DNA from: Phycisphaerales bacterium
Lineage (GTDB): Bacteria > Planctomycetota > Phycisphaerae > Phycisphaerales > UBA5793
Direction: 5' to 3'
DNA length: 64,000 bases
Assembly: GCA_020852515.1 (NCBI GenBank)
Contig: JADZAS010000013.1
Location: 310,001 to 374,000, forward strand
A program made the position numbers and the translations under genes. The notes beneath the pieces were generated by a model that was given only the letters and a program-made list of their open reading frames with translations, ran no database searches and had not been told where the DNA came from. This document shows, one piece after another, positions 1 to 64,000 of this stretch. Each line of letters opens with the position of its first letter. Positions within the stretch are counted from its first letter, which is position 1.

Positions 1-90
1 CACGACGACTGCCGCAAAGGCGATCGCCAGCCATTTCATCCATCGCCGCGGCTTTCGCCGCACCTGTGTCTCTGCGCTGCTGACCATCAT
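1..90 (-). CDS. N-terminal fragment of a membrane-anchored or secreted protein, cut by the window edge
   Basis: The reading frame opens at ATG 90 (a second ATG follows directly at 87) and runs off the left edge after 30 codons. The visible peptide has a basic stretch (RRKPRR) followed by the start of a hydrophobic segment (WLAIAFAAVVV), as in an uncleaved signal anchor or signal peptide. A GGTGAG-like ribosome binding site precedes the start. The family cannot be told from 30 residues. Confidence 0.45.
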   Translation of the reverse strand, partial: MMVSSAETQVRRKPRRWMKWLAIAFAAVVV

Positions 91-307
91 CGCTCACCCG
101 TGCCTTAAGATCGGCTAATCCTAGCCCTCAGCGCGGCAACATGAGAATCGCCGGGGCGCGGCGTCGTCTTTGCCAGCACAGGCAGGTATGCCTCTGGACG
201 ACCGTGCGGCGAAGGCCGGTGATCGGCGAGCGCTGCTTCCTCACCGGCACGGCTCGTCTCGGCCTTCGGCCTCGTCACGCACGATGCGGTGAGCCACGAC
301 TATCGCA
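91..307. other. Intergenic spacer between the cut-off gene and proS
   Basis: These 217 bases lie upstream of the partial minus-strand gene and downstream of the proS stop. I see no convincing gene, tRNA or strong hairpin with a T run. It should hold the promoter of the partial gene. Confidence 0.4.
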
Positions 308-2068
308 TTACGGCGCCGTGCAGCGCACCACGACCTCTTCGATCTTCACGAGTTCGCCCCGGCCGAGCGAGCCATCGCGCCGGACCATCTCCACGCAGCC
401 CTGCGCCAACGCCTTGTCGCCGATCGTCAGGCGCGTCGGAATGCCGATGAGGTCCGCGTCCTTGAACTTCGGCCCCGGGCGCTCGTCGCGGTCATCCACG
501 AGCACATCGAGCCCCGCCTCGGTCAGGTCGCGCTCGAGGCGGTCGGTCACATCGCGCGCTTCGCCCTCGTACTTGATCGGAGTGATGACGACGTCAAACG
601 GCGCAATCGACGCCGGCCAGCGGATGCCGTTCTCATCGTTGTTCATCTCGATGGCCGAGGCGACGATGCGCCCGATGCCGATGCCGTAGCAGCCCATGAT
701 GACGGAGCGCTTCTGCTGCTTCTCATCCGACACGGCAAAGCCCATGGCGTCAGAATACTTCGTGCCGAGTTTGAATACGTGCCCGACTTCGATGCCCTTG
801 CTGGCCTTGAGTACGCCACCGTCGTTGAGCGGCGACGGGTCGCCCTCCATCGCGTTGCGGATGTCGGCGACGTGCACCTGCACGCCCTTGTCGAGCACTT
901 CGCGCTTCCAGTTGAAGTGCTTGACGTGGTGGTCCATCTCGTCGGCGCCCGTCGCCCAGAAGCCGCCCTGGGCCGCATCGGCATCGACAATGACCCAACA
1001 CTCCGCGCGCCCCGCCGCGGCCGCCGGCGAGACGTAGCCGATCGCAAAACCCGCCGCGCGCGCAGCGCCTTCGCTTCCTTCGCTCTGCAGCGTGAGCGAC
1101 CGGTCGATCTGCTCGCGCAGCGCATCGCGCACCTTGCCTTCGTTCACATCGTGATGGCCGCACACCACCGCGAGCACCCAGCCGCTCCGCTCGCCGGCCG
1201 ACCACGGCCAGACGATCGTCTTGAGCATGCGCTGCGGCTTGACCTTCAGAAAATCGGACACGCCCTCGATGCCCGGCAGGTTCGGCGTGTGCACCCTGGC
1301 CAGTTCACCCGTCGGCGCCGCGCTGAGATCGTGCGGCCGCTCACCGATGCCGCATTTCTCTACGTTTGCGGCGTAGTTGCCCTTGTCGCTCTTGAGGATC
1401 GTGTCTTCGCCCACCGGCGAATTGCACATGAACTCGTGGCTCGCGCTGCCGCCGATCGGCCCGCTTTCGGCCTCGACGATCGAGTAGTCCAGCCCGCAGC
1501 GGTCAAAGATGTTGCAGTACGCCTGGTACATCTTGTCGTAGGTCTCGTTGAGCCCGCCGGGCCCCTCCACCTCGACGTGGAACGAGTACGCATCCTTCAT
1601 GAGAAACTCGCGGCAGCGCAGCACGCCGAAGCGCGGCCGAAACTCGTCGCGATACTTCGTCTGGATCTGGTAGAGGTTGAGCGGCAACTGGCGATACGAC
1701 GTGACGTACGCCATCATGAGTTCGGTGATGACTTCCTCGTGCGTCGGCCCCAGCGCGCTGGCCCGGCCGTGGCGGTCGGTCAGTTTGAACAGGTTGTCGC
1801 CGTAATCCACATCGCGCTTCGTGTCGGCGTAGAACTCCATGGGGATGAGCGCGGGCATGAGCAATTCGCTCGCGCCCGCGCCGTTCATCTCCTCGCGGAC
1901 GATGTTCATGACCCGCTGCAGGACGCGCAGGCCCAGCGGCAGGTAGTCGTAGAGCCCGGCGCCGACCTGGCGGATCAGCCCGGCGCGGAGCATCAACTGG
2001 TGCGACGGGACCACGGCATCCGCCGGCACCTGCCGCGACGTTGGAATAAGCGTTTGCGACCACTTCAT
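308..2068 (-). CDS. proS: Prolyl-tRNA synthetase
   Basis: Charges tRNA-Pro with proline in the cytoplasm. The 586-residue product has bacterial-type ProS architecture. The class II catalytic core starts at the N-terminus, and motif 2 (RDEFRPRFGVLRCREF) lies around residues 145-165. A long insertion between motifs 2 and 3 corresponds to the YbaK-like editing domain that removes mischarged alanine. Motif 3 is visible as GCYGIGIGRIVASAIE, followed by a C-terminal anticodon-binding domain. The start is taken at ATG 2068 (MKWSQTLIP), where family similarity begins; the frame can be extended to a TTG at 2125 but those residues look non-coding. The gene stands alone and is divergent from the cation antiporter. 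Confidence 0.96.
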   Translation of the reverse strand: MKWSQTLIPTSRQVPADAVVPSHQLMLRAGLIRQVGAGLYDYLPLGLRVLQRVMNIVREEMNGAGASELLMPALIPMEFYADTKRDVDYGDNLFKLTDRHGRASALGPTHEEVITELMMAYVTSYRQLPLNLYQIQTKYRDEFRPRFGVLRCREFLMKDAYSFHVEVEGPGGLNETYDKMYQAYCNIFDRCGLDYSIVEAESGPIGGSASHEFMCNSPVGEDTILKSDKGNYAANVEKCGIGERPHDLSAAPTGELARVHTPNLPGIEGVSDFLKVKPQRMLKTIVWPWSAGERSGWVLAVVCGHHDVNEGKVRDALREQIDRSLTLQSEGSEGAARAAGFAIGYVSPAAAAGRAECWVIVDADAAQGGFWATGADEMDHHVKHFNWKREVLDKGVQVHVADIRNAMEGDPSPLNDGGVLKASKGIEVGHVFKLGTKYSDAMGFAVSDEKQQKRSVIMGCYGIGIGRIVASAIEMNNDENGIRWPASIAPFDVVITPIKYEGEARDVTDRLERDLTEAGLDVLVDDRDERPGPKFKDADLIGIPTRLTIGDKALAQGCVEMVRRDGSLGRGELVKIEEVVVRCTAP

Positions 2069-2180
2069 AGGCCACGATGGTAGGCGGCGGCTGTCGCAGG
2101 CGGGTGCTTCGGGGACATGGCCCAACTGCCAGGCACACTACCATTCCGCCGGCCGCACGGGGCGGCTCAAGGAGCAACGC

Positions 2181-3140
2181 ATGCTTGCCGCGTGGGGTTG
2201 GATCGGTCTGGGTCTTCTGCTCACCTTTGGCGGGGCCGAGGCGTTCGTTCGCGCCGCCGCGTCGATCGCCGCGCGCCTCGGCGTGCCGGCGCTGGTCATC
2301 GGCCTGACGGTCGTCGCCTGGGGCACCAGCGCCCCCGAACTGGTCGTCTCCACCTTTGCGTCGCTCAACGGCCAGGGCGGCATCGCGCTGGGCAACGTCG
2401 TCGGCTCGAACATCTTCAACATCGCCGCCATCGTCGGCCTCGCCGCCGTCGTCTACCCGATGCGCGTGCACGTGCAACTCATCCGCCTCGACATCCCGCT
2501 CATGATCGGCCTGTCAGTGCTGCTCGCGGCGCTGCTGCTTGACGCCGAGATCTCGCGCATCGACGCGGCTGTTTTCGTCGTCGGGATGATCGCCTACACC
2601 GTCTTCTCCTTCCGCGCCGCGGCCAGACAGCCGCCAGCCGAGGTCGAAGCCGAATTCGCACAAGGCAACCCGCCCGTTCATCGCCATCTGCTGCTCGATC
2701 TCGCCCTGTTCGTCGGCGGCCTCACCGCTCTGGTGCTCGGCTCGCGGGCGCTGGTCACCGGCGCCGTTGAGATCGCCCGCGCTCTGGACATCAGCGAAAC
2801 CGTCATCGGCCTGACCATCGTCGCGGCGGGCACGAGCCTGCCTGAACTGGCCACCTCCACCGTCGCCGCCGTGCGCAAGCAGCCCGACATCGCGATCGGC
2901 AACATCGTCGGCTCGAACATCTTCAACATTCTCGGGATTCTGGGTATCGCCGGGCTCATCGCGCCGATGCAGGCGCCCGATCTCTCGCGCCTCGACCTCG
3001 GCGCGATGCTCGTGTTCGCCGTCGCGCTGCTGCCGCTCGCCTGGACGGGCCTGGCGATCAAGCGCGCCGAGGGGGCGTTGCTGCTGCTGGGCTATGGCGT
3101 CTACCTCTGGCTCATGTGGCCCAGCTCGGCGAGCGCTTGA
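2181..3140 (+). CDS. Na+/Ca2+ antiporter of the CaCA family
   Basis: An inner-membrane cation exchanger of 319 residues, the usual length of bacterial YrbG-like CaCA proteins. The two alpha repeats are plain: the first holds WGTSAPELVVS and GNVVGSNIFNI near residues 50-80, the second AAGTSLPELATS and GNIVGSNIFNI near residues 215-255. Such inverted duplicated repeats carry the acidic ion-binding residues (Glu in each PEL motif). About ten hydrophobic segments are visible. AAGGAG at 2168-2173 precedes ATG 2181. A repeat-rich spacer follows the stop. The physiological ion (Ca2+, Na+ or another) cannot be read from sequence. Confidence 0.9.
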   Translation: MLAAWGWIGLGLLLTFGGAEAFVRAAASIAARLGVPALVIGLTVVAWGTSAPELVVSTFASLNGQGGIALGNVVGSNIFNIAAIVGLAAVVYPMRVHVQLIRLDIPLMIGLSVLLAALLLDAEISRIDAAVFVVGMIAYTVFSFRAAARQPPAEVEAEFAQGNPPVHRHLLLDLALFVGGLTALVLGSRALVTGAVEIARALDISETVIGLTIVAAGTSLPELATSTVAAVRKQPDIAIGNIVGSNIFNILGILGIAGLIAPMQAPDLSRLDLGAMLVFAVALLPLAWTGLAIKRAEGALLLLGYGVYLWLMWPSSASA

Positions 3141-3151
3141 GTTTCAAAGCA

Positions 3152-3359
3152 TCTCACGCGGAGGCGCGGAGATCGCAGAGGAAAAGTGTTGCCGCGAAAA
3201 AGCACAGAAGACTCAAAAGTGATCGCAGATGAGAGTCCTTTCTATCACCGGCTGCGTGCCTCCGCGCGGCTGCTTTGACGACGTTGCTTCCCTCTTGTGT
3301 CTTCTGTGCCTTTTCGTGGCAAACCGATCTCTCCGCGATCTCTGCGCCTCTGCGTGAGA
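3152..3359. repeat. Inverted pair of a 61-bp dispersed repeat
   Basis: The left arm (3152-3212) and right arm (3299-3359) are imperfect reverse complements, running from TCTCACGCRGAGGCGC to GCACAGAAGAC and back. About 86 unrelated bases separate them. A third copy lies at 58964-59027. The text is of the CTTCTGYGCCTYTTCGYGG and CCGCGATCTCYGCG kind, a dispersed intergenic element. The pair could fold into one long hairpin or mark the ends of a small non-autonomous element. No gene lies in the 3141-3395 gap. Confidence 0.7.
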
Positions 3360-3395
3360 ATGCATCTCCGAGATAAATGTACCTGTCCCGTTTAT

Positions 3396-5228
3396 TCAGT
3401 TCGTGCCGGCGAGGCGGCGGACGGTCATGTCGAACGTCCGGCCGTTGGGCCCGAGCATGGCGCGGTGGATCGCGTACACCACCGCCGCGTACGCCACCGT
3501 CGCGATCGCCGAGCCCACCACCAGCGCGATGCGGGCGCTGGAAATGTCATCGGCGAGCGCATCGGTCATGCCCACTTCGGGATAGACGATGCTCAAAATG
3601 GCCGACGCCGGCGAGAGCGATGAGAACACCGGCCCGATCACGCTCACGCCCTTGCCCGCCTGATAGGTGCACAGGCTGAGCATGCCCACCACGGCCACGA
3701 TCACGCCGACAGCCGCGATGACCGAGCCGATCGTGCCGCGGCTCTTGAGACTCCAGCTCAGCCCGACCATCACGCAGAAGGCAATGAACGGCACGAGCGT
3801 GAAGGGCAGCAGCAGCGCGCCCTCGGGCAGGATGAACGGCACCGAGCGCGACATGGTGTTGGCCGTCACGCTCACCGTCACGCCGCCGACCGCACCCACG
3901 CCGCCCACGAGCACGTAGAGCGCAAAGATGAGCAGCGTCGCGATGGGCACGGCCATCATGGGAATCATGAAACTTACGATGCCGCGCAACTTGCCGCTCA
4001 CGTAGTACGCCGGCGTGATGGGCGTGGTCAGCAGGATGTCCAGCGTGCCGTCTTCGCGCTCGCGGCTGATCGCCGTGGCCGACACGTTGATCGCCGTGAG
4101 CGTGATGATGGCCACCTCGGTCGAGATGATCGTCAGCGCCGCCTGGCGCAGGGCGACGAGGCTCATTTGCCCGAAGTGGTACAGGCAGATGGCGCCGATC
4201 GCGATGATCAGACCCAGCCCGATGAAGCCATAGCGCGCGATGATGGCGCCCATCGTGTTGCGCTTGCCCGACGCCTCGCGCCAGGCGATGGGGTTCTGCC
4301 AGACGTCGCGCGTGCCGGCGATGCGGGCGCGGCGGGCGCCGAAGCGCTGGAGTCGCTTGAAGATCGACGAGCCGCCCTGCCGCGCGCCGATGACGCGGAG
4401 AAAAATCGTGGACCAGCCGATGAGCGCCAGGCTCAGCAAGCCGCACAGCCAGCAGTACATCGCCACCGGCGAGCCGAACCACGCGCGGTAGAGCCAGCCC
4501 CGGCCGATCAGGTCCGCCGCGGCATAGGGGTGATAGTTCTCGCTGTCGAGCAGCACGCGCTGGGCGAGGAACGGATTGAGCGGCGTGACCCACGTCGTCT
4601 CGCCCGCAGAGCCGCGGAACGAAAAGTCCAGCGACCACGTGACCGCGATATAGATCACTACCGTGATGTAGAAAAGAAACACCGCCCGGCGGCCCGCCTG
4701 CCGGCTCACGCTCAGCGCAATGGCGATCGCGCCGACGAGGATCGCCGCCGCGGCGCCGATGGCATACGACAGAAAGATCGACCGCCCCGGCACGCCGCCG
4801 AAGTACTGCGTCACGGCGAACAGCGGCAGGCTGCTCACGAGCATTGCCAGGATGAAGAACAGCCGGCCGAACAGGTTGCCCAGCACGATCTGCAGCGAGT
4901 TGAGCGGCGTGGTGAGCAGAATGTCCCACGTGCGCGGGTTGGCCTCCTGCGCAATCGCCCCGGCCATGAACACCGGAGCCAGCAGGCAAATCATGCCCAG
5001 CTGCAGATACGCCACGAACTGGAAGGCCTTGGCCCCCGCCGACGCCATCTCGCGCAGGTCCACCCCCTGCTGGCCCAGCAGCGCTGCCAGCAGCGTGATG
5101 GTGATTGCCGCGAGGTAGCCCGAGCGGATGAGCAGGTGCCGCGTGCGCTTGGAGCCGTTGGAAACCAGGCGCACGGCGATGGGGTTGGTGATGATGAGGC
5201 GCAGTAACCAGTTGAGCACGGCCGGCAT
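3396..5228 (-). CDS. Duplicated ABC-2 type transporter permease
   Basis: A 610-residue polytopic membrane protein with about a dozen hydrophobic segments. It is internally duplicated: a motif around residues 105-115 (RTWDILLTTPLNSLQIV) recurs near residue 395 (DGTLDILLTTPITPAYYV). Both match the cytoplasmic motif after the first helices of ABC-2 permeases (compare GldF and NosY). The two ABC-2 halves thus appear fused, so one polypeptide may supply the whole membrane part. No ATP-binding subunit adjoins it here, so the partner ATPase is elsewhere. The start is ATG 5228; the longer frame opens only with a TTG. The substrate is unknown. Confidence 0.8.
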   Translation of the reverse strand: MPAVLNWLLRLIITNPIAVRLVSNGSKRTRHLLIRSGYLAAITITLLAALLGQQGVDLREMASAGAKAFQFVAYLQLGMICLLAPVFMAGAIAQEANPRTWDILLTTPLNSLQIVLGNLFGRLFFILAMLVSSLPLFAVTQYFGGVPGRSIFLSYAIGAAAAILVGAIAIALSVSRQAGRRAVFLFYITVVIYIAVTWSLDFSFRGSAGETTWVTPLNPFLAQRVLLDSENYHPYAAADLIGRGWLYRAWFGSPVAMYCWLCGLLSLALIGWSTIFLRVIGARQGGSSIFKRLQRFGARRARIAGTRDVWQNPIAWREASGKRNTMGAIIARYGFIGLGLIIAIGAICLYHFGQMSLVALRQAALTIISTEVAIITLTAINVSATAISREREDGTLDILLTTPITPAYYVSGKLRGIVSFMIPMMAVPIATLLIFALYVLVGGVGAVGGVTVSVTANTMSRSVPFILPEGALLLPFTLVPFIAFCVMVGLSWSLKSRGTIGSVIAAVGVIVAVVGMLSLCTYQAGKGVSVIGPVFSSLSPASAILSIVYPEVGMTDALADDISSARIALVVGSAIATVAYAAVVYAIHRAMLGPNGRTFDMTVRRLAGTN

Positions 5229-5297
5229 GGCGGTCAAGTGTAGCCGCGCTGCGTGCCTGCCCGCCTCTGGCGGCGAATCCGGCGCCGACTCACACTA

Positions 5298-6206
5298 TCA
5301 CCCCGCCGCAAAAACCTCCGCCAGCCGCGCCAGCCGGGCCGTCGCCCCGGCGACCTCCGCCCGCACGGCGTCGGCGTCCATCGCGGCCGCGGGGAAGCGG
5401 TTCTGCCGCCGGTAATACTCCATCGGATCGGCGCCGTTGGGCTTGATGGTGATGCGATACCTCCACCCGTCAAACACTTCGTATACCGGAAACAGCCCGC
5501 TGCCCACCGCCAGGCGCACCAGTTCGACCGACTCGGCCGGCTCGGACTTCCACCCCGTCGGACACGGCGAGTGAATGAGCAGAAAGCGGAACCCTTCCAG
5601 GTGCAGGGCCGTGTCGAGTTTGCGCGCGAAGTCCTCCGGATGCGCGATCGACAGTGTCGCGGCATACGGAATCCGGTGCGCCGCCATGATCGCCATGATG
5701 TCCTTCTTGCGCTCCAGTTTCCCGACGGGGGTCGTCGTCGTGCGCGCCCCGGGCGGAGTGGCCGAGCTGCGCTGTCCGCCCGTGTTGCCATAGATCTCAT
5801 TGTCATAACAGATGTAGATGATGTTTTCGTTGCGCTCCGCCGCCGCGCTGAGCGCCGCCATGCCGATGTCGTACGTGCCGCCGTCGCCCGCCCAGCAGAT
5901 GACCTGGTGCGGCTCATCATTGAGGTCGCGCACCGCCGCCACGCCCGAGGCAAACGCCGGACTCGCCGCGAACGTCGAAGCGAGCACAGGCACGCTGTAG
6001 CCCGTGGTCGGATAGCCGCCCGCCGTCACAATCCCACAGCACGCAGGGATGACGAGTTGACACCTTTGCCCGGCGCTCTTGAGCGCACGATCGAGCATGA
6101 CCAGACCCACGCTCATGCCGCAGCCGCCGCAGTTCGTGTTGCCGGGCCGCACCAGGCACTCGTCACAGCAGGTGATCGGATCCTGCGTCTCGAGGGTGAC
6201 ATTCAT
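5298..6206 (-). CDS. porB: 2-oxoacid:ferredoxin oxidoreductase, beta (thiamine diphosphate) subunit
   Basis: The thiamine-diphosphate subunit of a pyruvate-type ferredoxin oxidoreductase, which splits 2-oxoacids with CoA to acyl-CoA and CO2 and passes on electrons. The 302-residue protein begins with cysteines of the PorB type (CDECLVRPGNTNCGGCG). The diphosphate-binding motif GDGGTYDIG lies near residue 110, with YDNEIYGNTGGQRS downstream. The stretch following it (TPPGARTTTTPVGK, then KKDIMAIMAAHRIPYAATLS) is typical of pyruvate rather than 2-oxoglutarate enzymes. Its ATG overlaps the alpha-subunit stop (6203-6206), so translation is probably coupled. It is the last gene of the three-gene por operon. 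Confidence 0.92.
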   Translation of the reverse strand: MNVTLETQDPITCCDECLVRPGNTNCGGCGMSVGLVMLDRALKSAGQRCQLVIPACCGIVTAGGYPTTGYSVPVLASTFAASPAFASGVAAVRDLNDEPHQVICWAGDGGTYDIGMAALSAAAERNENIIYICYDNEIYGNTGGQRSSATPPGARTTTTPVGKLERKKDIMAIMAAHRIPYAATLSIAHPEDFARKLDTALHLEGFRFLLIHSPCPTGWKSEPAESVELVRLAVGSGLFPVYEVFDGWRYRITIKPNGADPMEYYRRQNRFPAAAMDADAVRAEVAGATARLARLAEVFAAG

Positions 6207-7378
6207 CGGTCGATCCCTTTCCAGACCGGCTTGCCGGCGCTGCGCCGACCGAGCAGGTCGTCAATGACTTCATCGAGCATCGCGGGCGTCACGTCGCCGC
6301 CGCACACGCCGGTGAGATAATCCTGCACCATGACGTCATCGCGCCGGCCCTGCATCGCCGCACGAAGGTCGTGCCACCACACCCCGCCCACCCCCGCGGC
6401 ATAGTCGCGGTCGAGCACGCCAATCTTGGTGGCCCGGGGCATCGCGTCGAGCAGCGCGTCGACGGGCAGCGGACGGAACATCTTCATCTTCACCATGCCG
6501 ATCTTCTCGCCGCGCGCCCGCCGAGTCCGCACGACTTCGCGTGCGGTCGAAGCAATCGTGCCAGAAGCGATGAGCACCGCCTCGGCATCCTCAGTCTCGA
6601 AAGCGCTGATCGCGCCGCCCGGATCGCGGCCGAAGATCTTCTCAAAAGCGGCGCGATGCTCCTCGTACACCGCCCCCACGCGCTCCATCGCTTCGTCGAT
6701 CTCGAGCCGCTGCGAGAGCGTCTCGCGCGGCCAGGTGAGCCCGCCCACCGTCGTCGGCCGCTCGAAGTTCAACTGATGCGGCAGCTCCAGCGGTGGCAGG
6801 AACCGATCCACCAGGTCCTGCTCGGGAAGGTCCGTCTCCATCTGCGTGTGCGAGAGGATAAACGCATCCATGATGACCATCACCGGCAGCAGGATGCGCG
6901 GATCTTCCGCCAGCCGGAACGCCAGCAGCGTCGAGTCGAGCACCTCCTGGTTCGTCTCGCAGTACAACTGGATCACCGGAAAGTCGCGCAGGTAGAGCGT
7001 GTCGCCCTGGTCGGCCCAGATGTTCCACGGCGGGCCGAGCGTGCGATTGACCGCCGCGAGAACGATCGGCAGGCGGTAGTAGCCGGCGACCATGATGTTC
7101 TCGGTCATGTACGCCAGCCCGTTGGACGAACTCGCCGTAAACGCCCGGGCCCCGGCCATCGCAGCGCCGATCGACACACCCATGGCGCTGTGCTCGCTCT
7201 CGACGGCGATGACGCGCCCTTTCGTAAAGGGAAACCGGGCGACGAATTCGACGATTTCCGTCTGCGGCGTGATCGGATAGATGCCGCACGCTGCACCGCG
7301 TCCGACCCGGTTCGCCTCGGCGGCGACGCTCAGCGCGTAGCCCGCCGCGTGATTGCCCGTCACCACTTCGATGGCCAT
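6203..7378 (-). CDS. porA: 2-oxoacid:ferredoxin oxidoreductase, alpha subunit
   Basis: The 391-residue alpha subunit, which with PorB forms the active site for pyruvate (2-oxoacid) decarboxylation. The N-terminal pyrimidine-binding domain contains GIYPITPQTEIVEFVARF and VESEHSAMGVSIGAAMAGA. AFTASSSNGLAYMTENI and the NRTLGPPWNIWADQGDT region follow; the latter is typical of PorA of pyruvate synthases. The C-terminal part (VRTRRARGEKIGMVKMKMF, PLPVDALLDAM) matches domain II. GAAAGGAAG lies just upstream of ATG 7378. It sits 30 bp after the gamma/FAD/ferredoxin fusion gene and overlaps porB by four bases. Confidence 0.93.
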   Translation of the reverse strand: MAIEVVTGNHAAGYALSVAAEANRVGRGAACGIYPITPQTEIVEFVARFPFTKGRVIAVESEHSAMGVSIGAAMAGARAFTASSSNGLAYMTENIMVAGYYRLPIVLAAVNRTLGPPWNIWADQGDTLYLRDFPVIQLYCETNQEVLDSTLLAFRLAEDPRILLPVMVIMDAFILSHTQMETDLPEQDLVDRFLPPLELPHQLNFERPTTVGGLTWPRETLSQRLEIDEAMERVGAVYEEHRAAFEKIFGRDPGGAISAFETEDAEAVLIASGTIASTAREVVRTRRARGEKIGMVKMKMFRPLPVDALLDAMPRATKIGVLDRDYAAGVGGVWWHDLRAAMQGRRDDVMVQDYLTGVCGGDVTPAMLDEVIDDLLGRRSAGKPVWKGIDR

Positions 7379-7408
7379 GACGGCCTTCCTTTCACCTCGC
7401 TGCGGCCC

Positions 7409-9619
7409 TTACAGGCGCGACATCACCACCACGCCACGCGGGCACTCGGCAGCGCACACGCCGCACCCCTTGCAGTAGTCGTAATCGAAGATGAACTCGT
7501 GCCCCACGCGCTTGAGCACGCCCTCGGGGCAATACGTCACGCAGCGATCGCACTCGTTGCACACGCCGCAACTCAGGCACCGCTCGGCCTCACTTGGATC
7601 AGCCGCCGTCGCGCGCACCTCGCCGAAGTCGAGCCGGCGCTCCTCCGCCGGGCGCGACATGCCGTGATGCGCCGGCTGCGATTCAAACAGGTGCAGCCTC
7701 AACCCGTTGGCGTGGATCACTTCCTGCGCCTCAGAAGTCAGCCCCGGCTGCTCCTGCCCGGTGAACACGTAGTGAATGGCCATCGCCGCGCGCCGCCCGC
7801 TGCCGATCGCCGCCGCGACCGTGCCGTCGTTGCCGGCAAGATCGCCGATGGCGTAGACGGGCGTCTCGAGCAGACCCATCACGTCTTCGCCGTCGTGCAC
7901 CACCGTGCCTTCGGGAAAGATCGACAGTTCAGGCGACTGGCCCAGCGCCAGCAGCACCCGGTCGCACTCGATCGCAAAGTCGGAACCGGTCACTTCCACC
8001 GGACGCCGCCGGCCTGATTCGTCCGGCTCGCCCAGCTTCATGCGGCGGCAGATGAGTCTGCGACGCGGGCCGCCGCGCGCCGGCTCAATTCGAACTGGCA
8101 GCGTGAGGTAGTCGCACTGGACCCCCTCTTCGATTGCTTCATCGATCTCTTCCTTGATCGCGGGCATCTCCTGCCGTGTGCGGCGATACACGATGCGGGC
8201 GCTTGCAGCACCGAGTCGCAGCGCCGAGCGCGCCGCATCGAACGCCGTGTTGCCGCCGCCCACGATCACCACCGCTTCATCATCGACGCGAATCTGGTTC
8301 CGCACAGCGCGATCGAGGAAGTCGATGCCCTGCATGACGGAGTCGCCGTTGCCGCCTGCGCCGAGATCGAGGCTGCGCAGTTCCTGCAGGCCCGTCGCCA
8401 CGAGCACCGCATCGAATTCCAGAGTGAGCCGGTACAGATCGCGCCGCTCGATGCGCGTGTTCAGCCGCGTCTCGATGCCGAGGCTCACAATGCGATCGAT
8501 CTCGCGATCGAGCACGTCGCGCGGCAGGCGGTACGGCGGAATGCCCGTGCGCAGCAGGCCGCCAAGGTCGTCACCCGCCTCGATGAGCGTCACGGCATAC
8601 CCGAGCAGCGCGAGGTGATACGCCGCGGTCAACCCCGCCGGCCCCGAGCCGATGACGCCGATGCGCCGCGGCAGGCGCGGCTGCGCCTCGAGCCGCACCT
8701 GCCCCTGATCGCCCGCATAGCGCTCCAGGTCGCGCACGTTCACGCCTTCATCCAGCGCGTGGCGATTGCACGACTCCATGCACGGCGCCGGGCACACGCG
8801 CCCGCACACCGAAGGAAACGGCGTCGTGCGCAGCAGCGTCTCCAGCGCCAGGTCCGTCTGCTTGCGCGCCAGCGCCTGCAGGAATCCCTGCACGTCGTTG
8901 CCCGCCGGGCACACGTGGTTGCACGGCGGCGTCCACTGCCGCCGGTGCGGCTGCTGCGTCGCCCACTGCCCGGTGCGGATCGCCGGCCGCTCCGCGCCTC
9001 CTCCGCCAACGATGCCTTGCACGCGCGCCGTCGGCGTCGCAGGATGCGTCGCCCGTGCGCCCTCACGATCGATGTCATCGACGAACACCACGCGCTGATG
9101 CGCCTGCTCGGCAGCGCTGAAGTTGCTCCCGCGGAACCCGAGATGCTCGAGCGCTTCGTGCACGCTGTCGAGTTCGAAATCAAGAATCCGCGCCACCGCG
9201 CCCGCCAGCGCCGTGTTGACGATCGGCACGCTGCGCGTTCCAAGTTCGTTCTCGCGCGCGATGGCGGTCGCATCCACCGTTGCTACGCGGTAGCCCGGAA
9301 AGCGCTCCGCGAACTCGTAGGGCAGGCGCGGGTCGTTGATGAGAATCCAGCCGTCGGGCTTGAGCCCGCTGGTGATCGCCGGCCCCACCAGCGTGGCGTC
9401 GAGCACGATGACGTGATCCGGCTCGTAGATGAGGTTGCGATTGGTGATCGGCTGCCGGTCGTAGCGGCAGAAGGCCTGCAGCGGCGCGCCCGAGCGCTCG
9501 GCTGCGTAGAGGCCAAACGCCTGCACCGAGTACCCGTGCAGGAATCGGCTGGTGGCGATGATCTTGGCCAGCGTAACGCCGCCCTGACCGCCGCGGCCAT
9601 GAATCCGGATCTCGATCAT
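7409..9619 (-). CDS. Fusion of oxidoreductase gamma subunit, GltD-like FAD/NAD(P) module and 2[4Fe-4S] ferredoxin
   Basis: A 736-residue three-part protein. Residues 1 to about 180 form a PorG gamma domain (IRIHGRGGQGGVTLAKI). After a linker, cysteines (CNHVCPAGNDVQGF, then VCGRVCPAPCMESCNR) mark the N-terminal Fe-S domain of glutamate-synthase small-chain proteins. Two Rossmann motifs follow: GVIGSGPAGLTAAYHLALLG for FAD and VVIVGGGNTAFDAARSALRLG for NAD(P). The C-terminus holds ferredoxin-type clusters (CLSCGVCNECDRCVTYCP and CKGCGVCAAECP), as in PorD. The layout suggests electrons from 2-oxoacid oxidation can pass through the ferredoxin domain to the flavin and NAD(P) in one complex. The start is ATG 9619, with GGGAGGTT seven bases upstream; an in-frame TTG or ATG further up is less likely. 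It is the first gene of the operon, before porA and porB. Confidence 0.9.
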   Translation of the reverse strand: MIEIRIHGRGGQGGVTLAKIIATSRFLHGYSVQAFGLYAAERSGAPLQAFCRYDRQPITNRNLIYEPDHVIVLDATLVGPAITSGLKPDGWILINDPRLPYEFAERFPGYRVATVDATAIARENELGTRSVPIVNTALAGAVARILDFELDSVHEALEHLGFRGSNFSAAEQAHQRVVFVDDIDREGARATHPATPTARVQGIVGGGGAERPAIRTGQWATQQPHRRQWTPPCNHVCPAGNDVQGFLQALARKQTDLALETLLRTTPFPSVCGRVCPAPCMESCNRHALDEGVNVRDLERYAGDQGQVRLEAQPRLPRRIGVIGSGPAGLTAAYHLALLGYAVTLIEAGDDLGGLLRTGIPPYRLPRDVLDREIDRIVSLGIETRLNTRIERRDLYRLTLEFDAVLVATGLQELRSLDLGAGGNGDSVMQGIDFLDRAVRNQIRVDDEAVVIVGGGNTAFDAARSALRLGAASARIVYRRTRQEMPAIKEEIDEAIEEGVQCDYLTLPVRIEPARGGPRRRLICRRMKLGEPDESGRRRPVEVTGSDFAIECDRVLLALGQSPELSIFPEGTVVHDGEDVMGLLETPVYAIGDLAGNDGTVAAAIGSGRRAAMAIHYVFTGQEQPGLTSEAQEVIHANGLRLHLFESQPAHHGMSRPAEERRLDFGEVRATAADPSEAERCLSCGVCNECDRCVTYCPEGVLKRVGHEFIFDYDYCKGCGVCAAECPRGVVVMSRL

Positions 9620-9639
9620 CGGCAACCTCCCGGGCTGCA

Positions 9640-9656
9640 TCATGTCAGCGACATGA
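9640..9656. promoter_or_regulatory. Perfect palindrome upstream of the por operon
   Basis: TCATGTC-AGC-GACATGA is a perfect 7-bp inverted repeat with a 3-base centre. It lies about 20 bases upstream of the gamma-fusion start codon and just above its ribosome binding site. The size and place suit a dimeric repressor operator or a small mRNA hairpin. No matching regulator is identified. Confidence 0.35.
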
Positions 9657-9829
9657 CCCCAGGATCACAGCGGCCGATGAGCCTTCCCCCGATAACGCGG
9701 CCCGCCGATCCGGGCGATCAGTCCCTGATCCGTGTGATTATCGAGGATTGGGCGCGCGAGGCATACGGGGCGAGATTCCCGAAAGCGCACCGCCATTCCA
9801 GGTGAGAGAGGACGCGGCAGCGCCCGCAA

Positions 9830-9903
9830 AGGCCGGAGCGGGATTCGAACCCGCGAATAACGGATTTGCAATCCGTCCCCTTGGACCGCTTGGGTATCCG
9901 GCC
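9830..9903 (-). tRNA. tRNA-Cys (GCA)
   Basis: The reverse complement folds as a cloverleaf. The acceptor stem is GGCCGGA / TCCGGCC, the anticodon stem ACGGA / TCCGT with loop TTGCAAA (anticodon GCA), and the T stem GCGGG / CCCGC with loop TTCGAAT. The discriminator base is U, as usual for bacterial tRNA-Cys. The 3' CCA is not encoded. It stands alone between the por operon and an unrelated plus-strand gene. Confidence 0.95.
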
Positions 9904-10036
9904 GGTCGAGACCAAGGGTAGACGACGAGCCCGGAAATGACAACGCTGGAGCTTGAGGCGCCGGACGTCCACTCGGATGCGAAGCGGACGTTCGCCGGGG
10001 CCGGCGCGCATTCGGGAATACCATGCATCAGCCCCC

Positions 10037-11038
10037 GTGCCCAAGGAGATCGTTCTGTTCCTCTTGCCGCAAGCATCGTTCTGGGCCATAGTGGCTGCGC
10101 TGATCGTGCTGTCGCTTGGAGCAGTGCTCCGAGCCGTTTGCACGCCAAAATTCGATCGTGGCGCGGCACGATGCGGCCAATGCCGCCATGAGATTATTGA
10201 TGTCACCTCCGGGATCTGTCCTGAATGTGGCGGCAGACTTGTGTCAGTTGGCCTGCACAGTCGGCGCAGCTACCTGCAATCCAGAGGATCGCTTCCCGGC
10301 TTAATCTTCGCATGGTCCGTTCTGTTCTTGACGGTTGGCCTGGTTGGTTTCGAAACTGCGGGCCCCGGGACTTCAGTTGCCGACTGGCTTGGCGTGCCGG
10401 AGATCACACGCAACTCGTGTCACGGCAGCCTCTACCCGTACGACGTCCGCGATCAATACACTGGGCGGCCAAATCGTGACAAGACGAACTATCTGGTCGA
10501 GATCTACAGCGACTACTTAGGTAGCCCCGATGGACCGTTGGCCGGAGTGTCCACTATCACTTTCCGATCGTATAACGCGGGCGAGATGCGGCTTGATCAC
10601 AGCACCGAAGAGATCGATCTGATCGACAGCACGGGGAATGTCATTGTCCGCCGTGAAAGGTTGATCACACCTGATCAGTTCGCCAACATCATCCGCGTCG
10701 CCGCCCCGGGCATCAGCGATGAACAACTGGCGACCGACTCTCGAGGATTTGTTCAATTTGTTTCAGAGCTTGTTGCCAAGGGACCAGATTGGAACTCCGA
10801 AGATCGGCAATCAGCCAATGACCGATGGGACCATGTTGCCCTCGACGGGGAGCCGGTCTTCAAGTTCTCTGGGGGTGGCTGGAGTCGAAGCGGCTTCGCT
10901 CCGATGTTCAGTCGTCGCTACGGCATCACCAAAGTCGGGTACATTTACGCTTCAGCCGGCCTGGTGTGGTTCGCAATCTATCTGCTCAGTCTCTTCGCCT
11001 TGGTGCGCCGACGTTCGAAGTTGCTTCATGTGGCTTGA
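10037..11038 (+). CDS. Zinc-ribbon membrane protein of unknown function
   Basis: About 334 residues. A first membrane helix (FWAIVAALIVLSLGAVL) is followed by a zinc-ribbon-like motif, CGQCRHEI then CPECGG, in the first 70 residues. A second helix (IFAWSVLFLTVGLVGF) leads into a roughly 200-residue soluble domain, and a last helix (YASAGLVWFAIYLLSLFALV) precedes a short basic tail. The soluble part is presumably outside the membrane. The frame is open from a TTG at 9953, but those codons give an Arg-rich, low-complexity peptide. GTG 10037 is chosen because the membrane segment starts right after it; no clear ribosome binding site supports either. I do not recognise the family. Confidence 0.65.
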   Translation: MPKEIVLFLLPQASFWAIVAALIVLSLGAVLRAVCTPKFDRGAARCGQCRHEIIDVTSGICPECGGRLVSVGLHSRRSYLQSRGSLPGLIFAWSVLFLTVGLVGFETAGPGTSVADWLGVPEITRNSCHGSLYPYDVRDQYTGRPNRDKTNYLVEIYSDYLGSPDGPLAGVSTITFRSYNAGEMRLDHSTEEIDLIDSTGNVIVRRERLITPDQFANIIRVAAPGISDEQLATDSRGFVQFVSELVAKGPDWNSEDRQSANDRWDHVALDGEPVFKFSGGGWSRSGFAPMFSRRYGITKVGYIYASAGLVWFAIYLLSLFALVRRRSKLLHVA

Positions 11039-12066
11039 AGAATCTGCTGCACCACAAACCCACACCGCACCTCGCCCTCAACCCGCCTCGTCGCCAACTC
11101 AATCGCCGCATCTGATTCGTCGATCGCGATCCAGTTCCGCCCCGAACGCTGCGCCGCCACCGCCGTCGTTCCGCTGCCGCAGCACGGGTCCATCACTGTG
11201 CCGCCCGGCGGGCACAGCGACTCGATGAGCACCTCCAGCAGCCGCAGCGGCTTTTGCGTCGGATAGCCGCAGCGCTGCGCATCCGTCGCCGCCAGCGCGG
11301 GAATGTCGAGGACCGATTCCAGCGGCTTGCCGCCCTTGAAGTCGTAGCGCTTGCCGTAACTCATCATGTACCGGCCGAGCTCATCCTCATGGCAGTACTT
11401 GCGGCGTTGGGCCTCGGTCACTTCGCCGCGCTGCTTCTTGAAGTAGTGCCTGCTCGTCCGGCCGTAAACGAGAATCGCATCGTGCTTGCGCAAAAAGTGG
11501 CGCGAAGCCGTGGCGTTGCCCAGGCCGTACTTCCAGATGAGTTCGTTGATGAACCGCTCCGCGCCGAAGTGCTCGTCGAGCAGGCAGCGAGCGTGGGCCG
11601 AAGCGCGGTGATCGACGTGCACCGCCATCGAGCCCGTCTCGCGCAGCGCCGGCCGGCACAGGGCCACGAGATCATCGAGGAAGTTGAGGTGCGCCGCTTC
11701 GTCCCACCGGTCGGCGTACGCCGTCTGCCGCTCGGCCCCGCCCCCATTGCGCCCAGCGCGGAGGTAGTGATCGCGATCGGTTCTGAACGGCGGATCGACG
11801 TAGATGAAATCCACCGACCCCGCCGGCACGCTCGCCAGCGCTGCGCGAAAGTCGCCGTGCACGAGCCGGTTGCCCCCCGCCGGGCCGATCGTCCGGACCA
11901 CTTCGAGGCGACCTTCTCGCGGCTGCGGCCGCCTTCTCCGGCCGGCCTCGTCAAACTTGCCGGGCCAGACGAGTTGCGCGCCGGCCGCCGCGGCGCCGGG
12001 CGCAGCGACCTCCACGGCTCGCAGAGCCGGTTTCGACGCATCCTGGGCCGTTCGCGGGCGCGGCAT
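11026..12066 (-). CDS. Site-specific DNA methyltransferase (beta class, N6-adenine or N4-cytosine)
   Basis: A 346-residue S-adenosylmethionine-dependent methyltransferase. The catalytic motif (DFIYVDPPFRTD) precedes the SAM-binding motif (VMDPCCGSGTTAVAAQ) near the C-terminus, the order of beta-class enzymes. GYPTQKPLRLLEVLIE between them is also typical. It modifies adenine N6 or cytosine N4; the target site cannot be read. No restriction endonuclease lies beside it, so it is an orphan here and could be regulatory or a relic of a restriction system. The start is ATG 12066; the longer frame runs back through tRNA-Ile and is rejected. The last codons overlap the end of the convergent gene by 13 bases. 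Confidence 0.87.
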   Translation of the reverse strand: MPRPRTAQDASKPALRAVEVAAPGAAAAGAQLVWPGKFDEAGRRRRPQPREGRLEVVRTIGPAGGNRLVHGDFRAALASVPAGSVDFIYVDPPFRTDRDHYLRAGRNGGGAERQTAYADRWDEAAHLNFLDDLVALCRPALRETGSMAVHVDHRASAHARCLLDEHFGAERFINELIWKYGLGNATASRHFLRKHDAILVYGRTSRHYFKKQRGEVTEAQRRKYCHEDELGRYMMSYGKRYDFKGGKPLESVLDIPALAATDAQRCGYPTQKPLRLLEVLIESLCPPGGTVMDPCCGSGTTAVAAQRSGRNWIAIDESDAAIELATRRVEGEVRCGFVVQQILQAT

Positions 12067-12153
12067 GGGCCAATCATAAGCGATCCAGCCGTCTTGACGG
12101 CACGGCGTGACGCGCCGATACTTGCCTTCCCGCCGCGGCCGCCCGCGACGAGC

Positions 12154-12227
12154 GGGCTTGTAGCTCAGTTGGTCAGAGCGCACCGCTGATAACGGTGAGG
12201 TCGGAGGTTCGAATCCTCCCAGGCCCA
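12154..12227 (+). tRNA. tRNA-Ile (GAT)
   Basis: Cloverleaf with acceptor stem GGGCTTG / CAGGCCC (one T-G pair), D arm AGCTCAGTTGGTCAGAGC, anticodon stem around CTGATAA (anticodon GAT) and T loop TTCGAAT. The discriminator is A and the 3' CCA is not encoded. It is not part of an rRNA operon here. Confidence 0.96.
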
Positions 12228-12275
12228 TTGAACGCCCGGCTGCCACCCCAGCCGGCCAACGTGCCCCAGCCGATC

Positions 12276-12310
12276 CGCCGCCGAGAGACTCCGGCGGCGT
12301 TGGCGTTTTT
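12276..12310 (+). terminator. Rho-independent terminator after tRNA-Ile
   Basis: The arms CGCCGCCG (12276-12283) and CGGCGGCG (12292-12299) flank an 8-base loop. A T-rich tail ends in TTTTT at 12306-12310. It lies about 50 bases past the tRNA 3' end on the same strand. Confidence 0.65.
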
Positions 12311-12677
12311 GAGGGTGGCCCGCCGCGCTGACCTGAAGGGCCCAGCGCCCGCCGATGTGCCTGAAGTGGCCGCTCGCACTCATGGCACGGCCACGCGGCA
12401 GCCCCGTCCAGATAGATCCGGCGTGAACGCGGAAGAGACGCGGTCGTTTTCCGGCTTTTTGCCGTGATTGCGGGTTTGTCCATGCCAATGCCGTGCAGTT
12501 GTGGTAGGCTGGAAGAGAACCCGGCGTCTGGCAGAAGCGGAAGCGCGGCGGATGCGACCCAAGGGGCGATCGATGAGGTGCGGAGACAGTTCCCCTGATT
12601 GTCCGTGATGCACCAAGCTTGGCGGTGCAGGCGAAAGCCTTCTCCGCCAGTTCCTCCAGAAGCATACGAGGTGACAC
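12311..12677. other. Spacer before the HAF-repeat genes
   Basis: No gene is visible in these 367 bases. The region must hold the promoter of the first HAF-repeat gene, but I cannot point to convincing -35/-10 elements. Short open frames here overlap the tRNA gene or have no recognisable content. Confidence 0.35.
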
Positions 12678-14045
12678 ATGTCGCGCACCAATCTCATCGC
12701 TCTTCCCGCGCTGACGGCGCTTCTCATTTCCGCAACCGTCATGGCGCAGGACTACCGCTATGCGGTCATTGAGTTGCCGCGGCTCACGGAGACGTATCAA
12801 TGGGCGGGAGCAGTGGACGTGAATTCCCACGGTGACACCGTCGGTTTCACGTCCACGGCGGACTTTCGCATCCATGCGGCACTCTGGCCGGCAGAAGGTG
12901 GAGTAGTTGATCTCGGAACGCTCGGAGGACAGTATAGCGGTGCGATTGGGATTAACGAAGCCCGCGAAATCTGCGGCTGGGCGGTTGCAGACCCGAATGG
13001 AAGCATTTTTGACACACGTGCATTCCTGTGGCGCCAGGGCCAGATGTCAGACCTCGGTACGCTCGGAGGGGAAGACAGCTATGCGTTCGCTCTTAATGAC
13101 AACGGACTGGTTGTCGGCGAGGCGGCTTATGAACTGACGAGTGGCAGGCGCAAGGCATTTGAATGGGTCGATGGCGAAATGGAGGAGCTTCCCGGAATCA
13201 ACCCCGAATTTGGTAGCCGGGTTGCCTTTGACATCAACGCCGACAACGAGGTTGTCGGGTACGGTTTGGACCTCCAAGGTCAGTGGATTGGGCTTCTATG
13301 GTCTAACGGTCAGGTTGTTGGATTACCAACACTCGGGGGAGATGGCGCAACTGAGGCATATGGCATTAACGAGAAGGGCGTGATCGTCGGACACTCGCAC
13401 GTATCCGAAGGCATCGGTCACGCTGTCAAGTGGGTCAATGGCCACATTGTCGATATTCATACATCCTCCATCGGCACAATCAGTATTGCACGCGGGATCA
13501 ACAATTCTGGACAGATCGTCGGAGATGCGTATGGCGGGTTGCGTGCGTTCATTCTGAATACCGGGGAACAGATGATGCTGCTCGATGATCTCGTTCCGCC
13601 TCGGCTCAGTCTGGACTGGACGATGCAGCGAGCAAGCCACATCAACGACGCTGGTCAAATTCCGGTAACTGCGGAGTATGACGGCGACACCTGGGCACTC
13701 CTCCTCACGCCTGTCAACCCGATGATGTCACTCCAGGACCCCGTTCCCGGTAGCGCTGGCACCGTGAACCGGCTGCGAGTAACTGGCGCCCCCCCTGGCG
13801 CGCGCGTCTACTTCTGCTACTCCCGCCACGGTGGTGGCACGCGCATCCCCGGCTGCGACCTGCAGCAGAACGCGCTGCAGCTCGACAACCCGACCGTCAT
13901 CGGCAGCACCATTGCGGACCAGGATGGCGTCGCATCGATCACGCGCCCCGTCCCCCTCATCGCCCGCGGCCAGACCATCCTCTTCCAGGCCGTCGTCCAG
14001 AACGAATGCGCCATCAGCCAGTTGGTGGTGCATGAGTTCCAGTAG
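12678..14045 (+). CDS. Secreted HAF-repeat protein
   Basis: 455 residues with a signal peptide of about 24 residues (cleavage near VMAQ). About six HAF-type repeats follow, carrying the phrase DLGTLGG, a GIN-x-x-G-x-IVG segment and AFLW. They form a presumed extracellular beta-rich domain over residues 30-340. The last 105 residues form a separate domain with PGARVYFCYS, IPGC and CAISQLVVHEFQ; related domains end three other secreted proteins in this window. ACGAGGTGA precedes ATG 12678. The next gene is a close relative in the same orientation, so this is a tandem duplication. Function unknown; HAF repeats are usually exported proteins without known activity. Confidence 0.85.
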   Translation: MSRTNLIALPALTALLISATVMAQDYRYAVIELPRLTETYQWAGAVDVNSHGDTVGFTSTADFRIHAALWPAEGGVVDLGTLGGQYSGAIGINEAREICGWAVADPNGSIFDTRAFLWRQGQMSDLGTLGGEDSYAFALNDNGLVVGEAAYELTSGRRKAFEWVDGEMEELPGINPEFGSRVAFDINADNEVVGYGLDLQGQWIGLLWSNGQVVGLPTLGGDGATEAYGINEKGVIVGHSHVSEGIGHAVKWVNGHIVDIHTSSIGTISIARGINNSGQIVGDAYGGLRAFILNTGEQMMLLDDLVPPRLSLDWTMQRASHINDAGQIPVTAEYDGDTWALLLTPVNPMMSLQDPVPGSAGTVNRLRVTGAPPGARVYFCYSRHGGGTRIPGCDLQQNALQLDNPTVIGSTIADQDGVASITRPVPLIARGQTILFQAVVQNECAISQLVVHEFQ

Positions 14046-14220
14046 GAGCGAGCCCGAGTGACACCGCAGACAAGCACATGCCAAACAATCGTACCAGTCC
14101 CGTTTTCCTGCCCGGCGCGTCCATGATCGGCTCGTTCGTGCCGCGCCCGAACGCGCCGACGACAGACTGTAACTGCGCGCCGCGGCCGTGATTTGCCGCT
14201 TGATCAGAAAGGACTTGCAC

Positions 14221-15618
14221 ATGATGCATCATGTGTCAATGAGACGACGTGCTCTGTTCATCTCCGGCATTCTCGGAGCATTCGCACACTGCGGCGTAGC
14301 GCGCGGCCAAGGGGCCGCGAGCTACGCGATTGTGGACGTGGGAGACTTCGGCGGCCGATCTGCCACGATTCCGCGCGCAATCAACAACAACGGCGTGATT
14401 GCTGGAACGACATGGGACGCCCAGAGCAATGAGATTCGCGTCTTCGTCTGGCGCAATGGAGTTGTGGAGTACCTGGAACCGCTCGTGCCCGGGCTCGATG
14501 CAAGAGCCAACGACATCAACGACCTCGATGAGATCGCTGGTTACAGCTACACTGCCTTGGGAGCTCGGCACGCTGTGAAGTGGCTGGCTGATGGAACGCC
14601 TGTAGACCTCGGCACGCTTGGGGGAGAGGACTCTGGCGCCTACGGGATCAGCGCGTCAGGTCAGGTGGTGGGCGGCGCTGACTTGCCAGTGGAAGGGAGT
14701 CATTCCTTTCTTTGGGAGAAGGGCCGGATGATCGACCTCGGCGATCTTGGTCGCCCTAGCGGCGGAGCGAACGCGATCAACGAAGTCGGCCAAATCGTCG
14801 GTGCATCAGGCATTCTTCCCTTCAGCTCCCGTGCTTTCCTCTGGGAGAACGGCGAGATGATCAACCTCGGCACGTTGCCTGATGGTTCCCAGAGCATTGC
14901 ATACGACATCAACGATGTGGGAGTCATAGCGGGCGAGGCGAGTAACTCAAGCAGTCTTCGGAATGCCGTCCTCTGGGAAAATCGCATCATCCGGAATATC
15001 AACAATCCATCTCTCGGCCGGTATACTGGCGCCTACGCCATCAACGCGTCAGGCCAGGTAGTCGGCTACATCGACGTGGACTTTACACTCGAGCAGTTAC
15101 AGAGTTTCTTCTACGAAGATCCCGGTCCGATGGTCGATCTTCGCTCGCTCCTTCCGGCGCATCACACTTGGAGGCAGTTGCTGGTATCGCTCGACATCAA
15201 CGACCACGGCGAGATCATCGCCTACGGCGACCGTGTTGGCGGGAGCGACTACCTCTATCACGCAGTCCTCATCACCCCCGTCCATCCGACGCTGACACTC
15301 CAAGGTCCCCAGCCCGGCACCGCCGGAACACTCAACGGCATCCGCGCCACCGGTTGCACGCCCGGCGCCCGCGTCCACTTCTTCTACAGCACCACCGGCG
15401 GCGGTACCCTCGTGCCCGGCTGCAACCACACCGATGGTGTCACCCTCCAACTCGAGAACCCCATCCGCGCCGGCACGGCCACCGCCAACGCAAACGGCAT
15501 CGCCACGCTGACGCGCTTCATCCCCGGCAACGCCTCAAACCTCGGCGAGGTGCTCATCCAAGCCGTCGATGCCGACAACTGCCAGATCAGCCAACTCGTG
15601 GCGCATCAGTTCGAGTAG
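14221..15618 (+). CDS. Secreted HAF-repeat protein, paralogue of the preceding gene
   Basis: 465 residues with a signal peptide (MRRRALFISGILGAFAHCG region, cleavage near ARGQ) and six or so HAF repeats (VDLGTLGGEDSGAYGIS, MIDLGDLGRPSGGANAIN). The C-terminal domain resembles that of its upstream neighbour: PGARVHFFYS, VPGC, LQLENP and CQISQLVAHQFE line up. The start is ATG 14221, where AAAGGA lies eight bases upstream; the frame can be extended to a GTG at 14188. Two ATG codons are adjacent here. The 175-base gap to the upstream copy may contain its own promoter. The two copies have diverged substantially in the repeat region. Confidence 0.85.
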   Translation: MMHHVSMRRRALFISGILGAFAHCGVARGQGAASYAIVDVGDFGGRSATIPRAINNNGVIAGTTWDAQSNEIRVFVWRNGVVEYLEPLVPGLDARANDINDLDEIAGYSYTALGARHAVKWLADGTPVDLGTLGGEDSGAYGISASGQVVGGADLPVEGSHSFLWEKGRMIDLGDLGRPSGGANAINEVGQIVGASGILPFSSRAFLWENGEMINLGTLPDGSQSIAYDINDVGVIAGEASNSSSLRNAVLWENRIIRNINNPSLGRYTGAYAINASGQVVGYIDVDFTLEQLQSFFYEDPGPMVDLRSLLPAHHTWRQLLVSLDINDHGEIIAYGDRVGGSDYLYHAVLITPVHPTLTLQGPQPGTAGTLNGIRATGCTPGARVHFFYSTTGGGTLVPGCNHTDGVTLQLENPIRAGTATANANGIATLTRFIPGNASNLGEVLIQAVDADNCQISQLVAHQFE

Positions 15619-15630
15619 GAGCGAGGCCAG

Positions 15631-15720
15631 GGATTAGGCACTTGGCATTAGGCATTAGGGAAAGGCAGCGAGGCGCCGAGGCGCCGAGGAGAGGCATCAG
15701 GCACTTGGCATCAGGCAGCG
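15631..15720. repeat. Two short arrays of a 7-bp repeat (GGCAYTA type)
   Basis: 15631-15660 reads as GGATTA, GGCACTT, GGCATTA, GGCATTA, GGG. 15693-15720 reads as GGCATCA, GGCACTT, GGCATCA, GGCAGCG. The same heptamer in reverse complement (TARTGCC) forms arrays at 58902, 59039 and 59791. Between the two arrays lies a GAGGCGCC doublet. Confidence 0.75.
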
Positions 15721-15946
15721 AAGGCGAGAGCCGGAATCCACTTGATCGGACACGAAACCGGCTTTGGGGCTGCAACGCGTGCGAACCCGTTTTGACGCCT
15801 CGCTCGATGCCTGCCTTCGCGGGCATGACGCCGAGAACGTGATCGCCGAGGCACCGGGCAATTGAACCCGGACCGCGACTGCGGCTCGCGGCTACCGTTG
15901 TCGCGTCCTGCTGCGACGTGTGACCGTTCTGTTTCGAGCGCACCTG
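15721..15946. other. Spacer with a dispersed hairpin
   Basis: At 15807-15826 ATGCCTGC and GCGGGCAT form an 8-bp stem (one G-T pair) with a CTTC loop. Its translation, MPAFAGM, is the familiar signature of a repeat scattered through many bacterial genomes. It may terminate transcription from the HAF pair. No gene is seen. Confidence 0.4.
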
Positions 15947-17278
15947 ATGCCCCAGCCCACGCCGAATGAGCCAGCGCCGCCAGCACTCCGCCGCGACGTC
16001 GGGGTGTTCGGCGCGACGATGATGGGCATGGGCTCGATCGTCGGCACCGGCGTGTTTGTCAGCATCGGCATCGCCGCCGGCCTCGCCGGGCCGGCCGTCA
16101 TCCTCGCCATCGTCATCGCGGCCGCGCTGGCCGTCTGCAACGCCCTGAGCAGCGCCCAGCTCGCGGCCAGTTACCCCGTCAGCGGCGGAACATATGAATA
16201 CGGCTATCGCCTGCTCATCGCGCCCGCGGGCTTCACCGCCGGCTGGATGTTCCTCTGCGCCAAGAGCGCCTCGGCCGCCACGGCTGCGCTGGGCTTTGCC
16301 GGCTACCTGCTCCACGGCCTGGATGCATCCGCCGAGCGCTGGCTCGTTCCCGTCGCCGCAGCGTCCATTGCGATCCTGACGATCATCGTCCTCGCCGGCG
16401 TGCGCCGGGCGAATCGGGCCAACATCGTCATCGTCTCGATCACCCTCGCCTCGCTGACGGCGTTCGTCCTCGCGGGGCTGCCCACGGTCGCGCAGCGCGG
16501 CAGCGCCAACCTGACGCCGTTTTTCGGCGGCGCCGGCGACAGCGGCTGGGATTCGCTGCGCGGCCTGCTCCACGCCTGCGCGCTCATGTTCGTCGCCTAC
16601 ACCGGCTACGGGCGCATCGCCACGCTGGGTGAAGAAGTCCGCTCGCCGCGCCGGACCATCCCGCGCGCGATCATCATGACGCTCATTCTCTCGGCGTCGC
16701 TCTACGTCGCGGTCTCCGTCGTCGCCGTGGGCTCGCTGGGTTCGGCCGGATTGAGCGAGGCGACGCAGTCACAGGCGGCGCCGCTGGAGATCGCCGCCGA
16801 GCATCTCGCCTGGCCGCAGGTGCACTGGATCGTCGCGATCGGCGCCATGACGGCCATGCTCGGCGTGCTGCTCAATCTCATCCTCGGCCTGTCGCGGGTG
16901 CTGCTGGCCATGGGGCGGCGTCGCGACATGCCCGCGGCGGTCGCGAAGATCAGCGCCCGCCACAGCACGCCCTTCGTCGCCGTCATCCTCGTCGGCATCA
17001 TGATCGCCGGCCTGGCGTGCATCGGCAGCGTGAAGACGACGTGGTCGTTCAGCGCCTTCACCGTGCTCATCTACTATGCCATCACGAATCTCGCAGCGCT
17101 GCGCCTGCCCGCAGAGCAGCGGCTCTACCCGCTCATCTTCCCGTGGGGCGGGCTGGTCGGCTGCGTCTTTCTCGCGTTCTGGGTGGAGTGGCAGATCTGG
17201 GTCGCGGGGCTGGGCCTGATCGCCGCAGGGCTGGTCTGGCACGCGGTCGCCCGCACCCTCGCGCGCGAGCCGGCATGA
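15947..17278 (+). CDS. APC-family amino acid permease
   Basis: A 443-residue inner-membrane transporter with about twelve helices. The first helix carries the APC signature GSIVGTGVFVSIGIAAG, which binds the substrate amino and carboxyl groups. The helix 3 region has SYPVSGGTYEYGYR, and ALMFVAYTGYGRIATLGEEV matches helix 6 and the loop after it. Members exchange or import amino acids or polyamines; the substrate cannot be read. The start is ATG 15947; a GTG nine codons upstream is possible. It stands alone, with repeats upstream and the convergent Ccm operon downstream. Confidence 0.87.
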   Translation: MPQPTPNEPAPPALRRDVGVFGATMMGMGSIVGTGVFVSIGIAAGLAGPAVILAIVIAAALAVCNALSSAQLAASYPVSGGTYEYGYRLLIAPAGFTAGWMFLCAKSASAATAALGFAGYLLHGLDASAERWLVPVAAASIAILTIIVLAGVRRANRANIVIVSITLASLTAFVLAGLPTVAQRGSANLTPFFGGAGDSGWDSLRGLLHACALMFVAYTGYGRIATLGEEVRSPRRTIPRAIIMTLILSASLYVAVSVVAVGSLGSAGLSEATQSQAAPLEIAAEHLAWPQVHWIVAIGAMTAMLGVLLNLILGLSRVLLAMGRRRDMPAAVAKISARHSTPFVAVILVGIMIAGLACIGSVKTTWSFSAFTVLIYYAITNLAALRLPAEQRLYPLIFPWGGLVGCVFLAFWVEWQIWVAGLGLIAAGLVWHAVARTLAREPA

Positions 17279-17299
17279 TGGCCGCCGGCGCATCGCGAC

Positions 17300-17671
17300 T
17301 CAGCCGGGGTGCTGATGCCTCGACGTCTCGATCTTCTCGAGGGCATCCACGACGAGGCCGGCGTAGCGGCTCAGCGGGCACTGCCGCGTGGCGCGCGGCA
17401 GACAGAAGTCGCCCGCCGTCGGATCGCTGTGGCACGACTGGCAGATGAGTTCGCGCATGGCGTCTTCATACGGCTTCATCGATTCGGAGTGAATCTGATG
17501 CACGATCAGCCGGATGCGCGGCAGGTTCTGAAAGATCGTGCACGCCGCCTCGCATGGGCGCGGCTCGTCGAGCGGCCAGTCGCCCTCGGCCGGCTCGCGC
17601 TGGCTGCACTGGGTGCACACTTCGGCGCGCACGCCGCGCTTCATCACTTCGAGTGTGGGAAGATGTTGCAT
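17300..17671 (-). CDS. Small cysteine-rich protein at the end of the Ccm operon
   Basis: 123 residues without signal peptide or membrane helix. Eight cysteines fall in two sets: CTQC and CEAAC in the first 45 residues, and CQSCH followed by two single cysteines in the last 50. The CQSCH motif could hold heme, but without an export signal metal or Fe-S binding is as likely. It ends the minus-strand Ccm operon, 39 bases after ccmD, with a GGGGGT ribosome site before ATG 17671. The position suggests a role in heme handling or thiol chemistry for cytochrome c assembly. It does not match CcmH (no LRCxxC plus membrane helix). I do not recognise a named family. Confidence 0.65.
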   Translation of the reverse strand: MQHLPTLEVMKRGVRAEVCTQCSQREPAEGDWPLDEPRPCEAACTIFQNLPRIRLIVHQIHSESMKPYEDAMRELICQSCHSDPTAGDFCLPRATRQCPLSRYAGLVVDALEKIETSRHQHPG

Positions 17672-17710
17672 GGCGGACCCCCCGGGCTCATTGGCCCGCA
17701 GGAAAGTGGA

Positions 17711-17839
17711 TCAGAAGTTGCCTCGGCCGCGGCCGGGGCGCGTGAGCCGGGAATGCTCCAGCCACGTCCACAGCGCAAAGCCGCCGATGAGAATGAAACT
17801 CACTGCATAAGCGAGAATGGCATATTGCGTTGCGTTCAC
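17711..17839 (-). CDS. ccmD: CcmD-like heme exporter subunit
   Basis: A 42-residue single-helix protein. One hydrophobic segment (YAILAYAVSFILIGGFALW) is followed by a basic tail (RLTRPGRGRG), the usual form of CcmD, which helps release holo-CcmE from the CcmABC transporter. It starts with GTG 17839 overlapping the ccmC stop by four bases (GTGA), with GGAGG upstream. Such a small gene is easily missed. Identification rests on size, topology and place directly after ccmC; sequence conservation in CcmD is low. Confidence 0.8.
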   Translation of the reverse strand: MNATQYAILAYAVSFILIGGFALWTWLEHSRLTRPGRGRGNF

Positions 17840-18537
17840 GCCTGACCTCCTGCCGGCACGAGGCGCGGCTCATCAAGTTCTTCGGCCGGTTCGCTCGCGG
17901 CCCGCTGCAGCCGGTTGATCCGCATCGACGCCACGAGCAGGCCCGCCGCAAGCATCGTCATCGGAACGAACCACGCCAGCAGCGTCAGGCGCATCTCCGG
18001 CGCCATCGAGATCGACTTGGGGTGAATGTCGGGCAGCAGTTTAGTGGACAACCACACGAGCGGCACATCCATGAATGCGATTACGCCATACACGGCGCAG
18101 ATGAGCGCCCGCCGCTGGCTCGACTCGATCGACGGCCGGATCATGAGATAGACGACGTAGAGCAGCCAGAGGATCAGGCTGAAGGTGAGGCGCGGCGTCC
18201 ACTGCCACCACGCGCCCCACGCGCTGCGACCCCAGATCATGCCCGTGAGCAGCACGATGCTCGCCAGTAGCACGGCCACTTTGGCGGCGGCAAAGCCAAG
18301 ATCATCCCACCACGAGCGGCGCTGCAGCAGGTACATCACGCTGGCAATGAACACCACGAAGCAGGCGACGAACGTGTTGATCGCCGCGGGAAGGTGGATG
18401 TAGAACACCTTCTGCACGTCGCCCATCGTCTCCTCGCGCGGCGTCCACCAGACCATCATGGCGGTCACCGCGGCGAGCAGGCCAAACGTCACCACCCAGT
18501 AGACCGGGCCGACGATTCGCACAGGTGTCGATTTCAT
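17836..18537 (-). CDS. ccmC: Heme transporter CcmC
   Basis: A 233-residue, six-helix inner-membrane protein of System I cytochrome c maturation. It presents heme to CcmE on the outer face of the membrane. The tryptophan-rich motif is present as WGAWWQWTPRLT; the usual Asp of the WD motif is replaced by Thr. The two heme-ligand histidines are visible in FYIHLPAAINTF and LPDIHPKSI. The start is ATG 18537 with AAGGAGTT upstream. It lies 14 bases after ccmB and overlaps ccmD. Confidence 0.94.
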   Translation of the reverse strand: MKSTPVRIVGPVYWVVTFGLLAAVTAMMVWWTPREETMGDVQKVFYIHLPAAINTFVACFVVFIASVMYLLQRRSWWDDLGFAAAKVAVLLASIVLLTGMIWGRSAWGAWWQWTPRLTFSLILWLLYVVYLMIRPSIESSQRRALICAVYGVIAFMDVPLVWLSTKLLPDIHPKSISMAPEMRLTLLAWFVPMTMLAAGLLVASMRINRLQRAASEPAEELDEPRLVPAGGQA

Positions 18538-18551
18538 CGCAGAACTCCTTT

Positions 18552-19229
18552 TCACGCTTCGAGCACGACATCGAACACGAGCCACGAAGCAGCCAGAAAC
18601 ATCAGATCGAACGCGATCAGCAGCGCCAGGCCGCTGCCGGCCAGCGACGTGCCGTGCTCGAACAGATTCGCCAGCACGCGCGTCGAGATGAGAACGACCG
18701 GCAGCGTGATGGGGAACACGAGCATCGCGAGCAGTCCGCCCGCCAGGCGCGTGCTGCTGGTCAGGGCAGCAAAGAGCGTGCCTACCGCGGCGTAGCCGAT
18801 CATGCTGACGGCCATGACCAGCGCAAAGCCGCCTGGCGCCACCGAAAGATCAAACTGGAAAAACATGATGCCCACCGGCGTCACGACCAGCGCCAGCGCG
18901 AACATGAGCACGAGATTGGCCAGCAGTTTGGCGATGTAGATCGAGCCGCGATCGATCGGCGCCAGCAGCAGGCCGGCCAGGGCGTCATCGTGGCGCTCGA
19001 CGGCCATGGTCTTTTCGAAGATGAGCACGCCGCCGAACAGGTACGCCACCCAGAGAATGGCCGTAGCGGTCAAGCCGCCCGCACCGCCGCCCGAGCCCAG
19101 CCCGAGCGCCAGCACGACGACGATGAGCACCGCGAGCACCACGACCAGTCCAATCGTCTGCCGGCCGCGCGCTTCGATGCGCAGGTCCTTGAGCGTCAGC
19201 ATCGTGATGTGGCGGATCGCGCGTGTCAT
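18552..19229 (-). CDS. ccmB: Heme ABC exporter membrane subunit CcmB
   Basis: 225 residues with six hydrophobic segments, the usual CcmB length. Typical features include the N-terminal cytoplasmic stretch (TLKDLRIEARGRQ), the segment ILWVAYLFGGVLIFEKTM with RHDDALAGLLLAPID after it, and FPITLPVVLI in the C-terminal half. With CcmA and CcmC it forms the complex that uses ATP to free holo-CcmE. ATG 19229 overlaps the ccmA stop by four bases, so translation is coupled. Confidence 0.94.
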   Translation of the reverse strand: MTRAIRHITMLTLKDLRIEARGRQTIGLVVVLAVLIVVVLALGLGSGGGAGGLTATAILWVAYLFGGVLIFEKTMAVERHDDALAGLLLAPIDRGSIYIAKLLANLVLMFALALVVTPVGIMFFQFDLSVAPGGFALVMAVSMIGYAAVGTLFAALTSSTRLAGGLLAMLVFPITLPVVLISTRVLANLFEHGTSLAGSGLALLIAFDLMFLAASWLVFDVVLEA

Positions 19230-20053
19230 CGCTGCTCGATCTCCCGCAACACCTGCTCGACCGTCAGCTCGCACGCGGCGGCGTCGAGCGCCAGCCGCCC
19301 TTTGCGCAGAACCAGCACGCGCTCGGCCAGCCTCAGGGTCTGGCGCACGTCGTGGTTGGCCAGGAGCACTGCCATGCCTTGCTCATTGAGTTGGGCCATG
19401 AGTCGCTCCACCGTGTCCACCGACGGCGCATCGAGCCCGGCGAACGGCTCATCGGCGAGCAGCAGCCGCGGCTCGTGAAGAAGCGCCCGAGCGATGGAAA
19501 CCCGTTGGACCATGCCTCGACTGAATGTCTTGACAGGGTCGTGCGCCCGATCCACAAGGCCCACGAAATCGAGCAGGTCCATCGCCCGGGCGCCTGGCTC
19601 GGAAAGATCATGAAGCCGGCCGAAGAATACGAGATTCTCCAGGGCCGAAAGGTCTCGATAGAGCATCGACTGGTGGCCGATGAGCCCGATGCCGGCCCGG
19701 ATGAGCGCGCCCTGGCGGCGCGAGTTGCGGCCGAAGATCTCGAGTTCGCCTCGCGTGGGCGTGGTGAGCGTCGAGAGCAGCCGCAGCAGCGTCGTCTTGC
19801 CGGCGCCGTTGGCGCCCAGCAGCGCCGCGTAGCAGCCGGCTGGCACATCAAACGTCAGGTCGCGCAGGATCGGTCGATCATCGAGCACCTTGTGCACGCC
19901 CACGGCGCGCACCGCCGGCAGCGCCGCCGCGCTCTCGCTCTGTGCGAGGCGAAGTGTGCGGCCGGAGTCGGACTGCCCAGAACGGGCCTCGATCGCCCCG
20001 GCTCGACTGAACCGCGGGGTGTCCGCATGCTGGATGGTGAGTGGAGCCGTCAT
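19226..20053 (-). CDS. ccmA: Heme ABC exporter ATP-binding protein CcmA
   Basis: An ABC ATPase with Walker A GANGAGKTTLL, signature FSRGMVQRVSIAR, Walker B LLLADEPFAGLDAP and the H-loop NHD. It powers release of heme-loaded CcmE together with CcmB, CcmC and CcmD. At 275 residues from ATG 20053 it carries about 45 residues before the first strand of the ABC domain, which most CcmA proteins lack. No clear ribosome site precedes ATG 20053, so a downstream GTG could be the real start. It follows the unknown exported protein gene by 12 bases. Confidence 0.93.
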   Translation of the reverse strand: MTAPLTIQHADTPRFSRAGAIEARSGQSDSGRTLRLAQSESAAALPAVRAVGVHKVLDDRPILRDLTFDVPAGCYAALLGANGAGKTTLLRLLSTLTTPTRGELEIFGRNSRRQGALIRAGIGLIGHQSMLYRDLSALENLVFFGRLHDLSEPGARAMDLLDFVGLVDRAHDPVKTFSRGMVQRVSIARALLHEPRLLLADEPFAGLDAPSVDTVERLMAQLNEQGMAVLLANHDVRQTLRLAERVLVLRKGRLALDAAACELTVEQVLREIEQR

Positions 20054-20065
20054 GGCGGTGGTGCT

Positions 20066-21196
20066 TCAGTTCGTCGCCTGCGCCTGGCGCGGCGCCTTGA
20101 GGAAGATCGCCGCGATGCCTGCCAGCAGCACGATGCCGCCGCCGATCGCCGCGAACAGTTTGATCTGCGAGTTCGTCTGGCTCACGGATGCGAGGTCAGC
20201 CGAAGCCGGCAGCGCGCCGATCGACAGGCCGACGAGTTGCCCCGGCTCCATCGCGTCCGCCTGGAACATGCGAACGTTGGCCTGCCCCATGGGCTCGGAG
20301 CCGGCGTCAATCATGCCCTTCAATTCCACTTCGCTGCCGTCATCGACGAAGAACGCGACCATGTTGTCGGTCGGCGCCGGCGCCGAAACGAACAGTTCCG
20401 ACGCGTCCTGGCCATTGGGAACGAGATACGCGAACGTGAACTGACTGCGTCCGGGCATCATGGGCATCTGCACGCTCAGCAGCCCGTCAGGATCCAGCCG
20501 CGTGCAGCACCAGCCGTGAAACCCGCCGACCAGTTGCACCTGAGCGGCGCCCTTGGGCAGGCGGAACTGTGCCGCATCGCGCTTGGGCTCGGGGGAGTCA
20601 TCGACGGGCGCGCCGAGCCACGTGCTCTGAGCCGGGTTGTTGGTAATGACCGTCTCGTGCACGAGGATGCCTTCGGCGCTGCGCTCGATCTGCACGTGCC
20701 GCATGGCGATGTGCCAGTCCGGGCGCTCGTCGGTCGTGTCATAGACCGTCACTTCAACGGTGGTTTCCGGCGAAGCGGGTGAGATCGCCGTGCCCGTGTT
20801 CTGGTAATGCACGCCGGCGAACCCGACCTGCACGACCGGCGTGACGTCCATCGCCACCGGCAGATTCTCGAAGACAACAACGCCGTGCTCGTCGAGTTCG
20901 GCCTGCTGCGAGTGAACGACCTGGCCGCGATGCACCAGCAGAATCTCCACCGGCGCCACGCCCACTTCGGTCCCATACGGCGTGCCCTGAACGGCTCGCA
21001 CCGCGACGCGGCCGATCGCGGCCTGCGCCATCCGCTCGCGCAGCGCCGCTTCATCGAGCGGCGTCGGCTGCACGGCGCCGGCGGGATCGGCCGCCGGGGG
21101 AGCGCCCGCGTCGGGATTGGCGCCGGGCGCGATCTGCCCGAAGGCGGCGGCAGAGCAACTCGTGATCATCGCGGAGAGAAGCAGAAGACGTTTCAT
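20066..21196 (-). CDS. Exported, membrane-anchored protein inside the Ccm operon
   Basis: 376 residues. A signal peptide ends near AAAFGQ, then comes a Pro/Ala-rich stretch, a large periplasmic beta-rich region, and one C-terminal helix (LFAAIGGGIVLLAGIAAIF) with a short basic tail, so it is anchored with its body outside. A CC pair (HGWCCTRLDPDG, near residue 240) is the only cysteine motif noticed. GGAAGGTGA precedes ATG 21196. It lies between ccmF and ccmA in an otherwise canonical operon that lacks ccmG, ccmH and ccmI, so it may act in apocytochrome or thiol handling. No similarity to CcmH or CcmI is seen. Confidence 0.72.
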   Translation of the reverse strand: MKRLLLLSAMITSCSAAAFGQIAPGANPDAGAPPAADPAGAVQPTPLDEAALRERMAQAAIGRVAVRAVQGTPYGTEVGVAPVEILLVHRGQVVHSQQAELDEHGVVVFENLPVAMDVTPVVQVGFAGVHYQNTGTAISPASPETTVEVTVYDTTDERPDWHIAMRHVQIERSAEGILVHETVITNNPAQSTWLGAPVDDSPEPKRDAAQFRLPKGAAQVQLVGGFHGWCCTRLDPDGLLSVQMPMMPGRSQFTFAYLVPNGQDASELFVSAPAPTDNMVAFFVDDGSEVELKGMIDAGSEPMGQANVRMFQADAMEPGQLVGLSIGALPASADLASVSQTNSQIKLFAAIGGGIVLLAGIAAIFLKAPRQAQATN

Positions 21197-21231
21197 GGAT
21201 TCACCTTCCAGCAGTGTGGTCAAAGAGGGGG

Positions 21232-23424
21232 TCACGAAGGGCACGAAGCAGGTGCGGCCGGCCCGGTGCGCAGATCGCCTGTGGAGGAAGCAGCCCTGGT
21301 GAGCGCGGCTGCAGGCGCCGGCGCCGTCGCCGGGCGCTGCCGCCGTCGTGGTCCGCCACCGGAAGTAGTGCTGTCCTCGCTGTCGTCTGGTCGCATCGAC
21401 GAACCTTCGTTGGCCGCAGGTGTCATGCCCTTCGTGCGCCCCTCCTGTGTGAGTTTACCGTTCGAGGCGGCGCTCGCCGCCTTACTGAGTCTCGGGAGCA
21501 TGCAGATGATCGAACCGATGACCAGGATCGTCGAACCGATCCAGATCCACATCGTGAGCGGGTTAATGATCACCTTGATCGCCGTCACCTTCCCGGCCGC
21601 TTCCCAGCCGGCGAGGATGAGGTAGAGATCTTCGCGCCAGTTCGAGCGAACCGCCACCTGGGCCGACGGCTCATCGGGGCGCTTGTCGTAGAAGCGCCGC
21701 TCGGGCGACACATCCACAACTTTGCCCCCCGGCAGCGTCGCTTCGATCGACGCGACCACGGCGGTGTAGTTCTCGCGAGGCACTTCCTCAAGGCCGTTGA
21801 ACTTAAGCGTGTAGCGCCCGGCCTGGAACGACTCGCCGGGACCGACCTGGTGCGTGCTCTCCTCGGGGAAGAGGCTCGATCCGGCAAAGCCGATGACCAT
21901 GAGCGCGACGCCCAGGTGAACCACAAAGCCGCCCCAGCGGCGATGGTTCGAGTCGAGCAGCCTCCAGGCGACGGGCAGCGCGCCCGCGCCGCTGTGTGCT
22001 CGCTCGGCGCGAACGCAGTGAGCGAAGTGCACGAGCACCGCGATGACGGTCACCGCCGCAAACAGCGTGACGAGCAGCGCCCAGATGTTGTGCACGCCCA
22101 GCAGCGCGGCAGCGGCCGTCAGCGCCGCACCGGCGATGCCCGGGCCGATCAGGCTGCGGCCGAGCCGCTTGCCGGCTTCGTGGCCGTAGACCAGCGCCGG
22201 CGCCGTGGCCATCAGGCCGATGAGAACCAGCCCGATGGGCGCCACCGTGTTGTTGTAGAACTTCGGCCCAACCGTCATTTCATTCGCGAACGTGCGGCTG
22301 ATCACCGGCCACATCGTGCCCAGCAGCGTGATGGCCGTCATGATGACGAGCAGCACGTTGGCGATGAGCACCACGCCCTCGCGCTCGAGCATGCTCGACA
22401 GCCGACGCTGCGGCGCCAGGCTCGACCAGCGCCAGGCGAACACCGCAGCGCTGCCGACGACGAGCAGAATGATGAACGCGAAGAAGAACGTGCCCACAAG
22501 CGACTCGCCGAACGAGTGCACCGAGGACACCACGCCGCTTCGCGTGATGTAGGTGCCGAAGATGCACAGGATGAAGCTCGTCGCGACCAGCGCCACGTTC
22601 CAGCGCTTGAACACGCCGCGGTGGTCCTGCATGATGACCGAGTGCAGCAGCGCCGTACCCGTGAGCCACGGCAGCAGCGAGGCATTCTCGACCGGGTCCC
22701 AGCCCCAGTAGCCGCCCCAGCCCAGTTCGATGTACGCCCACCACGCGCCGATCATGATGCCTGCGCCCAGCGTGACCCAGGAGAAGAGCACCCAGCGGCG
22801 GATGTCGGTCAGCCAGCGCGCATCGGTGCGCCGCTCGGCCATGGCGCCGATCATCACGGCGAATGGAATGGCAAAGCCGGCGTAGCCGAGGAACAGCGTC
22901 GGCGGGTGGATGATCATCGCCAGGTCCTGCAACTGCGGGTTCAGGCCCTTGCCGTCGGCGGGCGCGAGGCCTGTGACCACTTCAAAGGGGTTGGCCGCAA
23001 AGAGCAGCAGCGCGCCAAAGAAGCCGCAGATGGCGCCGAGCACGCCGATCGTCACCGCTTCGCCCGTGCCGCGATTGGCCCGTCGGCTCACGATCGCGAT
23101 CGTGCTCATCCAGGCGATCATCCCGCCCCACAGCAGCAGGCTGCCTTCCTGACCGGCCCAGAACGCCGCAAACTTGAATCCCACGGGCAGAGCCCGCTCC
23201 GTGTAGGACGCAACATAAGCGAGCCGGAAGTCGCTCTGGAGCAGTGCGACCAGCAGCAAGGCGCTCGCGGCGGTGAGGCACGCAGCAAAGGCGCCCACGC
23301 CCCATCGCGCGGCGCTGAGCGCCCGCGATGACTGCAGCCGCACTGCGGCGAGGCTGGCGATGATCACCGCCATGCAGGCGAGCGTCGCCACGGCGAGGAT
23401 GGATGTGCCGATCGTCGGGATCAT
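21232..23424 (-). CDS. ccmF: Cytochrome c heme lyase subunit CcmF
   Basis: A 730-residue polytopic membrane protein that attaches heme to apocytochromes. The heme-binding tryptophan-rich loop reads WWAYIELGWGGYWGWDPVEN. Further CcmF hallmarks are FWAGQEGSLLLWGG, HPPTLFLGYAGFAIPFA and FGTYITRSGVVSSVHSF. The C-terminal periplasmic domain follows (residues about 530-640), then a last helix. The final 60 residues are Ser/Pro/Arg-rich and fall partly on a dispersed repeat (CACGAAGGGCACGAAG near 21230), so the extreme C-terminus is probably not conserved. ATG 23424 overlaps the ccmE stop by four bases. Confidence 0.95.
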   Translation of the reverse strand: MIPTIGTSILAVATLACMAVIIASLAAVRLQSSRALSAARWGVGAFAACLTAASALLLVALLQSDFRLAYVASYTERALPVGFKFAAFWAGQEGSLLLWGGMIAWMSTIAIVSRRANRGTGEAVTIGVLGAICGFFGALLLFAANPFEVVTGLAPADGKGLNPQLQDLAMIIHPPTLFLGYAGFAIPFAVMIGAMAERRTDARWLTDIRRWVLFSWVTLGAGIMIGAWWAYIELGWGGYWGWDPVENASLLPWLTGTALLHSVIMQDHRGVFKRWNVALVATSFILCIFGTYITRSGVVSSVHSFGESLVGTFFFAFIILLVVGSAAVFAWRWSSLAPQRRLSSMLEREGVVLIANVLLVIMTAITLLGTMWPVISRTFANEMTVGPKFYNNTVAPIGLVLIGLMATAPALVYGHEAGKRLGRSLIGPGIAGAALTAAAALLGVHNIWALLVTLFAAVTVIAVLVHFAHCVRAERAHSGAGALPVAWRLLDSNHRRWGGFVVHLGVALMVIGFAGSSLFPEESTHQVGPGESFQAGRYTLKFNGLEEVPRENYTAVVASIEATLPGGKVVDVSPERRFYDKRPDEPSAQVAVRSNWREDLYLILAGWEAAGKVTAIKVIINPLTMWIWIGSTILVIGSIICMLPRLSKAASAASNGKLTQEGRTKGMTPAANEGSSMRPDDSEDSTTSGGGPRRRQRPATAPAPAAALTRAASSTGDLRTGPAAPASCPS

Positions 23425-23867
23425 TGGTCGCTGTCTCCGTAAGCGTCGGCGCCGTCTTCCGCCATTTCGCTGGCGTGCGGCGACGACGGGTCGTACTTGC
23501 TGGCGCACTTGGTCAGCAGCATGTCAGACTGAAATACGCCGTTCTCATCGAGCGCGCCTTCGACCACGACCTCGTGGCCGGGCTTGAACATGTCCGGCAC
23601 CGCGCCCTTGTATTCGACGCGCAGGCTCTTGCCGCTGCTCACGAGATCAAACTTCGCGTACAGCAGGCCCGGGTTGCAATCCACGTTCTCCAGACCCACG
23701 CTGCCCGTCAGGCGCACGCGGCGGGAATGAAACTCCGCCTTCTCGATGAACGCATCGGCGTCCATCGAATAGACCCAGCCGGTTCGCACGCCGGCCTGCA
23801 CGAGGTAGACCACCGCTCCGCCGATGACCAGCAGGGCGATGACGACTTTGGTTCGGATGCTTGTCAT
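23421..23867 (-). CDS. ccmE: Heme chaperone CcmE, CxxxY variant
   Basis: 148 residues: one N-terminal membrane helix (VVIALLVIGGAVVYLV) and a periplasmic OB-fold domain. In classical CcmE a His in the motif HxxxY binds heme covalently. Here the equivalent site is LLTKCASKYDP, that is Cys121-x3-Tyr125. A CxxxY CcmE is known from a variant System I in archaea and some bacteria, for example Desulfovibrio, reported to lack CcmH. That matches the gene content here. It is the first gene of the operon, with GGAG upstream of ATG 23867, and is divergent from the cytochrome cluster. Confidence 0.92.
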   Translation of the reverse strand: MTSIRTKVVIALLVIGGAVVYLVQAGVRTGWVYSMDADAFIEKAEFHSRRVRLTGSVGLENVDCNPGLLYAKFDLVSSGKSLRVEYKGAVPDMFKPGHEVVVEGALDENGVFQSDMLLTKCASKYDPSSPHASEMAEDGADAYGDSDQ

Positions 23868-24389
23868 GTCGATTCTCCGGGAACGCTTCCCACTTGCCCT
23901 GTAACAACAGCGGTGCCACGGCCCAGGGCGATCCGAAAAACTCCGGCGCCGCTCACGGTCAGCCTTCGCTGGCGACGCCTCGCCGACCGGAAAAACAGGG
24001 CGTGATGCCCGAATTCCCGCTGTCGCACGGCTGCATTTGCATGCCGCGCCGCCAGGCGCGCACCCGCGATTCTGCGGCGGCCGCGCCCCGCGGGCCGCGG
24101 CGCTCGTGCGCCAGCCCGCCGCGCATTCTCAGCGGTGGGAACTGCCTCGCCGCGGCTTTCTTGGCGGTGGGATCACCCATCTCCCCTGGAGGGCGCATCG
24201 GCGGTGCAACCGCCCTAGCGGGCTGGTTTATCGGCTTTCAGCCCGGTGACAGTCGGGGAAACCGCCCCGTACGCCGTGGCACGGTTCTTGTTCCATTACC
24301 GTCGGCTCGCACAAAGTAACGGATGCGGGCGGGCGGCTTTGAACCGGCGGCCGAAAAAAAAGGGCCGCGAAGATAAAAGGAGATGTACC
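23868..24389. promoter_or_regulatory. Divergent control region between the Ccm operon and the cytochrome cluster
   Basis: 522 bases without a plausible gene, between ccmE and the tetraheme cytochrome. It should hold both promoters. Folding potential is high: CGGGCTG / CAGCCCG pair around 24219-24244, and GCGGCC / GGCCGC (24347-24352 and 24363-24368) flank an A-rich loop just above the ribosome site of the cytochrome gene. The long leader (over 100 bases of structured sequence) could be a regulatory RNA. I could not match it to a known riboswitch, including GEMM c-di-GMP types. Confidence 0.45.
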
Positions 24390-25043
24390 ATGAAACGGCG
24401 CCATTTGATCCACCTCACCACCATGACCGTACTCGCGTGCGGCGCAGCGGGAGCCAACGCCCAGATCGTGGGAAGCGCTCACGACTTCACCAACGCGGGC
24501 TGGGCTGACAACCAGATCTGCAAACCCTGCCACACCCCGCACAACGCCATGACCGTTGACATCAACGGCTACGGCACCGACCGGCTGTGGAACCACGCTC
24601 TGCCCGCACAGAGCCAGGTCTACAACACCAACGAAGGCGACCTCACCCGTGACGAAGCCCTCGACGCCAAGAGCATCCTCTGCATGGGCTGCCATGACGG
24701 CACCGTCGCCCTCGACTCCTTCGGCGGCGTGAACGGCAGCACGATGATCTTCGGAAACGCGCTCATCGGCACCAACCTGACCAACGACCACCCGATCGGC
24801 GGCGCTGCTGTGTGGGACCCGACCTATGAAGGAAGCCGCTACAACCCGCGCCTCACGTGGGAGAACTCAACGATCGGCGGCGACAGAATGGGCCGCCTCC
24901 AGGACATGCTCGTCAACGGCCAAGTCGAATCGGTCATCAGCTGCGTCACCTGCCACGAGCCTCACCGCCGCGGCGGCAATGACTTCCTGACCCGGGTTGA
25001 CAATACCGGAAGCGCCATGTGCCTCGCCTGCCACATCAAGTGA
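24390..25043 (+). CDS. OmcE-like tetraheme c-type cytochrome, possible nanowire subunit
   Basis: 217 residues with a signal peptide (cleavage near GANA-Q) and a mature part of about 193 residues. Four heme motifs are at residues 44-48 (CKPCH), 98-102 (CMGCH), 185-189 (CVTCH) and 211-215 (CLACH). The pattern VGSAHDFTNAG, CHTPHNA, LWN, CHDGTVAL, NLTNDHPI, CHEPH and terminal CLACHIK follows, as I recall it, the layout of Geobacter OmcE. OmcE is a tetraheme protein that polymerises into extracellular filaments. The same module begins the 12-heme cytochrome at the end of this cluster. AAAAGGAGAT precedes ATG 24390. A strong hairpin follows the gene, consistent with higher expression than downstream genes. 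A periplasmic shuttle is the alternative. Confidence 0.85.
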   Translation: MKRRHLIHLTTMTVLACGAAGANAQIVGSAHDFTNAGWADNQICKPCHTPHNAMTVDINGYGTDRLWNHALPAQSQVYNTNEGDLTRDEALDAKSILCMGCHDGTVALDSFGGVNGSTMIFGNALIGTNLTNDHPIGGAAVWDPTYEGSRYNPRLTWENSTIGGDRMGRLQDMLVNGQVESVISCVTCHEPHRRGGNDFLTRVDNTGSAMCLACHIK

Positions 25044-25076
25044 CACGCGGCCTGGCTTGAATCAGATCTCTTCACC

Positions 25077-25119
25077 TTCCCCCTCCCGGGCGTTGATCGG
25101 CGCGGCCCGAGAGGGGGAA
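25077..25119 (+). promoter_or_regulatory. Long intergenic hairpin between the cytochrome and NHL genes
   Basis: The arms TTCCCCCTCCCGGGC (25077-25091) and GCCCGAGAGGGGGAA (25105-25119) pair over 15 positions with one mismatch, around a 13-base loop. No T run follows, so this is more likely an mRNA-stabilising or partly terminating stem than a full terminator. It would raise the level of the upstream tetraheme cytochrome relative to the rest of the operon. Confidence 0.6.
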
Positions 25120-25228
25120 CGGCTTGACGGACTCGATAATGGAATTGGAGCCGCCCGCCCCCACCCGTCGTCGTCCTGATCGAGCCCCCCGAAACATCGC
25201 GCCCTTTGAGACACGAAAGGGCATGGCC

Positions 25229-26473
25229 ATGACCTCTCGCATGCACATCCCATCTCGTCGCCGCATCGGTTCCGCCGCGTTGCTCGCCCTCGCCTTGCTG
25301 GCGATGACTGCCGGCTGCTCGTCGAACCCGAAGACCACTGAGGCACCGACCGCGGTCGCCACCGAGTACGCCTTCTGGCCGCCCTATCCCGACGAGCCGC
25401 GCCTGCAGTACGTCGTCTCGTTCAAGCACAGCGGCCAGATCGCCCCGCGAAAGTCCAGCGCGCTTGAGGACATCATCTACGGCAAGGAAACCAACGTTGA
25501 CGCCGCGGTCAACAAGCCCTATGGCGTAGAGATGTGGAACGGCCGCATCTACACCTGCGATATCCGCGGCGGCGCCGTCATGGTCTTCGACCTCCGCAAG
25601 AAGCAGACGCGCATCATGGGAACCACCGGCCGGGAAATCCTCGTCCGCCCCACTGACATTGCCATCTCCGACGACGGCACGAAGTACGTCGCCGACCTCG
25701 GCCGCAACCTCATCTTCGTCTTCGACGCCGATGAGCGCTTCGTCCGGACCATCGGCATGAAAGACCTGCAGCCGGCGGGCCTGGCCGTGTTCGACGATCG
25801 CCTGTATGTGAGCAACTTCGTCGGACAGCGCGTTGAGATCTTCGATCGCCGCAACGGCAATCACCTCGGTTCCTTCGGCGAACCCGGAGACGGGGACGGC
25901 CAGTTCGTCCGCCCGCTGGGCATCGAAGTTGACGCCCAAGGCAACATTTACGTCACCGACGTCATCCGCTGCCGGCTTCAGAAGTTCAGCCCCGAAGGCG
26001 AGTTCCTCCTGGGCTTTGGCGTCATCACCAACAACATCGGTTCGTTCGTGCGGCCCAAGCACATCGCCGTGGACAAGGAAGGCACGATCTACGTCGTGGA
26101 CGCCTCGTTCCAGAACGTGCAGCTCTTCAGTCCCGAGGGCTACATCCTCACCTTCTTCGGCGCGGCCGGCGCGCACCCGGGCGCCATGTTCCTCCCCGCC
26201 GGAATCACGATTCACTACGGCGACATGGACCTCTTCAAGCCCTACATTCACCCCGACTTCGAGGCCCAGTACCTCGTGCTCGTCACCAACCAGTTCGGCG
26301 ACGACAAGGTTTCCGTCTACGCTTTCGGGCAACTCAGGCCGGGCGTCAGTGTTGAGGCGATCCGGGCCAGTCAGGCCGATATCAACCTGGGAGTCGAGGA
26401 TGCCGACAAAGCCCAAGGCGTCAATCCCGAAGTCACCCCTGATGACGAGCAGCCTTCAGACCTGAAACCGTGA
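25229..26473 (+). CDS. NHL-repeat beta-propeller lipoprotein
   Basis: 414 residues. The basic N-terminus and hydrophobic core end in MTAGC (Cys30), a lipobox-like site, so the mature protein is probably lipid-anchored. The conserved opening FWPPYPDEPRLQYV is followed by six or so NHL blades (for example RPLGIEVDAQGNIYVTD and RPKHIAVDKEGTIYVVD) over residues 85-370. The start at 25229 is preferred because GAAAGG lies eight bases upstream; ATG 25223 is also possible. A second NHL lipoprotein with the same DEPR-x-x-Y opening lies four genes on. NHL propellers act in protein contacts, so a scaffold or docking role for the cytochromes is inferred. Confidence 0.85.
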   Translation: MTSRMHIPSRRRIGSAALLALALLAMTAGCSSNPKTTEAPTAVATEYAFWPPYPDEPRLQYVVSFKHSGQIAPRKSSALEDIIYGKETNVDAAVNKPYGVEMWNGRIYTCDIRGGAVMVFDLRKKQTRIMGTTGREILVRPTDIAISDDGTKYVADLGRNLIFVFDADERFVRTIGMKDLQPAGLAVFDDRLYVSNFVGQRVEIFDRRNGNHLGSFGEPGDGDGQFVRPLGIEVDAQGNIYVTDVIRCRLQKFSPEGEFLLGFGVITNNIGSFVRPKHIAVDKEGTIYVVDASFQNVQLFSPEGYILTFFGAAGAHPGAMFLPAGITIHYGDMDLFKPYIHPDFEAQYLVLVTNQFGDDKVSVYAFGQLRPGVSVEAIRASQADINLGVEDADKAQGVNPEVTPDDEQPSDLKP

Positions 26474-26487
26474 GGGATGCGTGATCG

Positions 26488-27144
26488 ATGGCGAATCGAT
26501 CGACCGGTCATGGATACCGCGCTGTCGGCTGGACCCTTGCGCTGGCCGTTCTCACCCTGTGGAGTTGCGGCACACCCGAGGAACGCTACCGAACCCTGAG
26601 CATCTTCTTTGACGACGTGCCGATGCCCGAGTCGATGCGGCCCACCATCGACGAGCCCGGCGGCGACCGCGTCGCCATCTCCGTCATCACCCACGCCCCC
26701 TTCGCCAACGAACAGTGCAGCGACTGCCACGGCGAAGTCGGCAAATTCACCATGTCGCTCGAAGGCTACTCCGGCGTCACCTCCAACGTCTGCCTCAAGT
26801 GCCACGAGGGCAAGTCTACTGAGCATCCGATCATGCACGGCCCGGTTGCCGCCGGCGAGTGCCTCGCCTGCCACGAGCCGCACGAATCGCGCTACCCGCA
26901 CCTGCTCAAGCGCGCCAGCCCGACGCTGTGCCTCGAATGCCACGTCGGGGCTGAGGTCCAGGCCGGCGGCGCGCCCGAGCACGCCGACCTCGCCGTGGAC
27001 TGCCTCAACTGCCACTCGGGCCACGGGAGCGAACTGCCCTATTTCCTTCGCATACCACTCGCGCCCGAGGCGCCCCCGGCGGATCAGCCCGCCGAAGAAG
27101 TGACGCCCGGCGGCGCGGCGGATGAATCCGGGGCCGGCTCATGA
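26488..27144 (+). CDS. Pentaheme c-type cytochrome lipoprotein
   Basis: 218 residues. The hydrophobic leader ends at Cys27 (LTLWSCG), giving a probable lipoprotein. Five CxxCH motifs are at residues 77-81 (CSDCH), 102-106 (CLKCH), 125-129 (CLACH), 148-152 (CLECH) and 172-176 (CLNCH), with extra histidines (EPHE, GPV region) as likely sixth ligands. The close spacing is that of small multiheme electron-transfer proteins. The tail is Pro/Glu-rich. Its stop overlaps the porin start (ATGA), so the two are translated together. In porin-cytochrome conduits a periplasm-facing multiheme protein plugs the barrel; this gene is the best candidate. Confidence 0.88.
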   Translation: MANRSTGHGYRAVGWTLALAVLTLWSCGTPEERYRTLSIFFDDVPMPESMRPTIDEPGGDRVAISVITHAPFANEQCSDCHGEVGKFTMSLEGYSGVTSNVCLKCHEGKSTEHPIMHGPVAAGECLACHEPHESRYPHLLKRASPTLCLECHVGAEVQAGGAPEHADLAVDCLNCHSGHGSELPYFLRIPLAPEAPPADQPAEEVTPGGAADESGAGS

Positions 27145-29177
27145 AGTCGCGCGGCGCCCAGCATCGCGCCGGCGCCGCGGCCACGGCTGCTGCGGCCGCC
27201 TTTGGCGTCGCCGCCGCCGCTCTCGCGCAGGATCCCGCCCCTCCCGAAGAAGGCGGGCCCATCGTCGTCGGCGAACGCCAAGAGCAGTTGGACTCATTCG
27301 TCATCCAGCGCTTCCGCACCGCGCTCGAATTCCTCTATCGCTACCGCACCGACGAGCGCAAGCGGCCCGGCGAGCCGACGACGCGCGAGACCGAAGAGAT
27401 CATCCGACCCAGTGTCGAGTTCTCCACCGACGCCTACATCGTCCACCCCAACTTCATTCAACTCTCCTTCACCGGCGGCCTGCAACTTGACCACACCACG
27501 CTCGACAGCACCACGCTCAATCTCAACGAAGACACCACCACCCTCGACACCAACTACGACTTCCGCGCCTTCATCCTCGGCGAGTCGTCGCTTCCGGTCA
27601 CGCTCTACTCCCGCCGCTCGCAGACGAACATCGACCGTCTCTTCGGCCCCTCGCTCGACTCCACGCTGACCGAGCACGGCGGCATCGCGCAGTTCGTCAA
27701 CGATCGCGCTCCGACCACGATCCAGTTGTTCCACCGCGATCAGCAGCAGACCGATGCGGGCGGTCAGACGGACTTCGGCGTCGTGCAGGACACCTTCGAC
27801 GTCCACAGCAACATCCGCGTCGCTGACCGCCAGTCTTTGAGCCTCGACTACACGCTCGACTCCATCCGGCAGTCCGGTGCCGGCCGCCGCGCCCAGGACT
27901 TCATCCGCCACGACGCCACCGCCCTGCACGTGCTCGACTTCGGCGACCGCGACAGCCTCCGCTCGCAACTCCGCCTGTTCGACCAGAGCGGCGACTCGCA
28001 ACTGCGGCGCATCAGCCTGGACGAATCGCTGCGGCTCTATCACAGCGAAACGCTCCAGACCCGCTACGACCTCTTCTACGAGAACCAGTCGCGCGCCGAT
28101 TCCAACCAGGACTTCCTGCGCGGCAACTTCAACGTCCGCCACCGCCTCTTTGGCAGCCTCGTCACCAGCGCCAACATCGGCGCCTCCACCCTCAACACCG
28201 ATGGCTTCACCAGCAACGAGTACTACGGCGACGTGACTTTCGACTACACGAAGAAAGTGCCCTATGGCATCTTCACCGCCTCGGCCAGCGTCAGCGAAAA
28301 CATCCGCGATAACGGGCCGCGCGGCACGCCGCTGCGCATCTTTGACGAATCGCGCACCTTCAACGACCCCGCCCCCATCACCATCGCCAGGCAGAACATC
28401 CTGCCCGGATCCATCGTCATCACCGACATCAGCGGCCTCACCTTCTACGACGAAGGGCTCGACTACACCCTGATGGTGTTCTTCGACCGCGTCGAGATCC
28501 GCCGCGTGGTCGGCGGCAGCATTGTCGATGGCCAGACCGTACTCATCGACTACACCATCGGCCCCGAGTCGGCCAACACCATCACCACCACCGGCCTGGG
28601 CTTCAGCGCCCGCTACAGCATCAACGACGGCTTTCTCAATGGCCTGGGCCTGTACATGCGCTACCTGCAGCGCGATGCGAGCATCGACAGCCCGCGGCCG
28701 AGCGAGTTCATCCTCGACGACTCGCGCGACCTCATCTTCGGCGCCGACTACATCACCGGTCCGCTTTCGCTCAATGCTGAGTACGAGACCTACGACAGCG
28801 TCGTCTCCCCGTTTGACGCCACGCGCTTCGAGGCCCGGTACGTGCACACGCTGGGCCGGTTCTCCTCGCTGAGCCTGCTGGGCAGTTACCAGATGATCGA
28901 CTACCCGTCGCTCGACAACCACGTCGATCTCGCCACGGTCACCGCGTCGTGGAACCAGCAGTTGACAAACCAGTTGCGCCTCAACGCTCAACTGGTCTGG
29001 CGCGATGAACGCGACGATCTCCAGGGACACACCCAGGGCTTCGAGCAGCGAATAAACTTGAACTGGCGCTACCGCCAGACGGAGATCTATGTCTCCGGAC
29101 GCAACTCGATCTTCGATTCCTCAGCGGAAGAGCGGCTGGCGCAGAGCGTCGAAGTCGGCTTCCGCAGGACCTTCTGA
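27141..29177 (+). CDS. Outer-membrane beta-barrel protein of the porin-cytochrome conduit
   Basis: 678 residues with a signal peptide (cleavage near AAALAQ). The rest alternates polar and hydrophobic residues throughout, with aromatic girdle residues, as in transmembrane beta strands. It ends in Phe (VGFRRTF), the classical signal for outer-membrane barrel assembly. There are no cysteines of heme type. Length and context match the porin of porin-cytochrome conduits, where a barrel of 20 or more strands holds a multiheme cytochrome in its lumen. It overlaps the pentaheme gene by four bases and is followed seven bases later by the second NHL lipoprotein. An unrelated porin function is less likely given the context. 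Confidence 0.82.
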   Translation: MKSRGAQHRAGAAATAAAAAFGVAAAALAQDPAPPEEGGPIVVGERQEQLDSFVIQRFRTALEFLYRYRTDERKRPGEPTTRETEEIIRPSVEFSTDAYIVHPNFIQLSFTGGLQLDHTTLDSTTLNLNEDTTTLDTNYDFRAFILGESSLPVTLYSRRSQTNIDRLFGPSLDSTLTEHGGIAQFVNDRAPTTIQLFHRDQQQTDAGGQTDFGVVQDTFDVHSNIRVADRQSLSLDYTLDSIRQSGAGRRAQDFIRHDATALHVLDFGDRDSLRSQLRLFDQSGDSQLRRISLDESLRLYHSETLQTRYDLFYENQSRADSNQDFLRGNFNVRHRLFGSLVTSANIGASTLNTDGFTSNEYYGDVTFDYTKKVPYGIFTASASVSENIRDNGPRGTPLRIFDESRTFNDPAPITIARQNILPGSIVITDISGLTFYDEGLDYTLMVFFDRVEIRRVVGGSIVDGQTVLIDYTIGPESANTITTTGLGFSARYSINDGFLNGLGLYMRYLQRDASIDSPRPSEFILDDSRDLIFGADYITGPLSLNAEYETYDSVVSPFDATRFEARYVHTLGRFSSLSLLGSYQMIDYPSLDNHVDLATVTASWNQQLTNQLRLNAQLVWRDERDDLQGHTQGFEQRINLNWRYRQTEIYVSGRNSIFDSSAEERLAQSVEVGFRRTF

Positions 29178-29184
29178 GGGCCAC

Positions 29185-30321
29185 ATGCCAGCAACGCTGC
29201 GCGGCTCCAACCCGATCGCTCTCTGCACCGCACGCGCCCTGTCCGCTGCCGCTCTGCTCGCCGCGCTGCTGCTGGTGCCGATGGGCTGCGCCAAGCCGGC
29301 GGGCGAACTCTTCCCGCCGCTGGCCGCGCCGCTAAGTTGGCCCAACCCGCCCGACGAGCCGCGCATCCACTACGTCGGCCAGATCGCCACCACCGCCGAT
29401 CTCAAGGCCGCCAAACCCTTCGGCGAAGCGCTGCGCGAGCTCTTCGCCGGCAAGCAGCCGATCCTCGGCATCGTCAGCCCCATGGCCGTTGAGTTCGACG
29501 ATCAGCAGCGCCTCTACGTGGCCGACACGGCTGCGCGCGTCGTGCACGTCTTCGATCTCGACAAGCGCAAGTACGAACAGTGGATGCCCCCGGCGCCCGA
29601 CACCTTCATCACCCCCGTCGGCCTCGCGCGCGCCGGCGATGGCCGCCTCTTCGTGGCCGACTCGTCCACGGGCGTGGTCTGGCTGTTCGACTCGACCGGC
29701 CGGAGCATCGGCATGTGGGGGCTGGGCCATCTCATCCGCCCCTGCGGCCTGTCGTTCGACGAAGCCGGCCAGCGCCTCTTTGTCGCCGACGCCGGCGCGC
29801 ATCGCATCGCCATCTTCGGCCCCGGCGGCGAACTGCTGTCCACGCTCGGCTCGCGCGGCACGGCGCCCGGCTCGTTCAACTTCCCCACCGACGTGGTTAT
29901 CGATCATCAGGGCCGGCTCTACGTTTCCGACTCACTCAACTGCCGCATCCAGCAGTTCGGCTCCGATCTCATGCCGCGACGGCAGATCGGCAGCCGGGGC
30001 GACCTGCCCGGCTACTTCTCGCGCCCCAAGGGCATCGCCGTGGACAGCGCCGACCACCTCTATGTCGTCGACGCCCAGTTTGAGGCGGTGCAGGTCTATT
30101 CGAGCGAGGGGCAGCTCCTCATGGCCTTCGGGCGCGAAGGGCGCGGCCCGGGCGAGTTTTGGCTGCCCGCGGGCATGTGCATCGACGACAGCGACCGGCT
30201 GTGGATCGCCGACACGTACAATCGCAGGGTGCAGGTCTTCGACTACCGCCCGCCGGCGCCCACCAGCGACACCGGCCCCAACCCCGGCCCAAGCCCTGCG
30301 CCCAAGGGAGTGACGCCATGA
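29185..30321 (+). CDS. Second NHL-repeat beta-propeller lipoprotein
   Basis: 378 residues. The leader ends in LLLVPMGC (Cys35), a lipobox-like site. The opening SWPNPPDEPRIHYVGQI matches that of the first NHL protein, showing they are paralogues. Six NHL blades follow (MAVEFDDQQRLYVAD, FPTDVVIDHQGRLYVSD, RPKGIAVDSADHLYVVD), ending in a Pro-rich tail. The start at 29185 lies just past the porin stop, with GAGGG between. Its stop overlaps the ATG of the 12-heme cytochrome. Probably a scaffold on the membrane surface for the cytochromes. Confidence 0.86.
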   Translation: MPATLRGSNPIALCTARALSAAALLAALLLVPMGCAKPAGELFPPLAAPLSWPNPPDEPRIHYVGQIATTADLKAAKPFGEALRELFAGKQPILGIVSPMAVEFDDQQRLYVADTAARVVHVFDLDKRKYEQWMPPAPDTFITPVGLARAGDGRLFVADSSTGVVWLFDSTGRSIGMWGLGHLIRPCGLSFDEAGQRLFVADAGAHRIAIFGPGGELLSTLGSRGTAPGSFNFPTDVVIDHQGRLYVSDSLNCRIQQFGSDLMPRRQIGSRGDLPGYFSRPKGIAVDSADHLYVVDAQFEAVQVYSSEGQLLMAFGREGRGPGEFWLPAGMCIDDSDRLWIADTYNRRVQVFDYRPPAPTSDTGPNPGPSPAPKGVTP

Positions 30322-32015
30322 ACAGATCCGTTCACACTCTCAGTATCTGTTTGAACGCCGCCGGGGTGCCGTGGTCGAAGCGACGCTCTGGGAGCGCCGG
30401 CCACGCGAGCACTCTCATCGCGCTCGCATTCATCTTCATCGCCGCATCAGCCGCGACGGCGCAGCAGCAGAGCGTCGTCGATTCCGTGCACAACCTTTCC
30501 GCCAGCGGGCCCGGCGAAGTTCGCGCCGCGGCGGAGGAGCAGGTGTGCATCTTCTGCCACACGCCCCACCACGCCTCGCCGATCGTGCCGCTCTGGAACC
30601 GTTCGATGCCGCTGGACGCCTACACGCCCTACACCAGCCGCGCGCTCGACGCCGAGCCCGGCCAGCCGACCGGCGATTCAAAAATGTGCCTGTCGTGCCA
30701 CGACGGCACGATCGCGCTGGGCGCGGTGCTCTCGCGCCCCAACCCGATCGTCATGCGCAGCGGCATCACCGTCATGCCGCCGGGCGGCTCCAATCTCGGC
30801 ACCGATCTCTCCGACGATCATCCCGTCTCGTTCCGCTACACCTCGGCCCTGGCGGCGCAGGATCAGCATCTCCGCCTGCCGGCCAACCTGCCGCCGGAGG
30901 TGCGCCTCGACGCGAACCAGGAGATGCAGTGCACAACGTGCCACGATCCGCACAACAACGCGCTGGGCGATTTCCTCGTGATGCACAACGAGGATTCAAA
31001 CCTGTGCCGCGCGTGCCACCAGATCGACTCGACTGACATCCTCGGCCACAGCAACTGCAGCGCCTGCCATACGCCCCACACCGCCGCCAGCGGGCCGTAC
31101 CTCCTGCGCGGCACGAACATCACCGAATCATGCATGGATTGCCACGACGGCACCGTCCCTGACGCGCCCAACATCAGCCCCGACCTGCACAAGATCAGCG
31201 TGCACGACACCAACCGCGACATCGACCCGAGCGAGCCGATTCCCTTTGACGTCACCTGCACCGACTGCCACGAGCCGCACACGATGAAGCACGGCAGCGC
31301 ATCGGCCCCGCAGGCGCCGCTCAACTTCGGCGACGCCAGCGGCGTCACGCTCACCGGCGCCATCATCCCCGTCGCCCAGTTCGAGTATGAAGTCTGCTTC
31401 AAGTGCCACGCCGACCGCAGCGCCGTGCCGCCCGTGGTTACGCGCCAGGTGATGACGGACAATCTGCGTTACAAGTTTGACTTCACCGCCGTGTCCTATC
31501 ACCCCGTCGCCGCGACCGGCCGCAACAACGACGTGCCGAGCCTGCGGCCGCAGTGGACCACGGCGAGCATGATCTACTGCTATGACTGCCACAACTCCGA
31601 CGCGGGCGTCCGCAGCGGCGGCGGCGGGCCCGACGGCGTGCACGGCTCGAGCCACGCGCCCCTGCTCGCGCGCCAGTATTCGATGATCGACTACACGAGC
31701 GAGAGCGCGACGAGTTACGCGCTGTGCTACCACTGTCATGAACGCAACAGCATCCTTGGCGACGAGTCGTTCCCGACGCACCGCAAGCACATCGTCGATG
31801 AGCGCACCACCTGTTCGACCTGCCACGATGCGCACGGCATCTCCTCGCACGGCAGCACGATCAACAACAGCAACCTCATCAACTTCGACCTGTCGATCGT
31901 CTTCCCCGACCCGTCCTCAGGGCGCCTCGAGTTCATCGACCAGGGCCGCTTCGCCGGCCAGTGCTTCCTCAGCTGCCACGGCGAAAACCACTCGCCACGC
32001 GCGTATGGGGATTGA
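30318..32015 (+). CDS. Large multiheme c-type cytochrome (11 CxxCH plus one CxxxCH)
   Basis: 565 residues with a signal peptide core at 32-48 (cleavage near ATAQ). Residues 57-236 form an OmcE-like tetraheme module (VHNLSASGPG, CIFCHTPH, CLSCHDGTIALG, DLSDDHPVSF, CTTCHDPH, CRACH). A second part holds CSACH (247), CMDCH (272), CTDCH (314), CFKCH (360), CYDCH (421), CYHCH (470) and CSTCH (499), plus an unusual CFLSCH (549-554). Its place after the porin and its size suggest the outward-facing cytochrome of the conduit. An odd basic insert at residues 16-31 in the leader derives from a dispersed repeat. ATG overlaps the NHL stop; AAGGGAG is upstream. Confidence 0.88.
   Translation: MNRSVHTLSICLNAAGVPWSKRRSGSAGHASTLIALAFIFIAASAATAQQQSVVDSVHNLSASGPGEVRAAAEEQVCIFCHTPHHASPIVPLWNRSMPLDAYTPYTSRALDAEPGQPTGDSKMCLSCHDGTIALGAVLSRPNPIVMRSGITVMPPGGSNLGTDLSDDHPVSFRYTSALAAQDQHLRLPANLPPEVRLDANQEMQCTTCHDPHNNALGDFLVMHNEDSNLCRACHQIDSTDILGHSNCSACHTPHTAASGPYLLRGTNITESCMDCHDGTVPDAPNISPDLHKISVHDTNRDIDPSEPIPFDVTCTDCHEPHTMKHGSASAPQAPLNFGDASGVTLTGAIIPVAQFEYEVCFKCHADRSAVPPVVTRQVMTDNLRYKFDFTAVSYHPVAATGRNNDVPSLRPQWTTASMIYCYDCHNSDAGVRSGGGGPDGVHGSSHAPLLARQYSMIDYTSESATSYALCYHCHERNSILGDESFPTHRKHIVDERTTCSTCHDAHGISSHGSTINNSNLINFDLSIVFPDPSSGRLEFIDQGRFAGQCFLSCHGENHSPRAYGD
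30364..30409. repeat. Dispersed repeat copy inside the signal-peptide region of the large cytochrome
   Basis: GGTGCCGTGGTCGAAGCGA and the following GAGCGCCGGCCACGCG match the intergenic copy at 32070-32118 with one indel and about four substitutions. Here it encodes residues 16-31 (GVPWSKRRSGSAGHAS), ahead of the hydrophobic core. Confidence 0.7.
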
Positions 32016-32046
32016 TGCCCAATCGGAGCAACGATGCACCACGCCG

Positions 32047-32118
32047 CGGTGCCGTGGTCAAGCGAAGCGCGGTGCCGTGGTCAAGCGAGGCTCCGCGAGC
32101 GCAGGCCACGCGATGGCG
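32047..32118. repeat. One and a half copies of the same dispersed repeat after the cytochrome operon
   Basis: CGGTGCCGTGGTCAAGCGA occurs at 32047 and again at 32070. The second copy continues through GAGCGCAGGCCACGCGATGG, as does the copy at 30364. The gap 32016-32269 has no other visible content apart from a weak AT-poor spacer. Confidence 0.75.
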
Positions 32119-32269
32119 CAAACGGTGAGCGAATTACGCAGAAGTTCGTATGTGCTGAAGCGTGGCCCGCCCGTCGCAGCCTTCGATCAGACTCAGGCCA
32201 GGAAGCCGACCTCTGGACCACGGCACCCGCATCACTGGATGTGCACGGCCGGCGGCCACCCGCCCGCGC

Positions 32270-32572
32270 TCAATCCGACCGGATGTACACCTTGCGCCTC
32301 GAGCGGACGCTCGAGCCGCCGCCGCCCATCGAGCCGAGATCGACGAGCACGGCGATCACGATCAGCACGATCCACAAGCCCGTGATCGAATGACCGGGCG
32401 CCGAGTGCCATGCCAGCGCATACGCCAGCGTCGTGAACGGCAGGAACAGGAACCCCAGAAACGCCCAGAGGTCGTTCTTGTACGCCGGGCCCAGCCAGTC
32501 CGAAAAGATCACGATGAGCACGATGGCCACGCGCGGGGCGAAGATGGCGATGAGTCCTGCGAGACAGGGCAT
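32270..32572 (-). CDS. Small membrane protein
   Basis: About 100 residues with three hydrophobic segments (LAGLIAIFAPRVAIVLIVIF, FLGFLFLPFTTLAYALA, LWIVLIVIAVLVDLG) and a basic C-terminal tail (SSVRSRRKVYIRSD). The frame opens further up, but the leading residues look non-coding, so ATG 32572 is taken. Its shape is that of many short uncharacterised inner-membrane proteins. It is convergent with the cytochrome operon and divergent from the MFS gene. Function unknown. Confidence 0.65.
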   Translation of the reverse strand: MPCLAGLIAIFAPRVAIVLIVIFSDWLGPAYKNDLWAFLGFLFLPFTTLAYALAWHSAPGHSITGLWIVLIVIAVLVDLGSMGGGGSSVRSRRKVYIRSD

Positions 32573-32711
32573 GCACAACGCTACGACCGATGCGGGCGGC
32601 AGGCTACAGGATTTGACCTGCATCGGCGACGGCAAAGCGCCTTGAGCCCCGCCGCCGCGCCTACTGTCGGCGGTCGTGCTTGGCTGGCTGAGCCCATCTT
32701 CGCTCCACCCG

Positions 32712-34019
32712 ATGGCGCGCCGCAACTACCGCCCCGAGCTGCTGGCCGTGTGCACCTGGCCGGTCACCGCGGCGATGTTCGAAGGCGCTGTCACCGGCAT
32801 TCTCGCCAAGAAGGCCTTCGACGACACGCCCGACTGGATCATCGCCACCCTCGCCGCAGCCCCGGCGTTCTGCAACATGTCGAGCCTCATCTGGGCCCGC
32901 CTGGCCAACGGCCGCCGCACGCTGCACAACCTGCTCATGCTGCAACTGGGTGTGGTGGCGCTGGTTGCGTGCATCGCCCTGCTGCCGCGCACCGAAGCGG
33001 GCCTCTACCTCTTCACCTTACTGGCCGTGGGGGCCCGGCTGCTCATGACCGGCGTGATTACGCTGCGCGCCGTGCTCTGGCGCGCCAACTACCGCCGCCA
33101 CGAGCGCGGCGCCATCACCGGCCGGCTCATTCTCATCCAGACCATGCTCGTCTCGCTCACGGCGCTGCTGCTGGGCGCGGTGATGGACATCGACCGAGAC
33201 AGTTTCCACTTCGTCTATGGTGCCGCGGTCTTCTTCGGCCTCGCGGGCGTGTGGTTCTTTTCGCGGCTGCGCCTGCGGCACCCGTTTCTCATCCGCCCGA
33301 GCCTGGCGCCGCGCGAGCATCCGCCCGGCGGGGCCCTGGCCGGCCTGCTCGCCGAGTGGGGCGGCACGCTCAACGAGATGATCGTCATCATGCGCAGCGA
33401 CGCCGCCTACCGCGGCTTCATGGTCTGCATGTTCATCCTGGGCATCTCCAATCTCGCCCTGGACGGCCCGCTCATCAAGGTCGTCGATGAGCAGTTTCAC
33501 CTTTCTTACCTGGGCTCGCTGCTGCTGCTCAACTCCCTGCCCCTGGCGCTCATGCCGGTGTTCATTCCCATCTGGTCGCGCCTTCTGGGCCGCTGCCACA
33601 TCATCCGCTATCGCGCGATCCACGGCTGGACGTTCGTCATCGCCCAGTTCCTCGTCTTCGCGGCGGTGATGAACGACTCGATCGCCCTGCTCACCGCCGG
33701 CCTGGCGGTGCGCGGCGTGGGCGTGGCCGGCGGCGAACTTGCCTGGAACCTCGGCCACAACGACTTCGCCTCCAGCGAGCGCGCCAGCACCTACATGACC
33801 ATCCACGTCACGCTCACCGGCGTCCGCGGGCTTATCAGCGGCTACGTGGGCATGTGGCTTTATGCCGGATTCCCGACGACACACGGCGTCGTCCCGCTGC
33901 TCGGGGAATACGCTTTCCTCTTCTGGGCCATCATCTGCACGCTGGGCGCGCTGGGCTTTGTCTATCTCAATTTCCGCCTGGCGCACCTCACGCGCCGCGG
34001 CCCGCAGGAGCAGCGTTGA
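32712..34019 (+). CDS. MFS transporter
   Basis: A 435-residue inner-membrane transporter with about twelve hydrophobic helices in two halves, joined by a cytoplasmic loop near residues 200-230. The opening ARRNYRPELLAVCTWPVTA is followed directly by helix 1. The motif-A region between helices 2 and 3 is ARLANGRR. The substrate cannot be read. ATG 32712 is preferred; GTG 32676 would add twelve residues. Its stop overlaps the holB start by one base, so the two are probably co-transcribed. Confidence 0.8.
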   Translation: MARRNYRPELLAVCTWPVTAAMFEGAVTGILAKKAFDDTPDWIIATLAAAPAFCNMSSLIWARLANGRRTLHNLLMLQLGVVALVACIALLPRTEAGLYLFTLLAVGARLLMTGVITLRAVLWRANYRRHERGAITGRLILIQTMLVSLTALLLGAVMDIDRDSFHFVYGAAVFFGLAGVWFFSRLRLRHPFLIRPSLAPREHPPGGALAGLLAEWGGTLNEMIVIMRSDAAYRGFMVCMFILGISNLALDGPLIKVVDEQFHLSYLGSLLLLNSLPLALMPVFIPIWSRLLGRCHIIRYRAIHGWTFVIAQFLVFAAVMNDSIALLTAGLAVRGVGVAGGELAWNLGHNDFASSERASTYMTIHVTLTGVRGLISGYVGMWLYAGFPTTHGVVPLLGEYAFLFWAIICTLGALGFVYLNFRLAHLTRRGPQEQR

Positions 34020-35083
34020 TGCAGCACATCCTCGGCCACAACCGCGCCATCGAGACGCTCCAGGCCGCGCTCCAGGCCGGGCGCCTGCACCACGCGTGGA
34101 TCTTCCACGGCCCGCCGGGCGTGGGCAAGCGCACGACGGCCGAGGCGCTGGCCGCGATCCTGCTCGACCCCGACGCCGCGCCCAATCTCGCCGGCGTGAT
34201 CGAGGCCGACCCGCAGAGCCGCACGGCGCGCCTCATCGCCGCCGGCACGCATCCTGATCTCCACGTGGTCCATCGCGGCCTGTCGTCGTACGTGAGCGAC
34301 GCGCGCACCCGCCGCGGCAAGCAGACGAACATCCCCGCCGAAGTGGTGCGCGAGTTCATCGTCGATCCCGCAGCGCGCTCGGGCCACAACAGCGCCTCGC
34401 GCGCTTCAAAGGTGTTCATCGTTGACGAAGCTGAGCTGCTCGACGACAACGGCCAGAACATCCTGCTCAAGACGCTCGAAGAGCCCCCACCGGGCACGGT
34501 GCTCATTCTCATCACCGCGCACGAAGATGAACTGCTGCCCACCATCCGCAGCCGCTGCCAGCGCGTGGCGTTCGGCCCGCTCGATGACGACGCGATGGGC
34601 AAGTGGATCGCCGCCGCGGGTTTCGATCTCCCGGCAACGCAGCTGCGCTGGCTGGTGCACTTCGCGCAGGGCTCGCCCGGTCTGGCGACGCAGGCCGTGC
34701 GGCACGGCCTGTTCGAGTGGCACGAGACGCTGGCGCCGATGATCCGCGATCTGCAGGTGGGCGCATATGCGGCGGAAATGGGCTCGACGATCGCCAGACT
34801 CATCGACGCCCACGCCACCGCCAGGCAGAAGGAGAACCCCAACGCCAGCAAGGAGTCAGGCAACCGCGAAGCAGCCGACTTCGTCTTCATTCTCCTGTCG
34901 CGCGAGATCGGGGCTCTGCTGGGCGCGGCGATCGCGGCGGGCGGCGACGTGGAGCCTCACCTGAGCGCCATCGAATTGGTCCACGAAGCCGAGCGCCAGC
35001 TCGACTCGCACCTCAATCTGACGCAGGTCTTTGAAAACCTCGTGATCCAGTGGGCGAACCTGTTCGACAAGGCGGCCACGTGA
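34019..35083 (+). CDS. holB: DNA polymerase III delta' subunit
   Basis: A 354-residue clamp-loader AAA+ subunit that helps open the sliding clamp at primed DNA. It begins with the typical QHILGHNRAIETLQAALQAGRLHHAWIF. Walker A (GPPGVGKRTT) is at residues 32-41, Walker B region KVFIVDEAELL, then LLKTLEEPPPGTVLILIT and RSRCQRVAF, the sensor 1 and arginine-finger (SRC) regions. AGGAG precedes ATG 34019. Stop/start overlap with the MFS gene (TGATG) suggests co-expression. Confidence 0.9.
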   Translation: MQHILGHNRAIETLQAALQAGRLHHAWIFHGPPGVGKRTTAEALAAILLDPDAAPNLAGVIEADPQSRTARLIAAGTHPDLHVVHRGLSSYVSDARTRRGKQTNIPAEVVREFIVDPAARSGHNSASRASKVFIVDEAELLDDNGQNILLKTLEEPPPGTVLILITAHEDELLPTIRSRCQRVAFGPLDDDAMGKWIAAAGFDLPATQLRWLVHFAQGSPGLATQAVRHGLFEWHETLAPMIRDLQVGAYAAEMGSTIARLIDAHATARQKENPNASKESGNREAADFVFILLSREIGALLGAAIAAGGDVEPHLSAIELVHEAERQLDSHLNLTQVFENLVIQWANLFDKAAT

Positions 35084-35100
35084 GCGCGGCCCGGCCGGCT

Positions 35101-35577
35101 TTAGCCCTGCACGCTGATGGACAGGCCGGCGACGCGATCCTCAGCCGGTTCGCGCGGGCTCGATGGCCGCTGTCCTGAAGCCGCGGCCTTCAGCCCGGCT
35201 CGCTCCTCGCGCAACTTCTCCATCGCCATGACCCACGTCTCGCGCTCGTAGTCGAGGAGCTTGATGACCTCGTCGACAATGTCGGCGTCGCGCTGCGAAC
35301 TGGCTTCCATGAGCCGGCGGTACATGTAGGTGTACAGGGCCGCCAGGCGCCGGCACAGGTCCGGCGCGATCTCCGGCCGCAGCGCGTTGATCAACTCCAT
35401 CAGGATGTCCTGGCACTGGTGAATGCCCTGGTAGCTCTTCTCGAAATTGCGCTCGCGCAGGCCGTCGGCCCCCTGCCGAGCGAAGCGCAGGGCGCCTTCG
35501 AGCAGCATGAGCCGCAATTCCTCGGGCGTGGCCGAAAAGACGCGCTGGCGGAGATAGGCGTTGGCCTGGTCGTTCAT
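35101..35577 (-). CDS. fliS: Flagellar export chaperone FliS
   Basis: A 158-residue helical cytoplasmic chaperone that binds flagellin C-termini before export. NDQANAYLRQRVFSATPEELRLMLLEGALRFARQG is the typical FliS opening (shown here in parts). The later YTYMYRRLMEAS and EVIKLLDYERETW also match. The C-terminus is extended by a Pro/Ser-rich tail. ATG 35577 is used; ATG 35586 three codons upstream is equally possible. It lies 77 bases downstream of fliD on the same strand, the usual order fliD-fliS. Confidence 0.92.
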   Translation of the reverse strand: MNDQANAYLRQRVFSATPEELRLMLLEGALRFARQGADGLRERNFEKSYQGIHQCQDILMELINALRPEIAPDLCRRLAALYTYMYRRLMEASSQRDADIVDEVIKLLDYERETWVMAMEKLREERAGLKAAASGQRPSSPREPAEDRVAGLSISVQG

Positions 35578-35654
35578 AGATCTCATCAGATCGGCCGGCA
35601 GGCCGCTCCACGTTCATCTTGCCGCCAACGTCCGCATAAGGCGTCCGCGCGAGG

Positions 35655-38477
35655 TTATGCCACCGGGCGAATCGCCCCAAGCGCCGACTGCTGCTGCTGG
35701 AGCGACGCCAGGGCCGTCTCCATCGCGGCAAACTGCCGCGTAAGTTGCTCCCGCCGCGCTTCGAGCCGCACGTCGAACGCTTCGATCCGCTTCTTCTGAA
35801 TCTCGATGAGCGTGTCGTAGTTCTTGCGCACGACGGTCATGGTGCCGTCGATCGAGTCCGTCATGTCCTTGACGAGCTCGTTGAGCCGCTCCACCACGCC
35901 CAGCGATTCGAAGATCGGCTCGGATGACTCATACGAGATCCCGTTGCCCAGGTCGATCGACTGATCGTCGGCCAGTTTGCGCGCCGCAAAGACATTCGCC
36001 ACGGCGTCCGGATCGGAGGTCAGCGCCTCGCGCAGCGTCTCTTCGTTGAGCACGAGTTTGCCGCCCGTGCCGACGTTGATGCCGATCTGCGCCAGGTTCT
36101 GGTACGAAGTATCCACCCCCAGCGCGCTGCCCTGCACCGTGCGGTACAACTGCGCCTCGATGCTCGCGATCGTCGAGTTGCCCAGCAGCACGCCCCGTTC
36201 TTCGGTTTCGGAGTCGTAACTGCCGAGGTCGTTGATGCGCGTAATCACCGCGTTGAACGAGGTGATCCACGATTTGACCGTCTCGATCTGCTTGGTCGTG
36301 TCCTCGGTGATCGTGAGCGTCACCGGCGTCTCGCTTGGCGACTTCAGGTCGATCTTCACGCCCGTCACGACATTGTCGAGCGTGTTGGTCGTGCTCGTGA
36401 CGAGCACCGCCCGCGCCGGATCAGTCGAGCCGAAGAACACCACGGCGTCCTGGGCCTCATTCAGTTCCGTCAGCCCAAGGTCCACGCCCCCCGTGTCGAT
36501 GATGAGATCGCCCGCCGTGCCCGAGATCTTGCTCGTGAGCGACAGGTAATACGGCTTCTCGCCAGTGCCGTTGTTGATCAGCGACGCCGACACGTTGAAG
36601 CCGGCGTTGTTTAGTTTCGTAATCAGATCATCAAGCGTGTCCGTCGCCTCGAGTTCGAGCGTCTGTTCGTACGAGCCGTTGATGAAGTTGTTGTCCGTGA
36701 CGTCCTCGGCGCTGCCGAGGATGTTGAGATCCTTGGCGGTCGAGCCCGTGACGCTCTCGACCTTGATCGGTGCAAACGGGTTGTCTGAGGTGCTCTCGAT
36801 GAGCAGGCCGTCGCCCGTGTCGTTTACGCGCGCGTTGATCGCCAGGCCCTTGGAGTTGATTTCGGCGATGATGTCCTGGAGCGTCTTGGAGTCGGAGCCG
36901 ATGTCGATGACGGCGTCCTCGCCCTCCCCGTCGGTGATTCGGAACGATCCTTTGCCGATGCCCCGGCCGTAGTTCATGTTGGTCAGCAGCGTCGAGCCGG
37001 CGACATACTGCAGTTGGAGGTTCGTGCCCCGCACGGTGTCGCTCGCCACGCCGGCCGGATCGGTTTCGATGCCCAGCGCCGCGGCCGCGTCGCCCCCGAC
37101 AATGAAATTGCTCCCCCCGCCGACCGTGTCCGTGAGGAGCAGCCCGTTGCCGGCGGAGTTGAGCGAAGCGGTAACGTTGAGCGTCGCCGAGGCGTTGATG
37201 GCGTCGATGATGTCGCTCATCGACGAATTCGGATCGAGCGTGATCGTGTCGAAATTGCCCGCCCGGTCGGTGATCTCCAGCGTCGTGCCGCCGCCCAGGC
37301 CGCTGCCGCCGTTGAGGCTCCGCGTGAGCACCGAGTTCAACCCGGCCTTGATCTGATCGCCGCCGATGACCGTCGGCGTGCCCGGATCGGCCGACTTGAA
37401 GATGCCCAGGTCGATCGCGCCCTGCGTCGCCCCGGCCGTGCCGGCGAGCACCTGGAACGTCGAGCCGCCCGTGGTGCTGTCTGTCAGTTCGATGCTCAAC
37501 CCGTCGGCGCTGATGTCCAGCGTCACCGCGCCGCTTGTCTGCGACTCGATGCGGTCCTTGACGCCCTGCAGCGTGGTTACGGCCTCGAGCGTGTCCTCGC
37601 CCGAGGTGATCTTGCCGAGCTTGATCTCGTAGATCGTGCCGTCCGCCGTCTGGATGTTGAAATCCGTCAGGTCGATGCCGGAGTTGATCAGCACGCCGTT
37701 GCCGTCGTTGAGCGTGGCCAGGCGGGTGTTGAGGCCGATGGAGTTGATCTGCGTGCCGACGATCTCGCCCACGGCCGTGCCGGCGATGCCCAGCGACGTG
37801 GCGGTCGTGTAGCCGGTGGCATCTTCAATCTTCAGCGAGCCGCCGCCGCCGGCGTTGTCGGTGACCGTAAGGCCTGTGCCGTCGCTGCTGATCTTCGCGG
37901 TGACATTCACCGTCTCGTCGGCATTGATCGCATCGAGCACATCCTGCATCGTCACCACGCGCGAGAGGTCGATGGTCGAGACGGCGCCCGACGAGTCGGT
38001 GATCTTGATCTTGCCGCGACTGACGCCGTTGCCGTTGTTCAGCCCCGCCAGGGCCGTATCCGTTTCGAGCCGACCCTTGCCGTATTCGAACGACAGGTCG
38101 GTCATATTCAGAGGCGTCGCGTCGCGATCAGCAAAGCCCGCGGAGAGATACTGGTTGGTCGAGACGAGTTGATCCACGAGGAACGTGTACGTTCCAGCCT
38201 GAGCCGAAGCCGTCGCGGTGCCCTTGAGCACGGATTCATTGCTGCTGGTGGCGGACTTGAGGTCGAAGGTCTTGTCCTTGCCGAACTTGGCGGATGCGGA
38301 CTGCAGCGCCAGCAGCAGGCTGTTGAGACCCAGAAACGCCGACTGCTCCGCCTGCAACTGGGCCTGGCGGTTGAGGGCCAGCACCTTGGGGCGCGATTCA
38401 ACGGCGAGCAACTGCTCGATGAGCGAGCCGGTGTCGATGCCGCTGATGAGTCCGACGCTGGTGGAAATGCCGGTCAT
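35655..38477 (-). CDS. fliD: Enlarged flagellar filament cap protein FliD
   Basis: The cap protein at the filament tip that directs flagellin assembly. The N-terminal D0 region (STSVGLISGIDTGSLIEQLL) and the C-terminal coiled coil (TDSIDGTMTVVRKNYDTLI to ERREQL-like end) are typical. At 940 residues it is roughly twice the common length. The extra mass is about five tandem flagellin-hook-IN type repeats between residues 145 and 665. Each carries GNG or GRG, an ITDxxG strand, a helix with DIIDAIN or DVLDAIN, and a GTGLTVTD-like strand. These would form surface domains on the cap. fliS follows directly. No other flagellar genes lie nearby. Confidence 0.92.
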   Translation of the reverse strand: MTGISTSVGLISGIDTGSLIEQLLAVESRPKVLALNRQAQLQAEQSAFLGLNSLLLALQSASAKFGKDKTFDLKSATSSNESVLKGTATASAQAGTYTFLVDQLVSTNQYLSAGFADRDATPLNMTDLSFEYGKGRLETDTALAGLNNGNGVSRGKIKITDSSGAVSTIDLSRVVTMQDVLDAINADETVNVTAKISSDGTGLTVTDNAGGGGSLKIEDATGYTTATSLGIAGTAVGEIVGTQINSIGLNTRLATLNDGNGVLINSGIDLTDFNIQTADGTIYEIKLGKITSGEDTLEAVTTLQGVKDRIESQTSGAVTLDISADGLSIELTDSTTGGSTFQVLAGTAGATQGAIDLGIFKSADPGTPTVIGGDQIKAGLNSVLTRSLNGGSGLGGGTTLEITDRAGNFDTITLDPNSSMSDIIDAINASATLNVTASLNSAGNGLLLTDTVGGGSNFIVGGDAAAALGIETDPAGVASDTVRGTNLQLQYVAGSTLLTNMNYGRGIGKGSFRITDGEGEDAVIDIGSDSKTLQDIIAEINSKGLAINARVNDTGDGLLIESTSDNPFAPIKVESVTGSTAKDLNILGSAEDVTDNNFINGSYEQTLELEATDTLDDLITKLNNAGFNVSASLINNGTGEKPYYLSLTSKISGTAGDLIIDTGGVDLGLTELNEAQDAVVFFGSTDPARAVLVTSTTNTLDNVVTGVKIDLKSPSETPVTLTITEDTTKQIETVKSWITSFNAVITRINDLGSYDSETEERGVLLGNSTIASIEAQLYRTVQGSALGVDTSYQNLAQIGINVGTGGKLVLNEETLREALTSDPDAVANVFAARKLADDQSIDLGNGISYESSEPIFESLGVVERLNELVKDMTDSIDGTMTVVRKNYDTLIEIQKKRIEAFDVRLEARREQLTRQFAAMETALASLQQQQSALGAIRPVA

Positions 38478-38773
38478 GTCCCGTCTCCCGGAGAATCGAG
38501 CCGCCCCTGCCCGCCGACTGCAGGCGCGCAGTGGCGGCGAGGCGCGTGCGCTCAGTCAGCAATCGAGGTGCCGGTCTCCGTGATTATCGACCCGGGGCCC
38601 AACCGCCCTTCAGCCTCATCCACGAAGCGCAGGCCTTGCGCCATTCGGCAAGATCGACCCGTCGAGGCGGCGCCTTTAAGGATGGACCCCGCGCTGCGCC
38701 ATAATCGGACCGCTCCCCCCAATCCCGCAAGCCTTGCCTTACCTGACCTGCCCTAAAGGCCGATCTTCCAGCC
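38478..38773. other. Divergent promoter region of fliD and the HDOD kinase gene
   Basis: 296 bases with no gene. On the minus strand TGGCGCAAGGCCTGC has the GG-N10-GC spacing of a sigma-54 promoter, but deviates from consensus at other positions. I treat it as unproven. Confidence 0.3.
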
Positions 38774-41101
38774 ATGACCGTGGCTTCGCAGAGCACGCGC
38801 TCCGACCGCGTCGAGGTGATCCTGCAGCAGTTGCACACGCTGCCGACCCTCTCAGCCATCGCTATGCGCCTGCTCTCGCTCACGTCCGACGACGAAAGCG
38901 AAGTCGGCGACATCGTCAAGATCATCGAATCCGACCCGTCGATCACCGCCAAGGTGCTCAGCCTCTGCCGGCGTTCCGAAACGGGCCTGGGGGCGCGCAT
39001 CACGACGGTGGACCGGGCCGTGGTCATGCTCGGCTTCGAGGCGATCCGCAACGCAGTGCTCTCCGTCGAGATCTACAACCTGTTCGAAAGCACGCGTTCG
39101 GCTCCGCAGCGCGGCCTGGACCTCGACGACATGGCGCCGGGCAGGCCGTTCGACAGCGCCGGCTTCTGGATGCACAGCATCGCCGTGGCCGTCGCCGCCG
39201 AACTGCTCGCCAAGAGGCGCGGCCTCGAGCCGCGCATCGCGCCCGACGAAGCGTTCGTCTGCGGCCTGCTGCACGACCTGGGCAAACTCGCCCTCGAGCG
39301 GCTGCTGCCGCGCGGCTACGAGCGCGTCGTCGAACTCACCGAGCAGCGCCAGGGCAACATCGCCGAGATGGAGCGCCGCGTCATCGGCCTCGATCACCAC
39401 ACCACCGGCAAGCGCCTCGCCGAGCAGTGGAACCTGCCGCACATCATACAGGACGTCATGTGGCTGCACGGCCAGCCGGTCGAGTCGCTGCCCGTCCTGC
39501 CCCACGAAGGCATGATCGCCCTCGTCACCCTCGCCGACCACCTCGTGCGCAAGCAGCACCTGGGCTTCTCGGGCAATCACGTCTTCGCCGACGACCTGGC
39601 CACGCTGTGCAAGCACGTCGGCGTAACGCAGAAGGACGTGGCGGAAGTCGGCAGCGCCGTGCACGTCGAGACCGCGGCCCGCTGCGAGATCCTCGGCCTC
39701 TCCGAGACGCCGCCTGAAGGGCTCTTCCTCGCCTCCATCGCCCGCGCCAATCACGCGCTGGGCCGCATCAACGAAGCGCTCGAACATCGCTCGCAGTCGG
39801 CTCATCGCAGCGAGCAGGTGATGCGCGGCATCATCGACTTCCATCAGCAGGCCACGCCCGGCCAGTCCATCGTCGCGGTGTGCGGCAACGTCGTCGCCTC
39901 GGCCTCCAAGGAGTTCGGCCGCGGCTTCTACGCCATGCTCTACGCCTCGGCGCGCTCGGACGCATGGCAGATCGGCCAGTTCTCCTGCGACGGCCGCCTG
40001 CTTCGCGCCCAGACCATCGAAGCGCCCGCAGCCGGTCTCGATCTCGACACGCTCTCGGACGAACTGCAGGTGTCGGTCGGGATGATGGGCCTGCTGCCGG
40101 CGCTGAGCGAATCAATCGGCGACGCGTCTGACATCCGCAACGTGCGCCTCCTGCCGCTGCGCAGCGCCTGGGGCGTGTCGGCGGTGCTGCTGCACGACCG
40201 CCCGGTGCGCGAGATGGGCCTCTCGCGCACGCAGATGCTGGCGCTGTGCGAGACGTGGGCCAGCGCCATCGCCGCCGCCCGCCAGCACGAAGGCGCCCGC
40301 CAGCTGGGCGAACAACTGGCTGAGTCCAACCGCATCCTCACCGAGACGCAGGCCAAACTCGCGCGAAGCCAGGCGCTGGCGTCGCTGGGCGAAATGGCCG
40401 CCGGCGCCGCCCACGAGATGAACAACCCGCTGTGCGTCATCTCCGGCCGCTCGCAGGTGCTGGCGAGCCAGTTGGAGAACCCGCGCGACCGCCGCATGGC
40501 CGAGCAGATCGCCGAGCAGGCCCAGCGCCTCAGCGACCTCATCACCAGTCTGCACCTGTTCACCGAGCCGCCGCGGCCCGAGCCTGCCCGGGTCGCGATC
40601 AGCGAACTCGTCAGCCGGGCCGTCAAGGCCGCGCAGGAGCGCGTCGGCAAGCGCGCGCCGATCTCGGTGCGCCTGGCGTCGGACCTGCCCGACGCGTACC
40701 TCGACGCCGACCAGGTGAGCAGCGCGCTGGTCGAACTCATCGTCAACGCCAGCGAGGCGCAACCCAAGCATTTCGTGGATGTGCAGGTGCTCATCGAGCC
40801 GCGCAGCCAGCGGCTGAACATTATCGTCAAGGATGACGGCCAGGGCATGAGCGCCCACACCCTCAACCACGCGTTCGATCCGTTCTTCTCCGTCAAGCCG
40901 GCCGGCCGCCAGCCCGGACTCGGGCTCTCGCGTGCTCAGCGGCTCATCGCGGCCAACAGCGGGTCGATCGAATTCGAATCGCAACCCGAAGTCGGCACGA
41001 CAGCGCGGATCGTGCTCAAGTCGTGGCAGGTTCCCGACGACGAGCAGACTCCCGCTCCGCGCCCCGGCGCGCTGCGGCCGGAGGAGACGCAAGCGGCATG
41101 A
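38774..41101 (+). CDS. HDOD-domain sensor histidine kinase
   Basis: 775 residues, no membrane helix, so cytoplasmic. Residues about 15-250 are an HDOD domain (LPTLSAIAMRLLSL, VCGLLHDLGKLALERLLP, GLDHHTTGKRLAEQW). A middle region (350-510) looks like a GAF-type sensor. The kinase follows: H-box LGEMAAGAAHEMNNPLCVISG with phospho-acceptor His near 557, N-box LVELIVNASEAQ, and ATP lids DDGQGM and GLGLSRAQ. Such HDOD-kinases link c-di-GMP-like or cell-cycle signalling to phosphorelay. The start is ATG 38774. The next gene, a degenerate receiver-sensor protein, is 76 bases on and probably works with it. Confidence 0.87.
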   Translation: MTVASQSTRSDRVEVILQQLHTLPTLSAIAMRLLSLTSDDESEVGDIVKIIESDPSITAKVLSLCRRSETGLGARITTVDRAVVMLGFEAIRNAVLSVEIYNLFESTRSAPQRGLDLDDMAPGRPFDSAGFWMHSIAVAVAAELLAKRRGLEPRIAPDEAFVCGLLHDLGKLALERLLPRGYERVVELTEQRQGNIAEMERRVIGLDHHTTGKRLAEQWNLPHIIQDVMWLHGQPVESLPVLPHEGMIALVTLADHLVRKQHLGFSGNHVFADDLATLCKHVGVTQKDVAEVGSAVHVETAARCEILGLSETPPEGLFLASIARANHALGRINEALEHRSQSAHRSEQVMRGIIDFHQQATPGQSIVAVCGNVVASASKEFGRGFYAMLYASARSDAWQIGQFSCDGRLLRAQTIEAPAAGLDLDTLSDELQVSVGMMGLLPALSESIGDASDIRNVRLLPLRSAWGVSAVLLHDRPVREMGLSRTQMLALCETWASAIAAARQHEGARQLGEQLAESNRILTETQAKLARSQALASLGEMAAGAAHEMNNPLCVISGRSQVLASQLENPRDRRMAEQIAEQAQRLSDLITSLHLFTEPPRPEPARVAISELVSRAVKAAQERVGKRAPISVRLASDLPDAYLDADQVSSALVELIVNASEAQPKHFVDVQVLIEPRSQRLNIIVKDDGQGMSAHTLNHAFDPFFSVKPAGRQPGLGLSRAQRLIAANSGSIEFESQPEVGTTARIVLKSWQVPDDEQTPAPRPGALRPEETQAA

Positions 41102-41177
41102 GCGGCATTCGCATCCAACTGAGCATCACACTCGGCCAAGGCTCGCTTCCGCGCGGCCCGGCCCGGAGACTCACGCC

Positions 41178-42305
41178 GTGAAAAAGGCTCGCAGCAAACC
41201 CATGCAGGTCGATTCACCGGCGCAGCCGCCGGCCGCGCCAGTCGCGTCCGGGCGCGTGCTGGTCATCGACGCGGACACCACCACCGCTGCGGCAGCGCAG
41301 CGCGCCGTTGCCGGGTCAAACGTGCTCATCGCTTCGGCTGCAAGTCTCGCCGAAGCCGCCCAGCGCCCTGACCTTGGCGTCTGCGACGCCGTGATCCTTG
41401 CGGCGCGCACGGTCGCCGACATCGAAGACACCGCCTTTCGCCTGCGCGAGGCCCGTGCCACCGCCAGCCTCGTCGTGCTCTGCGCCGCGAGCGACTTTCA
41501 GCTCGCCGTGCACGCCATGCGCCACGGCGCGGTCGATTGTCTCACCATGCCGCTCGACGAGACCGACCTCCGCGTGCGGCTCTTCGACGCCATCGCCCGC
41601 TACCAGCGGCAGCGCCAGCAGCAGGAGCGCTTCGACCAGCTCAAGCGCATCTGCAAGCGCATGAACACCACGCGCATCGACGTCACGAACCAGGTCGATT
41701 CACTCTGCAACGACCTCGTGCACGCCTACCAGGAACTCACGGACCAGATCTCCAACGTCACGGCCGTGACCGAGTTCGCCGCCGTCATCCGCCAGGAACT
41801 CGACGTCGAGGAACTGCTCCGCACCACGCTCGAATACCTGCTGCGCAAACTCGGCCCGACCAACGCCGCCGTGTTCCTGCCCGCCGCGGGCGACGACTTC
41901 ACCCTCGGCGCCTACATCAACTACGACTGCTCGAAGGACACGGGCAACTTCCTGCTCGAACACCTCGCCGACGTCATCACGCCGCTCATGCTCGAAGAGC
42001 GCGAACTGCTCGAGTTCATCGACAACGTCTCGCTGACCGACTGGATGGGAGACGACGCGGCGTTTCTCGTCGATTCGCACCTGCTCACCTTCGGCTGCCA
42101 GCACGACGGCGAGTGCATCGCCATCTTCTTGCTCTGGCGCGATGTGAACGCGCCGTTCGCCCCCGACCTCGTCAAGATGCTCCGCTCGCTCTCGGCGGTG
42201 TTCACGCGGCAACTGGCCCACGTCATCCACGTCCATCACCGCCACCTGCCCGATGATGACTGGCCGCCGCACGAAACTGGCGACGAAGGCGGATTGGCCG
42301 CGTAA
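41178..42305 (+). CDS. Degenerate receiver-like protein with GAF-type sensor domain
   Basis: 375 residues. Residues about 25-140 fold like a response-regulator receiver (RVLVIDADTTTAAAAQRAV, HAMRHGAVDCLTMPLDETDL). The phospho-accepting Asp is missing (the strand reads DAVILAARTV) and the conserved Lys before PL is Met, so it cannot be phosphorylated normally. A coiled coil (YQRQRQQQERFDQLKRI) links to a GAF-like domain with ELDVEELLRTTLEYLLRKLG. The start is GTG 41178 with GGAG upstream; the longer frame overlaps the kinase gene and is rejected. Probably a partner of the upstream HDOD kinase. Confidence 0.75.
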   Translation: MKKARSKPMQVDSPAQPPAAPVASGRVLVIDADTTTAAAAQRAVAGSNVLIASAASLAEAAQRPDLGVCDAVILAARTVADIEDTAFRLREARATASLVVLCAASDFQLAVHAMRHGAVDCLTMPLDETDLRVRLFDAIARYQRQRQQQERFDQLKRICKRMNTTRIDVTNQVDSLCNDLVHAYQELTDQISNVTAVTEFAAVIRQELDVEELLRTTLEYLLRKLGPTNAAVFLPAAGDDFTLGAYINYDCSKDTGNFLLEHLADVITPLMLEERELLEFIDNVSLTDWMGDDAAFLVDSHLLTFGCQHDGECIAIFLLWRDVNAPFAPDLVKMLRSLSAVFTRQLAHVIHVHHRHLPDDDWPPHETGDEGGLAA

Positions 42306-42328
42306 AACGCAGCGCCCACGCACCGCGC

Positions 42329-43957
42329 TCACCTCGCCAGGCGCCCCTTGAGCGTCAGCGTGCGCGACTCTTCGATGAGCACGGGCACGATCTGGCCGAC
42401 CAGCGAAGCCGCCCGCTCGCGCGGCACGTCAAACACGGTGATGAGATCGCCATCCGTGCGGCCGCTGAGTTGCACTGTGGGCGACTCGTGCCACTCCACC
42501 GGCGGCGCGGCCGTGCAGCAGCCTGTTGAACAGTCGCCGTCATCATCCGCCAGCGCGTGGCCGTTGAGCGTCAGCCCGACCGTACCCCGCGCGCCGGCCA
42601 GCACCGGCTCGCGCCGCGCCTGCACCGTGGACATGCCCTCGACGAACACATCCAGCGTGCGGCCGATCTGGGCCGTGTGGATGGCGTGCGAGATCGCGCC
42701 CTGCACCTGCAGCAGCGCGTTGTTGCGCTGCCGCTTGACCTCGTCGGGCACGTCGTCGGGCAGGCGGTCGTAGGCCGGCGTACCGGGGCGCGGCGAATAC
42801 TTGAACACAAAGCAGTTCTTGAACCGCGCCCAGCGCATCAGATCCGCCGTCGCTTCAAAGTCCTCTTCCGTCTCGCCGGGGAAGCCGACGATCACGTCGC
42901 TGGCGATCATCGCGTCGGGAAGGTACGCGCGAATCCGCTCGATGAAGTCGCGATACTCCTCCACGCTGTAGCCGCGATTCATCGCTTCGAGGATACGGTT
43001 CGAGCCCGACTGAACCGGCACGTGGATGTAGCGGCAGATGCGCGGGCAGTCGCGAATGGTCTCGAGCACATCATTGCCGAAATCGCGCGGATAACTCGTC
43101 ACGAACCGCAGCCGCCGCAGTTGCGGCACTTCATCGTGGATGCGACGCAGCAGGTCGGCAAATGTCGTGACGCGATGGCCCGTGAGCGGGTCGCGGTCGT
43201 GCCCGCCGGTGAACGATCGCCCCTTCTGCGATTGCACGACGCCGTCAACGACCACCGCTGCATCGTGCTCGAATCGATAGTGATTCACCGTCTGACCCAG
43301 CAGCGTGATCTCGACCACGCCGCGCTCCACCAGGGCGCGGCATTCATCGACGATGTGATCCGGCGGGCGGTGCATCTCGGCCCCGCGCGTGAAGGGCACG
43401 ACGCAGTAGGTGCAGAACTTGTTGCAGCCGCGCGTGATGCGAACGTAAGCGCTGCGGCCGGCCGAACGCTGGTCCTGCGGCGCGAAACTGCGCGAAAGAT
43501 CGAGCAGTTCGAGTTGATCCTCGGCCGCGGCCAGCGTGCCTGAGCGCCGCGAGGTGCTTCCCTGCAGCGCGATGGCCGGCTCGCTCGTCGTGCTCGCGTT
43601 GCGCAGCAGCAGCGGCAGCTTGTCGAGTTCGCCCGGGCCGCAGAGCAGATCGACGTGCGGAAACTTGCGCAGCATGTCGCGCCCGTCGCGCTCGGCCATG
43701 CAGCCCAGCACGCCCAGCAGCAGATCCGGCTGCCTCTTCTTGCGGCTCTTCATCAGCCCGAGGCGCGACCACACCTTCTGCTCCGCCTGCTCGCGCACCG
43801 AGCACGTGTTGTACAGGATCACCCCGGCCTCATCCGCATCCGGCGTGAACCGATATCCCAGCGCGCGCAGCTGCGTCGTGACCAGCTCCGAGTCCAGCTC
43901 ATTCATCTGGCACCCGAAGGTCTCGAGATACACGAGTTTGCCGACGTCCGCGGACAT
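42329..43957 (-). CDS. miaB: tRNA-2-methylthio-N6-dimethylallyladenosine synthase
   Basis: A 542-residue radical-SAM methylthiotransferase that converts i6A37 to ms2i6A37 in tRNAs. The N-terminal UPF0004 domain has the three cluster cysteines (FGCQMNELD, NTCSVREQAEQK, LGCMAERDG). The radical-SAM motif is RGCNKFCTYCVVPFTRG. A C-terminal TRAM domain is present but contains a Cys-rich insert (DCSTGCC). There is also an insertion of about 30 residues after TLLGQTVNHY. The start is ATG 43957 (SADVGKLVYLETFGC); upstream codons look non-coding. It is divergent from ruvB. Confidence 0.95.
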   Translation of the reverse strand: MSADVGKLVYLETFGCQMNELDSELVTTQLRALGYRFTPDADEAGVILYNTCSVREQAEQKVWSRLGLMKSRKKRQPDLLLGVLGCMAERDGRDMLRKFPHVDLLCGPGELDKLPLLLRNASTTSEPAIALQGSTSRRSGTLAAAEDQLELLDLSRSFAPQDQRSAGRSAYVRITRGCNKFCTYCVVPFTRGAEMHRPPDHIVDECRALVERGVVEITLLGQTVNHYRFEHDAAVVVDGVVQSQKGRSFTGGHDRDPLTGHRVTTFADLLRRIHDEVPQLRRLRFVTSYPRDFGNDVLETIRDCPRICRYIHVPVQSGSNRILEAMNRGYSVEEYRDFIERIRAYLPDAMIASDVIVGFPGETEEDFEATADLMRWARFKNCFVFKYSPRPGTPAYDRLPDDVPDEVKRQRNNALLQVQGAISHAIHTAQIGRTLDVFVEGMSTVQARREPVLAGARGTVGLTLNGHALADDDGDCSTGCCTAAPPVEWHESPTVQLSGRTDGDLITVFDVPRERAASLVGQIVPVLIEESRTLTLKGRLAR

Positions 43958-44072
43958 GTCGCAAATGATAGGGTCGCGCCCATAGAAATGATGGGCGCGC
44001 GGCTTTTCTGCCCGGAGGCTCGCTCGGGCATCCGCCGCGAGGCTGAGTCTTCCTTCATCCTCCCCGCGTATC

Positions 44073-45119
44073 ATGCCTCCAATGGCACGCGAGCGCATGG
44101 TGACTTCGGAACGGCTCGACTCGGAAGAGGAGCGGCTCAACTGGTCGCTGCGCCCCACCGTCCTCGACGACTACATCGGCCAGCCTCAACTCGTGCAGCG
44201 CCTGCGCATCGCCATCCAGGCCGCCAAGCAGCGCGGCGAGCCGCTCGAACACATCCTCCTCCACGGCCCGCCGGGGCTCGGCAAAACCACGCTCGCGCAT
44301 GTCATCGGTCACGAGATGGGCGGCCAGGTCCACCTCACCTCCGGCCCCGCGCTCACGCGAGCCGGCGACCTCGTCGGTCCGCTCACCAAGCTCAAGCGCG
44401 GCGACATCCTCTTTGTCGACGAGATCCACCGCCTGCCCGCCGCTGTCGAGGAGTACATCTATCCGGCGATGGAAGACTTCCGCATCGACGTCTCCGTCGA
44501 TTCGGGCATGCACGCGCGGTCGATCACGCTCAACGTCGAGCCCTTCTGCCTCATCGGCGCCACGACGCGCGCCGGGCTCGTGTCCGGCCCGCTGCGCAGC
44601 CGCTTTGGCATGACGCACCACCTCGACTTCTACAGCGATGAAGACCTGCACACGATCGCGCGGCGTTCGGCCCGCCTGCTCGAAATGCACTGCGACAGCG
44701 ACGCCACGCTCGCGCTGCCCGCGCGGCGCAGCCGCGGCACGCCGCGCATCGTCAACCGCCTGCTTCGCCGCATCCGCGACTACGCGCAGGTGCACAACGA
44801 CGGTCTGGTGAACGCGGAGATCGTCGCCGAGGCGCTCACGCTCGAAGGCATCGACGCGTGCGGGCTCGACCCGCTCGATCGCAAGTACCTCAAGGTGCTC
44901 GGCAGCACGTTCCAGGGCGGCCCGGCAGGCATCGACGCCATCGCCGCCACCATGAGCGAAGAGTCCGACACGCTCGAAGAAGTCGTTGAACCCTACCTGC
45001 TGCAGTGCGGCTATCTCACGCGCACCCGCCGCGGCCGCCAACTCACCCAGCAGGGCGCGGCCCACGTCGGCGTCACAATCGCCGCCCCCGCCGCCGACGC
45101 TCCACTCTTTGAGGGGTAG
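44073..45119 (+). CDS. ruvB: Holliday junction branch migration helicase RuvB
   Basis: A 348-residue hexameric AAA+ motor driving branch migration with RuvA. Walker A is GPPGLGKTTLAHVI, Walker B ILFVDEIHRL, sensor 1 GATTRAGLVSGPLRSRFG. The C-terminal winged helix (RKYLKVLGSTFQGGPAGIDAIAA, EPYLLQCGYLTRTRRGR) contacts DNA. Length is typical. ATG 44073 is used; ATG 44082 is close by. ruvA and ruvC are not in the window. Confidence 0.96.
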   Translation: MPPMARERMVTSERLDSEEERLNWSLRPTVLDDYIGQPQLVQRLRIAIQAAKQRGEPLEHILLHGPPGLGKTTLAHVIGHEMGGQVHLTSGPALTRAGDLVGPLTKLKRGDILFVDEIHRLPAAVEEYIYPAMEDFRIDVSVDSGMHARSITLNVEPFCLIGATTRAGLVSGPLRSRFGMTHHLDFYSDEDLHTIARRSARLLEMHCDSDATLALPARRSRGTPRIVNRLLRRIRDYAQVHNDGLVNAEIVAEALTLEGIDACGLDPLDRKYLKVLGSTFQGGPAGIDAIAATMSEESDTLEEVVEPYLLQCGYLTRTRRGRQLTQQGAAHVGVTIAAPAADAPLFEG

Positions 45120-45168
45120 ATTGAACCCGCTTAAGGCTCCGCGAAGGGGAGCGCGCCTTGCCCGCCAG

Positions 45169-45630
45169 TCACCGCTTTGCCACCGTTACCTTTACGAGCT
45201 TGTCTTCGCTGCACAGCACGCCGCCGGGCGCGCCGTCGATGACGTCCTGGATCGTCATCGCCTTGAGCCGGCGCTCCATCTCCGCCATGATGTTGTCCAT
45301 CTCGCTGTGCAGCGGGCACAGGTGCTTCTGGTGGTCCGAGCGGTCGAGCGGGCACGCGCGGATGCGCGGCAGCGGATCGATCGCGTTAACCACTTCCAGC
45401 AGCGTCATCTCCCTCGGATCGCACACGAGGCGGAACCCGCCGCCGCGGCCGCGCCGGCCGCTCACGAGTTTCGCCCGGCCCAGCGCCTGCAGCACTTTCA
45501 CCGCGTAATCCGCCGGGACTTTCGTCTCGCGCGCCACGTCCACGGCGGTCAGCACGCCGCCGTCGCGGTCCGCGGCCTCGGCCAGCACGATGATGATGCG
45601 CAAGGCGTACTCGGCTGTGGTGGACATCAT
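45169..45630 (-). CDS. Rrf2-family transcriptional regulator
   Basis: 153 residues. The winged-helix DNA-binding half (TTAEYALRIIIVLAEAA, VPADYAVKVLQALGRAKLVSGRRGRGGGF) is characteristic of Rrf2 proteins such as IscR and NsrR. Cysteines follow in RACPLDRSDHQKHLCPLHSEMD, with another at VLCSED, a set that could bind an Fe-S cluster. AGGAGA precedes ATG 45630. It is the last gene of the operon DUF1015-serA-serC-rrf2, so it may sense redox or cysteine/iron state and regulate the serine pathway; this link is inferred from position only. Confidence 0.88.
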   Translation of the reverse strand: MMSTTAEYALRIIIVLAEAADRDGGVLTAVDVARETKVPADYAVKVLQALGRAKLVSGRRGRGGGFRLVCDPREMTLLEVVNAIDPLPRIRACPLDRSDHQKHLCPLHSEMDNIMAEMERRLKAMTIQDVIDGAPGGVLCSEDKLVKVTVAKR

Positions 45631-45678
45631 GAGGCGGATCTCTCCTGCTGCCGCGCCATTCAGAGGCACTGAAACCGA

Positions 45679-46767
45679 TCAGCGGTTGGCCAGCTCAAAC
45701 TTCTTCATGAACTCGACGAGTTTGGCGCACGCCTCGGGAGGCAGCGCGTTGTAGGTGCTCGCGCGCATGCCGCCCACCGAGCGGTGCCCCTTGAGCCCGT
45801 CAAAGCCCGCCGCTTTCGCCTCGGCGATGAACTTCTCCTCCAGCGCCTCGCTGGGCGCCCGGAAGCAGATGTTCATGAGCGAGCGGCTGTCAGGCTGCGC
45901 GGTGCCTCTGAAGAAGTCGCTGTTGTCGATGCAGTCGTAGATGACCTTCGCCTTGGCTTCGTTGCGCTCGGCCATGGCCTTGAGCCCGCCGATCTGCTTG
46001 ATCCACTTGAACGACTGCCCCATCACGTAGATGCCGAAGGTGTTGGGCGTGTTGTAAAGCGAGTTGTTCTCGGCGTGCGTGCTGTACTTGAGCATCGTCG
46101 GAATGTCATCGCGCACGCTCTTGAGCATGTCATCGCGGATGATCACGAGCACCGCGCCCGACGGGCCCAGGTTCTTCTGCGCGCCCGCGTAGATCAGCGC
46201 GTACTTCGACACGTCAATCGGCCGCGAAAAGATATCGCTGCTCGCGTCGCAGATCAGCGGCGCGCCCGGCGGCACATCCGGCTCGCTCTTCCACTCCGTA
46301 CCGAAGATCGTGTTGTTGGAGGTGATGTGCACGTACGCCGGACGGGCCGAGTAGTGGATGTCGGCCGCGGCGGGAATGCGGTCGAAGTTGGTCGGCTTGC
46401 TCGACGCGGCGACGTGCGCGTTGCCGAACAGCTTGGCCTCTTCGACCGCCTTCTTCGACCACGTGCCGGTCAGGATGTAGTCCGCCGTGGCGTGCTTGCC
46501 CAGCAGGTTCATCGGCACCATCGCAAACTGCAGCGACGCCCCGCCCTGAAGGAACAGCACCTTGTACTTGCTCGGAATGCCCGCGATCTCGCGGCAATCG
46601 GCCTCGGCCTCCTCGATCACCTTCGTGAACGCCTTGCCGCGGTGGCTGTGCTCGATCAGCCCGACGCCCGAGCCCGCCAGGTTCCACAGGTCCTTTTGCG
46701 TCTGCTTGAGCACCTCTTCGGGAAGAACCGCCGGACCCGCGCTGAAGTTGTAGATTCGATCGCTCAT
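45679..46767 (-). CDS. serC: Phosphoserine aminotransferase
   Basis: A 362-residue PLP enzyme converting 3-phosphohydroxypyruvate and glutamate to phosphoserine, the second step of serine synthesis. The opening RIYNFSAGPAVLPEEVL, the SHRGKAF motif and the PLP-lysine motif IYAGAQKNLGPSG are all present, as is the C-terminal GGMRASTYNALP. A GGTGAG site precedes ATG 46767. It follows serA by 45 bases. Confidence 0.96.
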   Translation of the reverse strand: MSDRIYNFSAGPAVLPEEVLKQTQKDLWNLAGSGVGLIEHSHRGKAFTKVIEEAEADCREIAGIPSKYKVLFLQGGASLQFAMVPMNLLGKHATADYILTGTWSKKAVEEAKLFGNAHVAASSKPTNFDRIPAAADIHYSARPAYVHITSNNTIFGTEWKSEPDVPPGAPLICDASSDIFSRPIDVSKYALIYAGAQKNLGPSGAVLVIIRDDMLKSVRDDIPTMLKYSTHAENNSLYNTPNTFGIYVMGQSFKWIKQIGGLKAMAERNEAKAKVIYDCIDNSDFFRGTAQPDSRSLMNICFRAPSEALEEKFIAEAKAAGFDGLKGHRSVGGMRASTYNALPPEACAKLVEFMKKFELANR

Positions 46768-46812
46768 GACTCACCAATCCTTCGTTCGAAAGCCGCCCGC
46801 CGCGCCGCCCGC

Positions 46813-48027
<1,215 letters not shown>

Positions 48028-48074
48028 GGTTCACCCCGCCTCGCAAAACTGGCCAGCCGCATCCTCTTCTCTGC

Positions 48075-49301
48075 TCAGTCGAGTGTATGCACGAGCAATC
48101 CGCTGCGGAGTTTGGGCTCGAACCACGTGCTCTTGGGTGGCATGATCTTCCCCGCGTCCGCGACCGCCATCAACTGCTCCATCGTCGTCGGGAACATCGA
48201 AAACGCGATCGCCATCTCCCCGCTGTTGACGCGCCGCTGCAGTTCCACCGTGCCGCGAATGCCGCCGACGAAGTCGATGCGCTTGTCGGTGCGGATGTCG
48301 CCGATGCCCAGGATCGGTTCAAGGATGCGCGACTCCAGCAGCGCTACATCGAGCGAGTTGATCGGGTCGCTCCGGTCGATGCTCTTCTCGTCAATCTCAA
48401 CGAGGTGCCATTCGTGGTCAAGGTAGACGCAGAATGACCCGGGAACCGGCGGCGTCGATTTGTCCGTCGCGCTCACGCGCCCCACGCCGCGCAACTTCTC
48501 CAGCACCTCGGCCGGCGTCTGCCCGTTGAGATCCTGCACAACGCGGTTGTACGCCATGATGCGCACCTCCGAGGCCGGGAAGAGCACGGCCAGGAACCAG
48601 TTGTACTCCTCATTGCCCGTGTGCCCGGGGTTTTGCTCGCGCAGAGTCTTGCCCGCCCGCCAGGCGCTGGCGCAGCGGTGGTGCCCGTCGGCCACGTAGA
48701 CGTGCGGCACCTTTCCAAACGCCTTGACCAGCGCCGCCGCGTCCGGCGCCTTCCAGATCGTGTGCCGCACACCATCCACAGCCGCAAAATCGTAAAGCGC
48801 TTCACCCTTCGCTGCCTCGGACATCAGCCGCGCGACCTCCGCCTCGTCCTTGTACGTCAGGAAGACCGGCTCGGCGTTGGCGTTCATCTCCAGCACATGC
48901 CGCGTGCGGTCATCTTCCTTGTCGCGCCGCGTCTTCTCGTGCTTCTTGATGAAGTCATGCTCGTAGTCATCGATGTGCACGCAGGCGACGATTCCCGTCT
49001 GCGCCTTACCGTCCATCACGAGGCGGTAGATGTAGAGGTCCGGCGCTGTATCCCGCGCGAGCGTTCCCTCCGCCTGAAAGCGATTGAGGTTCTCGAACCC
49101 CTTGGCATACGTCGCATCATCATGCGGGTCCATGTCTGCGGGCAGGTCGATGTCCGGCCGGCACACGTGCAGGAAACTGATCGGATTCCCTTCGGCCAGG
49201 GCGACCGCTTCCTCGCGGTTCACAACGTCATAGGGCACCGAAGCCACCTTGGCGGCGAGTTCGCGCGTCGGTCGCAAGGCTCGAAAGGGATTGATGCGCA
49301 T
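48075..49301 (-). CDS. DUF1015-family protein at the head of the serine operon
   Basis: 408 residues, soluble. The opening PFRALRPTRELAAKVASVPYDVVNREEA and the motif YVADGHHRCASAWRAGKTLRE are hallmarks of the DUF1015 family; the DGHHR core suggests catalytic or phosphate-binding residues. Genes of this family often lie beside serA and serC, and the same arrangement holds here (47-base gap to serA). A kinase or phosphatase acting on a serine-pathway compound is possible. GGAG lies upstream of ATG 49301. Confidence 0.88.
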   Translation of the reverse strand: MRINPFRALRPTRELAAKVASVPYDVVNREEAVALAEGNPISFLHVCRPDIDLPADMDPHDDATYAKGFENLNRFQAEGTLARDTAPDLYIYRLVMDGKAQTGIVACVHIDDYEHDFIKKHEKTRRDKEDDRTRHVLEMNANAEPVFLTYKDEAEVARLMSEAAKGEALYDFAAVDGVRHTIWKAPDAAALVKAFGKVPHVYVADGHHRCASAWRAGKTLREQNPGHTGNEEYNWFLAVLFPASEVRIMAYNRVVQDLNGQTPAEVLEKLRGVGRVSATDKSTPPVPGSFCVYLDHEWHLVEIDEKSIDRSDPINSLDVALLESRILEPILGIGDIRTDKRIDFVGGIRGTVELQRRVNSGEMAIAFSMFPTTMEQLMAVADAGKIMPPKSTWFEPKLRSGLLVHTLD

Positions 49302-49570
49302 AGCAGGTCTCCGAGAGGACAGAAGCTGGACTCGGGTGAGGGTAAGACCGCTCCCGGCCCCTGCCTAGCCCGCAGCCGGTAGTGCCTTTCCCCGAAAGGG
49401 AATGAGGGGTGAATCGCATCGCCGGCTCCAATAAGACGCCCGAACGTGCCAAAGGCGTAAAAACTGGGCGGCTTTCCACCATTTGCACCGCATCGGCCCC
49501 ATTTATCGTGTATAACCATCCCGGCACAATCCGGGCGCTTCGCCGCCCGCCCCCAGCGATCGGAGTTCCC

Positions 49571-52021
49571 ATGCGCGCAAAGCGAACCTGGTTCCATGCA
49601 GCGGCGGCCCTGGCCAGCCTGCTGTCTGCGGCTGTCCTGCCGGTCCTGGGCAATGGCCCCGCCCTTGACGGACCGGACCTCGCGGGCGGGGTGGTCGCTA
49701 TGCGCGGCGTCTTCTTCGTGCCCAATCAGGGGCAGTGGGCGGATGAGAGCGTGTACTACGCCATGCGCTCGCGAGGCATGGACCTGGCCTTCCGCGAGTC
49801 GGCGCTCTCGATGCATCTCGCGCGGCCAATCGAAGATGCGTCGAATGCAAGCCAGGACAACGGCTCTGCGCCACCCCGGTTTGCCTCGCTCCACGATGAC
49901 CGGCGGCCCTTGCGCGAAAGCCCGGGCGTCGACGACTTTGCCCCGGCAGACGAGCATCTGACCCTCACGGTCAGTTTCCCCGGCAGCAACGCCGTCACAC
50001 CGCGCGGCGCGCAGCCGCAGGCGGCGAGGTTCAATTACTTTGTCGGCGGAGAAGGGCGCGGCAGCGCAAGCAACGTCCCCTCGTTCGCCTCGGTGGTGTA
50101 CGAAAACCTCTATGAAGGAATTGACCTGCACGTCAAAGGCAGCGAGCAGGGCGTGCTCAAGTATGAATTTCACTGTGCGCCGGGCGCTGACTGGTCGCAG
50201 ATATGGATTCACTACGACGGCGTTGATTCGCTGTGCATCGACCACGCTGGCACCCTTTCCATCGAGACGGCGGCCGGCACGCTCGCCGATGGCGCCCCGA
50301 ACGTCTGGCAGTATGATGAGCGGAGTCGTGATGTTCTGCCGGCGCACTTTGAACTCATCGACGAGACCACCTATCGCATCGCCGTCACGGGACCGGTGGA
50401 TTCGGCCAGAGAATTGGTCATTGATCCAGACGTGGCGTGGATGCTGTACTTGGGCGGAAGCGGCAGTGTGGATTATGCCTATGCTGCGGCAGTCGACTCA
50501 GCGGGCAACACTCTTGTCACCGGCGAGACGGAGTCGCGCGACTTCGAAGGCCGCATAAACGAATCTCATGGATGGGATGCGTTTCTGGCGAAGGTCGATC
50601 GATCGGGGGATCTGGTGTGGGTGACGTTTCTGGGAGGGAGGGGTTACGAAAGCGGACGAGCCATCGCCCTGAATGAGCGCGATGATGCATTCATCGCGGG
50701 CAATACGAACTCTCTGGACTTTGACGGTCGCACCAATTCCAACCACGCGGTTCACCTCGCAGACGATGGATTCGTCCTTCGCGTCGATGCAGCTGGCGCG
50801 CTCCAGTGGATGACCTATATCGGTGGAGGGCTCGCGGACGGCTCAAGCGGCGTCGCGGTTGACGCGAACGGCGATGTGGTCGTCGCGGGCCACACCGGTT
50901 CTGACGACGTCGAGGGGAGCCAGAATGCTCCGCATGGGCACAGCGATGCCTATCTAGCAAAAGTTGACGGCACAGGAACACTGCAATGGGTAACTTACTT
51001 GGGCGGCAGTGAGGACGACTTTGGTGCCGCGGTCAGGATCGACCGCGATGGGAACGCGGTTTTCACCGGTCAAACCACATCCGACGACTTCGAAGGTCGT
51101 ATCAACGAGTATCAGGGCGAATACTCGGATGTCTTTGCTGTCAAAGTCAGCCCTTCTGGTGGCGTCCAGTGGATGACTTATCTCGGCGGCACCAAGAACG
51201 AGTTCAGCACGGGAATGGCTCTTGACAGTCAGGGCAACATTCTCGTGTCGGGCGCGACCATCTCTGAAGATTTCGAGGGACGCCTCAACGAGCGCAACCG
51301 GCGAGGAGCCGCGTTTTTGCTCAAACTTGAGACAAACGGAACACTCATCTGGATGACTTACCTGGGAGGATCGGAGCCCGAGGAAGGGTTAAGTGTCGCC
51401 GTTGATTCCTACGACAACGCGTACGTCGTCGGCTGGACATTCTCCCTTGACTTCTTCGGCCAACTGAACCACCTGAACGGCGTGAACGACGCTTACGTCG
51501 TCAAAGTTGATTCAACCGGCAGTCCTGAGTGGATGTACTATCTCGGTGGAAGCGATTACGACGTTGCCGTGGCTGTGGCTATTGACATCACCGGCGAAGC
51601 ACTTGTGGCCGGCCATACTCAATCACTCGATTTTGACGGCCGGCTCAACGAAAAACATGGCGGCCAGCACGACGCCTTCGTCGTGCGCGTCAGTACCACA
51701 CGGCCACGCCTGTCAGTCACCTCAACCTGCCCCTCCGGCGGACCGATCGGCGTCGAGTGGCGCGATGCGACACCTGACGCCCCTGCGGTTTTGCTTTTCG
51801 CGCGCAACTCCGGAGCGTTTTCAATCCCAGAGGGCAACCCCTGCTCTGGAACGGTGCTCGGTCTCGGGACGAATCTCCTGCAAGCCGTCCTGCAGATCAA
51901 CAGCGATTCTGACGGCTCGCGCACCCTCAACGCCACCGCCGGCCCCGGCGCCTGCGGCGGACACCTCCAACTCCTTGATGTCACAGTCTGCACCCCCAGC
52001 AACGTCGTGCGAATCGAGTAA
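49571..52021 (+). CDS. Secreted SBBP-repeat protein with shared C-terminal domain
   Basis: 816 residues with a signal peptide (cleavage near VLGNG). Residues 40-280 resemble the region that often precedes SBBP repeats (FVPNQGQWADESVYYAMRS, YKGIDLHVKG-like YEGIDLHVKGSEQGVLKYEF). Seven beta-propeller-like repeats follow, each with W-x-TYLGG, a D-x-x-GN strand, TxSxDFxGRxN and DAF-x-x-KV. The last 105 residues (CPSGG, ARNSGAFSIPEG, GPGACGGHLQLLD, CTPSNVVRIE) form the domain also found in the next gene and, more distantly, in the HAF pair. GGAG lies six bases before ATG 49571. Presumed extracellular; role unknown. Confidence 0.85.
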   Translation: MRAKRTWFHAAAALASLLSAAVLPVLGNGPALDGPDLAGGVVAMRGVFFVPNQGQWADESVYYAMRSRGMDLAFRESALSMHLARPIEDASNASQDNGSAPPRFASLHDDRRPLRESPGVDDFAPADEHLTLTVSFPGSNAVTPRGAQPQAARFNYFVGGEGRGSASNVPSFASVVYENLYEGIDLHVKGSEQGVLKYEFHCAPGADWSQIWIHYDGVDSLCIDHAGTLSIETAAGTLADGAPNVWQYDERSRDVLPAHFELIDETTYRIAVTGPVDSARELVIDPDVAWMLYLGGSGSVDYAYAAAVDSAGNTLVTGETESRDFEGRINESHGWDAFLAKVDRSGDLVWVTFLGGRGYESGRAIALNERDDAFIAGNTNSLDFDGRTNSNHAVHLADDGFVLRVDAAGALQWMTYIGGGLADGSSGVAVDANGDVVVAGHTGSDDVEGSQNAPHGHSDAYLAKVDGTGTLQWVTYLGGSEDDFGAAVRIDRDGNAVFTGQTTSDDFEGRINEYQGEYSDVFAVKVSPSGGVQWMTYLGGTKNEFSTGMALDSQGNILVSGATISEDFEGRLNERNRRGAAFLLKLETNGTLIWMTYLGGSEPEEGLSVAVDSYDNAYVVGWTFSLDFFGQLNHLNGVNDAYVVKVDSTGSPEWMYYLGGSDYDVAVAVAIDITGEALVAGHTQSLDFDGRLNEKHGGQHDAFVVRVSTTRPRLSVTSTCPSGGPIGVEWRDATPDAPAVLLFARNSGAFSIPEGNPCSGTVLGLGTNLLQAVLQINSDSDGSRTLNATAGPGACGGHLQLLDVTVCTPSNVVRIE

Positions 52022-52278
52022 CTCGCCCCCCCGGCTGTAAAAAGTGTCCCGCCGCGCTGCCCCTGCGTGCGGACGTACCGGCCACCCGGCACGCGCGCGA
52101 ACCCCCCGCGCGGAGGCTGCCGCAACGTCGATTGCGCTTTGACTTGCCCTTCAGCCCCCCACCCGCACGCCTGCCGAACCGCCACACCCCACTGGGTCGA
52201 TCAGACCTTCGCCTACCGCCGCCGCCGCCGGGCTGCTGTACCGTCTCTCATGAATCCTGCTTGATAAGGAGCAGCCCC

Positions 52279-52818
52279 ATGAGCCAGTCCACCTTCAAGT
52301 TGTTCGCCATCGTCGGGTCGCTGGTCACCGACCTCGCCGTGCCCGGCCTGCTGTACCACTGGGTCCAGCTCGAGCAGACCGCCGCCGAGCACACCGCTGG
52401 CCTCGACATCTCCGCCCAGCTCACCGGCCTCCTGGCCGCCACCGCCCAGCCCACCGACGATCCATTCGCCGCGATCGGCCAGGCCGGGATTGCCGGCGCC
52501 CTGGACCTCACCTTCGACGCCTCCTGCCCCTCGGGCGGCTACGCCCGCCTCTCTTGGTCCAACGCCACGCCCGGCGGCGAAGTTGTGCTCATCTACGCCC
52601 GCGAAACCGGCAGCTTCCGCATCGCCCGAGGCGGACCCTGCGGCGGCGTCAGCCTCGGCCTCGGCGAACACCTCATCCAGGTCGTCTTCCACGGCGGCGC
52701 CGGCGAGACCGGCTCGCGAACCATCAACACCTACACCGGCCCCGGCGCCTGCGGCGGCTACCTCCAACTCCTCGACCTCACCACCTGCCAGACCAGCAAC
52801 GTTGAGTTGATCGAATAA
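52279..52818 (+). CDS. Small exported protein made mostly of the shared C-terminal domain
   Basis: 179 residues. The first 70 contain a hydrophobic stretch (TFKLFAIVGSLVTDLAVPGLL) and then a spacer. Residues 78-179 are the C-terminal domain of the preceding SBBP protein standing almost alone: CPSGGYARLSWSNATPGG, IYARETGSFRIARGGPC, GPGACGGYLQLLDL, CQTSNVELIE. AAGGAG at 52266-52271 supports ATG 52279. Four related domains in one window suggest a sorting or surface-display function. Synteny with the preceding gene indicates a local duplication. Confidence 0.75.
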   Translation: MSQSTFKLFAIVGSLVTDLAVPGLLYHWVQLEQTAAEHTAGLDISAQLTGLLAATAQPTDDPFAAIGQAGIAGALDLTFDASCPSGGYARLSWSNATPGGEVVLIYARETGSFRIARGGPCGGVSLGLGEHLIQVVFHGGAGETGSRTINTYTGPGACGGYLQLLDLTTCQTSNVELIE

Positions 52819-52968
52819 CCACCGGCCCGCTCGAACCGCGCGCTCAATCCACACTCGACCATGCGGCTCACCCGGCCCGCGCACCGCACCGCGCACGCGC
52901 ACCGCGGCTTTCGCACACCGCGCTCGCACCGCGCCGGCTCCACGCCCGCGCACCCAACCGCCGCGCGC

Positions 52969-54441
52969 CTAACCCCCCGCCCCCTCCGGCACGCGCAGCT
53001 CACGACGCATGATCTTCCCCGTCGCGTTGCGCGGCAGCTTCTCCATCAAGTACACATCGCGCGGCACCTTGTACTGCGCCAGCCACTTCCTGCAGTGCGA
53101 CCGCAGCGCCACCTCGTCAAACGTCGCGCCCTCCACCAGCTCGACGAACGCCACCGGCGCCTCGCCGCGCGATTCGTCGCGCACCCCGATCACCGCGCTC
53201 GCCGCCACGCTCGGGTGCTTGTTAAGCGCCTCCTCGATCTCGCGCGGAAACACGTTCTCACCGCCGATGATCATCATCTCCTTGATGCGCCCGGTGATGT
53301 ACAGAAACCCATCCGCATCCTCCCGCGCCATGTCGCCCGTGCGCAAGTAGCCCTCTTCATCAAACGCCGCCGCCGTCTCCTCGGGCAGCTTGAAATACCC
53401 CTGCATCATGTTCGGCCCGCGCAGGCGCAATTCCCCATCCTCGTTCACGCCCATGCGCTGCCCGCTGCTGTCCACGATCTTCACTTCAATGCGCGGCAGG
53501 GCCCGCCCCACGCTGTGCCGCCGCGTCTCGCTCGGCCGGCACCAGTGGCTCACCGCGCTCGTCTCCGTCATGCCGAATCCTTCGTTCAGCGTCACGTTTA
53601 ACCGCTCGCGAAACGCCTGCGACACCGCATCCGGCAGCGGCTCGCCGCCCGACACCACAAACCGCAGGCTGCTCCAGTCTTCCGCCGTCTGCTCCTTCAC
53701 GTTCAAAAGCGCCGTGTACATCGACGCAATCCCCATGAACGCCGTCGGCCGGTGCCGCTTCATCAACTGCACGATCTTGCGCGGCATGAACCGCGCCGTG
53801 AATATCACCTTGAGCCCATGACTCAGCGGCAGCAGCGTCAACGCCGTCAACCCGAAAACATGAAACTGCGGCAGCACGCCCAGGATCACGTCGCGCTCGT
53901 TGAAATCCACCCACTCCATGCACTGCTCAACGTTCGCCGCGATGTTGCCGTGCGACAGCATCACCCCCTTGGGCTTGCCGCTCGTGCCCGACGTATACAG
54001 CAGCACCGCCAATTCATCGCTCCCCAGCCAGCGCGGCCAGCGCAAAAGCGGCGTCTGCCGAAAGTTCATCGCATCCAGACGCACCAGGCGCGGCCCGCGC
54101 GGCGCCTCGCCCACGAACTCCAGCATCGGTCCGACCGTCACGATCGTGTCGATCTCCGAATCATCCACCACGTACTGCAGGTCGCTGCCCTTGAGCAGAT
54201 AGTTCAGCGGCACCACCGTCCGCCCGAGCATCCACACCCCCAGCGCCGCCATCGGAAACAGCCCGCCCGTGGGCAGCATGATCCCCACGTGCCGCGCCTC
54301 GCTCACGCGCTCCACCTCCGCCGCCACGTGCAGCGCCCCCGCCAGCACATCAACGCCACGCCACGACCGCTGGTCATCAACCATCATCACCCGCGCAGGA
54401 TGGCACACGATCTGCCGCAGTATCGCCCAGGGCACACTCAT
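52969..54441 (-). CDS. Acyl-CoA synthetase (AMP-forming)
   Basis: A 490-residue member of the acyl-adenylate family, probably a fatty acyl-CoA ligase. Visible motifs: AMP-binding LLYTSGTSGKPKGVMLSHG, GFGMTETSA, the hinge and loop GYLRTGDMAREDADGFLYITGRIKEMMI in parts, and the C-terminal catalytic Lys in PRNATGKIMRREL. It is slightly short for long-chain FadD because the N-terminal domain is compact. The chain length of its substrate cannot be read. The 150-base spacer downstream (52819-52968) is Pro/Ala-coding-like, GC-rich and holds no gene. Confidence 0.9.
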   Translation of the reverse strand: MSVPWAILRQIVCHPARVMMVDDQRSWRGVDVLAGALHVAAEVERVSEARHVGIMLPTGGLFPMAALGVWMLGRTVVPLNYLLKGSDLQYVVDDSEIDTIVTVGPMLEFVGEAPRGPRLVRLDAMNFRQTPLLRWPRWLGSDELAVLLYTSGTSGKPKGVMLSHGNIAANVEQCMEWVDFNERDVILGVLPQFHVFGLTALTLLPLSHGLKVIFTARFMPRKIVQLMKRHRPTAFMGIASMYTALLNVKEQTAEDWSSLRFVVSGGEPLPDAVSQAFRERLNVTLNEGFGMTETSAVSHWCRPSETRRHSVGRALPRIEVKIVDSSGQRMGVNEDGELRLRGPNMMQGYFKLPEETAAAFDEEGYLRTGDMAREDADGFLYITGRIKEMMIIGGENVFPREIEEALNKHPSVAASAVIGVRDESRGEAPVAFVELVEGATFDEVALRSHCRKWLAQYKVPRDVYLMEKLPRNATGKIMRRELRVPEGAGG

Positions 54442-54502
54442 GCCACAATACTCGACCCTTTCGCCGCGATATCAACAGGCAGCAGGCCTCCACTCCCCAA
54501 AG

Positions 54503-54621
54503 CCCAGGCATAGCCATGCCCGGGCGTTGTCCCGCAAATGAAATCTCAAATCGCAAATCACCCCATCACCCAATCACCCCCTCACCCCATCACCCCCTCA
54601 CCCCCTCACCCCCTCACCCCG
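54503..54621. repeat. Composite dispersed repeat: 28-bp palindromic block plus 8-bp array
   Basis: 54503-54530 (CCCAGGCATAGCCATGCC then CGGGCGTTGT) recurs with one mismatch at 59650-59677. About 28 bases later, 54558-54621 is eight copies of TCACCCCN. The second copy at 59650 is likewise followed by an 8-bp array at 59713. The two parts therefore travel together. Confidence 0.75.
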
Positions 54622-54703
54622 CCGCCCTGCCGCCGCTTGATCCACCCCCTCCCGCCCGCTATCAAGCATCCGGACTTATCCACAACCTCCACCCCCACCC
54701 GCC

Positions 54704-55156
54704 ATGCCCGAACCGCTCCAACAAGACGAACAACTCGAACACATCGACATCCCCGCACACGCCTTCCGCACACTCGTCGAAAGCGTCGGCGTCAAGCGCT
54801 TCGCGTCCGGCATGGGCCTGTCCACCCGACAGGTCAACCGCATCCTCAGCGGCGCCCAGCCCAACCCCATCGACCGCCTCATCAAAAGCCTCTCGTGCTG
54901 CGACCCCGACGTCGGCGACCGCATCCTCGATCTCATCTGCCAGGAGATGGGCGGCTACTTCATCCGCGAAGAAACCATCGACGCCGCCTCCATCAACGCG
55001 GTCCGCGAATGCGCCGAAGCCATCGCCGCCATCAGCGACGGCCACATCTCCAAGATGGATGAACTCGTCATCCGCGAAGCCGTGGCCGCCTTGACCAGCC
55101 TCGCCCAACTCGTCCGCCGCCAGAAGATCCGCCGCATCACCGTCATCACGGAGTGA
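54704..55156 (+). CDS. Small helix-turn-helix-type protein
   Basis: 150 residues, soluble. The segment AFRTLVESVGVKRFASGMGLSTRQVNRILSG (given here in part as RFASGMGLSTRQVNRILSG) looks like a helix-turn-helix. LIKSLSCCDPDVGDRILDLICQEMGGYFI follows, resembling phage CII-type regulators. The rest is helical, ending with a basic RRQKIRRITVITE. ATG 54704 is the natural start. It sits at the left edge of the repeat-rich accessory island. Its target is unknown and the CII comparison is tentative. Confidence 0.7.
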   Translation: MPEPLQQDEQLEHIDIPAHAFRTLVESVGVKRFASGMGLSTRQVNRILSGAQPNPIDRLIKSLSCCDPDVGDRILDLICQEMGGYFIREETIDAASINAVRECAEAIAAISDGHISKMDELVIREAVAALTSLAQLVRRQKIRRITVITE

Positions 55157-55200
55157 CGGGACCAATTCCCCTCCTCCGGCTCTGCTCGCCACGAGGACCC

Positions 55201-55326
55201 AAGCCCGCAGCGCAAGCAAGGACCGCAAGGCCCGCAAGCCCGCAGCGCAAGCAAGGATCGCAAGGACCGCAAGCCCGCAGCGCAAGCAAGGACCGCAAGG
55301 CCCGCAAGCCCGCAGCGCAAGCAAGG
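55201..55326. repeat. 35-bp tandem repeat, about 3.6 copies
   Basis: Copies start at 55201, 55236, 55271 and 55306 (partial), each opening AAGCCCGCAGCGCAAGCAAG with a GACCGCAAGG or GATCGCAAGG middle. One frame reads RKQGSQGPQARSASKD, a phrase I associate with repeats in planctomycete genomes. It is not a CRISPR: there are no spacers. Confidence 0.85.
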
Positions 55327-55993
55327 CACACCGCCCGATCCAAGCCCCACGCGTAAGCACGAAGCCCCTTCCCCAAGCCACCAACGCAGCCCCGCTCTCC
55401 TGCTCCCCTCCCCGGCCCGAGCCCGGCCGAAGGCTCACCTCTCCCAGCGCCTCGTTGGACTGAGTCTGTCGAGTCGCCGCGCCATGCCCGGGCCGCCGTG
55501 GCCGCTTCCTCCGGCTCTGCGTGCCATGAGCCCCATCGAATGGCAGGGGAGGGCCAGGGTGGGGGTGATTCTCAACGAGCCCGAAGCGTCAGCGAGGAAC
55601 CAACGACCGTCTGCGATCCTGAGCCTGTCGAAGGGCGCGTGTAAGCAAGGGGTGTTGGACGACCGAACTCGACAAAAACGACCTCGATCTGACGCCTGAG
55701 CCTTCCGGCCCCCTCACCCCTTAACCCCTTCACGCGCCCTTCCGGTCAACCGCTTTACCACCCATCCCCGCCCGAGTCCCAAGCCCCGCCAAAGCCCGCA
55801 ACTCCATCTCCTGCAACCCCTTGCGCCGCTCTATTGCGTCGATCCACTTCGAAGGCCAATAAATCACCTCATGACGCCGCGCAGAAATACCGCGCTAATT
55901 CGTCTGAAACGCCACGATGTGGCCGAATAGAATAGAGCTCCAATGCGTTGGCGCAGAAAAACTGCGCGAAGCAGTAAAGGGACGGGTCTTTCC
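55327..55993. other. Gene-free spacer with several dispersed repeat fragments
   Basis: No gene is seen. CCCGAAGCGTCAGCGAGG (55581-55598), CCTGAGCCTGTCGAAGGG (55618-55635) and GGACTGAGTCTGTCGAG (near 55457; reverse complement near 58809) are short elements of well-known dispersed types. A small TCACCCCT array lies at 55714-55737. The last 100 bases presumably carry the promoter of the RloA-like gene. Confidence 0.5.
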
Positions 55994-57289
55994 ATGCTAC
56001 TTCGGCTCTTCGGTGAAAACTTCCTCTCCTTCCGAGACAGGTTCGATTTGTCCTTCGTCGCCGCCGATCTCCCCGGAGAGCGCGGTCGAGGAACGTCGCC
56101 CATCTTCCCCACCGGCTCAGACGCGCCGCTGGATGTTCTGCGTTGTGTGGCACTATTCGGCGCAAACGCTTCGGGGAAGACAAATCTTCTTCGCGCTGCA
56201 TCAGCCCTGGGGTGGCTAATCCGAGACTCGAGCCGAACTCTTGAGCCGGATCGGCCCATTAGCTTTTATAAGCCGTTCGCTCTGGAGGAGTCATTTGCGA
56301 ACAATCCATCGAAGCTAGGCGCGACAGTTCTTCATGAAAACGTGCTTTATGAGTACGAGTTGTGGTTCACGGCAACTCGAATCGAATACGAGCGCCTTAT
56401 TCGGCTTGACGCTCCAGATACCCCCCTAGTTCTCCGCAACGCACCCGATTCTGTCGAGGGGGAGCTGCGCTCAGCTAGTCGCCAAGTACAGGCGTTGCTT
56501 GCGAAGCCTCGAACCAACGTACCCATTCTCTCCTTCCTGGCTCAACATGGACCCGAGTCGGGTCCAGGAAGCGCAGTTGCACTTTCGAGGAGCTTTGCTA
56601 CAAGGCTGCGATTCCGCGACTACTCTACTGCCCAAAACTCTGACTTTCATGATCCTGTCGCACGACGAATCCACCAAGAGCCTAGTTTTCATGAGTGGGT
56701 GCTCTCCAAGTTACTAGTCCCCGCCGATCTCGGTATTCAGAAGCTCGAAACTGAGGAGATTGATTTTCCGCCGGGGTTGTCCGGCGCACCGGAGGAGTTT
56801 CGCAAGCACTTTGTAGATAGGGGCCCATACTATCGTACATTACTCGTACACAAGGGCAATCCGAACTTTCGCTTCGATCTGGACAAGGAATCGTCGGGCA
56901 CTCGCAAGATGTATAACCTTTCATCCGATTGGTGGTCTCTGGCTCATCGTAGCGTTACGACATTTGCAGATGAATTGTCTGCAAGCCTTCACCCGCTTCT
57001 TGTTGACCATCTCGTTCGATCGATAAACCACCGCTCCTGGGAGCCAGATCCGATGTCTCAGTTGGCCTTCGTCACGCACGATACAGGCCTTCTAGAATCT
57101 AGAGCGCATGAGCCCGCTGCGTTGCGACGCGACCAGGTCTACTTCACCAAGAAGCAAGAGTCGGGCGCATCCATCCTATACTCACTCGCAGAATTCAAGA
57201 ACGAAGCTCGAGGAGTTCATAATCTTCGACGACGTTACCTCGATGATCGCTACGGTGCCATTCCGCACATTGAGAGAATCCTGATGTGA
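55994..57289 (+). CDS. RloA/AbiLi-like AAA ATPase of a probable anti-phage pair
   Basis: A 431-residue ATPase of the AAA_21 (SMC-like) type. It opens LLRLFGENFLSFRDRFDLSF, with Walker A FGANASGKTNLL at residues 55-66. The Walker B/signature region is FADELSASLHPLL and the switch His is in FVTHDTG. The next gene is an RloB family protein with a four-base overlap (GTGA), the arrangement of AbiL (AbiLi/AbiLii) and RloAB modules. Codon use is AT-richer than in the rest of the window, a sign of horizontal transfer. ATG 55994 is chosen where family similarity starts; the frame extends to 55943. Confidence 0.83.
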   Translation: MLLRLFGENFLSFRDRFDLSFVAADLPGERGRGTSPIFPTGSDAPLDVLRCVALFGANASGKTNLLRAASALGWLIRDSSRTLEPDRPISFYKPFALEESFANNPSKLGATVLHENVLYEYELWFTATRIEYERLIRLDAPDTPLVLRNAPDSVEGELRSASRQVQALLAKPRTNVPILSFLAQHGPESGPGSAVALSRSFATRLRFRDYSTAQNSDFHDPVARRIHQEPSFHEWVLSKLLVPADLGIQKLETEEIDFPPGLSGAPEEFRKHFVDRGPYYRTLLVHKGNPNFRFDLDKESSGTRKMYNLSSDWWSLAHRSVTTFADELSASLHPLLVDHLVRSINHRSWEPDPMSQLAFVTHDTGLLESRAHEPAALRRDQVYFTKKQESGASILYSLAEFKNEARGVHNLRRRYLDDRYGAIPHIERILM

Positions 57290-57933
57290 AGTCTCCGAAA
57301 TATCAGCATATGTTGGATGGCCTGAGACGGCGCGAAGGCTGGCGCGAAACTACGCCTCGAATTGTTCTCATATTCGAGGATTCTCGTTCTGCGCCAAACT
57401 ACTTCGAGGCGCTCAGGACATTCCGCCAAATTAGCAATCGAAGCATTATCGTCGACTACGATGAATCCGTGACTGACCCACATAGCGTCGTCAAGAGAGC
57501 GGTACAGTATCGGCAGGAGATGATTGAGGAGCACTCATTTAGCAAAGACGACGGTGATCAAACGTGGGTCGTTATTGACGTGGATCGACATGAGCGAATT
57601 CATGAAGCCATCCAGCTCGCCGAATCGCAGGGTATTGGCGTAGCGGTATCAAATCCCTGCTTCGAATTCTGGATCTTGCTGCACTTCGAGGAATGCGCTC
57701 CAGCCATCGCTGACTGTTCCGAGTTAATACGCAAGCATCTTCGCAAGCACATTCCGAAATACGAAAAGGGAACCGCAAAATTCTCCGAAATTGTTGCGAT
57801 GGCGCCGCAAGCTTGCGAGAGAGCTGCAAGACAGTATAAAGCAAAGGCAGAGTGCGACCCGCTCAAGTGCGTGCCTTGCACCCTAGTGTACCGTCTTATT
57901 CAGGTGTTTCCGCCAGCGATCTCAGCCGAGTGA
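57286..57933 (+). CDS. RloB/AbiLii-like TOPRIM-type nuclease partner
   Basis: 215 residues. The N-terminal strand RIVLIFEDSRSAPNYFEAL fits the RloB motif (usually EGxxTEPNYF), with Glu31 as the TOPRIM acid. The DxD pair follows in WVVIDVDRHE. SNPCFEFWILLHFEE is the conserved RloB signature. The C-terminus carries a helical region with CxxC-like residues (KCVPC). It starts with GTG 57286 inside the ATPase stop and, like its partner, is AT-rich. Predicted to be the effector that cuts nucleic acid when the ATPase senses infection; this is inferred from the family. Confidence 0.83.
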   Translation: MKSPKYQHMLDGLRRREGWRETTPRIVLIFEDSRSAPNYFEALRTFRQISNRSIIVDYDESVTDPHSVVKRAVQYRQEMIEEHSFSKDDGDQTWVVIDVDRHERIHEAIQLAESQGIGVAVSNPCFEFWILLHFEECAPAIADCSELIRKHLRKHIPKYEKGTAKFSEIVAMAPQACERAARQYKAKAECDPLKCVPCTLVYRLIQVFPPAISAE

Positions 57934-58449
57934 GCGGCTCAACAAATCGACGTCGGCGCGAGTCTCTTCCGGTTACTTACGGATCGAAAGACGGGTGGAC
58001 AGTCGCATTCCTTGGTTCGCGGCTACCGTGGGCTGCAGTTGGGTTTGGCGCCGGAAGGCCACGCGCGCCGAGCGTGGGCTCGTTCGTTTTCTTCGCGATC
58101 GCTTGGCGTTCCGTCAGGGACGTGGCTCGGACCGTGGCGGCACTTCACACTCCGGGCCACCCCGGCGGACCAGCATAGCGAACTCGCCTCAGCAGCGTCA
58201 GCGCGAAAAACCGCTTCTCCGCCGCAAATTTGCGCACAAATCGCGGTGAACTGGTTTACCGTTTCGGCGCACGGGCGTCTCGGCATTGATCGACTCGCAC
58301 GGCCCGCACCTAGCTCGACTTGCAAACCCTTCGCTTCTCGATGGTTTGCTGCCCGATCCGCAGATCAATTCGCACGCCGGCGCGCCGCCGCGACACTGCC
58401 TGGATCGCCTCCATCGCCCTCTCTCCGTGGACTTCCCATGCCTCTGCCA
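57934..58449. other. Gene-free spacer after the RloAB pair
   Basis: No plausible gene, tRNA or strong terminator is seen. The sequence is intermediate in composition. Any attachment site or remnant of the element that brought in the RloAB pair was not recognised. Confidence 0.35.
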
Positions 58450-58535
58450 CTCACTCCATCGCCGTCTCCAGCAGCAGCGACGACGACAGCAGCACCGTCA
58501 GCGCCCCGGCCCCGCCCAGCAGCATCGCGGTCGTG
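58450..58535. repeat. Duplicate of the 3' end of the downstream MFS gene
   Basis: 58450-58522 is identical to 59852-59924 over 73 bases, and similarity continues to 58535 with two mismatches. The copied block begins at the stop codon of the MFS gene and covers its last 27 or so codons. It directly abuts the ankyrin remnant. Confidence 0.85.
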
Positions 58536-58787
58536 CATTCGCGCCTCGAACTGATCCGCCCCCTCATCGCCGCCGGCGCCGAGGTCAACGGCATCGTCGA
58601 GTCCACCGCCATGACGCCCCTGCACACCGCCGCGATGTGCGGCAATGAGCAGGCCGTGAAACTCCTCCTCGAACTCGGCGCCGACCCCGCGCTGCGCACC
58701 ACGCGCGGCCAGAGCGCCGCCGAACTCGCCGCCGGCCCCCACCGCGACGACATCACCTCGCTCCTCAAGAAGCACACGAGCAATTGA
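58533..58787 (+). pseudogene. Truncated ankyrin-repeat gene
   Basis: Up to 84 residues. The visible part has about two ankyrin repeats (LELIRPLIAAGAEVNGIV, then TPLHTAAMCGNEQAVKLLL and ELGADPALRTTRGQSAAELA) and a proper end (SLLKKHTSN). The first repeat starts in mid-motif exactly where the duplicated MFS fragment begins, so the 5' part has been lost. The upstream frame to 58320 translates the antisense of the MFS fragment and is not real. A GTG at 58533 might allow expression, but I treat it as a remnant. Confidence 0.6.
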
Positions 58788-59852
58788 CGAGCAAGCGGCG
58801 GCTTCGACAGACTCAATCCAAGGAAGCGCCAAGAGAGTAGAGAGTAGAAAGTCGAACAGGAGATTCGACCCCTCGATCCCTTGATGCCTCGATGCCTCCC
58901 CTAGTGCCTAGTGCCCAGTGCCTAGTGCCTCGTGCCCAATGCCCAGTCCCCAGTGCCTCTCCTCTTGCGCCTTCTGCGCCTCTTCGCGGCCAACACCCCT
59001 CCGCGATCTCCGCGGCTCCGCGTGAGACTGACTTTCCCTGATGCCTGATGCCAAGTGCCTGGTGCCCCTCTTCTCTGCTCCCTGCCTCGGTGCCTTTCCT
59101 CCTCACCCCTTCTCCCCGTCACCCCTTCACCCCCTCATCCCCTCACTCTTCGTGCCCCTTTGTGCTCTTCGTGCCCTTTGTGGTGAGAGAATTCGCCCCC
59201 CGCGCGCCAGCGCACCGGGTCAGGCGCGACTTGTGCGCGACAGCGCCAGAAACGCAGAAAAACGGATTAAAACTCACCTGCACCCCCTCCAGAAAAATGA
59301 AAATCGACGAAAATCACCCAAAAGCCGCGACCATTTGGCGCTCTGGGCAAAATGAGCGTCATGGCGCGCACGGCGCTGCTCGAAAACCAGCGCACAGAAG
59401 CGATCCCGTGCGCAGGGCGTGCGCGCCACCCGGTGCGCGCCCGTGTTGGCACGCGATTTGCCTCGCACATTTCTGAAAATCGCCCCTGCCGCCCGCGCCA
59501 CCCGGCACAATTCTTGCACGGCCCCCCACTGCGCCGCGCCCGGCCCCCGCACTCACACTGCAGAATCGACACCCACCGCGCACGCCAGCGCACGCGAATC
59601 GGTATCAGGTGATGACGCGCTGCAACGCCCCAACACGCCGCGACGGCGCCCCAGGCATGGCCATGCCCGGGCGTTGTTGCCTCGATGCCTCGCTCCCTCG
59701 ATGCCTTCCCGATCACCCCATCACCCACTCACCCACTCACCCCATCACCCACTCACCCCGCTTGACGCCTGATGCCTCGATGCCTTCCCCTAGTGCCTAG
59801 TGCCTAGTGCCTAATGCCTAATGCCCAGTGCCTCTCCTCCCCATCACCTCCC
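58788..59852. other. 1-kb repeat-packed spacer
   Basis: No gene is seen. Arrays of TAGTGCC-type heptamers lie at 58902-58957 (8 units), 59039-59066 (4) and 59791-59832 (6). Arrays of TCACCCCN octamers lie at 59103-59150 and 59713-59760 (6 each). A copy of the 61-bp element is at 58964-59027, a related stretch (CTCTTCGTGCCCTTTGTGG) at 59170-59192, and the 28-bp block at 59650-59677. The stretch 59230-59620 has no repeat I recognise. Confidence 0.75.
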
Positions 59853-61193
59853 TCACTCCATCGCCGTCTCCAGCAGCAGCGACGACGACAGCAGCACCGT
59901 CAGCGCCCCGGCCCCGCCCAGCAGAATCGCGATCGTGACGAACGCGCCCAACAAGCCGAGACCATCGATCAGCCCCTGCGCCAGCAGCGGCCCGCTGGCG
60001 GCGAAGACCCACGCGCCGCCCATCATCAGGCTCGACGCGAAGCTCGTCCGATGCGGCAGCAGGCGCTGGGCCACGGCAATCGACACCGGCGTCGCCGATG
60101 CAAACCCGACGCCGGCGCAGATGGCCAGCGCGACCGCGACCCACGGCGACGCGAGCGGGAAGCAGATGATGGCGGGCACGCCGATGATCGCCGAGCCGAC
60201 GAGGATGCCCTTCTCCCTGCCGGGCCGCACGACGAAGGCGCCCAGCAAGCCGCCGATGCCCATGCCGATGGCCATCGACGCCTGCATGCGGCCGTTGAGA
60301 ATCGACGACGATTCGCGCAGCGAAGCGTCGAGCGCCGCGGCCCCGCTGGCGCTGAGCGTGATCGACTCGGCCCAGCGCACCACCAGCGTGACCAGCGCCT
60401 GGTTGACGGTGAAGCGGGCGATGTTGCCGGCGTACAGGATGGCGACGGAGCTCCAGCGGCGGCGGACTTCGGCCGGCGAGAGAGCCGCAGCGCGGTCGCC
60501 GGCCTGGGTGTGCCGATGCGGGATCGCGCCCACGGCGAGCCAGAGGGCGATGGCGCCGACAACGCCGGGCACGACAAACCACATGAGCGAGCGCAGGCCG
60601 AAGGACTCGTTGAGCCACGGCACGAGCAGGCTGCCGGTGGTGCTGCCGATCATCCCGCCGGTGAAGAAGACGGCCACGCCCATGGATCGGCGCCGGCCGG
60701 AGAGTTGGCCCATGGCCGAAGCGCCCACGGGGTGGAATGCGCCGATGCCGGCCGTGGCGACGGCCTGGAGGATGAGCAGTTGCGAATAGGTCGTAACAAA
60801 GCCGAGCATCGACAGGGCCAGCGCCGCGCCCAGCAGGCCAAGTGGCCCGAAGATGCGGGTGTTGTAGCGATCGCTCGCGGCGGCGACGACGGGCTGGATG
60901 AGCCCGCTGCACAGCGAACCGACCGCCAGCAGCAGCGCCCCCTGCCCCTGGCTGATGGTGATGCGCCCCTCGAGGACGCTCAGCAGCGGGATCACCGTCA
61001 TGGAAAAGCAGTCAACGATGACGTGGGCGATGACGAGGACCGAGAGGCGCTGGGTGACAAACGTGATGGCGGCCGGCGCTGCAGCGGAGACGATGGAGGG
61101 CCCGACGGCCGCAGCGGGCGGCTGGATCACGACGCCGACCGCGGCCGGCGCTGCGGCAGCGCCGGGAGTATCAACTGCAACGGGGGACGACAT
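59853..61193 (-). CDS. MFS transporter resembling fosmidomycin-resistance protein
   Basis: 446 residues with about twelve helices. The first membrane segments include VLVIAHVIVDCFSMTVIPLL, then GLIQPVVAAASDR as motif A and the helix 4-5 region QAVATAGIGAFHPVGASAMGQ, the arrangement of Fsr-type efflux proteins. The 50 N-terminal residues are Ala/Pro-rich, longer than usual. ATG 61193 is used. It lies 81 bases after the histidine kinase gene on the same strand and may be controlled by it. Its last 27 codons are duplicated at 58450. Confidence 0.83.
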   Translation of the reverse strand: MSSPVAVDTPGAAAAPAAVGVVIQPPAAAVGPSIVSAAAPAAITFVTQRLSVLVIAHVIVDCFSMTVIPLLSVLEGRITISQGQGALLLAVGSLCSGLIQPVVAAASDRYNTRIFGPLGLLGAALALSMLGFVTTYSQLLILQAVATAGIGAFHPVGASAMGQLSGRRRSMGVAVFFTGGMIGSTTGSLLVPWLNESFGLRSLMWFVVPGVVGAIALWLAVGAIPHRHTQAGDRAAALSPAEVRRRWSSVAILYAGNIARFTVNQALVTLVVRWAESITLSASGAAALDASLRESSSILNGRMQASMAIGMGIGGLLGAFVVRPGREKGILVGSAIIGVPAIICFPLASPWVAVALAICAGVGFASATPVSIAVAQRLLPHRTSFASSLMMGGAWVFAASGPLLAQGLIDGLGLLGAFVTIAILLGGAGALTVLLSSSLLLETAME

Positions 61194-61274
61194 GGACGAT
61201 AGTAGTCGAGCCTCGCTGCGCTCAGGCGTTCGGGCAGCACCTGAATCGGCGCTGTTATCGCAGGGGATTTGCAC

Positions 61275-63149
61275 TCACGCCACGGGCGGATGGATCGGCA
61301 CTTCGAGCACGAAGCAGGCGCCCCGGCTGCGCTGCGTGGATGCGTCCAGCCGCAGCTCGCCGCCCATGTCGCGAGCAAGGCTGCGGCACAGCGCCAGGCC
61401 GAGGCCGACGCCTGCGGAGGCTTCCCTGGTTGCCCGCTTGCCGCGCTGGAACGGGGCAAACAGCCGCCGCGCGGTTTCGCCGTCGATGCCCGGGCCGTGG
61501 TCGCAGACGTGGATGAGCACGCGCTGGCCGCCGCGTTTGAGTACGAGGTCGATCCGGCGCGGGTCGTTGCCGTTGGCGTACTTACACGCGTTGTCCACGA
61601 GGTTGGTGAGGATGCGGCTGACGCTGTCGCGATCCACGTGCACGGCCTGGTCGGCGCCCAGTTCGCTGTTGATGCTCAGTTGCATGCCGCGCTCATCGCA
61701 CTGGCGCTGGAGCAGCGGCGCCACTTCATCGAGCAGCGCCCGCACCTTGACGGGCTGGGGCGAGGTGTGCTGGCGGCCCTCTTCGAGCCGGGCGTACGCG
61801 AGGACATTTTCGACGAGTCGGGCAAGACGCGATGATTCGCTTCGCAGGGTTTCGAGGTACTCGCGTCTGCGGGCCGCGTCGGGCACCATGTCATCGGCGA
61901 GCATCTCGGAGTAGAGGCGGAATGTGGTGAGAGGCGTGCGAAGTTCGTGGGTGACGGCGGAGGCGAAATCGCTGCGGCGCCGGCCGTAGAGCAGGCTGGC
62001 GTGGAGCATCAGGCCGCCCACGCTCAGCGCCAGCAGCACCACGGCCCAGACGATGACCAGGGCCAGGCGGGTGGGCGTGAGGCCGGCGGCGCTGGCGGCG
62101 ACGGCGGGAACGCCTGTGACGCTGGCGGGAACGGTGGCGAGATTGACCAGCGGCGCCGCGTCGCCGGCGTCGCCATCGTCGAGGCGCGGCACCAGATCGG
62201 CCTGCGGCATAAGGTCGGCGACCTCTTCGATGAGCGTGGCGCGAAGGCGCGGCCAATCAACAAGAAAGCCCTGCAGATGCTGCTGTCCGCCAGCGCGGAT
62301 GCAGCGGAGGTAGATGAGTTCAGGCTGCGACGCCGCATCGCCGACCCACAGCGGCACGAACGGACCGACGTGCACGGCGTCCGACTTGGTGAAGATTGGA
62401 GGCGGCGACAGCGATCCGATGTCAGCCGTCTGAGGCTGCGGCGCCACCTCGAACTGCTGCGACTCCGTCTGGTGGGCCTCGTTGCTCTCGATGCTTCGCG
62501 CTGCCCGCTTGACCTGCTCGATGTTCGACCAGGCGATCTGCGCCTTCTGGTAGTTGCCGCCGACGTCGTCCTGCGACTGGAACATCTGCGCCGGCGGCGG
62601 CTCGGGCGTCATCGCCAGGGCCGCTTCGGCGTCGAGCACGCGGGCCCGGAGGTCGTCGATGGGGATCAGGATCGCGATGCGGTCGAGCACGGTGTTGCAG
62701 CCGAGGATCTGCTCGGAAGTGAGCACGGTCGACTCGGCGAGATCGCGGTGATTGCTCGTGGGCACCTGCGGCGAACTGAGCCGGTTCTGCGCGTCGATCT
62801 GAAAGTGGAGCGTGATGATCGGCTCGCGGAAGGTGAGCAGCGGCGAAGGGGTGAGCACCGCGCCTTCGTCGATGGGAGTGAGCATGCGGGTGTAGGCCCG
62901 CTCCTGCGGGTAGTAGGACAGGTACTCGAAGTAGGGCCGGGCGGCTTCGCGGGCGAGGCGCGGGCCGAGCCAGGAATCCATCCGCCACAGCGCCAGGCGC
63001 AGGACTTCCTGCCGGCGGGCATCGGCGCGGGCCCGGATCTCCGATCGTTCGAGCGCGAGCACCGCCGAAGTCACCCACGCGAGCGCCAGGACGACCAGCG
63101 CTGCGCCCAGCGCGAACCATTTCCACCATGCGGAGGGAGGTCTGCTCAT
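61275..63149 (-). CDS. Membrane sensor histidine kinase
   Basis: 624 residues. Two membrane helices (ALGAALVVLALAWVTSAVLAL near the start, LALVIVWAVVLLALSVGGLML near residue 370) enclose a large periplasmic sensing domain of about 340 residues with no family I recognise. The kinase core follows: H-box FASAVTHELRTPLTTFRLYS, N-box ILTNLVDNACKYANG, then DHGPGIDGE and GVGLGLALCRSLA. Its ATG overlaps the stop of the response regulator by four bases, forming a two-component pair. Confidence 0.92.
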   Translation of the reverse strand: MSRPPSAWWKWFALGAALVVLALAWVTSAVLALERSEIRARADARRQEVLRLALWRMDSWLGPRLAREAARPYFEYLSYYPQERAYTRMLTPIDEGAVLTPSPLLTFREPIITLHFQIDAQNRLSSPQVPTSNHRDLAESTVLTSEQILGCNTVLDRIAILIPIDDLRARVLDAEAALAMTPEPPPAQMFQSQDDVGGNYQKAQIAWSNIEQVKRAARSIESNEAHQTESQQFEVAPQPQTADIGSLSPPPIFTKSDAVHVGPFVPLWVGDAASQPELIYLRCIRAGGQQHLQGFLVDWPRLRATLIEEVADLMPQADLVPRLDDGDAGDAAPLVNLATVPASVTGVPAVAASAAGLTPTRLALVIVWAVVLLALSVGGLMLHASLLYGRRRSDFASAVTHELRTPLTTFRLYSEMLADDMVPDAARRREYLETLRSESSRLARLVENVLAYARLEEGRQHTSPQPVKVRALLDEVAPLLQRQCDERGMQLSINSELGADQAVHVDRDSVSRILTNLVDNACKYANGNDPRRIDLVLKRGGQRVLIHVCDHGPGIDGETARRLFAPFQRGKRATREASAGVGLGLALCRSLARDMGGELRLDASTQRSRGACFVLEVPIHPPVA

Positions 63150-63859
63150 CGCGGCTCGATCTCCACTTCACTGCTGAGCATGTACCCCTTGCCGCGCACG
63201 GTGGCGATCATCTCGGTGTCGTGCTCGTTCACGGCGAGTTTGTCGCGCAGTCGGGCGACGTGCATGTCAACAGTGCGCGTCTCGACGCCGCGCGGGTCGA
63301 TGCCCCACACGCGGTGGAGCAGTTCATCGCGGCTGATGATGCGGCCGGCGTTGGCGGCGAGGTAGCGCAGGATCCCCGCTTCGCGCTGCGAGAGCGTCGC
63401 GCAGCACGCGCCGCCCTGCACGACTTCGCAGCGGTCGAGGCGGACGATCATGTTGCCCAGGCGCAGGCTCTGCACGTCACTGGGGCGTTCGGGGCTGCGG
63501 CGGAGTACGGCCTCGACGCGGGCGAGCAGTTCGCGGGCGCTGAAGGGCTTGATGACGTAGTCGTCGGCGCCGCTCACAAGGCCGCGGACGCGGTCGTCTT
63601 CGCTGCCGCGCGCTGTGACCATGATGACGGGCAGCGTGGGGCGGGCGGCGCGGAGATCATCGAGGATGCTGTAGCCGTCGCGGCCGGGCAGCATGACATC
63701 GAGCAGGACGAGATCGATGGAGGCTTCAACGGCCATCGCCGCGCCGCGCCGGCCGTCGGCGGCTTCGAGCACCTCGTAGCCGGCGTAGCGGAGCGCATCG
63801 ACAAGGCCTCGCCGGATCGCCGTGTCATCTTCAACTACCAGGATGGTCTGTTGCGTCAC
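63146..63859 (-). CDS. OmpR-family response regulator
   Basis: 237 residues. The receiver domain has the acidic pair (VVEDDTA), the phospho-acceptor Asp in LVLLDVMLPGRDG, the Thr in IMVTARG and the Lys in VIKPFSARELLARV. A winged-helix output domain follows (LSQREAGILRYLAANAGRIISRDELL, then TVDMHVARLRDKL). It starts with GTG 63859, preceded by GAGGAT, and is followed directly by its kinase. Targets are unknown; the MFS gene downstream is a candidate. Confidence 0.94.
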   Translation of the reverse strand: MTQQTILVVEDDTAIRRGLVDALRYAGYEVLEAADGRRGAAMAVEASIDLVLLDVMLPGRDGYSILDDLRAARPTLPVIMVTARGSEDDRVRGLVSGADDYVIKPFSARELLARVEAVLRRSPERPSDVQSLRLGNMIVRLDRCEVVQGGACCATLSQREAGILRYLAANAGRIISRDELLHRVWGIDPRGVETRTVDMHVARLRDKLAVNEHDTEMIATVRGKGYMLSSEVEIEPR

Positions 63860-63917
63860 GACTCGATCCTCGCGGGCAAGGGATCATACCGCATGGCATC
63901 CCGCGGCGGGCGCGGCA

Positions 63918-63947
63918 GCGGCGTGGCGCCGAAAGGCGCCACGCCGC
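63918..63947. terminator. Perfect 13-bp hairpin with GAAA loop, and a second hairpin beyond
   Basis: GCGGCGTGGCGCC and GGCGCCACGCCGC flank a GAAA tetraloop. A second stem (GTTCGGG / CCCGAAC) lies at 63953-63975. No T run follows on either side, so this may be a terminator-like stem for a minus-strand gene beyond the right edge or a dispersed hairpin. Confidence 0.45.
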
Positions 63948-64000
63948 AAGGTGTTCGGGGGGAAGGCTCCCGAACGAAAGGGGTCGCTGCCGGAATCAGC

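What the first reader, a model, noticed from the sequence alone, without database searches (positions are those of the whole stretch)
24390..32015. Porin-cytochrome conduit with NHL scaffolds in a probable planctomycete
Six consecutive plus-strand genes encode a tetraheme cytochrome, an NHL lipoprotein, a pentaheme lipoprotein, a 678-residue outer-membrane barrel ending in Phe, a second NHL lipoprotein, and a cytochrome with 11 CxxCH plus one CxxxCH. Several starts overlap the preceding stops (pentaheme to porin, NHL to large cytochrome). This is the gene content of a porin-cytochrome conduit for moving electrons across the outer membrane, best known from Geobacter and Shewanella. Here it carries two paralogous propeller proteins and about 20 hemes. 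Divergent from it is a full cytochrome c maturation operon. To my knowledge such conduits are little described in Planctomycetota.
Basis: partly seen in the sequence, partly recalled or inferred. Interest (0 to 1): 0.9.

Follow-up and report, generated by a model that had tools for sequence, protein, structure and literature searches.

The report
Planctomycete nanowire-type outer-membrane electron conduit
Six adjacent genes in a Phycisphaerales planctomycete look like a device for passing electrons through the outer membrane onto OmcE-type extracellular cytochromes; it is a relative of the described Uet and OmcE systems, and one cytochrome that fuses an OmcE-like unit to eight further heme sites suggests a testable answer to how cytochrome nanowires attach to cells.

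Summary
In detail: six plus-strand genes at 24390-32015, with 4 + 5 + 11 CxxCH sites plus one CxxxCH, two NHL propellers, a 678-residue barrel ending in Phe, and two ATGA overlaps. The barrel models well (pLDDT 87.7), and MtrB is tied for its best structural match. The pentaheme lipoprotein matches MtrA of the Mtr complex (E 2.5e-26).

The tetraheme protein matches OmcE (PDB 7TFS) over its full length. The 12-site protein carries an OmcE domain at its N-terminus (profile E 1.8e-41) followed by eight more heme sites.

The cassette is conserved in about 11 phylum-level groups. All 81 homologues of the large cytochrome examined have 11 CxxCH plus one CxxxCH. It is related to the published Uet pathway (tetraheme, two NHL, undecaheme, porin). 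It differs in having an MtrA-like pentaheme where Uet has triheme cytochromes and a PPIase, and its barrel is not recognisably UetC.

Best reading: an Uet-like trans-outer-membrane conduit whose large cytochrome may couple the MtrA/barrel wire to an OmcE-like filament. Filament formation and docking are inferred. Verdict: real, a new variant of a known kind.

The parts
24390..25043 (+). E4: OmcE-family tetraheme cytochrome, secreted (SpI-type signal, no lipobox)
   Evidence: 4 CxxCH; full-length match to OmcE 7TFS: E 7.8e-13 single sequence, E 4.2e-34 profile; 4 proximal + 4 further invariant His in 18 homologues
25229..26473 (+). N1: NHL six-bladed propeller lipoprotein paired with E4
   Evidence: Pfam NHL E 3.2e-18; lipobox in 55/62 homologues; E4-N1 adjacent in 55 cases over 81 loci
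26488..27144 (+). M5: pentaheme lipoprotein, half-size relative of MtrA
   Evidence: 5 CxxCH; MtrA 6r2q_A profile E 2.5e-26; exactly 5 proximal + 5 further invariant His; replaced by a decaheme of two such units in 11 loci of relatives
27141..29177 (+). BARREL: outer-membrane beta-barrel, about 26-28 long strands, with a conserved insert at about 398-473
   Evidence: AlphaFold2 pLDDT 87.7, pTM 0.76; structural matches LptD Z 17.4 and MtrB Z 17.2; no Pfam family; C-terminal Phe
29185..30321 (+). N2: NHL six-bladed propeller lipoprotein paired with the large cytochrome
   Evidence: Pfam NHL E 1e-29; N2-BIG adjacent in 76 cases over 81 loci; 37% identical to the NHL of a Uet-type cluster, E 3e-74
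30318..32015 (+). BIG: 12-site cytochrome = OmcE-like tetraheme domain (about residues 45-235) + eight further heme sites (7 CxxCH + invariant CxxxCH); UetJ-like
   Evidence: profile match of the N-domain to OmcE 7TFS E 1.8e-41; 11 CxxCH + 1 CxxxCH in 81/81; 27% identical to UetJ-like proteins, E 1e-47 to 2e-49
17836..23867 (-). Divergent cytochrome c maturation genes ccmE, ccmF, unknown gene, ccmA, ccmB, ccmC (no ccmH)
   Evidence: adjacent to the cassette in many relatives

Best explanation
This is a Uet-like trans-outer-membrane electron conduit joined to OmcE-family extracellular cytochromes. Shown by sequence or model: an MtrA-like pentaheme lipoprotein, an MtrB-sized barrel, an OmcE-family tetraheme, a 12-site cytochrome whose N-terminal third is an OmcE domain, and two NHL lipoproteins, all co-inherited as one cassette. 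Inferred: the pentaheme threads the barrel and carries electrons across the outer membrane. The large cytochrome receives them outside through its C-terminal eight hemes. Its OmcE domain then passes them to the tetraheme protein, which probably polymerises as OmcE does. The NHL lipoproteins most likely act as partners, chaperones or docking factors of the two OmcE-domain proteins, one each. On the inner side the electrons probably come from a quinol-oxidising module encoded about 95 kb away: a NapC-like multiheme protein, a b561-type and a b6/petD-type multiheme protein, and three 13-heme cytochromes. Direction (reduction of external acceptors or uptake) is not determined.
For: E4 and the BIG N-domain match OmcE 7TFS and keep all eight OmcE heme-ligand His positions. 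M5 matches MtrA, and sister loci carry a decaheme made of two such units. The barrel is confident, with MtrB among the top matches. Same-order cassettes recur in 20 of 96 sampled genera of the order. Across 81 loci the adjacencies are N2-BIG 76, M-BARREL 58, E4-N1 55. The genes fit the published Uet set and are homologous to a Uet-type cluster with PPIase, barrel and trihemes. OmcE orthologues sit beside an NHL gene, and in the one cluster read in full also beside a 748-aa ORF ending in Phe that reads as a barrel. An inner-membrane electron-entry module lies in the same genome.
Against: No complex was modelled: multimers were not available, and the AlphaFold model of the large cytochrome failed (pLDDT 39.7). 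Polymerisation cannot be inferred from sequence alone, because soluble OmcE-family members could exist. Nothing shows how E4 and BIG cross the outer membrane. In some Proteobacteria the cassette lacks the MtrA-like gene, so M5 is not universally required. Barrel fold matches also include LptD and TonB-dependent receptors, which are not electron conduits.
Confidence: 0.7

Rival explanations
1. A plain porin-cytochrome conduit: M5 in the barrel, BIG as a surface terminal reductase or oxidase, and E4 as a soluble or surface tetraheme that does not polymerise.
For: All parts of a conduit are present; OmcE-type folds need not form filaments; PCC systems without filaments are known (PMC13322032).
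Against: E4 keeps full-length OmcE similarity, including the four non-CxxCH His of OmcE and the end at the last CxxCH. BIG repeats the same domain, which is unexpected if only a reductase is needed.
Confidence: 0.3
2. The barrel is mainly an export pore for E4 and BIG (nanowire secretion), with the NHL proteins as chaperones and M5 as a plug or folding partner rather than an electron wire.
For: E4 and BIG lack lipid anchors and must cross the outer membrane; LptD and usher-type barrels are among the fold matches; M5 is missing from some proteobacterial cassettes.
Against: M sits next to the barrel in 58 cases over 81 loci and is an MtrA homologue, whose known role is conduction inside MtrB. 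Where it is missing, trihemes sit beside the barrel in two loci (L185, L186).
Confidence: 0.2
3. A purely periplasmic redox pathway in which the barrel is an unrelated nutrient or assembly protein.
For: Localisation rests on prediction only; CcmABCEF nearby only shows cytochrome c maturation.
Against: The barrel and the MtrA-like gene are adjacent, overlapping by 4 bases in the window, and are inherited together across phyla; distances of the parts correlate at 0.49-0.82; relatives include OmcE, an extracellular filament protein.
Confidence: 0.07

Closest known systems
Uet (undecaheme electron transfer) pathway of Tenderiales and some Gallionella (Eddie et al. 2022, not readable here; described in PMC10734462)
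   Same: Tetraheme UetA, porin UetC, two NHL proteins UetHI, undecaheme UetJ. Window proteins are homologous to the A, H/I and J members of a cluster with the Uet gene content: J E 1e-47 to 2e-49, H/I E 3e-74, A E 2e-17.
   Different: The Uet-type cluster has a PPIase and triheme cytochromes, absent here. Here an MtrA-like pentaheme stands next to the barrel; the barrel does not match the UetC-like one (best E 0.028); the large cytochrome has an invariant CxxxCH site and is shorter (565 vs about 800 aa).
OmcE cytochrome nanowire of Geobacter (PDB 7TFS)
   Same: E4 is a full-length homologue; four hemes with the same His set; an NHL gene next to it in both.
   Different: OmcE orthologues (L172-L174) lie in another cluster: ResB/CcsB, 10-heme, 8-heme, NHL, OmcE, 748-aa putative barrel, without the large fused cytochrome.
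MtrCAB / MtoAB porin-cytochrome complexes
   Same: MtrA-type cytochrome beside a barrel whose fold matches MtrB.
   Different: Pentaheme lipoprotein instead of a decaheme; no MtrC/OmcA; no barrel sequence match in the PDB or to a Pfam family.
Verrucomicrobia porin-MHC clusters (PMC5615132)
   Same: Porin plus multiheme cluster in the PVC group, proposed for extracellular electron transfer.
   Different: Described with an 8-heme periplasmic cytochrome; no NHL or OmcE-like protein is mentioned in the passages found. Verrucomicrobial loci here carry the cassette with 5-, 11-, 13- or 19-heme M proteins, so overlap is possible but untested.

Membership tests
Uet pathway | Undecaheme UetJ homologue | tested here: met
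   BIG has 11 CxxCH (plus CxxxCH) and aligns over residues 41-477 to UetJ-like L190 (E 2e-49)
Uet pathway | Tetraheme UetA and two NHL proteins UetHI | tested here: met
   E4 vs L189 tetraheme E 2e-17; N2 vs L189 NHL E 3e-74; gene order
Uet pathway | Triheme UetDEG and PPIase UetB | tested here: not met
   The six-gene cassette has no gap that could hold them; an MtrA-like pentaheme sits there instead
Uet pathway | Barrel homologous to UetC | tested here: inconclusive
   Barrel present; no significant match to the UetC-like barrel of L189, but barrels diverge fast
OmcE-type nanowire | Sequence homology with the OmcE tetraheme fold and its heme-ligand His set | tested here: met
OmcE-type nanowire | Polymerises with an inter-subunit His ligand | not testable with these tools
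   no multimer modelling; needs cryo-EM
Porin-cytochrome conduit (Mtr type) | MtrA homologue | tested here: met
   6r2q_A E 2.5e-26, two stretches matched
Porin-cytochrome conduit (Mtr type) | Large outer-membrane barrel | tested here: met
   pLDDT 87.7; MtrB 6r2q_B Z 17.2
Porin-cytochrome conduit (Mtr type) | Cytochrome inserted in the barrel and transmembrane electron flow | not testable with these tools
   complex prediction and reconstitution not available
Geobacter Omb/Oma/Omc and Ext conduits | Homology to OmcB or Ext proteins | tested here: inconclusive
   only weak NCBIfam hits far below cut-off for Ext families; direct comparison not done

The most novel reading that the evidence does not exclude
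The large cytochrome is a dedicated adaptor. Its OmcE-like N-domain caps or seeds an OmcE-type filament while its C-terminal eight hemes plug into an MtrA/barrel conduit. The cassette would then be a complete, widely distributed nanowire-plus-socket unit, and it would show how cytochrome nanowires connect electrically to the outer membrane.
Probability: 0.4. Interest if true: 0.88.

Novelty: new variant of a known kind. Interest (0 to 1): 0.62.

Why it matters
How cytochrome nanowires are anchored and where electrons enter them is stated as open in a 2025 review (PMC12307469). A conserved cassette that encodes an OmcE-type subunit, an OmcE-fused multiheme, an MtrA-like wire and a barrel gives a concrete candidate. 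It can be tested in named strains whose genomes carry it, such as Desulforhopalus sp. IMCC35007 (full cassette) and Planctomycetales bacterium ZRK34 (decaheme variant, same order as this genome). It also points to extracellular electron transfer in Phycisphaerales and many other phyla in which it is little studied.

Tried and rejected
Structure of the large cytochrome: the AlphaFold2 model failed (pLDDT 39.7), expected for a heme-packed protein with little secondary structure, so no fold argument is made for it. Barrel by sequence: no PDB sequence match and no Pfam family. The NCBIfam hit to a phage tail tube (E 3.8e-4, 20 bits against a cut-off of 60) is below cut-off and was rejected as annotation. 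NHL hits to ScyF (113-152 bits against a cut-off of 350) were rejected as generic propeller similarity. OetABI (PMC10553843) and PCC3 (PMC5566968) were considered; no sequence comparison was possible and the described gene contents differ. A search for peroxidase-type MauG in the genome found none. Geobacter sulfurreducens itself was not identifiable among the sampled genomes; only OmcE orthologues at 51-59% identity were reached.
Full report
What is there. The six genes exist as described. In order they are called here E4 (tetraheme, 24390-25043), N1 (NHL, 25229-26473), M5 (pentaheme, 26488-27144), BARREL (27141-29177), N2 (NHL, 29185-30321) and BIG (30318-32015). M5/BARREL and N2/BIG overlap by ATGA. 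N1, M5 and N2 carry lipobox cysteines; E4 and BIG have cleavable-type signals without a lipobox, and so have nearly all their homologues. Heme sites: 4 + 5 + 11 CxxCH plus one CFLSCH, so 21 if all are filled.

Organism. The window lies in a 4.7 Mb genome of 97% completeness. The nearest named record with the cassette is Phycisphaerales bacterium UBA5793, whose contig length (222214) equals that of genus-mate G001. The planctomycete call is right.

Conservation. In 151 relatives the barrel occurs in 28 genomes, 20 of 96 genera. Nineteen-kilobase regions show the same six-gene order in most of them, with the ccm genes beside it in many. A second form in the same order has N1 divergent and a decaheme in place of M5. 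That decaheme is two pentaheme units in tandem behind the same lipobox-LSFFFDGVP start. A scan of 84,980 species genomes with the BIG profile gave 554 confirmed relatives, of which 80 loci were kept. Profile annotation of these 80 plus the window shows BIG with 11 CxxCH + 1 CxxxCH in 81 of 81. Adjacencies are N2-BIG 76, BARREL-N2 63, M-BARREL 58, E4-N1 55; 37 loci hold all six with a pentaheme M. By record titles they cover Planctomycetota, Verrucomicrobiota, Hydrogenedentes, KSB1, Calditrichota, Ignavibacteria/Bacteroidetes, Nitrospirae, Zixibacteria, Myxococcota, Desulfobacterota and Proteobacteria; MAG titles can be wrong. In a draw of 392 Planctomycetota genomes, 21 have BIG. Pairwise distances of the parts correlate at 0.49-0.82, as expected for a unit inherited together, though shared descent alone could also give this.

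What the parts are. E4 is an OmcE homologue over its whole length (E 7.8e-13 single sequence; 4.2e-34 profile), ending like OmcE just after the last CxxCH. Its family has exactly four proximal and four other invariant His, and all four others align with His in OmcE. The first 217 profile positions of BIG match OmcE at E 1.8e-41 with the same eight His; the rest carries seven CxxCH and the CxxxCH. BIG has 12 proximal and 14 other invariant His, enough for twelve bis-His hemes. M5 matches MtrA (6r2q_A, E 2.5e-26) with exactly five proximal and five other invariant His. BARREL models at pLDDT 87.7, pTM 0.76, with about 26-28 long strands. Its top structural matches are LptD (Z 17.4) and MtrB (Z 17.2), both large barrels; this supports size and fold, not function. 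AlphaFold failed on BIG.

Relation to known systems. OmcE orthologues in Desulfobacterota (51-59% identity) lie in a different cluster. In the one read in full (L173) the order is ResB, CcsB, 10-heme, 8-heme, NHL, OmcE and a 748-aa ORF ending in Phe, which I read as a barrel without having modelled it. So NHL, OmcE and probably a barrel go together there too. The published Uet pathway has UetA tetraheme, UetB PPIase, UetC porin, UetDEG trihemes, UetHI NHL and UetJ undecaheme (PMC10734462). A proteobacterial locus, L189, shows that gene content, including a rotamase-domain PPIase and triheme c7 proteins. It was identified by gene content, not by name. BIG, E4 and N2 of the window are homologous to its J, A and NHL proteins (E 1e-47, 2e-17, 3e-74), while the barrels do not match (E 0.028) and M5 has no counterpart. 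Loci L185 and L186 are intermediate: this barrel family and BIG with two trihemes in place of M. The window cassette is therefore a Uet relative with an MtrA-type wire, not a standard Uet operon and not a standard Mtr operon.

Inner side. About 95 kb away the same genome has a NapC-like 11-heme protein, a 10-heme protein fused to a b561-type domain, a b6/petD-like protein with five hemes and three 13-heme cytochromes. In many relatives 11- and 13-heme genes of this kind stand directly beside the cassette. This fits a quinol-to-surface route. The genome also has two heme-copper oxidase genes, so it can probably use oxygen as well, and electron direction stays open.

Mechanism. Shown: homologies, barrel model, co-inheritance. 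Inferred from known families: M5 inside the barrel (as MtrA in MtrB), and E4 polymerisation (as OmcE, where one heme per subunit takes a His from the neighbour; PMC12954529, PMC9473688). Hypothesis: BIG joins the two, since it is the only part that carries both an OmcE unit and extra hemes, and the NHL partners are matched one to one with E4 and BIG. Nanowire anchoring and electron entry are listed as unresolved in PMC12307469.

Judgement. Because Uet and OmcE are described, this is a new variant of a known kind. The most interesting content is the OmcE identity of E4 and of the BIG N-domain, the MtrA-like pentaheme/decaheme variation, and the breadth of the cassette. Whether the primary Uet paper already reports part of this I could not check.

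Noticed in passing
L160 (genome contig C13, 224000-243500), ORFs 5131-17921 minus: Gene group with a NapC-like 11-heme protein, a 10-heme + cytochrome b561 fusion, a b6/petD + 5-heme fusion and three 13-heme cytochromes; related 11- and 13-heme genes stand next to the cassette in other genomes. Candidate inner-membrane electron entry.
   Followed up: partly
L161:9440-10090 (contig C15, 375469-376086): A second OmcE-like tetraheme gene in the same genome; no cassette part or other multiheme gene was found in the 19.5 kb around it.
   Followed up: partly
window 27141-29177, residues about 398-473 of the barrel: A conserved insert between long strands (motif DYTV..VEIRRV.GG.I.DGQTVL.DY) holds several of the barrel family's invariant residues; with the usual topology it would face outward and could dock BIG.
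   Followed up: no
L048-L058: Sister loci with a decaheme made of two pentaheme units in place of M5, a natural series for the origin of MtrA-like decahemes by duplication.
   Followed up: partly
L172-L174: OmcE orthologues next to a 10-heme, an 8-heme and an NHL gene; in L173 also ResB/CcsB and a 748-aa ORF ending in Phe, possibly the conduit of OmcE in Geobacter relatives.
   Followed up: partly
window 20066-21244 minus: Protein of unknown family between ccmF and ccmA, conserved in relatives; no Pfam or NCBIfam match. The genome lacks CcmH.
   Followed up: no
L067 (QWIH01000001.1): Record titled Leptolyngbya sp. PLA1 carries a planctomycete-type cassette; the MAG name is probably wrong.
   Followed up: no
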